Below, one piece after another: positions 1-35,591 of a DNA stretch of 35,591 nt. The translations under genes were made by a program, and so were the position numbers. The stretch spans positions 1 through 35,591 of the forward strand of contig JAFKFJ010000194.1 of NCBI GenBank assembly GCA_017307335.1, given 5' to 3'. Numbering within the stretch: the stretch's first letter is position 1; each line of letters starts with the position of its first letter. A model generated the notes under the pieces. It did not search any database and was not told where the DNA came from. It saw only the letters and a program-made list of their open reading frames with translations. Source of the stretch: Alphaproteobacteria bacterium. Lineage in GTDB: Bacteria; Pseudomonadota; Alphaproteobacteria; Acetobacterales; Acetobacteraceae.

Positions 1-2
1 CC

Positions 3-146
3 CCCTTCAACACCTCGGCCGATCGCGCCGCCGCCATGCCAACCTGGCTCTGCGACTACAACAGCCGCAGACCCCACGCCGCCCTCGGCGGAAAGCCTCC
101 GATCAGCCGGCTCAGCAGGAACAACCTCCTTGGTAGCGACAGCTAG
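3..146 (+). pseudogene. C-terminal end of IS481-family transposase (cut by window edge)
   Basis: The open frame runs in from the left edge and ends at TAG 144-146. It encodes about 47 residues, including YNSRRPHAALGGKPPISRL and then NNLLG. This is the usual C-terminal tail of IS481-family DDE transposases (the Y-N-x-x-R-P-H-x-x-L-G-G-x-P-P signature just after the catalytic Glu region). The catalytic core lies outside the window, so it cannot be said whether the element is complete. It lies about 170 bp upstream of hsdR and marks the left side of the accessory island. Identity of the family is fairly sure; intactness is unknown. Confidence 0.75.
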
Positions 147-318
147 AGCGGGGCGAGATCGATGTCTCCTCTCTTGATGTTCCGGAACCTGTGCGCGCCG
201 CGATAGAAGCCAGTCCAGCTCTGCAGTGGAAGGCGCAGAACGTCAAAGCCTGGAAATCGGGCGACAAATCGCTGGCGCCGAGGGCGCGACGAGCAGGGCG
301 GTCACGCGGGGAGGCCAC
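147..318. other. Spacer between transposase tail and hsdR
   Basis: This stretch of 172 bp contains no supported gene. It must hold the promoter of the hsd operon, but I see no convincing -35/-10 pair. A Shine-Dalgarno-like GGGGAGG lies at 308-314, four bases before the GTG at 319, and decides the hsdR start. The upstream extension of the frame back to 226 has no similarity to HsdR N-termini. Confidence 0.5.
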
Positions 319-2688
319 GTGAACACTGAAGCGGATACCTGTCGAAAATTCGTCGTTCCGCGCCTGCAAATGGCCGGCTGGGAAAGCGCGCCACACGCGA
401 TCAATGAGCAGCGAACGTTTACCGATGGCCGCGTGATCTTCGTCGGCGGCAAAGCGAAGCGTGGACGCCAAAAGCGCGCCGACTACATCTTGCGCTACCA
501 CGCCGATTATCCGGTTGCGATCGTCGAGGCCAAGGCGGCGTACAAGTCCGCCGCCGACGGCATGCAACAGGCGAAGGACTATGCCGAAATTCTCGGCCTG
601 AAATTCGCCTATGCGACCAATGGCGCGGAGATTCTCGAATTCGACTTTCTCACCGGCCTGGAAACCGAGCGGACCGAATTTCCGACGCCCGCTGAGCTGT
701 GGGGGCGACAACGGGCCGGCCTCGGTCTGACCGATGACGCAGCCGCCGATCGCTTGCTCGCGCCGGGATTCCCCGATCCCGCAAGGCCGCTGCGTTACTA
801 TCAGGAGATCGCCGTCAACCGGGCGCTTCAGGGGGTGCTGACGGGCCAGCGGCGGGCGCTTCTCACGCTCTGCACCGGCTCTGGCAAGACGGCCGTGGCA
901 TTCCAGGTCGCGTGGCGCCTGTGGACGGCCGGATGGAACAAGCGCGGCGACTTCCGCAAACCGAAAATCCTGTTCCTCGCCGACCGTAACATTCTCGTCG
1001 ACGATCCGATGGCCAAGACCTTTGCGCCCTTCGGCGATGCGCGGTTCAAGATCGAGAATGGCGAGATCAGCCACGGCCGCGATATCTATTTCGCGATCTA
1101 CCAGGCGATCGCCAGCGACGAACGGCGGCCGGGTCTGTATCGCGAATATGCGCCGGACTTCTTCGACCTGATCATTGTCGATGAGTGCCACCGCGGCAGC
1201 GCGCGCGACGATAGCAGTTGGCGCGAAATCCTGGAGTATTTCGAGCCGGCCTATCAACTCGGCATGACGGCGACGCCGCTCAGGGAAGACAACCGAGACA
1301 CTTACGCCTATTTCGGCGCGCCACTCTATACCTATTCTCTGGCGCAAGGCATCGCGGACGGCTTCCTGGCGCCCTATCGCGTGCACCGCGTCGTTACGGA
1401 CTATGATGCCGCGGGGTGGAGGCCGACCAAGGGCGAACTCGACCGCTTCGGACGCGAGATCCCCGACGATGAATATCACACCAAGGATTTCGAGCGCGTC
1501 GTCGCGCTGCGCGCGCGCACCGAGGCGATCGCTCGCCACCTTACGCATTTTCTCGCGCAGACCGACCGCTTCGCCAAGACGATCGTTTTCTGCGTGGATC
1601 AGGAACATGCAAGCGAGATGCGGCGTGCGCTTGCCAATCTCAACGCCGATGTCGTTGCAGTCGACCCGGACTATGCCTGCCGCGTGACGGCCGACGAGGG
1701 CGACGTCGGCAAGGGCAAACTCAGCCGGTTTCAGGATGTCGAGACGAAGGTTCCGGTGATCCTGACGACGTCTCAGCTTCTCACCACGGGTGTCGACGCG
1801 CCGACGTGCAAGAACGTCGTGCTGGCACGGGTGGTTGGCTCGATGACGGAGTTCAAGCAGATCGTCGGTCGCGGGACCCGGCTGCGGGAAGACTATGGCA
1901 AGCTCTTCTTCAATATCCTCGACTATACCGGCACGGCGACCGAAAAATTCGCTGATCCGGCCTTCGACGGTGAGCCGACTGTCGAGACGATCACGGAGAT
2001 CGACGCCGAAGGCGCGGTCGTCACCACCCAGGAAGAGGAAAATCCAGCGCCCGAGGCGCCGGACGAGATCGACACGGAACCCGGTGGACTTCCCCCCGAC
2101 GAGGAGCCCGGAGAACCACGCAAACTTTACGTCGATGGCGGCACGGTCGAAGTGGTCGCGCATCTGGTCTACGAACTGGATACGGACGGCAAACGGCTGA
2201 CCTGCAAGAAGCTGACGGACTGGACCGGTGAGAAGGTCCGCACGCTCTATTCGACCGCCGCCAGCTTCCGCGCTGATTGGGCGCTCGCCGACAAGCGTCA
2301 TGCGATCGTCGAGGCGCTCGCTGAACGGGGTATCGACCTCGAGAGCCTGGCCGATGAAGCCGGGCGACCAGAGGATGATCCGTTCGATCTGCTTTGCCAT
2401 CTCGCTTGGAACGCGCCGCTCCGCACGCGACGTGAGCGCGCCGAGCGTCTCAAGCGCGATCGGACCGATTTCTTCGATCGCTATGCCGGCGAGGCGCGGA
2501 CCGTCCTCGAGGCGCTGCTTGAGAAATATGCCGAGCACGGCGCCGCTCAGTTCGTTCTGCCGGGCATTTTGAAGGTGCCGCCGCTGACCGGATTCGGCAA
2601 TCCGAGCGAGATCGCGCGCCGCTTTGGGGGTGCGGACAAGCTTCGCGACGCCGTCAACGAAATGTCCGGCCTGTTGTACGCCGCTTAG
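319..2688 (+). CDS. hsdR: Type I restriction enzyme, HsdR subunit (EcoAI/EcoEI-like)
   Basis: This is the motor and nuclease subunit of a type I restriction-modification complex. It translocates unmethylated DNA using ATP and cleaves away from the recognition site. The 789-residue protein starts at GTG 319, where the N-terminus (NTEADTCRKFVVPRL) matches the family; the frame is open further upstream but looks non-coding. The PD-(D/E)XK nuclease is seen as D55 and E70-A-K72. The superfamily 2 helicase shows Walker A TGSGKT (186-191), D288-E-C-H (motif II), GMTATP (motif III), and motif VI QIVGRGTRL. The C-terminal third is the HsdM/HsdS-contacting region. It is first in an operon with hsdM 13 bp downstream. 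No damage is seen, so it is probably active. Confidence 0.96.
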   Translation: MNTEADTCRKFVVPRLQMAGWESAPHAINEQRTFTDGRVIFVGGKAKRGRQKRADYILRYHADYPVAIVEAKAAYKSAADGMQQAKDYAEILGLKFAYATNGAEILEFDFLTGLETERTEFPTPAELWGRQRAGLGLTDDAAADRLLAPGFPDPARPLRYYQEIAVNRALQGVLTGQRRALLTLCTGSGKTAVAFQVAWRLWTAGWNKRGDFRKPKILFLADRNILVDDPMAKTFAPFGDARFKIENGEISHGRDIYFAIYQAIASDERRPGLYREYAPDFFDLIIVDECHRGSARDDSSWREILEYFEPAYQLGMTATPLREDNRDTYAYFGAPLYTYSLAQGIADGFLAPYRVHRVVTDYDAAGWRPTKGELDRFGREIPDDEYHTKDFERVVALRARTEAIARHLTHFLAQTDRFAKTIVFCVDQEHASEMRRALANLNADVVAVDPDYACRVTADEGDVGKGKLSRFQDVETKVPVILTTSQLLTTGVDAPTCKNVVLARVVGSMTEFKQIVGRGTRLREDYGKLFFNILDYTGTATEKFADPAFDGEPTVETITEIDAEGAVVTTQEEENPAPEAPDEIDTEPGGLPPDEEPGEPRKLYVDGGTVEVVAHLVYELDTDGKRLTCKKLTDWTGEKVRTLYSTAASFRADWALADKRHAIVEALAERGIDLESLADEAGRPEDDPFDLLCHLAWNAPLRTRRERAERLKRDRTDFFDRYAGEARTVLEALLEKYAEHGAAQFVLPGILKVPPLTGFGNPSEIARRFGGADKLRDAVNEMSGLLYAA

Positions 2689-2701
2689 GGAAGATCCGCC
2701 A

Positions 2702-4258
2702 ATGCCCCGTGAGAAGAAGATCAATACGCCGAAAACAACGGCGCAGCGGCTCGACAGCCTCATCAAGTCCGCGCGCAATAAAATGCGCAAGGACCGGGAG
2801 CTGAAGACGGACCTCACGCGGCTGCCCACGCTTACCTGGCTGATGTTCCTCAAATTCGTCGACGATATGGAGCGGGTCCACGAGGATGAGGCGGTGCTCG
2901 CCGACGCGCCGTACCAGCTGCTGATCGATGCGCCTTATCGTTGGCGGGACTGGGCGGCCGATCCGGCGGGCATCACCGGGCCGGACCTGCTGTCGTTCAT
3001 CAATAGCGAGCAGTCCGTTCGCGCGGACGGCACCCAGGGCCCGGGGCTGTTCACCTACCTGCGCGGTCTGCGCGGCAACGGCGCCGGGCGCCAGCGTCGC
3101 GATGTGGTCTCTGCGGTGTTTCGCGATCTGCGGAATTACGCGACCAGCGGCTATGTCCTGCGCGACGTCATCAACCTGATCAACGGTATCCATTTCGACA
3201 GTACCGAGGACATTCAGACCCTCGGCCGGATGTACGAGACGATGTTGCGTGAGATGCGCGATGCCGCAGGGCAAAACGGGGAGTTCTATACGCCGCGCCC
3301 GGTCGTACGGCTCATGGTCGAGATGATCGACCCAAAGCTCGGCGAAGTCGTGCTCGATCCCGCCTGCGGCACGGGCGGCTTCCTGGCTGCTGCCTTCGAC
3401 CATATGAAGCCGCAAGCCGGCACGGTCGAGACGCGCGAGATCCTCCAGCGCAAGACTTTGCGGGGCGGCGAGGATTCCTCGCTTCCCTTCCTGCTCGCGC
3501 AGATGAACCTGCTGTTGCACGGGATCGAGGCGCCCGACATCGAGTTCGGCAACGCCCTGCGCTTCAAGCTGACCGAGATCGGCGAGCGCGACCGGGTCGA
3601 AGTCATCCTGACCAATCCGCCATTTGGCGGCGAGGAAGAAGCCGGCATCCTCACGAATTTTCCGGATGATCGGCGAACCGCCGAAACCGCGCTTCTGTTC
3701 CTGCAGCTCATCATGCGGCGGCTCAAACGCGGCGGTCTCGGGCGCGCCGGCGTCGTCGTGCCGCACGGCATTCTTTTCGGCGACGGCATTGCGGCGCGGA
3801 TCAAGGCCGACCTTCTCGAACAGTTCAATGTTCACACCATCGTCCGGCTGCCAGACGGCACCTTCGCGCCCTACACGGACATCCCCACCAACATCCTCTT
3901 GTTCGACACGTCCGGTCCGACGCGCGACATCTGGTATTGGGAGCAACCGCTTCCGGAGGGCCGGCGGAAATATTCCAAGACGCTCCCGCTGCAGTACGAG
4001 GAATTCGCCGATTGCAGGGCCTGGTGGTCTGATCGGAAGGAAGGACCGCAGGCCTGGAAGGTGTTCGGTCCCGATTTGATCAGGCGCGATGAACAGGGGC
4101 GCGCGGTCGCGGTTGATTTGGATCTGAGAAATCCGCACGCGAAGGCAGTTGTCGATCATCGCATGCCGGCGGAGATCGTCGATAGCGCCATCGCCAAAGA
4201 GCAGCAGGTGCTGGCCGTCTTGAACGAGATCAAGGCGCTTGTGGCGGAGCGCGCCTAG
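2702..4258 (+). CDS. hsdM: Type I DNA adenine methyltransferase subunit HsdM
   Basis: This is the N6-adenine methyltransferase subunit that, with HsdS, methylates the host's own sites and forms the core of the restriction complex. The 518-residue protein begins at ATG 2702, preceded by GGGAAG (2688-2693) at good spacing. An N-terminal helical HsdM_N domain covers about residues 10-160. The SAM-binding motif I is DPACGTGGFL beginning at D219, and the catalytic motif IV is N305-P-P-F. The length is normal for the family. The gene lies 13 bp after hsdR and 3 bp before hsdS, so the three are co-transcribed and probably translationally coupled. Confidence 0.97.
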   Translation: MPREKKINTPKTTAQRLDSLIKSARNKMRKDRELKTDLTRLPTLTWLMFLKFVDDMERVHEDEAVLADAPYQLLIDAPYRWRDWAADPAGITGPDLLSFINSEQSVRADGTQGPGLFTYLRGLRGNGAGRQRRDVVSAVFRDLRNYATSGYVLRDVINLINGIHFDSTEDIQTLGRMYETMLREMRDAAGQNGEFYTPRPVVRLMVEMIDPKLGEVVLDPACGTGGFLAAAFDHMKPQAGTVETREILQRKTLRGGEDSSLPFLLAQMNLLLHGIEAPDIEFGNALRFKLTEIGERDRVEVILTNPPFGGEEEAGILTNFPDDRRTAETALLFLQLIMRRLKRGGLGRAGVVVPHGILFGDGIAARIKADLLEQFNVHTIVRLPDGTFAPYTDIPTNILLFDTSGPTRDIWYWEQPLPEGRRKYSKTLPLQYEEFADCRAWWSDRKEGPQAWKVFGPDLIRRDEQGRAVAVDLDLRNPHAKAVVDHRMPAEIVDSAIAKEQQVLAVLNEIKALVAERA

Positions 4259-4261
4259 GTC

Positions 4262-5404
4262 ATGGCGAGCTTTCCGCTTGTCCCGCTGGGTGAGCTCCTC
4301 ACCTACGCGCCGGATCCGCAGGGCGTGGATCCCGACGGCGCGTATCCGATCGCGGGCATCTATGGCTTTGGTCGCGGGATGATTCAGCGTGCGCCGGTCG
4401 ATGGACGGGAGATAGCCGCCACGCAACTGTTCCGCATCCGGGCGGGCCAGTTCATTTATAGCCGCCTGAAGTCGTTCGAAGGCGCTTATGCGATCGTCTC
4501 GCCCGAGGTCGACGGGTATTTTGTCTCGAACGAATTCCCGACCTTCGATCTGGATTGTGAACGACTCGAGCCCGGATTCCTCGGCTGGTACTTCAAGCAG
4601 GACCGCGTTTGGCAGCAACTAGCCTCTGACGGGAAGGGAATCGGCGCGCGCCGAGAGCGGCTGCATCCCAGACGTCTTCTCGATCATGCCATTCCGTTTC
4701 CTCCGATCGCACAGCAACGTCGGATCATCGCAAAGCTCGACGGCGCGGCGTTGCAACTGAAGTCGATGCGTCGGGCCGCCGATACCGCGCGCGCGGAACT
4801 CGAAGCAACAATGGAGGCGGCGTTTCGGAAGGTGATCGCAGGCGCACCGCGCGTCGCGATGAGCGACATTGCGCCGCTCGTGCGGCGGCCGATCGCGGTC
4901 GATCCGGACGGAAGCTACCCGGAACTTGGCGTGCGCTCGTTCGGCAAGGGAACATTCCGGAAGCCATCACTCTCAGGCCTTGAGGTCGGCAACAAACGCC
5001 TTTTCGCGATTCACGAGGGCGATCTCCTCTTCAATATCGTCTTTGCCTGGGAGGGAGCGGTCGCGCTGGCGAGCGCCGCCGATCATGGCCGGGTCGGATC
5101 CCACAGGTTCCTGACCTGCGTTCCCGACCCTGGGCGGGCGACGCCCCAATTCCTTCTCTATTATTTTCTCACGCCGGAGGGGACGGAGCGTCTCGGCGCT
5201 GCCTCTCCGGGGGGTGCGGGCCGCAACCGCACGCTCGGGCTCAAGGCTTTGGAGTCGATCGCTGTGCCGGCGCCTTCCCTGGACGCGCAATGCTGGTTTG
5301 ATGAACTCCAGCAGAAGGCCGTCGGCGTGCGAGTTGGTCAGTCAGATGTCGCGGGGGAACTGGCTCGTCTGATTCCGGCTCTGCTGCATCAGGCATTCCG
5401 TTGA
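4262..5404 (+). CDS. hsdS: Type I specificity subunit HsdS
   Basis: This subunit reads the bipartite target sequence for the HsdM/HsdR complex. The 380-residue protein has the usual two-half layout. Target recognition domain 1 covers about residues 1-145. A conserved helical spacer follows, with PPIAQQRRIIAKLD (about 145-195). Target recognition domain 2 covers about 200-340, and a second conserved helix pair (SLDAQCWFDELQ...) closes the protein. The second spacer has W-F in place of the more common R-I, a mild divergence. It begins 3 bp after hsdM. The target sequence cannot be predicted from this alone. Confidence 0.95.
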   Translation: MASFPLVPLGELLTYAPDPQGVDPDGAYPIAGIYGFGRGMIQRAPVDGREIAATQLFRIRAGQFIYSRLKSFEGAYAIVSPEVDGYFVSNEFPTFDLDCERLEPGFLGWYFKQDRVWQQLASDGKGIGARRERLHPRRLLDHAIPFPPIAQQRRIIAKLDGAALQLKSMRRAADTARAELEATMEAAFRKVIAGAPRVAMSDIAPLVRRPIAVDPDGSYPELGVRSFGKGTFRKPSLSGLEVGNKRLFAIHEGDLLFNIVFAWEGAVALASAADHGRVGSHRFLTCVPDPGRATPQFLLYYFLTPEGTERLGAASPGGAGRNRTLGLKALESIAVPAPSLDAQCWFDELQQKAVGVRVGQSDVAGELARLIPALLHQAFR

Positions 5405-5515
5405 ACGCCCGACGCTCGTGTTCGTGAAGCCAGGGGAGGACTGTCCTCACAATCCATAATGGTGAGCCGCTTTTGCGAGAACGAGGATCGGCTTGTGTTC
5501 GCCTTGCCAGCTTTG

Positions 5516-6049
5516 TCAGCCGAGCTGGCCGTGCCGTTCGAGCAACCGCATCAGGACGCTGTTGGCGCGGGTGAAATTCTCGCGCTGGTCGCGAAGTCCG
5601 TAGGCCCATTTGGCGCCATGGAAGAGGTTGTTGCGCAAGCGCCAGACGATCATCAGCAGTGCGAGCATTCGGTCGCGAGGATCTTGGTTGGCGCCCTCGA
5701 TCACAGCCTGGAGGAGTTCGGGGTGATCCGACGGCCGAAGCGCAAGAAATGGAAAATGGTGGGTCAGCGCGCCATCGGCGAAATAGCGGTTCTGAAAGTA
5801 GGCGAGTTCCGCATCTTAGAGTTCAGCCTCGAGCATTCCTGCCTCCGCCCAAGCGTCCACCTTTTGGCGGATACGATCGGCGCGGGCGAAATTGCCCATG
5901 ACTTGCGCCTCGAAGAGGCTCCAGAGGAAGGCGAAGTCGAAGATGGCGCGGCGGTCCGCATCGGGAAGATCCCTGAAGCCAGGCGCGCGCGCCTCGAGCC
6001 ACTGCTCGCTCACGCCGCGCTCCGTTTTCTCATCGTCAGAGACCGCCAT
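5516..6049 (-). pseudogene. HEPN-like protein interrupted by an in-frame TAA
   Basis: Read through, this is a 177-codon gene whose frame is continuous except for one TAA at 5818-5816 (minus strand). The 5' part (6049-5819, 77 residues) begins MAVSDDEKTERGVSEQWLEA and ends MLEAEL. After the stop the same frame goes on with DAELAYFQNRYFADGALTHH and ends RLLERHGQLG. The 3' part contains RNNLFHG, an R-x4-H pattern typical of HEPN-fold RNases and related small helical proteins. The start lies 3 bp after the stop of the GIY-YIG gene, so it is the last member of the minus-strand operon. A single substitution (for example GAA to TAA) would explain the break. Function of the family is unknown to me; HEPN is inferred from one motif and helical character. 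Confidence 0.6.
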
Positions 6050-6052
6050 GGC

Positions 6053-6556
6053 TCAATAATCCGGTTCTTCGCGGCGGGGATCGAGTTCCGAGAAGTCGGT
6101 CAGTGTGTCGCAGCGGATGCAGTGGTACATTTGCGAGGCGTCCTGGAAATGCATGCCGCAGAGGCAGCCGCAAAAGGGGCAGCATTCGTCGATCTCGAGA
6201 TCGGCCCAATCCCACACGCCGAGATATTCTGGAACAGCATCGCGATCATAGCCGGTGATCTGAAAGGCGTCGGCGTTCTTGGCAACAAATCCATCGCGGC
6301 CGGCGTGCGTGAGAATGGGCAGGACGTCCGCCGGCTCGATGGCGAACCACTCTCCGCGCACATGGGTCGCGCCAAAATGCTGGTGCAGGTGTCGCTCAAG
6401 CTGAAAGGCGTCGGCCGTCTCGATCCACCCGAGCAGCCGCAGTTCGAGAGGGTTGCCGGTCTGGAGGTTGCGCTTGCGCGCTTCGATATTCTTCGCAACC
6501 CCGATCTTGACCGGGGAGCACCCATTTTCATCTTCGCCAAGGAAATAGACCGGCAC
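6053..6556 (-). CDS. GIY-YIG nuclease-superfamily protein (T5orf172/MUG113-like) with C-terminal zinc ribbon
   Basis: The 167-residue protein has two parts. Residues 1-75 look like the T5orf172/MUG113 branch of the GIY-YIG nuclease superfamily: MPVYFLGEDENG leads into VKIGVAKNIEARKRNLQTGN, then ERHLHQHFGATHVRGEWFAI. The usual GIY and YIG are degenerate here (VYF and KIG); the Arg of the RxxxLQ segment and the E-x-x-L-H-x-x-F helix are present. Residues about 120-155 carry CCPFCGC...CIRC, a likely Zn ribbon. Such proteins are found in phages and defence islands, where they probably nick DNA. The gene sits 18 bp after the Lit-like peptidase gene and 3 bp before the broken HEPN gene. Nuclease activity is inference. 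Confidence 0.75.
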   Translation of the reverse strand: MPVYFLGEDENGCSPVKIGVAKNIEARKRNLQTGNPLELRLLGWIETADAFQLERHLHQHFGATHVRGEWFAIEPADVLPILTHAGRDGFVAKNADAFQITGYDRDAVPEYLGVWDWADLEIDECCPFCGCLCGMHFQDASQMYHCIRCDTLTDFSELDPRREEPDY

Positions 6557-6574
6557 GGCGCGCTCCCTGCGGCG

Positions 6575-7498
6575 TTACCGGAGCCGGTCGAGCAGGATTT
6601 CGACCATTTCCTGATTTGAGTTCGCGACGATGTCGAGCGGTCGATTCTCCTGGCGCATGAGCGCGATCAGGAGGCAGGCCGTGAACGGCCAAAAGGACGA
6701 ACCGGCCGGCAGGCTGTAGCCGCTGATCATCGCCGTCAGCCGTTCGGCGATCGGCGGATATTGCCGATTGCCCCATTGCGCGTAGGTCGGCGTCATCGCA
6801 TGGATGATCAGGGCGGCGAGCGCGATGCCCATCGCGCGCTTTTGCTGGACCTGCGCATAGCTGTGGCCATGCGTCGTCGCGTAGGCGGCGAGGCCGCTCG
6901 TCATGAACTCGCGCGCCCAGGTGTCACAGGCGATTTCCTCTTCGGGCAGGGTCGAGGGCGCGCTGTTGTCGGCGCAGAACATGACGTGCCGGAATTCGTG
7001 CAGAAGGGTGAAGGCAAGGGCGAGCGCGACCAGGTCGAAGGTGGCCTTGTGCTGATCGTTACCCAGGCCGTCGCGGTCGGCGGTCGGCTCGGGGACGTCC
7101 GCCGGCCAGGAAATGTCCGCAGTCTGTTCGGCCGCGAGGAGCGACCGGGCGCTGCCCACGCGCTGCTTATAGTCGAATTCGTATTGCCCCCGTTCCGCGT
7201 CGACGCCCAGCGCCTGGCTGAGCGGCATCCCGGTCACGGTCGCGAGCACCAGGGCGGGTGAATAAACCTCGATCGCGCGCCAGGCGCTGAAGCCGAGCAG
7301 CCAGAAGAAGTCGATCGTCTTGGTGTCGAACCTGATGCGGCTGGCGTCCGCATTCATCGTGACGCCCTTGCTGCTGGGGGCGACTTCGACGGCGTGGCCG
7401 TATCGGGTCCAGAAACCGCTGATCTCGTCGGCGCGCTCGGGGACGGCCCCGCGCAGGAGGTGAAGGACGATCGCGCGGTCGGCTGGCCCGGTCGTCAT
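6575..7498 (-). CDS. Lit-like zinc peptidase (peptidase U49 type, HExxH)
   Basis: This is a 307-residue protein with a zinc peptidase motif, H167-E-F-R-H171, on a hydrophobic helix (LALAFTLLHEFRHVMF). It is followed by PEEEIACDTWAREFM, whose acidic residues could give the third metal ligand. Size, motif position and the downstream E-E-x-x-C/A-D pattern resemble the phage-exclusion protease Lit (about 300 residues). Lit of E. coli cleaves elongation factor Tu during T4 infection and aborts growth. ATG 7498 is chosen because AGGGGA stands about ten bases upstream; the frame is open to 7528. The gene lies 49 bp after the preceding member of the minus-strand operon. The Lit assignment rests on motif and layout, so substrate and phage trigger are unknown. 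Other HExxH families remain possible. Confidence 0.7.
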   Translation of the reverse strand: MTTGPADRAIVLHLLRGAVPERADEISGFWTRYGHAVEVAPSSKGVTMNADASRIRFDTKTIDFFWLLGFSAWRAIEVYSPALVLATVTGMPLSQALGVDAERGQYEFDYKQRVGSARSLLAAEQTADISWPADVPEPTADRDGLGNDQHKATFDLVALALAFTLLHEFRHVMFCADNSAPSTLPEEEIACDTWAREFMTSGLAAYATTHGHSYAQVQQKRAMGIALAALIIHAMTPTYAQWGNRQYPPIAERLTAMISGYSLPAGSSFWPFTACLLIALMRQENRPLDIVANSNQEMVEILLDRLR

Positions 7499-7547
7499 GC
7501 GTGTCCGGTCCCCTGTGGGTCGGCGCAAGGCATGGCGGGCGAGCTAG

Positions 7548-8960
7548 TCATCGCGGTTCGTCCTGGCTCGACGTGTTCACGGCTTTCTCGGGCTCACCGG
7601 ACAGGCGCAGATGCGTGATCGACGCCAGAACCGAGTTCGCCCAGATGGTGCTGCATTCGATCTCGTCGTCCCGCTCGAACCAATGGGTGGCGCCTGGGAT
7701 GAGATCGAAGGGAATGGGGTGGGCCGCCTGCGGATTGTGGAAGACCTCCAGCTCCTGGCACCAGGCTTCCCCCCACGGCCAGAGGGATTGGTATTCCTCG
7801 CTACCGACCGACAGCTCGAAGTCGATTGGCTCGAGCGCGCCCGGTGTCCGATCGAACAGAATTCCGCGCCGGATCATTTCGAGACCGGGCGGCCGCCAGC
7901 CGGCGAGGAAGCCCATGCGGTTGAATTTGGCCAAGGTGCCGGCATTGCTGAAGATGACCGCGGACAGATGCGCAAAGTCGGGATCGCGGAACAGGCCGGC
8001 CGGAATGCCATGTTTGCCGGTGAGGTTGGCGATCGACGTGCCGATCGCGCGGCGATGCGCGCCTTCGCCTTCGACATCGGCGCGCAGGCCATACAGATAG
8101 GAGGGAAGCGCCTCACGGCTCCAGACCATCGAGCCGGATGCGTGGAAGTCCGCGATGGCGATGGCGAAGGATCGGCCCCTGACGTGGTCCATCTCGTGAT
8201 AGTTGCGCTGGAGCTTGCCGCGCAGCGTCTTGGCGAAACGCTCGGCGGGCGCGCCGGTCAGCCGCTCGGTGCGGTCCTGCGGCGCGTGCACCCAGTCGCC
8301 GATCCCGCCCGCGCGCGGGGTTTCGGAATTGGCGGTGACCGCCTCGATCCAGCAGTCGAGGCCGTCCTTCTCGATCCGGAAGTCGGGCGATACGTGGTCC
8401 TGGCGGACGATCAGGCCCTGCTCGCGGAAGCAGGCGAGCAGATAGAGCTCGAAGAGCCGCGAGGCGAAGTTGCTGGTCTGAAGATCACTGACGAAATTGG
8501 CGTCCGGATTGGGAAGCGCGAGATAGCATTCGCCCACCGCCATGAGCGCGGGCAGATGGCTCGCCGTGCTGGCAAGAAGCTCGAACTCGGGCGAGATGCC
8601 GCGCGCGCCTGGCTGCATCAGGGGCGGACGGCGCCGCGCGCCGCGCGGAAGCGGTTCAGGCGGATCGCTGCCGCGCATGCTGATGCTGAGATGGTCGAGC
8701 GCTGTCTCGGGGGTAGAGAACGGGCCGCCTTCGTCGACACGCACCCAGAGATGATCGACGCGCCGGCGCATGGCCAAGGTGGTGAACGCCCCGCGCTCGG
8801 GATCGAGGAGGATGCAGCCGCAGGCGCTGCCGCGGCCGACCCTGTAGACGCCGAAAATGTGCGACGGGTCGAAGTTCGGTCCGCGCTCCAGCGACAGCGC
8901 ATAGAGCTCGAACTGCCGTTCGCTGATCGGCGTGATCAGTTGCGGGTCATCGACGGCCAT
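7548..8960 (-). CDS. Uncharacterised protein with PD-(D/E)XK-like core
   Basis: I do not recognise a named family for this 470-residue protein. A central segment has the layout of a PD-(D/E)XK fold. A helix RLFELYLLACFREQGLIV carries the early Glu. Then comes PDF with D193, and 13 residues later W-I-E206-A-V. The lysine expected two residues after the Glu is absent (Val), so catalysis is doubtful or uses a moved Lys. The same pattern occurs in the next gene (D91, E104), which suggests common descent. The C-terminus carries FHNPQAAHPIPFDLIPGATH and HWFERDDEIECST. ATG 8960 follows GAGG seven bases upstream; the longer upstream frame overlaps the neighbouring gene and looks non-coding. It is third in the minus-strand operon. 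Confidence 0.6.
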   Translation of the reverse strand: MAVDDPQLITPISERQFELYALSLERGPNFDPSHIFGVYRVGRGSACGCILLDPERGAFTTLAMRRRVDHLWVRVDEGGPFSTPETALDHLSISMRGSDPPEPLPRGARRRPPLMQPGARGISPEFELLASTASHLPALMAVGECYLALPNPDANFVSDLQTSNFASRLFELYLLACFREQGLIVRQDHVSPDFRIEKDGLDCWIEAVTANSETPRAGGIGDWVHAPQDRTERLTGAPAERFAKTLRGKLQRNYHEMDHVRGRSFAIAIADFHASGSMVWSREALPSYLYGLRADVEGEGAHRRAIGTSIANLTGKHGIPAGLFRDPDFAHLSAVIFSNAGTLAKFNRMGFLAGWRPPGLEMIRRGILFDRTPGALEPIDFELSVGSEEYQSLWPWGEAWCQELEVFHNPQAAHPIPFDLIPGATHWFERDDEIECSTIWANSVLASITHLRLSGEPEKAVNTSSQDEPR

Positions 8961-9027
8961 CGTCACGCCTCGCGGCGTGGAGGGCGAAAGGCCGGCGGCT
9001 CCGACCCGTGCTGGACAAGCAGCGTCC

Positions 9028-9954
9028 TCATCGCGCCTCCGCCACGGCCGCCGGGGCGAGGATGTCGTTGCTCTCCCATCCGTGGCCGTGCGCGGTGGTG
9101 ACGAACTCGCAATCCCAGATTCCCCAGTTCGTCGGCAGGGGAACCTGCGCGAGCGGGTTATGGACATAGGTGATCGGCCGGATCTGGCGCGACAAGTTGC
9201 CGAGCCCGACGCGCGACCAGATGACCCCTGAGATGTCGGCGAAGCGCTCGTCGAGAAACGCCGTGCGCGGGATGGGATTGCGTTCGCGGTCGATGAGCGG
9301 AGCCGCGTGGAACCCTTCCTCGACGACGTCCCCGGTCGCGCGATCGATGGTGATATAGGCATCGCCGATCGGGAAGAGGGTGGTCATGATCAGCGGCAGG
9401 GGCCGCTCGGCGACATAGACCCCGAACCGGCTTGCGCTGATGGCGACGATCCGCGTGTCCTCGGGCGCGATCACGCCCTGTTGGATATAGCGGGCGATCT
9501 TTTGGGCCTTGGTCCAGAAGGCGCCTGAGGTCCGCAACTGCGCCTGGCGGATCGGTGCGGCGGCGAGTCCGCCGCCCTCGTTGATAGGGATGGGCCGCAC
9601 GATCTGGTCGGGACCCGGCGCGCCTTCGTCGGGTGCGATGGCTTCGATCCAGATGCGACGACCCTGTTCGAGGACGCAAAGGTCAGGCTGGCCGCCCTGG
9701 CGCTGGCGGTCGATGACGGGCAACAACATGCGACCGGCCTCGAGCAAGGCGCAGCCGAGATACATCTCCCAGAAACGGCCCTCGACGTCGCGGGCGAAGC
9801 CCTGCGGAAAATCAGGGTCGGCATAGGGCTCATAAATTGCCCACATCGCCTCGATCCGATCGTGAAGCTGCCGTTCGAAGGGCGATTCCGCAGCCTTCAG
9901 ATTCTCGAAGCCGCGATCGAGATTGGGGCCGTCGACGTCGAAAAGACGGGTCAT
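9028..9954 (-). CDS. Uncharacterised PD-(D/E)XK-like protein, distant relative of the neighbour
   Basis: This 308-residue hypothetical protein is of the type often seen near restriction genes. About residues 60-110 give the signature R-F-W-E-M-Y-L-x-C-A-L-L-E-A-G, then QPDL with D91, then R-I-W-I-E104-A-I-A-P after 13 residues. This matches the core of a PD-(D/E)XK fold, with Ile where Lys is expected. The C-terminal part (EFVTTAHGHGW and nearby) has no motif I know. It starts at ATG 9954, 13 bp after the stop of the first gene of the operon, and ends 67 bp before the 470-residue relative. A nuclease or nuclease-derived sensing role is inference. Confidence 0.6.
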   Translation of the reverse strand: MTRLFDVDGPNLDRGFENLKAAESPFERQLHDRIEAMWAIYEPYADPDFPQGFARDVEGRFWEMYLGCALLEAGRMLLPVIDRQRQGGQPDLCVLEQGRRIWIEAIAPDEGAPGPDQIVRPIPINEGGGLAAAPIRQAQLRTSGAFWTKAQKIARYIQQGVIAPEDTRIVAISASRFGVYVAERPLPLIMTTLFPIGDAYITIDRATGDVVEEGFHAAPLIDRERNPIPRTAFLDERFADISGVIWSRVGLGNLSRQIRPITYVHNPLAQVPLPTNWGIWDCEFVTTAHGHGWESNDILAPAAVAEAR

Positions 9955-9967
9955 CGTCCTGTCTCTG

Positions 9968-10522
9968 TCAGGCGCTGCGCAGCATCCGCTCGATCCGGAC
10001 GCGGTGATAGCCGTGGGCGTGCACCTGCTGCCGGAGCTGTCGGATGTCGCTGACCCCGAAGGCCACGGCCGCCTTCAGCGGGCTGGCGAAGGTCGCGTAG
10101 TAGGTCCAGCGCGCACCAGCGGGCAGGGCTGCGTTCTGGCGGCGGTCGGTGATGACGACATCGCGCGGATCGCGGCTGTTCCGGAAGGCGTGGAACGTGA
10201 TCCAGTCCGGCCGCCGATAGCGCGTGGCCTTGCTGAAGGGCACCGACTGCACCTTCACGTCGCTCTGGTCGAGCACCCAGTCGCGCTGCTCCAAGATCTG
10301 GCGCACCATGTGGCCGACCATCTGCTTGACGCGGTCGGCCAGCACGTTCTCACGGAATTCCGCCAGGAGCTGCTCCTCGATGCCCTCGACCGCGGGCTTG
10401 CCCAGCTCCGAGGCGGTCTCCAGGCGGGCGACGCTTTCGGGCCGGATAAGAAAGGCCCAGATGCGCTGACCGAGATCGGACGCGTAGAGCGATGCGAACT
10501 TTTCGGGGCTGTAGGTCAACAT
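9968..10522 (-). CDS. Uncharacterised 184-residue protein, first gene of the minus-strand operon
   Basis: I do not recognise this protein. It begins MLTYSPEKFASLYASDLGQR at ATG 10522, with a near-perfect ribosome site AAAGGAGG eight bases upstream; the frame is open to 10678 but that start would cross the divergent gene. The N-terminal half is helical with EEQLLAEFRENVLADRVKQM. The C-terminal half contains DWITFHAFRNSRDPRDVVIT, and ends basic (YHRVRIERMLRSA). No membrane segment or signal peptide is visible. As leader of a six-gene operon it could be a structural or sensing partner of the nuclease-like proteins that follow; this is inference only. Confidence 0.65.
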   Translation of the reverse strand: MLTYSPEKFASLYASDLGQRIWAFLIRPESVARLETASELGKPAVEGIEEQLLAEFRENVLADRVKQMVGHMVRQILEQRDWVLDQSDVKVQSVPFSKATRYRRPDWITFHAFRNSRDPRDVVITDRRQNAALPAGARWTYYATFASPLKAAVAFGVSDIRQLRQQVHAHGYHRVRIERMLRSA

Positions 10523-10534
10523 GAGCGGCCCTCC

Positions 10535-10573
10535 TTTACCGGGCAAATATGGCCGGTTATAAGTGCCTGTCAA
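10535..10573. promoter_or_regulatory. Overlapping divergent promoter candidates
   Basis: On the plus strand TTTACC (10535-10540), 17 bases, then TATAAG (10558-10563) fits a sigma-70 promoter for the nuclease/TIR/HEPN operon. On the minus strand TTGACA (complement of 10568-10573) stands 16-18 bases from AT-rich CATATTTG (about 10551-10544), fitting a promoter for the six-gene operon. The two overlap, so the divergent operons could be co-regulated from one site. Assigned by eye. Confidence 0.45.
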
Positions 10574-10598
10574 TGCCGGTGCACGATTGGGCGCTCCG

Positions 10599-11258
10599 AT
10601 GCCGGAATGGGGGAGGCTGGACTTGGACTTCGAGGATCTCGTCACCGCGCTAGCGCCGCCGCCGAACCGCGCAGGCAAATCCGATGGCGGCCATGAGCAC
10701 CATCTCTACGAAGGCGCCGTGATGGTCGCTTACGCCATGCATCTTCTGCGCACGGCGAATGCGCAGCATGTGCGCATCCATCCCGACGGCGAGCATGGCA
10801 AGCAATTCGATTTTGCGGGCTGGCTACAGCGTCGGGAATTCACCAAGGTCTCCAGCCTCGGCAGCACGGCCTATGGCGGCGTCTATCGGAACGCCGCGGG
10901 CCAAACGATAACCGTCCACCCCAAGTCCGGCCTTGGTGATGTCGTGGCGGAAATCGGCGACCGCATCATTTCGGCGGAGTGCAAGGGCGGCATCATCAAC
11001 ACGCGGCATCCGGGGCAGGTGTCCCGACTCTACAAGGGGCTGTGCGAGACGGTCGGGTTGCTGATGGCGACGCCGTCGCCGGGCCGACAGGTTGCGGTCG
11101 TGCCTCTGACCGAGGGCACTTTGCGCCTGGCCGAGCGGCTCGCGCCGCGCTGCACGCTGGCCGGTATCGAGATCGCGCTTGTCGGCAGCCGCGGCGAGGT
11201 CATGGACGTCAAGCCGTCGCTGGGGAGCGAACGGGGCCGGGAGGGGAACGACAGATGA
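10599..11258 (+). CDS. PD-(D/E)XK nuclease-like protein, first gene of TIR-HEPN operon
   Basis: The protein (219 residues from ATG 10599) has a plausible restriction-type core: D114 (GLGDVVAEIGD), then 13 residues later E127-C-K129 in SAECKGGII, which gives the D...ExK triad intact. The helix after it (HPGQVSRLYKGLCETVGLLM) fits the fold. Start choice is open. A GTG at 10563 lies inside the candidate -10 box and is unlikely. ATG 10599 has a weak ribosome site. TTG 10623 has a strong GGGGGAGG (10609-10616) six bases upstream. The stop overlaps the ATG of the TIR gene (ATGA, 11255-11258), so translation is coupled. I infer a DNA- or RNA-cleaving or nuclease-derived sensing role. Confidence 0.7.
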   Translation: MPEWGRLDLDFEDLVTALAPPPNRAGKSDGGHEHHLYEGAVMVAYAMHLLRTANAQHVRIHPDGEHGKQFDFAGWLQRREFTKVSSLGSTAYGGVYRNAAGQTITVHPKSGLGDVVAEIGDRIISAECKGGIINTRHPGQVSRLYKGLCETVGLLMATPSPGRQVAVVPLTEGTLRLAERLAPRCTLAGIEIALVGSRGEVMDVKPSLGSERGREGNDR

Positions 11259-12367
11259 GAAGAGTACTGACGGTCGGCGTGACCTATGCCGGCGATGCGA
11301 TCGAAGGAGTGGAGATCGACAATCTCGGTCTGTGCCGACCCGAAGTGGATCGCGAGCGAGCCGCCTATCCACTCTACGAATATGACACGATCATCATCAA
11401 TCCCGAGAGCTACTCGCATTTCCTGTTCGGCAAGGCCGGCGAGTTCTCGAACGAGCTCTACGAGCTTGGCAAGCTGAAGGGGCAAAAAGACCGGTACGAT
11501 ATCGATTCCGCGTTCGACGCCGAGGATCGGCGGAAGGAAATGGAGGCGGCGATCGCGGACGGCGCCACCGTCATTTGGTGCCTCTCCGAGCCGAAGCGGG
11601 TGAACTTCTACGGCTATCGCGAAACCCATCTTGGCTATGTGGCGCCGAAGGTGGCGAGCTTCGTCAAACGCTCGGAGCTGCTCGTGAAAAAGGGACGCAG
11701 GATGGGGCCCGTCGACCCGGACAGTCCGTTCGCGCGCTATTTCGACGTGCTGTCACAGACCGGCGGCTGGACGCTTTGCCTGTCGGATCCCGGCGACGGC
11801 TATGCATCTGTCGCCGCGACGCCGGAGGGCTATAGCCTGGGCGGACGGGTGACGCTCGGGACGACAACGGGGTGGCTGCTGACGCCGCCGACGTCGCAGG
11901 AAGCGCAAAACCAGCTCGTGCGCGACAGCCTGGCGCTGGAAAAGGCCGACCCCGCGCACGAGAAGTATCACGGCATCTTCCTGAGCCACACCGGCGTCGA
12001 TAAGCCGTTCGTGCGCCAGCTGCGCAAGGATCTCCTCGCCCACGGCGTGCCGCGCGTCTGGCTGGACGAAGCCGAGATCGATATCGGCGACTCGCTGATC
12101 GCCAAGATCGACGAGGGCATGAAGCTCAGCCGCTACATCGCCGTCGTCCTGTCGAAGAAATCTATCGACGCCCTTTGGGTGAAGAAGGAGCTCGACGTCG
12201 CAATGAACCGGGAGATCGCCAGCGGCGAGGTGGTGGTGTTGCCGTTGCTCTATGAGGAGTGCGAGCTGCCTGGCTTCCTGAAAGGCAAGCTCTACGCCGA
12301 TTTCTCCAAGCCCGAAGACTATGAAACTGTGCTGGGCAAGCTCTTGCGGCGGCTTCGGATCGCCTAA
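11255..12367 (+). CDS. TIR-domain protein with an unrecognised N-terminal domain
   Basis: The 370-residue protein has two parts. Residues 1-230 contain YDTIIINPESYSHFLFGKA and VIWCLSEPKRVNFYGYRETH; I know no family for this, and it may be the sensing part. Residues from Y238 form a TIR domain: YHGIFLSHTGVDK (box 1), VWLDEAEIDIGDSL (box 2 region), SRYIAVVLSKKS, and W308-V-K-K-E312-L. E312 is at the position of the catalytic Glu in NAD-cleaving TIRs. Bacterial TIR proteins commonly deplete NAD or make cyclic ADP-ribose signals upon phage infection. The start overlaps the preceding nuclease-like gene by ATGA, and the stop overlaps the next start by TAATG. TIR identity is firm; NADase activity is inferred from the Glu. 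Confidence 0.88.
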   Translation: MRRVLTVGVTYAGDAIEGVEIDNLGLCRPEVDRERAAYPLYEYDTIIINPESYSHFLFGKAGEFSNELYELGKLKGQKDRYDIDSAFDAEDRRKEMEAAIADGATVIWCLSEPKRVNFYGYRETHLGYVAPKVASFVKRSELLVKKGRRMGPVDPDSPFARYFDVLSQTGGWTLCLSDPGDGYASVAATPEGYSLGGRVTLGTTTGWLLTPPTSQEAQNQLVRDSLALEKADPAHEKYHGIFLSHTGVDKPFVRQLRKDLLAHGVPRVWLDEAEIDIGDSLIAKIDEGMKLSRYIAVVLSKKSIDALWVKKELDVAMNREIASGEVVVLPLLYEECELPGFLKGKLYADFSKPEDYETVLGKLLRRLRIA

Positions 12368-13701
12368 TGCGCGAAGCTTCGACCGGTCCGAGCGCGGCCA
12401 TGCTCACGGCGCTGACGGACTTATGGCGACTGCGCCCCCCGGGGCCCGACAATATCCTCGTGCATCCCGCGTTCGAGCGGCTGCGCGAGGCTTGCCGTGA
12501 AGGCTACCCGAACGCTGGCAAAAAAGGTCCGGCATTTGCGCTCTCGACGGCGCTGAGGGCTTTAGGCCTGCCGTGTCACCTGCAGAAGGACACGGCCCAT
12601 CTCGCGTTGCCGGTGGAGGAGGCGGCCAAGGATCTCGATGCGGGGCTGCGCGCCACCCAAGCCAAGCGCATCCATCTCGCGCCGCTTGATTTGGCCGCCG
12701 ACCTGCCGCCGCTTGCGTTCGGTTCGGCGGAGATGCGCCGGCTGACGGCGGACGAGCTGCGCGTCTTGGTCGATGTGCCCCGGCTGAAGCGACACTATCA
12801 GCGTCAGGATTTCGACGCGGAGCGCTTCTCGGAATTCCACTGGCTGATAGTCGAAGAAATCGTGCCGCTCGACCAGGAGCCTGAAGCCCGGGCGGTCCCG
12901 GTGCTGTTCATGGACCTGAGCCAGGACCTCGGGCGGATCGAACCCCACAAGGGCCGCTTTCCCGTTGCGTTAGAGGAAGCGCTGTTCTTTCTCCTGCTGG
13001 CGCCGTGGGAGCGCTGGTCGACGATGGCGGAAGTCGACTGGCGCGGCTTCCGCGTGCCGTGGGTCTACACCGTCGACAGCGACATTATCGTCCGTCCCAA
13101 CCCGCCACCGTCGCCCGACACGTTGAGCTGGGAGGACCGGATCTACGACGACGGTTATGGCGGGACCTATGAGGAGGAGCGACCGGTCGAACTGCGGCTG
13201 GAGGATGCCGCCGCAACCGAATTGCCCGTCTGGGACCAGAGCCGATGGATGATCGTGGAGCAGGCAAAGAAGTCGGTCCTGTTCGAGACGCCTATCGCGC
13301 ACTTTCTGGTCCGTGCGTTTCTAGCCGAAGGCGTGGACGAGTTCCTCGCGCACATCACCACGATCGAAGCTGCCTTGGGGCTACGCGCGGATCATCAGAA
13401 GAGTTTCCGCGTCGCGCCGGATCGCCACAAGGGGATGCGCGCCACGAACAGGATGCGAGGGCGCGTCGCGGGGCTTCTCGGCGATCGCCGCTACGCCGAC
13501 CAATATGAGCGGCTGTTCAACGTGCGAAGCGCTTTCCTGCATGGCCGCGCCATGACGGATATATCGACAGAGGAACGCGTGATGGCCCGATCGTTGGCTC
13601 GTGAGGTCGTGGAAGCGCTGATCCTCGCCACGCAGACTCCGACCCCATCCCGCGAGGAGTTCCTCGATGGCCTCCTCGATAAAGGCGCCCCGCTGCTCTA
13701 G
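12367..13701 (+). CDS. HEPN-like protein (R-x4-H), third gene of TIR operon
   Basis: A 444-residue protein. The last 120 residues are helical and contain R387-S-A-F-L-H392-G-R in FNVRSAFLHGRAM, the R-x4-H motif of HEPN-fold proteins, in a setting like the ApeA-type HEPN family (helix EFLAHITTIEAALGLRADHQ before it). The N-terminal 300 residues carry no motif I recognise, though LRALGLPCHLQKDTAHL recalls host-factor-like segments. HEPN proteins of this kind are RNases that cleave tRNA or other RNA in abortive defence. The ATG shares one base with the stop of the TIR gene, so the two are made together. RNase function is inferred from the motif and operon. Confidence 0.7.
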   Translation: MREASTGPSAAMLTALTDLWRLRPPGPDNILVHPAFERLREACREGYPNAGKKGPAFALSTALRALGLPCHLQKDTAHLALPVEEAAKDLDAGLRATQAKRIHLAPLDLAADLPPLAFGSAEMRRLTADELRVLVDVPRLKRHYQRQDFDAERFSEFHWLIVEEIVPLDQEPEARAVPVLFMDLSQDLGRIEPHKGRFPVALEEALFFLLLAPWERWSTMAEVDWRGFRVPWVYTVDSDIIVRPNPPPSPDTLSWEDRIYDDGYGGTYEEERPVELRLEDAAATELPVWDQSRWMIVEQAKKSVLFETPIAHFLVRAFLAEGVDEFLAHITTIEAALGLRADHQKSFRVAPDRHKGMRATNRMRGRVAGLLGDRRYADQYERLFNVRSAFLHGRAMTDISTEERVMARSLAREVVEALILATQTPTPSREEFLDGLLDKGAPLL

Positions 13702-13839
13702 CGCGGGTAAGCCCCTATAGCGGGCCTTCAGCGAGCTGGTCGCGGCGGCTTCGCGGCTTCCTGACTTGCGCGCAGCGTGGGGAGGGACCGCGCACGATGG
13801 CGCCTGCCGCCACCTTCCGGCCGAGGCTCGCCGCGAGAG

Positions 13840-13856
13840 GAGGAGCGTCGCTCCTC
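13840..13856. terminator. Small hairpin between convergent operons
   Basis: GAGGAG, five bases, CTCCTC forms a short perfect hairpin in the 153-bp gap between the stop at 13701 and the stop at 13855. It overlaps the last codon of the minus-strand nuclease gene. There is no T-run on either side, so it is at best a weak bidirectional terminator. The rest of the gap holds nothing I can identify. Confidence 0.3.
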
Positions 13857-14559
13857 AGGAAGTTGAGGTGACAGGCGCCGCCGGCACCATATCGACGAAA
13901 ACGTGCTTCAGCCGGATGACGTGGCTGCCATTCTGAACCAACGCGCCGTCTAAAACAGCCAAGGCCAGGGAATGTGCCGCTTCGGCCGTCAGCCCCGCGG
14001 ACTCTCCGTAGGTTTTCCGAATGCGCGCATCGACGGCATCAACCACGGCTGAAGCCGGAAGCGCAAGCACATAACCCAGCATGAAACCCCAATCATGCCC
14101 GGCGGCGTACTGACCAGTAGCAAAGCGCGCGACGCCTTTCGTGACATAACTCGCATTCAGGGTAGGATCACTTGCGTGCACACGCTTACATTCAACAGCG
14201 ACATAGGCGTCCTCATCGCCAAACTGATGCAGGAACTGCAAAGTGATGTCGATCCGACCTAGGATGGTCGGATCGTCGTTCGCCATATCTTCAAGCTCAT
14301 GCTCACCACGAAGTTGAAGGTTCGTCAGCCCGAGCGATTTCTTGACTCGGCGCATTGCCTTTCGGACCATGATCGTGGTCGGCACTTCGAGCATGCCGGG
14401 GACAACGTGTGGTCTAGCTTCGTCGCAGCCTCTGCAAAGAAGATCGAGGACGGTGGCGATCTGATCGCCCGACAGGGCGAAAGCGGGAAGCCCGAATGGA
14501 ACGTCAGGCGTGAGCAACGGCGTTCCCTCTCCGCAGCCAATGGTCTGCGAGGATGACAT
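13855..14559 (-). CDS. PD-(D/E)XK nuclease partner of the adjacent methyltransferase
   Basis: A 234-residue protein with a complete-looking PD-(D/E)XK core: D104 in GRIDITLQF, and E123-C-K125-R in AYVAVECKRVHAS, followed by a helix with ASYVTKGVARFATG. It is probably the restriction or repair-type endonuclease that works with the methyltransferase upstream. The ATG at 14559 would overlap the methyltransferase gene by 56 bp and has a poor ribosome site. A TTG at 14517 (codon 15) is preceded by GGAGAGGG at good spacing and overlaps by only 14 bp, so it may be the true start. Target and mode of action cannot be read from the sequence. Confidence 0.75.
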   Translation of the reverse strand: MSSSQTIGCGEGTPLLTPDVPFGLPAFALSGDQIATVLDLLCRGCDEARPHVVPGMLEVPTTIMVRKAMRRVKKSLGLTNLQLRGEHELEDMANDDPTILGRIDITLQFLHQFGDEDAYVAVECKRVHASDPTLNASYVTKGVARFATGQYAAGHDWGFMLGYVLALPASAVVDAVDARIRKTYGESAGLTAEAAHSLALAVLDGALVQNGSHVIRLKHVFVDMVPAAPVTSTS

Positions 14560-17500
14560 CGGCGTCGTTCAAGCCCGCAGTACGGGTCCAGTTTCGGATT
14601 TCGCTGGGCTTCAGAATGAAAAGGTCATCTGATCCATAAAGCCTGATCTGCCGCCGTTCGTTGAGGTAGGGCGGTATCGGGGCATCGAATTGCCCCCGCA
14701 AAAGCGCCCCCAAAGCGTCAAGTTCGGCTGGGTCGCCGTCTCGGATGATCGATTTCTTACCAGGGCCGCCCTGCGCCATAACGAACCGAACGGCGGTAAT
14801 GCCGGCAACGCCAGAAGCCAGATCCGCTTTGGTCAGCCGCGTCGGATAAATGACAGCTTCAAGGTGACGCTCGTTGCGAGCGCGAAGGTAGGTGTCGACC
14901 GTTTGCACGACCTGGCCGGCATAGGCTCGCAAAGCCGCTGCATCTGGTGGTGTGATAAGACCGGCGCGTTCGCTTCGATTCTCAAAAACAAGGTAGCGCG
15001 CGCGTTCGACGCTGTCGCGGGCGAGAGTTCGCTCGTCCCGGTCCAAGTCGTACACATCGAAAACCGCTTCATCGAGCGCCTTGAGACTGGCGGAGTTCGA
15101 TGGATCGGCCGCCGCCGCCTCTTCGGCTTCGATCAGCGCTGTGAACAAGGCGGGATCGATCCTGGTCAGATCGGGAATGCGCAGCGACAGGAGATCATGA
15201 GGCTCCACCGTCGGGCGCTCGAGGCCCCAGGTGGGCCCGCCAAGTGCAAACTGAAAGGCTGTGAGGCAGGAGTTCAATATTCCGCTGAGCGCGTAGGCGT
15301 ATTTGACGTCCGCGCCGGCGAAGGACACGCCATAGAAGTTTTGGGTGTAGAGCACGTCGCGCGGACTGACGGCCGCGCTGTAGCGTCCACGCTCGGCGCC
15401 CGAGGCATTGCCCACCTTGGAACAGAGCAAGATTGGCCCGCGGAAAATCGACTCGCGCCGGGGCCGATGTAGCGTTTTGTGCGTGAAGTCATCGAGCGAT
15501 GCGTAATCGAGGCGGAACGCCGAGAACTTCTCAGGTGTGACGACCTTAAGGCGCCGATAACCGGCGGGAGGCGTGTTTGCGTCGCCGCGGACCTGGAAAC
15601 CTTGGCCTCGGTTGGCAGACGGGTCACGTTCCAGCGTCTGCAGCAGCATGTCAAAACGTGGAAAATCCTTTTCAAGCCGCTCGATTAGCCAACCGTCACG
15701 AACCGTTCCGAACGTCGCCGCTTTGAGAAACGGCGGGGTCGCCAGTACGCGTTTGAGCGGGACGGAACGGATTTCCCCCGGGCCGAGACCGAACACGCCC
15801 GTGCGTCGGAAATCCGGTGACCACGGAATGGAGCCGACGAGCATGCGGTCGGCTTGCGGACCAAGACCGCAACGAGCGAAAAAAAGCAGCGCCGGACCGA
15901 GTGCATCAGGGAAGAGATCTTCCCGGCGAAGATAGGAGAGATTGATCAAAGCGACAGGTGCGAGGCGCTCCAAGAGGTGGTTTCGCGCCGCGACAGCGTG
16001 AACATCTTTGGAAAAGAAGGGCGTCGCTTTCATAACCATGCCGACGCGGCCGTGTTCTCCGGCAAGCTCCGCACCGAGCGACAGAAATGCTTGGTCCGGG
16101 CTCCGCCTGGGACGCAGCGTTGATGTGTCGGAAGTGCGCCGCCTTTCGGTGCCGCCTTCTTTCCTGACGAACGTCCATGGGGGATTGCCGACCACCGCGT
16201 CGAACGCTCGGCTAGTGATCGCTGCGGGCAAATTGTCGCCGAGCGAGTCCGCTTCGAACAGCGTGGTGTCGATCAAGCGATCGAATTTCAGATCACGGAT
16301 GTCGCTGATCGGCTGCTCGTCGAGTTCCAGAGCGGCGAGATATAGGCTGAACGCAGCGATACCGAGCGCCGCGCGATTGATATCGACGCCAAAAAGCTGG
16401 CCATAGAGGATACGCCGGACGAGTTCTCGGCTGGCGGGTTTCCCTTCCGCCGCGCGCCAGACCAGCCGGCGAAACGCTTCCACGAGGAAGGCTCCCGACC
16501 CACATGCTGGGTCGATAACCGCCCCATGGGACGGCAGACCCTCGAAAACGGGATCGAGTGTAAGATGGACGAGCTCAACGGGCGTGTAATGAAGACCCTG
16601 CGATCGCGCCTCGTCCGCGGCGCTCGTTCGCGCGAATTGTTGATAGATCGAGCTGATGAGATCGACCGGAATGGCGTTGAAGCGGAAGCGAAAAAGGCGT
16701 CCCTGTCCAAGGCGCTCAGGGATCAGGCTGCGCCCCTCCACGAAATCGCGGATCAGCTCCAGATGCTGAGGTGTTAATTGTTCACGCTCGGCCCCGGGGT
16801 CGTCCATCGGGAACAGGTCGCCGTTGAAGGTCGTCCGCAGCCAGTCGAACAAGGCAAATGCGCTCGAGGGCGTTGCGAACATCGCACTGAGATCTGCGGG
16901 CATGTCCGCCGGCAAGAAAGGCTGGGCAATTCCCCGATCCAGCAGATACCAGGTGAAGATGCAGCGCCCGACAAACCGCTGCGCGATGTCGCGCGCGTGA
17001 ACCAAGGCGCGCTCGGTTTGCGGACCGCCGAGCGCCGTCAGGCGGTCCTCCAGCGCAGAGATCTCAGCTAGCAGCTCCCGGTCAACGCGATGCCGCCGAT
17101 TGATCCGGGACCCGATTGGACTGGTCCAAAACGCGCCCGTCTCGGTGGCGATGCGACCACATTGAGCGTCCAGCACGCGAAGGCGCTCGCCGGACTGGAG
17201 AACGAAACGGTCCAGGGCCTGCGGCGCCTGCGCTGCTTGTTCGTCAGTTGGCTCGGGTGAGGCATAGCAGTCGTAAAGGCGGATATCCGTAGGCGTGATA
17301 ATCCACAGCAGCGGCGCGACCCCGACGTTCCACGCCGCTTCATGCCACCGACGAAGATCCTCATCGGAAGGTTCGGCTCCGCCTGCGTCCTTGAAGATGC
17401 TGGTAGGGGCATTCTGCGCCGTGAAGACGGCATCCGCCTGCAGTCCGACTCGCTCGTCCGAAAACACGGCGCGCATCTTGGCCGCGCGAGGATCGCCTGC

Positions 17501-17584
17501 CGGCACCAACCCCGGTGCTGGAAGGCCGTTGGAGGCGAGATAGCCGGTCGCCTCCAGCGCCTGTTTGTAGGCAGCGCTGGTCAA
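14504..17584 (-). CDS. Large N6-adenine-type DNA methyltransferase (Eco57I/TaqI-like class)
   Basis: A 1026-residue protein. Residues about 1-330 are an N-terminal domain with LQADAVFTAQ and ITPTDIRLYD, which recalls the N-terminal region of Eco57I-like enzymes but shows no clear D...ExK. The methyltransferase core starts with HYTPVELV, then D358-P-A-C-G-S-G-A-F-L (motif I) and N467-P-P-W (motif IV). This is the gamma-class layout with a long C-terminal target recognition part (LLCSKVGN, ALSGILNS, and similar TaqI-like pieces up to about residue 850). It begins with an ATGA overlap on the stop of the HTH gene and ends overlapping a nuclease gene. I infer a modification-restriction pair with cleavage supplied by the partner, not by this protein. 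Confidence 0.88.
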   Translation of the reverse strand: MTSAAYKQALEATGYLASNGLPAPGLVPAGDPRAAKMRAVFSDERVGLQADAVFTAQNAPTSIFKDAGGAEPSDEDLRRWHEAAWNVGVAPLLWIITPTDIRLYDCYASPEPTDEQAAQAPQALDRFVLQSGERLRVLDAQCGRIATETGAFWTSPIGSRINRRHRVDRELLAEISALEDRLTALGGPQTERALVHARDIAQRFVGRCIFTWYLLDRGIAQPFLPADMPADLSAMFATPSSAFALFDWLRTTFNGDLFPMDDPGAEREQLTPQHLELIRDFVEGRSLIPERLGQGRLFRFRFNAIPVDLISSIYQQFARTSAADEARSQGLHYTPVELVHLTLDPVFEGLPSHGAVIDPACGSGAFLVEAFRRLVWRAAEGKPASRELVRRILYGQLFGVDINRAALGIAAFSLYLAALELDEQPISDIRDLKFDRLIDTTLFEADSLGDNLPAAITSRAFDAVVGNPPWTFVRKEGGTERRRTSDTSTLRPRRSPDQAFLSLGAELAGEHGRVGMVMKATPFFSKDVHAVAARNHLLERLAPVALINLSYLRREDLFPDALGPALLFFARCGLGPQADRMLVGSIPWSPDFRRTGVFGLGPGEIRSVPLKRVLATPPFLKAATFGTVRDGWLIERLEKDFPRFDMLLQTLERDPSANRGQGFQVRGDANTPPAGYRRLKVVTPEKFSAFRLDYASLDDFTHKTLHRPRRESIFRGPILLCSKVGNASGAERGRYSAAVSPRDVLYTQNFYGVSFAGADVKYAYALSGILNSCLTAFQFALGGPTWGLERPTVEPHDLLSLRIPDLTRIDPALFTALIEAEEAAAADPSNSASLKALDEAVFDVYDLDRDERTLARDSVERARYLVFENRSERAGLITPPDAAALRAYAGQVVQTVDTYLRARNERHLEAVIYPTRLTKADLASGVAGITAVRFVMAQGGPGKKSIIRDGDPAELDALGALLRGQFDAPIPPYLNERRQIRLYGSDDLFILKPSEIRNWTRTAGLNDADVILADHWLRRGNAVAHA

Positions 17585-18123
17585 GCTGACCTCCGGCGCG
17601 CGGCGGCGGTCACATTGCGAGGTTCGACAGTTTCTGCGCCGATGCTCGCATTTGTCAGCGTGTCGATCGGCCGTGCCGGGAACAACTCCAACTGCCCCGA
17701 CGACGTGATGGGGTGGGGCAGCGAGAAGCCGGCCGACAACGCCTCAAGGTGAGGCTGCAGGCGGACGACGACTGCATCTTCGGCTAGCGGCAGGCCGTCG
17801 GCATCCTCCACGAACGACCAGCCGTTGTCGCCTCGCAGGACAAGTGAGTTGCCCCACGGGGCGATGAAGGAGGTCCGCTGGAAACCTGCTTTGAGGCTGG
17901 CGAACAGGTTTTGGTGCGGCTGAAGCTCGAAGTGAAAGCGATCACGCAGCACGACTGCAATGCGGAGCAGCAGAATCGTATGCCATGTGAAGCCAGCCGG
18001 TGATCCCTTTCCCTTCGGCGGAAGATCGGCCGGGATGAGGGCGCGGCGGTTCGTCCACTCGCGCAGGGTCACTGTCGAGAGGCCTGTAAGCTGTACTGCA
18101 GCAGGTGTCTTTACAAACCGCAT
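17581..18123 (-). CDS. MerR-like helix-turn-helix protein
   Basis: A 180-residue protein that begins MRFVKTPAAVQLTGLSTVTL and continues REWTNRRALIPADLPPKGKG, a MerR-type winged-helix start (choice of HTH, then a wing with the G-rich basic loop). The C-terminal 110 residues lack a known sensing domain and end in a basic tail. The stop overlaps the start of the methyltransferase (ATGA, 17584-17581), so it is translated with it. A 9-bp perfect inverted repeat lies 12 bp upstream of the start. The likely role is a controller of the methyltransferase/nuclease cassette, the part that C proteins play in other restriction systems. Confidence 0.72.
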   Translation of the reverse strand: MRFVKTPAAVQLTGLSTVTLREWTNRRALIPADLPPKGKGSPAGFTWHTILLLRIAVVLRDRFHFELQPHQNLFASLKAGFQRTSFIAPWGNSLVLRGDNGWSFVEDADGLPLAEDAVVVRLQPHLEALSAGFSLPHPITSSGQLELFPARPIDTLTNASIGAETVEPRNVTAAARRRSA

Positions 18124-18134
18124 GCCTACCTTGG

Positions 18135-18157
18135 GGATCGGGTCTTATACCCGATCC
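18135..18157. promoter_or_regulatory. Perfect 9-bp inverted repeat, likely operator of the HTH-methyltransferase operon
   Basis: GGATCGGGT (18135-18143), five bases, ACCCGATCC (18149-18157). On the minus strand the repeat contains TATAAG (18149-18144), a good -10 box, whose start site would give a leader of about a dozen bases before ATG 18123. No good -35 is seen, which fits activator control. A further half site GGGTAT follows in direct continuation (about 18168-18173). Read by eye; binding is inferred. Confidence 0.45.
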
Positions 18158-18753
18158 GCCAAAGAATGGGTATCAGACTCGACTTCTGCCGTAAACGGCT
18201 TCGGCGTGAGGGGAGGTCCGAGAGAGATGTCAGCACTCTCTGTGGTCGCAACCGGAGACGGTTCCCGGGGGGCCGGTCCCCAGAAAGATCACTGTGCTGC
18301 GGGCCGGACCCGAAACCGGCTAGTGGATGGGCTTAGTGCACCGAGCCGTTGCGCCGCTGCCTTCTCGTCACCATCTCGGACCTTTGCTGGCCATGTGTCC
18401 TTCCACACCGCCACAGCCAGAGGCGTTGGTCTATCTGCTCGTCCGCCTTCCATCAAGCCATCAGGCTCGATGAATGGTATTGAAGCGGGGGAGAGAGATG
18501 GCGAGGATAGCGCGTGTGAACGCGTTGTGCTACGAAGGCTGACGGTCTTTCCTTGTATCGGTGCGTAGCGCGCCACATGGTCGATGGCGCGAAAAATCGA
18601 CCGATCGTTGTCGATAGACTCTGAAACGTCGCTGAATTCCGATCGCGCGAATTTTCCTTTGAAATCATAAGCGAAATATTTTGACGGCTCGATGGTCGGG
18701 CTTTGACCGTCAGAAGAAATATTTTGCGCTTATAAATCAGCGCGTTACGATGA
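18158..18753. other. Gene-free stretch with AT-rich segment, between HTH gene and integrase remnant
   Basis: About 600 bp with no supported gene. Short frames on either strand (for example 18289-18576 minus and the plus frame up to 18568) show no family features. The first two thirds have the usual GC content. From about 18590 to 18760 the sequence turns AT-rich, contains the repeats listed separately, and leads into the integrase remnant. It is probably decayed element DNA. Confidence 0.5.
18673..18743. repeat. AT-rich direct and inverted repeats next to the integrase remnant
   Basis: The 11-mer GAAATATTTTG occurs at 18673-18683 and 18716-18726. TGACGG (18682-18687) faces CCGTCA (18707-18712), so the outer AAATATTT boxes form an imperfect inverted repeat around it. 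GCGCT (18726-18730) and AGCGC (18739-18743) form another small hairpin. Such clustered AT-rich repeats are seen at integrase arm sites and at excisionase or promoter regions. No function can be proved. Confidence 0.4.
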
Positions 18754-18756
18754 CTT

Positions 18757-19089
18757 AAAACCATCGAGTGGGCTACCTTCAACCGTATCACCATGGCAAT
18801 CGTCGACCGTGCCAAGAAGCAGGAATTGCCGCTGGAGTCATTTACTGTTCATGATCTTCGGCGCGCAGGCTCAACGCTCCTGAACGAACTCGGCTTCAAT
18901 CGCGACTGGATCGAGAAATGCCTTGCTCATGAGGACGGCCGCAGCTCACGAGGCGTCTACAACAAAGCCGAATACGAGCCGCACCGTCGGCACATGTTGC
19001 AGGAATGGTCGGATGTTGTCGATGCGTGGATTGGCGGCAAGACGCACAAGCCGATCTTGTATCCGCCGGCGGTGGAGCTTGCTGCTTGA
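18757..19089 (+). pseudogene. C-terminal remnant of a tyrosine recombinase (phage/island integrase)
   Basis: The frame opens after a stop at 18751-18753 and has ATG 18793, but similarity to integrases already shows at TIEWATFNRI. The catalytic end is clear: HDLRRAGSTLLNELGFN (Arg II box, H-x-L-R-R), then IEKCLAHEDGRSSRGVYNKA, with the His of LAH and the Tyr nucleophile of GVYNKAEY. Everything upstream, with the first catalytic Arg, is missing, so it cannot be active. It looks like the P4-type integrases of genomic islands. It lies at the right margin of the defence genes, as expected for a residue of the island's own integration module. Confidence 0.8.
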
Positions 19090-19241
19090 GGCAGACCGTT
19101 TGTCCGATGTGACGGGTCGGGTAAAAGGAACGCGACGCAGTATCTCCCTCATGCATGGCTTTGGTCTGCCCCCGTGAAACTGGGGCATTTGAGGTTAGAG
19201 TTTTGGGCCGCTGGACCCCCTGGCTGGGAGGAGCGGAGCCG

Positions 19242-19508
19242 ATGAAGGCATCGAAGTTCACGGACGCGCAGAAGGTGTTCATTCTGAAGCAGGGTGCTGA
19301 GGGTGTCGCTGTGGCGGAGCTCTGCCGCAAGGCAGGGATCAGCCAGGCGACGCATTTCAACTGGAAGAAGAAATACGAGGGGCTGACGCCGCCGGAGATG
19401 CGGCGGCTGAAGCAGCTCGAGGACGAGAACGGCAAGCTCAGGAAGCTGGTGGCGGATCTGTCGCTCGATCGAGAGATGCTGCAGGACGTCATTCGCCGAA
19501 AAATCTGA
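19242..19508 (+). CDS. IS3-family transposase OrfA
   Basis: An 88-residue protein beginning MKASKFTDAQKVFILKQGAE, with a helix-turn-helix of the IS3 OrfA type and a C-terminal leucine-zipper-like part (LKQLEDENGKLRKLVADLSL). It is preceded by GGGAGGAG. It ends at TGA 19506-19508 just after a run of five A (19499-19503), where a -1 shift would lead into orfB. OrfA appears intact although orfB is broken. Confidence 0.85.
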   Translation: MKASKFTDAQKVFILKQGAEGVAVAELCRKAGISQATHFNWKKKYEGLTPPEMRRLKQLEDENGKLRKLVADLSLDREMLQDVIRRKI

Positions 19509-20210
19509 GGCCTGGTCGCAAGCGCAAGCTCGTTGATGCGATGCGGCGTGAATGGGATGTCTCGATCCGGCGTGCCCGCCGGGTGTTGGAGATCGACACG
19601 TCGACCTACCACTATCGCTCGCGTCGACCCGATCAGGCCGAGCTCGAGAAGCGGATCCGGGAGATCGCCGAGACCCGGGTGCGCTACGGCTATCGGCGTG
19701 TGCATGTTCTGTTGCGTCGGGAGGGCTGGCGGGTGAATGCCAAGCGGTCTACCGGCTGTATCGGGAACAGGGTCTGCAACTGCGCAACAAGGTGCCGAAA
19801 CGGCGCGTGAAGGCGAAGCTGCGTGAGGATCGGCAGCTCGCCTTGCGGCCGAACGACGTCTGGGCGATGGACTTTCTGCACGACCAGCTGGCGACCGGAC
19901 GGAAGATCCGGGTCGACCAGGGCTCGGAGTTTGTCTCACGGGACCTGGACCTGTGGGCGTATGCACGCGGCGTGACACTGGACTTCTCGCGGCCGGGCAA
20001 GCCGACGGACAATGCGGTCGCGGAAGCCTTCAACAGCCGCATCCGAGCGGAGTGCCTGAACGCCCACTGGTTCCTGACGCTTGCGGACGCACGCGAAAAA
20101 CTGGAGGCTTGGCGCAGATACTACAACGAGGAACGCCCGCACGGGCGATCGGCAACAAGCTGCCGGTTTCGCTGCAGAATCCCGGTGACGCAGCCAGTCC
20201 GTCACCGTGA
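19494..20210 (+). pseudogene. IS3-family transposase OrfB, broken
   Basis: The reading frame begins as KNLRPGRKRKLVDAMRREWD in the -1 frame of orfA. A base is missing near 19745-19748 (AAGCGG-TCTAC where AAGCGGGTCTAC is expected), moving to the frame that reads VYRLYREQGLQLRNK. Near 19906-19916 about 40 codons between WAMDF and VDQGSEF are gone, fused at an ATCCGGGT repeat. A second base is missing near 20143-20146 before AIGNKLPVSL. The DDE residues (WAMD, VDQG, AEAFN) remain, but their spacing is collapsed. It is certainly inactive. Confidence 0.85.
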
Positions 20211-20474
20211 TGAAAGGCCGGAAACTCCAGCTTCCGGTGCTCCAATGAATGGGCGCGGCCCAATAGTCCAACGGGGCAAGGTCATGCTCGCTATGTGTGC
20301 ATTGGGGGTGTGACGGATGGCTCCCGCAGCGGCGGGCTCGCGCTCGGGATCGGCCCGCCGCACCAAAGTTGCAGGAGGCGGCGACCCTTGCGTTTGGCGC
20401 CGCATGACGCTGAGCGATTGGGCTGCCGATCGGCGCCGTCAGCAACCAGGCCCCGGCAGCATCGAACAGCGGCG

Positions 20475-21095
20475 TCAGTGCACCTGCGGCGTGTTCACCC
20501 ACAGCAGGCGCGCGGTACCGCTTCCAACATTGCGGTAGGCACTCTTCAGATGCGCCTTGAAGAAAAATGAGTCGCCCGCCGACATCCGATATGTGGTCCC
20601 GTCGATATCAAGTTCGATTTCACCTTCAAGAAGGTAGCCGACCGCTTCGCCGTGATGTTTGATCGGATCAGTCTTGTGGCCGCCGGGTCCCACGTTATGG
20701 ATATTGGCTTCCAGCAGGTTCCCTGCCGCCGGGGGGACCAGACGCTCGTATCTGACTTCGTGGCCGCCGCCCAGTGCGTCGCTCGCGACCAGGACACGCT
20801 CCTCTGGCCGTTGCACGAGCTTGTGCGTGTCGAGCTCCAGCCCGAAGAACGACGCCATGTTGCGGTCCAACGCGACAATGATCTTGTTCAGCATGGGGAG
20901 CGAGGGCACCACACGATTGGCCTCGATCTTTGAGATCATGCTTTCGGTACAATTCACCTTCTTCGCCAGATCACGCATGCGCAAGCCTCGGAGCACGCGG
21001 GCGTAGCGAACTCGCGCGCCGATGTGCAGATCCGAGGCAGCGGGGTCCGGCTCCGCCAGACGGGGGAGCGGTCGCTTACGACTGTGCGTTGTCAT
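20475..21095 (-). CDS. XRE-family regulator with C-terminal cupin
   Basis: A 206-residue protein from ATG 21095 (GTG 21101, two codons upstream, is an alternative). Residues about 25-80 are an XRE helix-turn-helix (ARVRYARVLRGLRMRDLAKK, then SMISKIEANRVVPSL). Residues about 125-200 are a cupin (HHGEAVGYLLEGEIELDIDG, then FFFKAHLKSAYRNVG), which probably binds a small ligand. Such HTH-cupin proteins regulate amino-acid, polyamine or amide catabolic operons. It is divergent from the ABC/amidase operon, which it likely controls. Ligand unknown. Confidence 0.85.
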   Translation of the reverse strand: MTTHSRKRPLPRLAEPDPAASDLHIGARVRYARVLRGLRMRDLAKKVNCTESMISKIEANRVVPSLPMLNKIIVALDRNMASFFGLELDTHKLVQRPEERVLVASDALGGGHEVRYERLVPPAAGNLLEANIHNVGPGGHKTDPIKHHGEAVGYLLEGEIELDIDGTTYRMSAGDSFFFKAHLKSAYRNVGSGTARLLWVNTPQVH

Positions 21096-21262
21096 CGGCA
21101 CTCACCGGCGGCTGCGCGGTCCTTGGGCAGAATGAAAGGGTGACGTTCATCAACATGCTCTCAAAGAATGCACCTGACTGAGCCTCATGCTTGCGGCCAT
21201 CCCCAGCTTAGGAGCTGCGCCGCTTTCCATTCTACTCGACTCCACCGCCAATCAAGCGTCAC

Positions 21263-21276
21263 GGGATGATTATCCC
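21263..21276. promoter_or_regulatory. Small palindrome in the regulator-transporter intergenic region
   Basis: GGGAT, four bases, ATCCC. It lies in the 290-bp gap between the XRE-cupin gene and the transporter operon. It is a possible operator for the regulator, but the arms are only five bases and chance is not excluded. No confident -35/-10 pair was seen in the gap. Confidence 0.25.
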
Positions 21277-21339
21277 TCAAATGCGCCAACGATGGTGCCG
21301 CCAGGCGTCGGCACGGCGGTTGCTAGGGAGGCAGTCGCT

Positions 21340-21390
21340 ATGGACGAGCGCCCGGTCGGTCGATCGCGGAGAGGGATGCAGCATCGGTGA
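21340..21390 (+). CDS. Possible 16-residue leader peptide coupled to the ABC permease
   Basis: ATG 21340 follows AGGGAGG (21325-21331) at eight bases, an excellent ribosome site, and encodes MDERPVGRSRRGMQHR. Its TGA (21388-21390) overlaps the GTG start of the permease (GTGA). The permease itself has only a distant GGAGAGGG (about 13 bases away), so this short frame may be the real ribosome entry point. It could also be chance. No stem-loop attenuator is obvious. Confidence 0.35.
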   Translation: MDERPVGRSRRGMQHR

Positions 21391-22400
21391 GCTTCGTGTG
21401 GAGGCGATTGCTGGGAACGGTGCCAAGCCTCATCGGCGTGGTTGTGGTGACGTTCCTGCTCTCCCACGCCCTTCCCGGCGACCCGGCGGCCTATTTCGCC
21501 GGCCCCGCCGCCAACGCAACGTCGATCGCCCAAATTCGTGCGAAGCTTGGTCTCGACAGAAGCCTGCCAGTGCAGTTTCTCCAGTATATCGTCGATCTCG
21601 TGCACGGCAACTTGGGCAACTCGCTGACGACCGGACAGCCCGTGCTGACCGACCTGATCCAGCGCCTTCCGGCGTCGATCGAACTGACCTTCTTCGCGCT
21701 GGCGTTCGCGGTTGTCATTGCGATCCCGATGGGCGTTTGGGCGGCGACGCGCCCGGACTCTCTTGCCGACCACTTCTGCCGGGCGACGGTCTCGGTCGCG
21801 GCAGCGTTCCCTACCTTCTTCGTGGGGCTGCTCCTGGTCTACGTATTCTACTTCCTTCTCGGCGTCGCACCCGAACCAGTCGGGAGGCTAAACGAGATCC
21901 TCTACACCCCGCCTGCGCGCGTCACCGGGATGTACACGGTCGATAGCCTGATCTCCGGCGATTGGCAGACGTTTCTGGCATCGCTCGCGCAGCTGGTGCT
22001 CCCGGCGATCTCGCTCGGCCTCTTTGCACTGGCACCGATTGCCAGAATCACACGCGCCTCAATGCTGCAAGCCTTGGGCAGCGACTTCACCCGCACGGCG
22101 CGGGCAGGCGGATTGCCGCGTTCCAAGATTCTCGTGACGTACGCTTTCCGCAATGCGCTGCTGCCAGTGAGTAATGTGCTGGGCATGGTGTTCTCGTTCC
22201 TGCTCGGCTCTAACGTGCTGATCGAGCAGGTCTATGGATGGCAGGGCATTGGCGCCTATGCGGTCACCGCGGTGCTCGCGTCCGACTATGCCGCCGTCCA
22301 GGGCTTCGTGCTCATGATGGCGGTGCTCTATGTACTGCTGAATTTGCTTGTCGATCTCCTCGGCACGATGATCGACCCACGCGTGCGGTTCGAGTCCTGA
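21387..22400 (+). CDS. ABC transporter permease, DppB/OppB type
   Basis: A 337-residue inner-membrane protein with about six membrane segments (the first is VPSLIGVVVVTFLLSHALPG). It shows the permease hallmarks: PASIELTFFALAFAVVIAIP and the EAA-like loop near RASMLQALGSDFTRTARAGG. It is one of two permeases of a peptide/nickel-type ABC importer. The GTG start is in frame and typical for the family N-terminus. It overlaps the next gene (TGATG, stop 22398-22400 with start 22400). Confidence 0.93.
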   Translation: MSFVWRRLLGTVPSLIGVVVVTFLLSHALPGDPAAYFAGPAANATSIAQIRAKLGLDRSLPVQFLQYIVDLVHGNLGNSLTTGQPVLTDLIQRLPASIELTFFALAFAVVIAIPMGVWAATRPDSLADHFCRATVSVAAAFPTFFVGLLLVYVFYFLLGVAPEPVGRLNEILYTPPARVTGMYTVDSLISGDWQTFLASLAQLVLPAISLGLFALAPIARITRASMLQALGSDFTRTARAGGLPRSKILVTYAFRNALLPVSNVLGMVFSFLLGSNVLIEQVYGWQGIGAYAVTAVLASDYAAVQGFVLMMAVLYVLLNLLVDLLGTMIDPRVRFES

Positions 22401-23251
22401 TGCGCGCTGCCGCGCTCGCCCGCAATGTCGGCCATGCGTTCGGCGAAAACCGTCTTACGCTCGCCGCGGTTGCCATTCTCATAGTGTTACTGACTTGCGC
22501 CGGGTTCGGACATGCGCTTGCGCCCTACGATCCGTTGACAACGGACGGTGCTGCAAAGCTGCTGCCGCCGAATGCCGCTCACCCATTCGGAACCGACGCG
22601 CTCGGCCGCGACATCCTGAGCCGGGTAATCGTGGCTGCGCGGCTCGATATCGGCATGGCCATCTCGGCTGTACTCCTCTCGTTCGCTGCCGGCCTCGCGC
22701 TCGGCGCCGCCGCCGGATACTTCGGCGGATGGACCGATCGCATCATCGGTCGGCTGATGGACACGATCATGGCCTTCCCGCTGTTCGTACTGGCGATGGG
22801 GATCGTCGCCGCGCTCGGCAACAGCGTGCTGAACATCATTCTGGCGACCATGATCATCAATCTGCCGTTCTATTGTCGCTTCGCCCGCGGCGAGGTGAAC
22901 GTCCGGCGCGAACTGGGATATGTCGAGGCGGCGCGCATGGGCGGCAACCGCGCCGTCCCGGTACTGATCCGCCACATCATCCCGAATATCCTGCCGCCGA
23001 TGATGGTCCAAGCTTCGCTCAACATGGGCTGGGCGATTCTGAATGCCGCCGGCCTCTCCTTCATCGGCCTCGGCGTGCGCCCGCCGACGCCGGAATGGGG
23101 GATCATGGTCTCTGAGGGGGCAAGCTACATCATCTCCGGGGAATGGTGGACGTTCGTGTTTCCCGGCGCTGCCCTCGTGCTCGCGGTGTTCTGCTTCAAC
23201 CTGCTCGGCGACGGGCTGCGCGACCTGCTCGACCCGCGACGGCGCATATGA
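22400..23251 (+). CDS. ABC transporter permease, DppC/OppC type
   Basis: A 283-residue second permease. An N-terminal membrane helix (LTLAAVAILIVLLTCAGFG) is followed by the conserved HPFGTDALGRDILSRVIVAA segment, about five further helices, and the EAA loop EAARMGGNRAVPVLIRHIIP. It pairs with the DppB-type protein. Its stop overlaps the ATPase start (ATGA, 23248-23251). The frame is open upstream to 22238, but the family N-terminus and the overlap fix the start at 22400. Confidence 0.94.
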   Translation: MRAAALARNVGHAFGENRLTLAAVAILIVLLTCAGFGHALAPYDPLTTDGAAKLLPPNAAHPFGTDALGRDILSRVIVAARLDIGMAISAVLLSFAAGLALGAAAGYFGGWTDRIIGRLMDTIMAFPLFVLAMGIVAALGNSVLNIILATMIINLPFYCRFARGEVNVRRELGYVEAARMGGNRAVPVLIRHIIPNILPPMMVQASLNMGWAILNAAGLSFIGLGVRPPTPEWGIMVSEGASYIISGEWWTFVFPGAALVLAVFCFNLLGDGLRDLLDPRRRI

Positions 23252-24210
23252 CGGGACAATTGCAGATCGATCGGCTCTCGCTGGTCTTCCGTACGCGTCA
23301 TGGCGCCGTACGGGCACTCGAAGATGTGTCGCTTAGCATCGAACGCGGAGAGATCCTCGGTGTCGTTGGCGAGAGCGGCTCGGGCAAATCGGTACTCGCC
23401 TACGCGGTCATCGGACTGCAGGACCCAGCTGCCGAGGTTCTGGGCGGCCGCATCCTGTTCGGTGGGCTCGACATGCTTGCAGCCTCCGAACAGGCGCGAG
23501 CGGACGTGCGCGGCCGCGAGCTCGCCATGATCTTCCAAAGCCCCCGCACGGCGCTCAACCCGATCCGCAAAGTCGGTCGGCAGATCGAAGATATCCTGCG
23601 CCAACACGCCAATGTTTCTAGCGGTGAACTTCGTCGCCATGCGATCAACGCTCTTGCGCGCGTGCGCATTCCCGACCCCGAGCGGCGCTATCATGCCTAT
23701 CCGTTCGAGCTTTCGGGCGGCATGTGCCAACGCGTGATGATCGCGATGGCTCTTGCGTGCTCCCCCTTTCTGCTGATCGCGGACGAGCCGACCACCGGCC
23801 TCGACGTGACGACGCAGGCCGTGATCATGGACCTGATCCGTGATCTGAGCCGCAGCGCCCGCATGTCCACGCTGTTGATCACACATGATCTCGGCCTCGC
23901 CGGCGAATATTGCGACCGCATTGCGGTGATGCACGCAGGCCACGTCGTCGAGGTCGCATCGGTCGAGAAGCTGCTGGACCATCCGGCCCATCCTTATACC
24001 CAGCAATTGCTCGGTGCCACGCCTACACCACAGTCCACCATCGAAGGGCTGACGGCGATTCCGGGGCAGTTGCCGGACCTTCGCCACGATCTGCCCGCAT
24101 GTCGGTTCAGCGCACGGTGCGCTCGCCGCGTGGCTGCTTGCGAGGAGCGTCCGCTGCCGTGGGTATCAATCGGCCCGGATCATCTCGTCCGCTGCCAGGT
24201 TCCCCTATGA
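23248..24210 (+). CDS. ABC transporter ATPase, DppD/OppD type
   Basis: A 320-residue ATPase. Walker A G41-E-S-G-S-G-K-S48, Q-loop FQSPRTALNP, signature LSGGM, Walker B LLIADEPTTGLDV and H-loop LITHDL are all present. The C-terminal oligopeptide-type extension contains HPYTQQLLGATP and the Cys-bearing CRFSARCARRVAAC that in some relatives binds an iron-sulfur cluster. It overlaps its neighbours by four bases on both sides. It energises import together with the following ATPase. Confidence 0.95.
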   Translation: MTGQLQIDRLSLVFRTRHGAVRALEDVSLSIERGEILGVVGESGSGKSVLAYAVIGLQDPAAEVLGGRILFGGLDMLAASEQARADVRGRELAMIFQSPRTALNPIRKVGRQIEDILRQHANVSSGELRRHAINALARVRIPDPERRYHAYPFELSGGMCQRVMIAMALACSPFLLIADEPTTGLDVTTQAVIMDLIRDLSRSARMSTLLITHDLGLAGEYCDRIAVMHAGHVVEVASVEKLLDHPAHPYTQQLLGATPTPQSTIEGLTAIPGQLPDLRHDLPACRFSARCARRVAACEERPLPWVSIGPDHLVRCQVPL

Positions 24211-25172
24211 AGCCGCCTCTGCTCGAAGCACGTGGCCTGAGCAAGCACTACCCGGTCGGCAATCGCCGCCGCCGGGCGATGCTGCATGCCGTGGACGAGG
24301 TGGACCTTGTGATCGGGCGAGGTGAATGCGTCGGCCTGGTCGGGGAGTCGGGTTGCGGCAAATCGACTTTGGTCCGGCTGCTCGCGCGCCTCATTGATCC
24401 GACCGCCGGTACCATCGTCCTCGACGGTGCTGACACGACCGCCGTCTCGCAGTCGCGCTTCGTCGGTATGCCGGACCGTGCGCGCATCCAGGTCGTGTTC
24501 CAGGACCCGACAGAGAGTTTAAATCCTGCGTTTCGAGTGTTCAAGGCAATCGCTGATCCGCTTCTCCAGTTGCTCGGCCTGCGCGACCGGCCCAAGCTGG
24601 CGGCTCGGGTGCATCGTGCCGCCGATCTGGTCGGCCTCCCGCGCGAATTGTTGACACGCTATCCGCACCAGCTCTCGGGCGGGCAGCGCGCCCGCGTTGG
24701 CATTGCGCGCGCGATTGCCGTGGAACCGTCGCTGCTGATCCTCGACGAACCTACGTCCGCCCTGGATGTTTCCGTACAGGCTGTGATCCTGCACCTGCTC
24801 GCGGATCTGCGGGCAGCGCTTGGAATGAGCTACCTGTTCGTCTCACACGACCTGAACGTCGTGCGCCTGCTCTGCTCGCGGATCGTGGTGATGTATCTCG
24901 GCCGCGTCGTCGAAACGGCGCCGACCGATGTGTTGTTCACAGCACCGCGCCATCCGTACACGCAGGCGCTCATCTCCGCGATCCCGGATCCCGCACGGCG
25001 CGGCGAGCAGCGGCCCCGGCTGGACGGCAGTCCGCGGAGTCCCGTGGACCCCGATCCCAAGACCTGCCGCTTCCACGGTCGCTGCCCCATCGGTACGGAT
25101 CGGTGCACCGGAGCCATGCCGGCCCTGCGGCCGTTCGGCGAAGCACACTTCACCGCCTGCCACTTCGCATAG
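24207..25172 (+). CDS. ABC transporter ATPase, DppF/OppF type
   Basis: A 321-residue second ATPase. Walker A G46-E-S-G-C-G-K-S53, Q-loop FQDPTESLNP, signature LSGGQ, Walker B LLILDEPTSALDV and H-loop VSHDLN are complete. The C-terminal extension HPYTQALISAIPDP with CRFHGRCP is typical. It overlaps the first ATPase gene (ATGA, 24207-24210). The frame is open to 23910, but the overlap and family start favour 24207. The amidase starts 37 bp further on. Confidence 0.95.
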   Translation: MKPPLLEARGLSKHYPVGNRRRRAMLHAVDEVDLVIGRGECVGLVGESGCGKSTLVRLLARLIDPTAGTIVLDGADTTAVSQSRFVGMPDRARIQVVFQDPTESLNPAFRVFKAIADPLLQLLGLRDRPKLAARVHRAADLVGLPRELLTRYPHQLSGGQRARVGIARAIAVEPSLLILDEPTSALDVSVQAVILHLLADLRAALGMSYLFVSHDLNVVRLLCSRIVVMYLGRVVETAPTDVLFTAPRHPYTQALISAIPDPARRGEQRPRLDGSPRSPVDPDPKTCRFHGRCPIGTDRCTGAMPALRPFGEAHFTACHFA

Positions 25173-25209
25173 TCCCAGACTCGACGACGATTGGAGGAGA
25201 CCACGGGCA

Positions 25210-26664
25210 ATGACTGTCGACAACGAGATCTGCCGCATGGACGCGCTGACGCTTGCAGCCAAGATCCGAAACAAGGAGCTTTCTGCGATCGAGGTGACCG
25301 ATGCGGTGCTCCGTCGCATGGAGGTGCTTGAGCCGCATATCCATGCCTTCTGCACGCCAACGCCGGAGGTTGCGCGGGCTGCTGCGAAGGCAGTGGATGC
25401 CAAGATCGCGGCGGGCGAAGACACCGGCACCGTCGGCGGCGTTCCGGTCGGCATCAAGGACCTAGTTTCGACGAAGGGCATCCTGACAGTGATGGGGTCG
25501 CCGCTCTACCGGGACTTCATTCCGGATGAGGACGACATCGTCGTTGAGCGGCTGAAGGAGGCTGGCGCCATCATCATCGGCAAGACCAACGTGCCGGAGT
25601 TTGGCTACAGCGGCGTCGGCCACAATCCGGTCTTCCCGACAACACGAAACCCGTGGAATCTCGCGCTCACGCCGGGCGGGTCGAGCGCCGGTTCGGGCGC
25701 ATCCGTGGCGTCCGGTGTCGCGCCATTCGCGATCGGCAGCGACGGTGGTGGCTCCATCCGGATTCCAGCCGCGCATTCCGGGCTCTATGGCTTCAAAGCG
25801 TCAATGGGCCGGGTGCCACTGTATCCCGGCTGCCGCGACGAGCGGTACCCGGGTGCATCGGGGTGGGAGTCGCTCGAACATGTCGGGCCGATGAGCCGGA
25901 CGGTTGCAGACGCGGCCCTCATGCTCAATGTCATCACCGGTCCGGATCCACGCGACCGCTATTCGATTCCTGCAGCCGACTATAACTACATCGATGCCAC
26001 CAAAGGCGGGATCAAGGGCTTGCGCATCGCCTACAGCGAAGACTGGGGGTATGCGGCAGTGGATCCAGAAGTGCGCCGTGTCGTCCGTGAGGCCGTTGCC
26101 GTGTTTGAACGCGACCTCGGCTGCGCCGTCGAAAAGGCGGATCCCGGTTGGGAGGATCCCTCAGGGATCTTTTGGGCGCTGGTTGTCGCCGACACCGACC
26201 TGACCGGACTGCGGCGGATGATGAAGGGCCATGAGCGGGAGATGTCGCCGCATCTGGTCGATCTGCTTCAGCGGCCCTGGACGGCGGAGCAGTTCACCGA
26301 TGCACGCATCGGTCGCCAGAAGATCTGCAACATCATGTGGCGCTTCATGGCGAAGTACGACCTGCTGCTGACGCCGACGCTCGCTGTGCCGCCGTTCCCG
26401 ATAAATGTTCAGGGGCCTGAGGTGATCGAAGGCCGTATGCGACACTGGGCCGACTGGCTCTGTTTCACCTTCATCGGCAACATGACCGGCCAGCCCGCTG
26501 CGAGCATTCCGGCGGGACTTACCAACGACGGATTGCCGATCGGCCTGCAGATCATCGGCCGCCACCTCGACGATCGGACCGTGCTGCGCGCGTCCGGCGC
26601 GTTCGAGGCTGCACGGCCCTGGGCCCACAAGTGGCCATCGCTGCTGGCAGAACTCGGGCTCTGA
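25210..26664 (+). CDS. Amidase-signature hydrolase
   Basis: A 484-residue amidase of the GatA/FAAH superfamily, preceded by GGAGGAG. The catalytic triad is visible: K83 (VGIKDLV), cis-Ser S158 (GGSSAGSG) and nucleophile S182 (GSDGGGSIRIPAAHSG), with the normal spacings. It hydrolyses an amide bond (R-CO-NH2 or R-CO-NHR') to acid plus ammonia or amine. It lies inside a peptide-type ABC operon, between the second ATPase and the solute-binding protein, so its substrate is probably what the transporter brings in. It is not GatA of the tRNA amidotransferase, because GatB/GatC are absent. No signal peptide; it acts in the cytoplasm. Confidence 0.9.
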   Translation: MTVDNEICRMDALTLAAKIRNKELSAIEVTDAVLRRMEVLEPHIHAFCTPTPEVARAAAKAVDAKIAAGEDTGTVGGVPVGIKDLVSTKGILTVMGSPLYRDFIPDEDDIVVERLKEAGAIIIGKTNVPEFGYSGVGHNPVFPTTRNPWNLALTPGGSSAGSGASVASGVAPFAIGSDGGGSIRIPAAHSGLYGFKASMGRVPLYPGCRDERYPGASGWESLEHVGPMSRTVADAALMLNVITGPDPRDRYSIPAADYNYIDATKGGIKGLRIAYSEDWGYAAVDPEVRRVVREAVAVFERDLGCAVEKADPGWEDPSGIFWALVVADTDLTGLRRMMKGHEREMSPHLVDLLQRPWTAEQFTDARIGRQKICNIMWRFMAKYDLLLTPTLAVPPFPINVQGPEVIEGRMRHWADWLCFTFIGNMTGQPAASIPAGLTNDGLPIGLQIIGRHLDDRTVLRASGAFEAARPWAHKWPSLLAELGL

Positions 26665-26692
26665 TTCCGCGACGCAAAATCGGGAGATGAAG

Positions 26693-28303
26693 ATGGAAAC
26701 CGCAAGGACAGCCTGGGCGGCCGCCCTGTTGCTGGGAACGACAGCGCTCGGGCTGTTGCCCGCGGCCGCAGCCGGCGTGCCAAAGGACACGCTGGTTGTC
26801 GTCTCGGAAATGGGTCCGAACGGCCTCGACACCATGGTACCGACTGCCAATGACGACAGCCGCATGGTGAACTGGCAGATCTACGATCGTCTGGTCAGCA
26901 GCCCGGAGAAGACGCTGCCGAACGGTGTGAAATCCTACGACGCCAAGAAGTTCATCCCGGAGCTAGCAGAAAGCTGGGAGATCAGCGCGGACAAGAAGAC
27001 TTACATCTTCCATATCCGCAAGGACGCCACCTTCCATGACGGTACACCCGTCACCGCCTATGACGTAAAATGGTCGTTCGACCGCGCGGTGGCCGCTGGC
27101 GGGTTTCCAACAGTGCAGATGGCAGCGGGGTCGCTCTTTGACGCCAAGCAGTTTTCGGCGGTCGATGCCCATACATTTAAGATTACTTTTGACAAGCCCA
27201 ACAAGCTTACCATGCCGGACCTTGTCGTGCCGGTCCCCGCAATCGTGAACTCGACGCTCGCGAAGAAGCATGCCACGGCGTCCGACCCATGGGCGTTCGA
27301 GTGGACCGCGCACAACGACTGCGGCGGCGGCGCGTTCGAAGTGACGAGCTGGACGCCGGGCCAACAGGTGATCTTCACCCGGTTCGACAACTGGAAGTCC
27401 GGGCCGCTTCCCAAGCTGAAGAAGGTGATCTTCCGACAGATCGCCTCGCCCGGAACGCGGCGTGCGCTACTGGAGAAAGGCGACGTCGACGTCTCCGTTG
27501 GCCTGCCGCCGAAGGACTACGCGGAGCTCGCGAAAGCGGGGAAGGTCAACGTTATCGGCGTGCCGGTGCAGAATGACCTCGTGTTCGTCGACATGAACGT
27601 GAAGATGAAGCCGTTCGACAACCTCAAGGTACGACGGGCGATCTCCTACGCGCTGCCATACAAGGAGATCCTGTCTTCCGCGCTCTATGGCCGCGCGGTG
27701 CCGATGTACGACGGCGACCCGAACAAGCCATATGATCCGACCTGGCCGGTACCGCTTAAGCACGGCACGGATATCGCGAAGGCCAAGCAGCTGCTCGCCG
27801 AGGCCGGCTACCCGAACGGCTTCAAGACGACGCTCTCTATCGACCTCAGCGAGGCGACCACGCGGGAGCCGATGGCGATCTTGATCCAGGAGTCGCTCAA
27901 GAAGATCGGTATCGACGTTACGATCGAGAAGGTGCCGGGCTCCAACTGGTTTGCCCAGATGGCGAGCAAAACGATGCCGTTCGTGATCGCAGAGTTCTAC
28001 GGCTGGCTCGACTACCCAGAGTACTTCTTTTTCTGGAACTATGATGGTGCCAACAACTCCGTGTTCGACACGATGAACTATCAGAATCCGGTGATGGACA
28101 AGTACATCGAGGCAGCGCGCTTCGCTCCCGACGAAAAGAGCTACACGGAGGCTCTGCAAAACATGGTCGACCTCGCGATGCAGGACCTGCCACGCATTCC
28201 GCTCTACCGCCGCTATGCCGACTACGCGATGCAGAAGGACGTGCAGGGTTTCGAGTACTGGTTTCACACCCACCTCGACTTCCGCAAGCTGTACAAGAAC
28301 TAG
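26693..28303 (+). CDS. ABC transporter solute-binding protein, family 5 (peptide/nickel type)
   Basis: A 536-residue periplasmic binding protein with a cleavable signal peptide (METARTAWAAALLLGTTALG, then LLPAAAA before GVPKD). It shows the SBP_bac_5 features PELAESWEISADKKTYIFHI, RKDATFHDGTPVTAYDVKWS, RRAISYALPYKEIL and ELLVEAGY-like AKQLLAEAGYPNGF. ATG 26693 has GGGAG six bases upstream; the ATG two codons before (26687) abuts that box and is a poorer choice. It is last in the operon, 28 bp after the amidase. It captures the substrate and delivers it to the two permeases. Confidence 0.95.
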   Translation: METARTAWAAALLLGTTALGLLPAAAAGVPKDTLVVVSEMGPNGLDTMVPTANDDSRMVNWQIYDRLVSSPEKTLPNGVKSYDAKKFIPELAESWEISADKKTYIFHIRKDATFHDGTPVTAYDVKWSFDRAVAAGGFPTVQMAAGSLFDAKQFSAVDAHTFKITFDKPNKLTMPDLVVPVPAIVNSTLAKKHATASDPWAFEWTAHNDCGGGAFEVTSWTPGQQVIFTRFDNWKSGPLPKLKKVIFRQIASPGTRRALLEKGDVDVSVGLPPKDYAELAKAGKVNVIGVPVQNDLVFVDMNVKMKPFDNLKVRRAISYALPYKEILSSALYGRAVPMYDGDPNKPYDPTWPVPLKHGTDIAKAKQLLAEAGYPNGFKTTLSIDLSEATTREPMAILIQESLKKIGIDVTIEKVPGSNWFAQMASKTMPFVIAEFYGWLDYPEYFFFWNYDGANNSVFDTMNYQNPVMDKYIEAARFAPDEKSYTEALQNMVDLAMQDLPRIPLYRRYADYAMQKDVQGFEYWFHTHLDFRKLYKN

Positions 28304-28310
28304 TGCCCCG

Positions 28311-28338
28311 CCCTCCGCACCGGCGACGGTGCGGAGGG
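28311..28338 (+). terminator. Hairpin after the ABC operon
   Basis: CCCTCCGCACC (28311-28321), six bases, GGTGCGGAGGG (28328-28338): an 11-bp perfect stem eight bases after the stop of the binding-protein gene. No U-run follows, so it is either a rho-independent terminator without a clear tail or a 3'-end protective hairpin. Confidence 0.65.
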
Positions 28339-28693
28339 GCTTCGCTGTCGCAGCGTGCCGAAGCCGGCTCTATGGGGGACCGCATGGCGCCATCGCAACC
28401 GACATGACGCCACACCGCGCCTTTCACGGGGAAGCGCGAGCACACATCGACGCGTTGCTTGACGGCAAGCGGCTGCCACGCATTCCGACGTCGCCAATGC
28501 GCCGATCGAGCGCAATGCACGGCTCTGCCGATGCGTATGGCGGTCGACCGGATCCATCATCTCTCATGCGTCGCGGGTCCCCTGGTTCACCGCACGTGAA
28601 CCGCCGCTCAGTTGGCGCAGCGAAATACTGGTCGGGTTCTCGCTGATCGCCTGGCGTTGAGGCGCGAACGCGGATTCCACCGGCGGACCTTCA
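28339..28693. other. Gene-free stretch between ABC operon and kinase gene
   Basis: About 350 bp. A plus frame up to 28646 includes MTPHRAFHGEARAHIDALLD, but no family features or ribosome site support it. The two flanking genes converge here. Nothing else is seen. Confidence 0.5.
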
Positions 28694-31600
28694 TCATCCC
28701 TGTGCGCGGCTGAGCGACGTCGCCGGCGAGCGCGAATCGATGATATCTGTAATCCGGCCTGCAAGGTCTGAAAACGCGAAGGGCTTGGCGAGCACATCGA
28801 GACCCAGCCGCTCTCCGTCCGGCAAGTCGGAATAGCCGGTAATTATCAGTACTGGCATGTTGGGCACGTGCGTTCGTATCTCGGCTGCAAGTTGCGAGCC
28901 CTTCATGGCGGGCATCATATGATCCGTAATGAGGAGTTCGGGGCGGAACCCCGTGCGCACGTGACCAAGCGCCTCGGCAGCCGAGGCCGCTTCCACGACG
29001 TCATAGCCGAGTTCCCGCAGTAGCGCCGCGGTGCTCGCGCGTACAAGTTCCTCGTCGTCTACGAGCAGTAGGGCTGCGCAGCGCGTTGCAGGCAATGCGT
29101 CCGGTTCCGGCGGGGCGGCGGCGGCAGGGACCTGTTCGGTGACCGGCAGCCACAGCGCGGCCGTTGTGCCTGCGCCGACCCTGCTCGACAGGCGAAACGC
29201 GCCGCCCGATTGCAGCGCCAGCCCGTGCACCATCGAGAGCCCCAACCCTGTCCCCTTGCCCACACCCTTGGTCGAGAAAAACGGCTCAACAGCGCGGGCG
29301 AGCGTCGACTCATCCATCCCATCGCCGGTGTCGGTCACCTGGAAGCGGATGTAGCGCCCTCGCGCCAGCGTTGTCGCAGCCTCAGGTCCGATATCCTCGG
29401 CCCAGGCACCGATCGTCAGCACACCACCGCTTTCCATCGCATCGCGCGCATTGACCGCGAGATTCAGGAGCGCAAGCTCAAGTTGACTGGGATCGGCGAG
29501 CGCCGGGGGCAGGGCCGCCGGTACATCGATGCGAACCGATACCGCGGAACCGACGCTATAGTCGATCAACTCGCGTATGCCCCCGACGAGGGTCGCGGGG
29601 TCGACCGGCTGCGGAGCGAGCGTCTGCCGGCGCGCGAACGCGAGCAGGCGCTGGATAAGTGTCTTCGCGCGCTCCGCCGACTCCAGCGCGGCACCGATGA
29701 GGCGCTGGCTGCGCTCGTCGGCATGCCGACGGCGCAGCAGATGGAGGCAGCTCATGATCGGCGTGAGCAGATTGTTGAAATCGTGCGCGACACCGCCGGT
29801 GAGTTGTCCAATCGTCTCGAGCTTCTGGGCCTCATGCAACCGATCGCGCGCGACTTCGCGCTCGGCAACGGCCTCGGCCACGCGTCGCTCCAGGTTCTCG
29901 TTCAGCTCTTCCAGCGCACGCCGCGCACGGCGACGGTCCGTTACATCGCGATAGAACACCGCAAGCGCGCCGTCCTCCGTCGGGTGCGCATGCATGTCGA
30001 GCCAAGCCTCTCGGCCGTCATGCCAGACGCGGCGGTGCTCGAGAGCGACCGGCGCCCGGCCGGCCATGGCACGCCGATAGAGCCGGCCAAGCTCCGTATC
30101 CTCCGATCCCGGATAGGCCTCCCAATACGTCTGGTTGATGACCCCCTCCGGCTCGCGCCCGTCGAGCCGTAGCCCCTCGGCGTTCATCTCGACGATGCGG
30201 AACGCAGGGTCGAGCAGCGCGAAGCCTTCGGCCATGCCCTCCAGCACGCCGCGCAGCCGTGCCTCGCTGGCCCTCACTGCGGCGCCTGCCTCGCGCCGAG
30301 TGCGCGCCACTTCCAAGGTCGCGGCGACGCGCGCGAGCAATTCGCGCGCCGAGAATGGCTTGACCAGATAGTCGTCGGCCCCGGCCGCGAGCCCGTCGAT
30401 CTTCGCCTCTTCGCCGGCGCGTGCCGAGAGCAGTACGACGGGGACGTCGGCGAGGGCATGGTCACGCCGTATGAGTGCGAGCAATTCAAAACCGTCCAGG
30501 CCGGGCATCATCACATCTGTCAGAAGCAGGTCGGGGCGGCGAGCGCGCGTGGCGGCAAGCGCCGCCGCACCGTCGGCAGCCGTCTCCACTTCATAGCCGC
30601 GCTCCTCAAGCAGCCGGCGGACATAGTCGCGCAGGTCAGCGTTGTCGTCGGCCAGCAACACGCGCCCATTCCGCCTGCCACCAATCGACGCCGCGAGCCC
30701 CTTGCGCTCGACGTCATGAATGACATCGGTACCATCGGGCGGCGTCATTCCGCGGGGCAACCAGCGCAGCGCCTCGTCCACGAAAGCCAGCGCGCGTGTC
30801 GCGATCGGTGGGGCCGTCGGCACCCCCTCCACGCGATCCGCGGGCAAGTGTGCCGTGCCGAGGGGGACGCGAACGCGGAATGTTGTGCCCCGTCCGACCT
30901 CGCTCTCGGCCGTCACCTCGCCGCCATGCAGGCGAACGAGGTCGCGGACGAGCGCAAGGCCGATGCCGGATCCCTCGGCGCTGCGCCCCTTCGCGCCCTC
31001 AACTCGATAGAAGCGTTCAAACAGCTTGGGCAGCTCAGTTTGCGGGATGCCGCTACCAGTGTCAGCGACCACCAGTTCGGCCGCGCCGTCGGTCTGTCGG
31101 AGGGTGATCGAAATGCCACCGTCGAGCGTGAACTTGAACGCATTGGAGAGCAGGTTGAGAACCACCTTCTCCCACATGTCCTGATCGACGAACACCGGCT
31201 CGTCCAGGGGCGGGCAATCCACCGATAGCTGAAGCCCCGCGCGCTCACACGCGGATCGGAACGCCGAGGCAAGCTCGGCGGTATAGGACCCGAGGTCGGT
31301 TGGCCGGTAGGTGGCCTCGACGCGGCCGGCCTCAATGCGGGAGAAGTCGAGCAATCCATTGACGAGGCGCAGCAGTCGCTGGCCGTTTCGGTGCGCGATC
31401 TCCACGCGCAGCGTCTGTTCCTGGGGCAGCGCGGCGCTTTCAGCCAGCAAGTCCTCAAGCGGCCCGAGTATCAGGGTGAGAGGCGTGCGGAATTCGTGCG
31501 AGATATTCGAGAAGAAGGCGGTCTTGGCGCGATCGACCTGGGCAAGAGCCAGGGCGCGGGCGCGCTCGCGTTCGAACTCGTCCGCCCGCGCAACGGCGCC

Positions 31601-32515
31601 GGCAAGCTGGCCCGCGATAAGCGCGATGAAGCCGCGGTACCCTGCGTCAAGTGCGCGATGCGGGTTAAGACCAGCGACCAGGAAGCCCAACGGCGTTCCA
31701 CCCTCCGCACCCATCATCGGTACGACGAGCGCCCTTGAGGGCGCGACCTGCCAGTGGCTCAGCGGAAAATCGCCGAGCGCCTGCTGCACGATCGGGATCA
31801 CTTCGGCGTCGTTTTCTAGCGCATGCCCATCGCGCCACGCAGCATCGGCACCTCGGATGGCAATGCTTTGGGTGGCAACCGGCGCGCCGCGGTCCACACC
31901 GTGAACGGCGGCGAGTTCCGTCTGCTCCGTCCGTGAGTCATTGAGATAGGCGAGGGCGAACGGCAGGTCGTGGGGCGCCGCCGCAAGGCTTGCTTCGAGC
32001 GCCCGCATCGCTTCCGCGCGGGTGGATGTGGCCGCCAGCCGCGACCCGAGATCGCGCAGACTGGCCAATTGGCGCTCGCCGATGACGCGGTCTGTCACTT
32101 CCGCCACAACGCACAGCATGCCGGCGTTGGCACCGGTATCGTCGGCGAGCGGGGAGTAGGAGAACGTATGATACGTCTCCTCGGAAAAGCCGCTGCGTTC
32201 GAGATAGAGCGGCAGCGCCTCGTCCCAGGTGGCCTCACCAGTGTTCAGGACATGTTCGATGCGCGGGCCGATGTCAGGCCAGATCTCAGCCCACACTCGA
32301 TCCGAGCGCGCGCCGAGCACCCAGTCGCGCTTGAGGCCGGTCGTCGGCAGGTAGGCGTCGTTGCAGAAAAAAGTGAGTTCCGGCCCCCATGCCAGCCACA
32401 TCGCGAACCGCGAAGTGAGCATGACACGGAGCACCGCCTTGAGACTCTGCGGCCAAGCCTCTGACGGCCCCAGCGGCGTGGCGGCCCAGTCAAGCATGCG
32501 CATCCGCGCCCCCAT
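28694..32515 (-). CDS. Very large hybrid sensor with two kinase modules and two receivers
   Basis: A 1273-residue protein. ATG 32515 follows GGAGGTG seven bases upstream; the upstream open frame to 33058 is not coding-like. Order: PAS-like (about 1-140, LDWAATPLGPSEAWPQSLK), GAF-like (about 150-320), HisKA with H340 (SHEFRTPLTLILG), HATPase (WEKVVLNLLSNAFKF, GSGIGLALV), receiver with D667 (LLLTDVMMPG), PAS (about 730-840), coiled coil, a second HisKA with H911 (GGVAHDFNNLLTP), HATPase (FFSTKGVGKGTGLGLSM), and receiver with D1198 (ITDHMMPAM). No membrane helix is evident, so it is probably cytoplasmic. No cognate output regulator is adjacent. Confidence 0.93.
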   Translation of the reverse strand: MGARMRMLDWAATPLGPSEAWPQSLKAVLRVMLTSRFAMWLAWGPELTFFCNDAYLPTTGLKRDWVLGARSDRVWAEIWPDIGPRIEHVLNTGEATWDEALPLYLERSGFSEETYHTFSYSPLADDTGANAGMLCVVAEVTDRVIGERQLASLRDLGSRLAATSTRAEAMRALEASLAAAPHDLPFALAYLNDSRTEQTELAAVHGVDRGAPVATQSIAIRGADAAWRDGHALENDAEVIPIVQQALGDFPLSHWQVAPSRALVVPMMGAEGGTPLGFLVAGLNPHRALDAGYRGFIALIAGQLAGAVARADEFERERARALALAQVDRAKTAFFSNISHEFRTPLTLILGPLEDLLAESAALPQEQTLRVEIAHRNGQRLLRLVNGLLDFSRIEAGRVEATYRPTDLGSYTAELASAFRSACERAGLQLSVDCPPLDEPVFVDQDMWEKVVLNLLSNAFKFTLDGGISITLRQTDGAAELVVADTGSGIPQTELPKLFERFYRVEGAKGRSAEGSGIGLALVRDLVRLHGGEVTAESEVGRGTTFRVRVPLGTAHLPADRVEGVPTAPPIATRALAFVDEALRWLPRGMTPPDGTDVIHDVERKGLAASIGGRRNGRVLLADDNADLRDYVRRLLEERGYEVETAADGAAALAATRARRPDLLLTDVMMPGLDGFELLALIRRDHALADVPVVLLSARAGEEAKIDGLAAGADDYLVKPFSARELLARVAATLEVARTRREAGAAVRASEARLRGVLEGMAEGFALLDPAFRIVEMNAEGLRLDGREPEGVINQTYWEAYPGSEDTELGRLYRRAMAGRAPVALEHRRVWHDGREAWLDMHAHPTEDGALAVFYRDVTDRRRARRALEELNENLERRVAEAVAEREVARDRLHEAQKLETIGQLTGGVAHDFNNLLTPIMSCLHLLRRRHADERSQRLIGAALESAERAKTLIQRLLAFARRQTLAPQPVDPATLVGGIRELIDYSVGSAVSVRIDVPAALPPALADPSQLELALLNLAVNARDAMESGGVLTIGAWAEDIGPEAATTLARGRYIRFQVTDTGDGMDESTLARAVEPFFSTKGVGKGTGLGLSMVHGLALQSGGAFRLSSRVGAGTTAALWLPVTEQVPAAAAPPEPDALPATRCAALLLVDDEELVRASTAALLRELGYDVVEAASAAEALGHVRTGFRPELLITDHMMPAMKGSQLAAEIRTHVPNMPVLIITGYSDLPDGERLGLDVLAKPFAFSDLAGRITDIIDSRSPATSLSRAQG

Positions 32516-33147
32516 CGCGCCACCTCCGGCGGGGAACGTGGATGTTTCGCTGCTGATCACGTGACGTCCGGCGGCGCAGGGACCGCGAATCGGCGTGAGG
32601 ATGCGCTGCGCTCCAATCGCGTTCGCCGGCCCAGCCGGAACGGAGAGGTCTGGCCCACGGATATTCGTGTTGGTTCGGGGCGTGAGAATCCTGACATGTC
32701 CGAGTTTGTCCGCGGAGAACACCCTATTTGACGCGGAAGAAGCAATGCAGTTCCCCGAGCGCGGACGTCCGCGCGTCCATCCGAAGCGCCGCGCCATCCC
32801 GCAACAAGTGCGTCCACGCAAGGTCCCGCGGCTTGTCGCGCCACGGCCGGCGACGTGTGTGGGCCGGCAAGCCGGGGCCGGGGCCGGGCGGAAGCCTACG
32901 AGTACCCCGCACGCCCGAGTTCGGGGCTCGATCCTCCCGGTCGGCTGGCATTCGCTGACAGCGTATCGTGGCCATCTCGCCAAGGAAGGCCGGGGAACAC
33001 TCGTCCGACCAGCGGCACCACAACACACTGCAGAGCTCAGATCACATTCCTGCGCCACGCGAACGCGTGGCTGCTTCTCGATGTTCTGCAGTCAGGGATG
33101 CGGGACCACGCTCCTCATCCGTCATTCACGCAAGCTGGAGATCTTCC
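32516..33147. other. Long intergenic region between kinase gene and PRC-barrel gene
   Basis: 632 bp of divergent promoter space. I see no gene with family features on either strand; a 221-residue plus frame (32595-33260) is low-complexity and R-rich, and is a shadow. No confident promoter or stress-sigma (GGAAC...CGTT) pair was found, and no hairpin terminator. Confidence 0.5.
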
Positions 33148-33519
33148 ATGGCCACTCTCAACAACCCTTCCGACACGCGAGGCCCGCTCATCGCCGCCAG
33201 CAAGGTCAACGGCACGTCCGTCTACAACGAGGCCGGCGAAAAGCTTGGAAGCGTCTATGATGTCATCCTCAACAAGGCATCCGGGCGTACCGAATACGCG
33301 ATCATGAGCTTCGGCGGATTCCTCGGCATCGGCGACAGCTATCATCCGCTACCCTGGCAGGCGATGCGCTATGACGAACGCCAGGGCGGCTACGTCGTCG
33401 ACCTTGACCGTTCGCGGCTGGAAGGCGCTCCGTCGTACAAGGTCGGCGAGACCGGCCTGTGGGACGATCCGCAATATGCTCACCGAGTCAGTGACTACTA
33501 TGGCACCCCGCTTGATTGA
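33148..33519 (+). CDS. PRC-barrel domain protein
   Basis: A 123-residue protein with one PRC-barrel (about residues 12-95: ASKVNGTSVYNEAGEKLGSV, YDVILNKASGRTEYAIMSFG, GFLGIGDSYHPLPW). PRC-barrel proteins of this small type are common in alphaproteobacteria and are often stress induced; biochemical role is mostly unknown. GGAG lies eight bases before ATG 33148. It is followed 50 bp later by treZ, so the two may be co-expressed in osmotic or desiccation stress. Confidence 0.9.
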   Translation: MATLNNPSDTRGPLIAASKVNGTSVYNEAGEKLGSVYDVILNKASGRTEYAIMSFGGFLGIGDSYHPLPWQAMRYDERQGGYVVDLDRSRLEGAPSYKVGETGLWDDPQYAHRVSDYYGTPLD

Positions 33520-33569
33520 ACGCCCGGTGGGCTTCGCGGTGCAATCATGACCACGGCCTAGCCGACAGG

Positions 33570-35384
33570 ATGCGCCGGACTTGCAAACTGCTGCACGGCG
33601 CCAGGCTTGTGCCCGGAGGTGGCGTAAGGTTTCGCCTCTGGGCACCAGCTCACGCGTGCGTTGCCCTCCAGCTAGAGGACGATGGACGCATCGCCACGAT
33701 GTGCCGTACCGAAGGTGGCTGGCACACGCTGGATGTTCCCGACGCCGGTTGCAACACGCGCTACCGCTTCATTCTCCCGGACGGACGGCGTGTTCCGGAC
33801 CCTGCGTCACGCTTCCAACCGGAGGACGTACACGGCCCCAGCGAAGTGACCGATCCCGCTGCGTACAATTGGTCGGATGGCGACTGGGGGGGACGGCCGT
33901 GGCATCATGCCGTGCTGTACGAAATGCACATCGGAGCGTTCACCGAAGAAGGGTCGTTCCGTTCCGCCATCGCACATCTCAGGCATTTGGCAACGCTCGG
34001 TATCACGGCAATCTCGCTTATGCCGATTGCGGACTTTTCGGGTCGTCGCAACTGGGGCTACGATGGCGTGCTGCTCTACGCGCCCGACTCGACCTACGGC
34101 CGCCCGGATGACCTGAAGGCGCTGGTCGATGCGGCGCATGCGCTGGGGCTGATGGTACTGCTTGATGTCGTCTACAATCATTTCGGACCGGAGGGTAACT
34201 TCCTGCCGGCGTATGCGCCAGCCTTCTTCAACGAAGAGCGGCAAACCGCGTGGGGGCCGGCAATGAACTTCGATGGTCCGGCGAATCTGCCAGTGCGCGA
34301 GTTCATCATCCAAAACGCACTATATTGGATTGAAGAGTTCCACGTTGACGGCCTGCGCCTCGATGCTGCGCATGCGATCGTCGACGACGGGCCGAAGCAT
34401 CTTCTCGAGGAACTGGCTGAACGTGTGCACGCCGCAGCCGGTGCTCGGCAGGTCCATCTGGTGTTGGAGAACGAGCAAAATCAGGCTCGCTTGCTCGTGC
34501 GAGGCGCAGGGGGCGAGCCGCGATATTACAGCGCACAGTGGAACGATGACGTACACCATGCGTTGCATGTGGCCGCAACCGGCGAAGACCAGGGTTACTA
34601 TGCCGACTATCTCGACGATGGCCGCAAGCTGGGTCGGGCACTAGCGGAAGGCTTCGCCTTCCAGGGCGAGATGATGGAATACCGCGGCCGGCCGCGTGGC
34701 GAGCCCAGCACCGGCCTGCCAAGCAGCGCATTCGTAGCGTTCATTCAGAACCATGACCAGATTGGCAACCGCGCGCTCGGCGAGCGCATCGACGCCCTTG
34801 CTGCGCCGGAGGCCGTGCGGGCCATCGGTGCGGTCTACCTCTTGTTGCCGCAGATTCCGATGCTGTTCATGGGCGAAGAATGGGGGGCAACCCAGCCCTT
34901 CCCTTTTTTCTGCGACTTTGACGGCGCTTTGGGCGAGGCGGTTCGCGAGGGGCGCAGGCGCGAGTTCGCCAGGTTCCCCGCGTTCTCCGACGATTCGATG
35001 CGTGCCCGCATCCCCGATCCGCTGGCGGCGTCGACGTTCGTCGCGGCGAAGCTCGACTGGAACGACCTCGCTCTGGAGCCACATGCGCGTCGACTCGACT
35101 GGTACCGGCGCATCCTTCGGGTGCGGCATGACGCCATCGTCCCGCTCATTCCCGCTGTTCTCGTTGGCGGCGCCCGCTACCACGTCGTGGGAAACGGTGC
35201 AGTCTGGATCTGCTGGCCGCTGCAAGGCGGCCGCCTGACCCTGGCGGCCAACCTCTCCGGGACGCAGGTGCAGGGGTTTCCCGAGCCGAGCGGTCGCGTG
35301 CTTTGGCTGGAAGGGGATCGAAGCACGGCTGGCACGCTCAATCCCTGGGCGGTCTCCTGGACCGTCTCGGGACGCGAGGCATGA
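33570..35384 (+). CDS. treZ: Malto-oligosyltrehalose trehalohydrolase
   Basis: A 604-residue GH13 enzyme (EC 3.2.1.141) that releases trehalose from maltooligosyl-trehalose made by TreY. An N-terminal early-set domain ([15 protein letters not shown]) is followed by the catalytic barrel: [22 protein letters not shown] with nucleophile D265, LENEQN with acid E300, and [16 protein letters not shown] with D396. ATG 33570 (just upstream of the first homologous part) is preferred; the frame is open to 33516. Its stop overlaps the treY start (ATGA, 35381-35384), so the pair is coupled. It works in the glycogen-to-trehalose pathway for stress protection. Confidence 0.95.
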
Positions 35385-35591
35385 CGCCGCGCGCCACGTA
35401 CCGCCTGCAATTCCATAAGGATTTCGGCTTCGATCAGGCGGCTGCGCTTGCACCGTATCTCGGCCGGCTCGGCATCAGCCACATCTACGCCTCGCCGTAC
35501 CTAAAAGCTCGCCCGGGTAGCACGCATGGTTACGACATCGTGGATCACAACGCCATCAACCCGGAGTTGGGCGATCAGGCGGCGTTTGAGC
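35381..35591 (+). CDS. treY: Maltooligosyl trehalose synthase, N-terminal part (cut by window end)
   Basis: The first 70 residues begin [20 protein letters not shown] and contain [20 protein letters not shown] and [14 protein letters not shown], the standard N-terminus of TreY (EC 5.4.99.15, GH13). It isomerises the terminal alpha-1,4 linkage of maltodextrins to an alpha,alpha-1,1 linkage, making the substrate of TreZ. It starts with an ATGA overlap on treZ. The rest lies beyond the window. Confidence 0.95.

Follow-up and report, generated by a model that had tools for sequence, protein, structure and literature searches.

The anti-phage protein PD-T7-1 was found by functional selection in Escherichia coli as a single-gene system (PMC9519451), and the family is reported to guard E. 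coli against both T-even phages and T7, with the stronger effect on T-even phages (PMC9519451). BrxR (PMC9122601) and RptR (PMC12255303) are repressors placed before diverse defence systems. Defence islands are usually viewed as loose clusters; in the loci compared here, an unchanging promoter module that includes one small gene, G, recurs while defence genes attach on either side. The window, the whole stretch of 35,591 nt that was analysed, lies in a defence island and contains a type I RM system, a nine-gene block and a IIG-like RM gene. The nine genes of the block (5516-13701) diverge from one region of ~100 bp, six on the minus strand and three on the plus strand, and all were found at the positions and on the strands given by the original prediction, which had also described short gaps: those between minus-strand genes measure 3-67 nt, and the plus-strand frames overlap (H/I by 4 nt, I/J by 1 nt). 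To the left lie the type I RM genes hsdR-hsdM-hsdS (226-5404) and to the right a minus-strand pair, K-L, encoding a PD-(D/E)XK-like protein and a type IIG-like methylase. The block is very likely a composite defence cassette, with a putative function read from its gene families; that its two arms are independent can be held with good confidence, and the fuller reading, in which two separable operons share a promoter hub and form a mobile composite cassette against phages, is probable.

On the minus strand, gene A (5516-6049) is HEPN-like, carries an RNNLFH motif and is broken, as foreseen, by a single in-frame TAA at 5816-5818; full-length relatives are found in loci L022, L035 and L123. Gene C (6053-6556, minus strand) encodes a GIY-YIG nuclease domain (MUG113/T5orf172) followed by a C-terminal Cys-rich, zinc-ribbon-like tail, and its family assignment holds in Pfam for both MUG113 (8.5e-15, 55.5 bits, cut-off 22.3) and T5orf172 (42 bits, cut-off 20). 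Gene D (6575-7498, minus strand) encodes a Lit-like HExxH metallopeptidase of the Peptidase_U49 family (Pfam, 33.7 bits, cut-off 23.9) with HEFRH in its sequence, which bears out the predicted peptidase. It also matches PADLOC Lit (6.1e-15) and, over nearly its full length, NCBIfam Lit (1.5e-55), but in the latter case its 188.6 bits lie below the equivalog cut-off of 274; by sequence, D is thus classed as Lit-like only, near Lit and not Lit proper. A PDB sequence search with D yielded nothing useful. Gene E (7548-8960, minus strand) is a full-length relative of PD-T7-1, matching positions 2-447 of the 452 in the PADLOC profile (4e-84). Gene F (9028-9954, minus strand) is distantly related to E and to PD-T7-5 (PADLOC, 3.6e-06 and 2.8e-05) with a PD...WIEA core. 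The expectation of two PD-(D/E)XK-like proteins in this arm needs correction: E and F share a core that reads PD...W(I/F)E(A/V) and lacks the canonical ExK lysine, and E is a PD-T7-1 relative. Either may be a degenerate member of the PD-(D/E)XK group.

The plus-strand arm consists of H, I and J. Gene H (10623-11258, plus strand; alternative start 10599) encodes a PD-(D/E)XK-type protein in which the ExK lysine is present and the predicted catalytic core, D114...E127-C-K129, is invariant in the alignment of relatives at all three positions (D114, E127 and K129, numbered in the 219-aa form that begins at 10599); a TTG start is favoured by the relatives. Gene I (11255-12367, plus strand) fuses an N-terminal domain of ~228 aa to a TIR domain, which was recovered as TIR_2 well above the curated cut-off (1.1e-26, 94.2 bits, cut-off 28) and in which the TIR glutamate (WVKKEL) is identical in 15 sequences. 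Gene J (12367-13701, plus strand; 444 aa) has a C-terminal domain at residues 301-428 that is probably HEPN-like, judging from a predicted model and a motif. No sequence profile in Pfam, NCBIfam or PADLOC matched J; the HEPN-like call instead draws on the model (pLDDT 92.7, pTM 0.89), whose best eight structural rows are all HEPN-family (Z 6.8-4.3 over 301-428, below 8 and in a range where matches are possibly fortuitous; the VIA-align structural comparison covered residues 192-430 only), and on the motif R387-x4-H392, which does not vary across 53 sequences. Sequence profiles from the PDB yielded nothing useful for G, J or H.

Recurrence of the set in distant genomes, fixed beforehand as a test, was borne out. 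A scan of ~85,000 species genomes with the J alignment returned 76 loci, mostly in alphaproteobacteria; this was a pattern-based search of one genome per species, so locus counts are not frequencies, genes in related loci were called mechanically and several of the loci are MAG contigs. The order and orientation C-D-E-F-G|H-I-J are repeated in five further non-identical loci of the Sphingomonadales and Hyphomicrobiales, with protein identities of 78-95%: L020 (Sphingomonas), L021 (Novosphingobium), L026 and its identical copies (Bradyrhizobium/Afipia), L035 (Aureimonas) and L038 (a Hyphomicrobiales MAG). Because the L026 group is 100% identical over 17.3 kb, it was counted as one observation. 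Another Novosphingobium locus (L076) has all cassette genes except I. Homology detected by blastn ends at the J stop (13702) on the plus side and, at the other end, either at the A stop (5516) or within the 3'-terminal part of C (~6075). Each of C to J has a dN/dS of 0.07-0.17 (0.08-0.14 for C) and is therefore under purifying selection. Relatives of J also occur on conjugative plasmids such as the Ti plasmid NC_002377, which carries I and J, and relatives of E are present in 102 plasmid records.

Between the two arms lie overlapping divergent promoters (10530-10573, both strands), as originally proposed, which were identified by comparison of intergenic regions and a promoter scan. The minus promoter combines TTGACA (10573-10568) with CATATT (10551-10546) across N16 and is the only one that reaches the threshold of the scan (shuffled-sequence mean 0.0). 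The plus promoter, TTTACC (10535-10540) and TATAAG (10558-10563) across N17, was read from the comparison; its -35 element TTTACC is weak and the scan did not report it. A dyad, ACCGG-N10-CCGGT (10538-10557), sits where the two promoters overlap and is probably a shared operator. The intergenic core of the G|H loci reads CTCCTTTACCGGGCAAATATGGCCGGTTATAA-N6-TGTCAA, and its 29 bp are nearly invariant in loci whose coding DNA is only 77-92% identical. Searched with 2-3 mismatches allowed in 249 genomes of the family and 385 of the class, the 29-base core occurs in seven genomes, one copy each (six from the family, one of them the genome of the window, and one more from the class sample), and each copy adjoins G wherever the neighbourhood was read; the reversed control pattern has zero occurrences in ~630 genomes. 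With a single copy per genome, a role for the operator in a genome-wide regulon was rejected. The arrangement of the block is beyond chance, because the gene order recurs, the core is nearly invariant beside more divergent coding DNA and the reversed core is absent.

Gene G (9968-10522, minus strand; 184 aa) emerged from the locus comparison as the gene that invariably heads the minus-strand operon. Its N-terminal ~105 aa recur in small plasmid-borne proteins, chiefly of gammaproteobacteria (Acinetobacter, Lelliottia and Photobacterium) but also of Rhizobium. The predicted structure is poor (pLDDT 65), and Foldseek matched this low-confidence model to no known fold. G accompanies every strict operator examined, which makes it the natural candidate for the operator's partner, and it might be the protein that binds there, a tentative proposal; a DNA-binding role as such is conjecture, because the model is poor and no fold was matched. 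G also occurs without a strict core match in 3/9 family genomes, and a diverged version of the core is visible beside it in L106 and L107. Relatives of neither G nor J were present in the viral contigs searched, and a viral origin of the block was rejected on that ground.

Most sister loci carry AbiEi/AbiEii and Gabija or other defence genes after J and DUF932/ParB genes on the opposite flank, as expected for cargo of mobile elements. Classic surroundings of this kind (RM, AbiE and Gabija), neighbours that differ in every locus and ICE-type flanks (DUF932, ParB) are what a plain defence island would show, in which unrelated genes have gathered at a mobile-element hotspot and the shared promoter and the pairing are meaningless. 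We consider this unlikely: the same eight genes with the same order and end points go beyond random accretion, and the promoter core stays nearly unchanged while the adjacent arms are exchanged. In L011, L044, L048, L049 and L104, the arms consist of different genes or are called on the opposite strand, with G-X-J-E or G-HNH on the G side and H-TrlF on the H side, and in L102, L105, L106, L107 and L124, G diverges from an AAA_15 ATPase/UvrD-type pair or AbiE and H is absent. One arm is variously TIR-HEPN, TrlF, Gabija-type or AbiE, and the other is F-E-D-C-A, HNH or X-J-E. What stays constant is G together with its promoter, and both arms vary.

The arms and single genes also separate from one another. 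A locus from another family (L123) has a type I RM system, intact A and C-G and the promoter, kept at 87-92% DNA identity, and has lost H-I-J beyond the first ~15 codons of H. I-J occur without the rest on the Ti plasmid and in L036, H-J without the rest in L005 and L006, and H-I-J without a G relative in L033; Pseudomonas veronii has I and no J relative in the locus examined, J stands without any other cassette gene in many loci (for example, L025, L057 and L080), and E and F also occur apart from other cassette genes. Cassettes that are intact elsewhere can have one interrupted gene: A is broken in the window, and apparent frameshifts disrupt D of L026, F of L022 and J of L038. The genes of L020 and L021 are unbroken in the alignment. 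All of this weighs against one integrated system, in which every product would belong to a single sensing-and-killing pathway and loci with missing genes would be remnants or subtypes, a reading that we regard as quite improbable even though it would suit the order kept across several families in six distinct loci, the purifying selection on all eight genes, the common promoter, the overlapping H/I/J reading frames and the partly congruent divergence between genes (correlated branch distances, for example 0.89 for E-F and 0.86 for F-J, which are too uneven to separate one unit from several and were not used alone). Because E relates to single-gene PD-T7-1, because J, I, E and F occur without the rest and because L123 lacks H-I-J, the cassette is not one obligate machine; its genes also decay independently. 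Where the original prediction had left open one composite system or two neighbouring ones, the comparison favours two separable operons (L123, the Ti plasmid and Pseudomonas) and several units independent of one another, which share a promoter and move as a cassette. Very unlikely, finally, is a toxin-antitoxin or regulator-nuclease addiction pair of G and H that stabilises the element and carries the rest as cargo: the two genes flank the operator in most promoter loci and H has a PD-(D/E)XK core, but G and the operator occur without H in L102 and L105 and H without a G relative in L005, L006, L032 and L033, so that neither gene needs the other and the pair was rejected.

The preferred reading is thus of two defence operons that point away from a single conserved regulatory region and can be gained, lost and swapped separately. 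The dyad in the promoter overlap would serve as an operator through which a single protein adjusts the expression of both arms, and G, the only gene always beside it, would be the best candidate for that protein. The products would act as independent layers, with modes of action inferred from their families. H and C are predicted to cut nucleic acid, and E and F may act as PD-T7-type nuclease-fold proteins; D, by analogy with Lit, would cleave a host protein. In I, the N-terminal domain would sense infection and the TIR domain would then degrade NAD; the HEPN domain of J, judging from its modelled fold, would cleave RNA. We lean towards NADase activity for the TIR domain and find RNase activity for the HEPN domain just as plausible. 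A bolder possibility, offered with reserve, is that G and the invariant divergent promoter form an exchange platform, a regulator-operator hub unlike known regulators that joins defence genes under one control and provides ~0.7-1.3 kb of homology for the swapping of arms between mobile elements.

The block looks more like a set of exchangeable defence parts than like one machine, and it occurs in unrelated soil and water bacteria. The genes attached to the module are TIR, HEPN, Gabija-type, AbiE, TrlF, PD-T7-1 and Lit-like, and the co-regulation of multi-system islands and their reshuffling become testable questions. J, the N-terminal half of I, G, H and F are uncharacterised candidates with strong conservation and clear partners.

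No system in PADLOC or NCBIfam covers the whole gene set, and a search of the open-licence literature found no published description of this combination, in line with the original remark that no published system of such make-up was known to its author; assignment to a single named system was rejected for both reasons. The proposed check of whether the genes belong to a named system succeeded for individual genes only: E falls in PD-T7-1 and D near Lit, below its cut-off, and the whole set falls in none. E matches the PADLOC profile of PD-T7-1 over its whole length, and differs in lying within a multi-gene operon. D resembles the Lit exclusion protease in its HEFRH motif and near full-length NCBIfam match, whereas it scores below the Lit cut-off and is an operon gene, Lit being a lone prophage gene. 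I shares a C-terminal TIR_2 domain with TIR effectors such as Thoeris ThsB, and the PADLOC ThsB and PDC-S66 profiles match its TIR part only; unlike the Thoeris protein, it carries an extra, uncharacterised N-terminal domain of 228 aa. Thoeris itself was rejected, since I scores 16.1 bits against ThsB_TIR (cut-off 21.2) and no SIR2-type ThsA is present among the cassette and RM genes scanned. J resembles HEPN RNases (HEPN/MNT toxins, Csm6 and ApeA-like proteins) in its invariant Rx4H and probably in its modelled C-terminal fold, and departs from them in its large unmatched N-terminal part and the lack of an MNT partner gene. As with BrxR and RptR, a conserved small gene, here G, and a palindromic promoter element stand upstream of varying defence genes, and the dyad in the G promoter region is present and conserved. 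G, however, has no Pfam match, and so none to the WYL domain or the HTH (wHTH in BrxR/CapW) that would mark it as a member, and no recognisable fold, and the promoter here is divergent with both arms varying. The block shares its composition and its neighbours (AbiE, Gabija and RM) with the defence islands and hotspots of ICEs and plasmids, from which it is set apart by a fixed gene order, fixed ends and one conserved promoter.

The A-G genes on the minus strand of the block are adjoined by the same type I restriction-modification operon (hsdR-hsdM-hsdS) in the window (226-5404) and in L123 (1-4319), a related locus from another family that retains A-G and lacks H-I-J. HsdS varies more in its second half between these two operons. 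The type I operon and the cassette may travel together. To the right of the block, the minus-strand K-L pair (13855-17584) is probably an additional restriction-modification system: K is 234 aa long and carries the motif GRIDIT...ECK, and L is a 1026-aa type IIG-like methylase. A plus-strand gene for a transposase/integrase core (rve; 19552-20313) lies between the defence genes and oligopeptide transporter genes and likely marks the edge of the island.

Near-identical copies of an island were found among the loci that carry C-D-E-F-G and H-I-J in the same order. Compared over positions 1-17326, five assemblies labelled Bradyrhizobium or Afipia (L026, L027, L028, L034 and L051) are 100% identical across all 17,326 bp, and a Sphingorhabdus metagenome-assembled genome matches this stretch of the L026 group at 99.9% identity. 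Either the whole island was transferred very recently, or the identity is due to contamination.

Individual components also occur in other settings. Residues 1 to ~105 of G, the 184-aa first product of the minus-strand operon (9968-10522), form a small unnamed protein family carried by gammaproteobacterial and rhizobial plasmids (L108, L109, L110 and L111), where nearby genes encode TerY/PP2C, Shedu/AbiGi-like proteins or an ATPase-helicase pair. The gene for J, the 444-aa HEPN-like protein (12367-13701), follows that for another HEPN-like protein, X, and one for a ~223-aa protein in many loci (L007, 7692-8998; L041-L047), which is another recurring J arrangement. J is also adjoined by a relative of window gene L in L003 and L018. 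In L012, L055, L064 and L066, J is directly preceded by an ATPase and helicase pair that appears, from its annotation, to be Gabija-like.

Follow-up and report, generated by a model that had tools for sequence, protein, structure and literature searches.

The window (the whole 35,591-nucleotide stretch analysed here, from an Acetobacteraceae member of the Alphaproteobacteria) encodes three co-directional open reading frames, identified by ORF calls on its sequence and referred to as P1, P2 and P3 (Table 1). The two joins claimed by the first-pass annotation, an ATGA between P1 and P2 and a TAATG between P2 and P3, are both present. Other genomes have the same overlaps, which thus stand above chance; the P2-P3 overlap is of 1 or 4 bases in all intact pairs checked (~25 loci, roughly 18 of them non-identical). 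From these junctions we predict that the three genes are translationally coupled. Strong purifying selection acts on P1, P2 and P3, with dN/dS against diverged loci of about 0.03-0.12. The residues highlighted in the first-pass annotation (D114, E127 and K129 of P1, E312 of P2 and R387/H392 of P3) were all found in the sequence.

Table 1. Features of the P1-P2-P3 operon and of the divergent block to its left, in window coordinates.
Feature	Positions	Strand	Remarks
c5, PD-T7-1 homologue	7548..9026	-	profile match 4.7e-84
c2, 308 aa	9028..9954	-	weakly PD-T7-5-like (3.6e-6)
c3, 184 aa	9968..10522	-	head-to-head with P1; divergent c3-P1 pair conserved
Divergent intergenic region c3-P1	10523..10622		strongly conserved c3 promoter/leader, TTGACAG...CTTATAACCGGCCATATTTGCCCGGTAAAGGAG on the minus strand
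P1, 211 aa from TTG	10623..11258	+	PD-(D/E)XK-like by motif only; D114, E127-x-K129 in 219-aa numbering
ATGA overlap, P1 stop / P2 start	11255..11258	+	4 bases; likewise in L042 and L043
P2, 370 aa	11255..12367	+	N-domain 1-225 and C-terminal TIR ~240-363; W308-x3-E312
TAATG overlap, P2 stop / P3 start	12365..12369	+	1 base; divergence to several relatives jumps here
P3, 444 aa	12367..13701	+	300-aa N-domain and C-terminal HEPN ~301-430; R387-x4-H392

P1 probably starts at TTG 10623 rather than at ATG 10599 (from which it would be 219 aa), because the ribosome site GGGGAGG and the TTGGACTTC that follows it at TTG 10623 are common to many loci, as ATG 10599 is not, and because the annotated homologue on a Shinella plasmid begins at the residue matching TTG 10623. 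The protein carries the pattern GDVV...AECKGG, kept down to 36% identity, which we take to be typical of PD-(D/E)XK nucleases. The triad noted earlier is intact in the window, and most family members have the D and the E-x-K motif, but K129 is replaced by T in one homologue and D114 by N in one distant fragment. No family match to P1 was found in Pfam, NCBIfam, PADLOC or PDB profiles, and hhalign gave no relation of families c8, c9 or c3 to P1, nor of c8 or c9 to c3. A search of IMG/VR returned one P1 locus.

The conserved unit extends to the left of P1, where c3, c2 and the PD-T7-1 homologue are encoded divergently (10522 down to 7548). This six-gene arrangement, with the three genes divergent from P1-P2-P3, recurs in many loci. 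The c3 promoter and leader in the c3-P1 spacer are near-identical in 18 loci, whichever arrangement lies downstream, and both they and the c3-P1 pair are kept even where P3 stands on the c3 side (L071, L075 and L014 for the pair). A candidate operator palindrome in this spacer was dropped, as its half-sites match poorly. PD-T7-1 is listed as a PD-(D/E)XK protein (PMC10952713).

P2 matches the Pfam TIR_2 profile (E 1.1e-26; 94.2 bits against a cut-off of 28), and the closest solved relatives of its TIR part, by PDB sequence search and by Foldseek, are AbTir, BtTir and PdTir. Both W308 and E312 are invariant in 19 P2 rows. The TIR domain claimed at first reading is thus upheld, and P2 can be described, from its sequence, as a TIR protein with an intact W-x3-E catalytic motif and predicted NADase activity. 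Its score against PF08937 is 16.1 bits, under the cut-off of 21.2. Assignment to PADLOC PDC-S66 was rejected: P2 226-333 aligns to 136-242 of the 282-aa profile, which involves the TIR part only. Residues 1-225 have no family match. Structure prediction, which the first-pass annotation had proposed as a check, resolved the TIR part, but residues 1-225 were modelled with pLDDT below 50 and show neither a sensor fold nor a housekeeping fold. Weak matches to this N-domain in G905, G1030 and G1032 look like chance because the ORFs there are unrelated. No P2 relatives were found in IMG/VR.

HEPN domains are recognized by an Rx4-6H motif that ends helix 3 and by an acidic residue in helix 2 (PMC3710099). 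In the P3 model (pLDDT 92.4, from a 42-row alignment), the Rx4H residues R387 and H392 lie at the end of helix 374-391 and the acidic pair D324/E325 lies in the preceding helix 322-337; all four residues are invariant in the 42 rows. A VIA-align search with residues 301-428 placed only HEPN proteins (toxin HEPN, Csm6, AbiV and sacsin) in its best 12 rows, with Z of 4.5-6.7, values that are middling for a helical bundle; the first unrelated row has Z 4.0. With Foldseek, P3 had no significant match among PDB entries or viral models, so the HEPN assignment rests on the consistency of the VIA-align rows and on the motif. The model and the motif together bear out the earlier call of P3 as a HEPN protein, and RNase activity is predicted. 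Nothing usable was found for P3 in Pfam, NCBIfam, PADLOC or PDB profiles. No match to SLOG, Macro or SIR2 domains was found in P3 or in its scanned neighbours. P3 relatives were found neither in IMG/VR nor in phages.

Scanning 84,980 species genomes for P3 gave 76 further loci, or 77 with the window. The gene order is P1-P2-P3 in 20 of these, P1-P3 in six, P2-P3 in four and c3-P3 in three; one has a damaged TIR ahead of P3, and the remaining 43 have neither P1 nor TIR directly upstream. The P1-P2-P3 loci are mostly from Alphaproteobacteria and usually lie head-to-head with the c3-c2-PD-T7-1 operon. Many P3 hosts are Alphaproteobacteria, and others include Pseudomonas, Achromobacter and Halomonas. 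Within the window's order, P3 occurs in 9 of 395 genomes. Defence genes in the window and related loci are PD-T7-1, type I and type IIG restriction-modification (R-M) systems, AbiE, OLD and TrlF, and relatives of the unit also occur at plasmid and mobile locations. The setting of P1-P2-P3 is a defence island.

The presence of two predicted suicide enzymes (TIR and HEPN) in one operon, remarked on in the first-pass annotation, is real and is conserved across loci; we found no description of a TIR-P3 pair in the literature searched. The pairing is old: the TIR and P3 of G1047 are only 63% and 43% identical to those of the window, and their 4-base overlap is still kept. A fixed three-part system, as first proposed, does not hold: 52 of the 77 P3 loci have no TIR upstream, TIR occurs without P3 (L123, L124 and L023) and P1 is also seen with other cargo. 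The P3 tree shows at least seven switches between presence and absence of TIR, and in Agrobacterium the Ti plasmids have TIR-P3 but no P1. When the TIR N-domain was searched independently of P3 in the 395 genomes of the order, it was identified in four. These are the window, one genome in which the TIR is followed by a truncated P3, one with P1-TIR only, and one with a lone TIR beside an integrase. TIR and P3 are thus associated, yet each can do without its partner.

The start of P3 overlaps or abuts the stop of several unrelated upstream genes: TIR in ~25 loci, a 245-aa protein with a weak RT-associated HEPN match in 16 loci, and also P1, a 200-aa protein that carries an RNTLAHG motif, and an nSTAND3 NTPase (1327-1340 aa). 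These partners have no recognized domain in common. In two Rhizobium/Agrobacterium loci (L024 and L089), the Gabija pair GajA-GajB is followed after ~56 bp by P3 (in L024, GajA 4e-215 and GajB 6e-171); GajB is also ahead of P3 in L093, and a PifA homologue is ahead of it in two Achromobacter loci, L015 (1.2e-85) and L102. The recurrence of the same HEPN gene behind several unrelated defence genes makes it look portable rather than part of a fixed machine. No closely coupled gene precedes P3 in about 25 of the 77 loci, and coupling is thus not needed for every P3. Defence islands gather unrelated defence genes, so several of these neighbourhoods could be coincidence. RES-domain genes, which belong to another NAD+-consuming family, adjoin P3 in at least five loci.

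Comparison of the window with L042 shows a break at the P2/P3 junction. DNA identity is 83-91% from the PD-T7-1 homologue through P2 and 73-82% from the P3 start, and dS is ~0.45 in P1 and P2 and 1.19 in P3. The P3 start is likely a recombination seam. Given that identity falls and dS jumps at this point, the simplest reading is that P3 was exchanged at the P2/P3 junction.

These data speak more for separable modules than for a single machine of three parts. Our preferred interpretation, to which we give somewhat less than an even chance, is that the P1-P2-P3 operon is mosaic and built of abortive-infection modules that can be separated, with P3 as a second-line HEPN RNase behind first-line genes. 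P2 would be a TIR enzyme complete in itself, regulated through its N-terminal domain and consuming NAD+ once activated, and P3 would be a HEPN RNase under a large N-terminal control domain. In the window, the coupled first-line protein would be the TIR enzyme, preceded by P1. Because the P3 gene stands directly behind different first-line genes, stop/start coupling would allow P3 to be made in step with the protein encoded before it. As the second line, P3 would arrest translation or cause cell death once the first line has been overwhelmed or blocked. The analysis shows the gene structure, the coupling, the TIR and HEPN folds with intact motifs, the selection, the conservation and the exchange of partners; from these we infer a role in defence, the NADase and RNase activities, the trigger and which line acts first.

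It is possible, but doubtful, that the protein encoded upstream is instead the sensor or restraint of P3, with the TIR, P1, the 245-aa protein and the NTPase as alternative regulators and P3 as the single effector of a toxin-antitoxin-like or sensor-effector system. The tight overlap of 1 or 4 bases with whichever partner precedes P3 would be expected of such a system, and the pair kept in the diverged G1047 is consistent with it. However, P3 has no coupled partner in many genomes, TIR occurs without P3 in the three loci named above, and the partners share no recognized domain. In a further, unlikely reading, P3 would be a portable guard that stop/start coupling has wired to no fewer than five unrelated preceding proteins (the TIR, the nuclease-like protein, two small HEPN-like families and the STAND NTPase) and that has also been placed behind Gabija and PifA; it would fire when the preceding protein is disabled.

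Short gene overlaps are common in bacterial operons, and the three genes could be independent defence genes that share a promoter in an island, their overlaps reflecting ordinary operon compaction. Each gene is found alone or in other company and the histories of P3 and P2 differ, both as independence would predict. We consider this rather improbable, however, as P3 is tightly coupled to several unrelated genes and all intact TIR-P3 pairs are coupled.

A Thoeris-like mechanism, in which an ADP-ribose-derived signal made by the TIR is bound by the P3 N-domain and switches on the HEPN RNase, is quite improbable. Bacterial TIRs are able to make cyclic ADP-ribose signals, according to two reports (PMC10022894, PMC11204291), and a P2 homologue in Pseudomonas veronii adjoins a ThsB-type TIR, a second TIR and a SLOG protein. 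As in Thoeris (ThsB/ThsA), a TIR enzyme is encoded with a second effector gene. The partner, however, is HEPN rather than a SIR2-SLOG, Macro or membrane ThsA, and P3 mostly occurs without TIR, as TIR also does without P3. We rejected P2-P3 as Thoeris given the lack of a ThsA-type domain in P3 or the scanned neighbours and the sub-threshold PF08937 score. A housekeeping or metabolic operon unconnected to defence, for which only the unmatched and poorly modelled P2 N-domain would leave room, can be dismissed as extremely improbable given the patchy spread of P3 within the order, the plasmid and mobile locations and the defence neighbours throughout.

The proposed modules resemble known proteins in part. 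P2 is like AbTir, BtTir, PdTir and the single-gene TIR defence proteins in that its TIR is close in sequence and fold, with W-x3-E; it differs from them in its N-domain and in being encoded in an operon with HEPN. P3 and ApeA share a layout in which an N-domain of ~300 aa, rich in conserved aromatics, precedes a C-terminal HEPN with Rx4H, and both are often encoded as single genes. In some lineages, ApeA/BMEI1217 genes are located within R-M operons (PMC3710099). However, no P3 member matches Pfam ApeA, other HEPN models or PADLOC ApeA, and assignment to ApeA was rejected because there was no HEPN_Apea or ApeA_NTD1 match at E up to 1 (16 members against Pfam, 52 against PADLOC). ApeA-NTD1 is described as mostly strands, whereas the P3 N-domain opens with ~95 residues of helices, and P3, unlike ApeA, is coupled to a partner in many genomes. 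Gabija, PifA and PD-T7-1 are known defence genes beside P3 or in the same block, rather than relatives of P1, P2 or P3.

The closest parallel to the proposed second line is PrrC, a HEPN RNase encoded behind the PrrI restriction system that acts as a fallback, and HEPN genes beside R-M genes have been proposed to be second-line weapons (PMC3710099). On our preferred interpretation, P3 would likewise be a HEPN RNase encoded with a first-line system as its fallback, although it lacks the ABC ATPase domain of PrrC and is found with several partners, most of which are not R-M systems. Should P3 prove to be a guard or a shared second line, the PrrC idea would extend from one restriction system to many defences. 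P3 is a HEPN family without a name in the libraries searched, recurring beside known and candidate defence systems, and it provides a natural experiment in which one predicted RNase is combined with different upstream partners. Several complete loci are on hand for tests, those of the Agrobacterium Ti plasmids among them.

The c3-c2-PD-T7-1 operon lies divergently to P1 (PD-(D/E)XK-like by motif only), and the two recur together across many genomes. The promoter/leader of c3, the gene for the 184-aa protein, CTTATAACCGGCCATATTTGCCCGGTAAAGGAG, is conserved nearly base for base between the window (10523-10598) and 17 other loci, whereas the spacer flanking it is conserved far less across the same set. 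The c3 promoter/leader may be a regulated promoter.

Restriction-modification genes lie on either side of the operon of P1, P2 (the TIR protein) and P3 (the HEPN protein), a type I-like set and a type IIG-like enzyme, which together make this region a dense defence island.

Genes around the P1-P2-P3 operon in the window
Feature	Window positions	Strand	Remark
Type I-like restriction-modification set	226-5404	+	translations read
PD-T7-1 homologue, 308-aa PD-T7-5-like protein (c2) and 184-aa protein (c3)	7548-10522	-	tight operon
Type IIG-like enzyme	14504-17584	-	PADLOC

In other genomes, P3 homologues are found behind known defence genes: the Gabija pair (GajA-GajB) is followed by P3 after ~56 bp in L024, L089 and L093 (with an FRG-domain gene after P3 in L024), and a PifA (KAP NTPase) homologue precedes P3 in L015 and L102. 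RES-domain genes, encoding NAD+ consumers, adjoin P3 in separate lineages (L012, L016, L018, L103 and L105); the RES-domain gene of L105 includes a HEPN/RES N-terminal domain 1. Directly upstream of P3 in L068-L070, L073, L074, L079, L082 and L014 are genes for two small protein families. Other HEPN-like proteins may be the partners of P3 here, because one family, of 200 aa, carries the motif RNTLAHG (or RNTLAYG), while the other, of 245 aa, has a weak match to RT-associated HEPN.

Homologues of the TIR gene also occur in other settings. On a Pseudomonas veronii plasmid (L023, 5001-9021), genes for a ThsB-type TIR, a further TIR and a SLOG protein come after the TIR homologue, and P3 is absent beside it. 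A lone TIR gene (L124, 5509-8531) adjoins an integrase, with a primase-like gene nearby, an arrangement like that of a prophage remnant or phage satellite. The TIR-P3 pair is present on Agrobacterium Ti plasmids (L011, 4128-7338), with a trypsin-like peptidase gene just 5' of the pair and ABC-three-component genes 3'.
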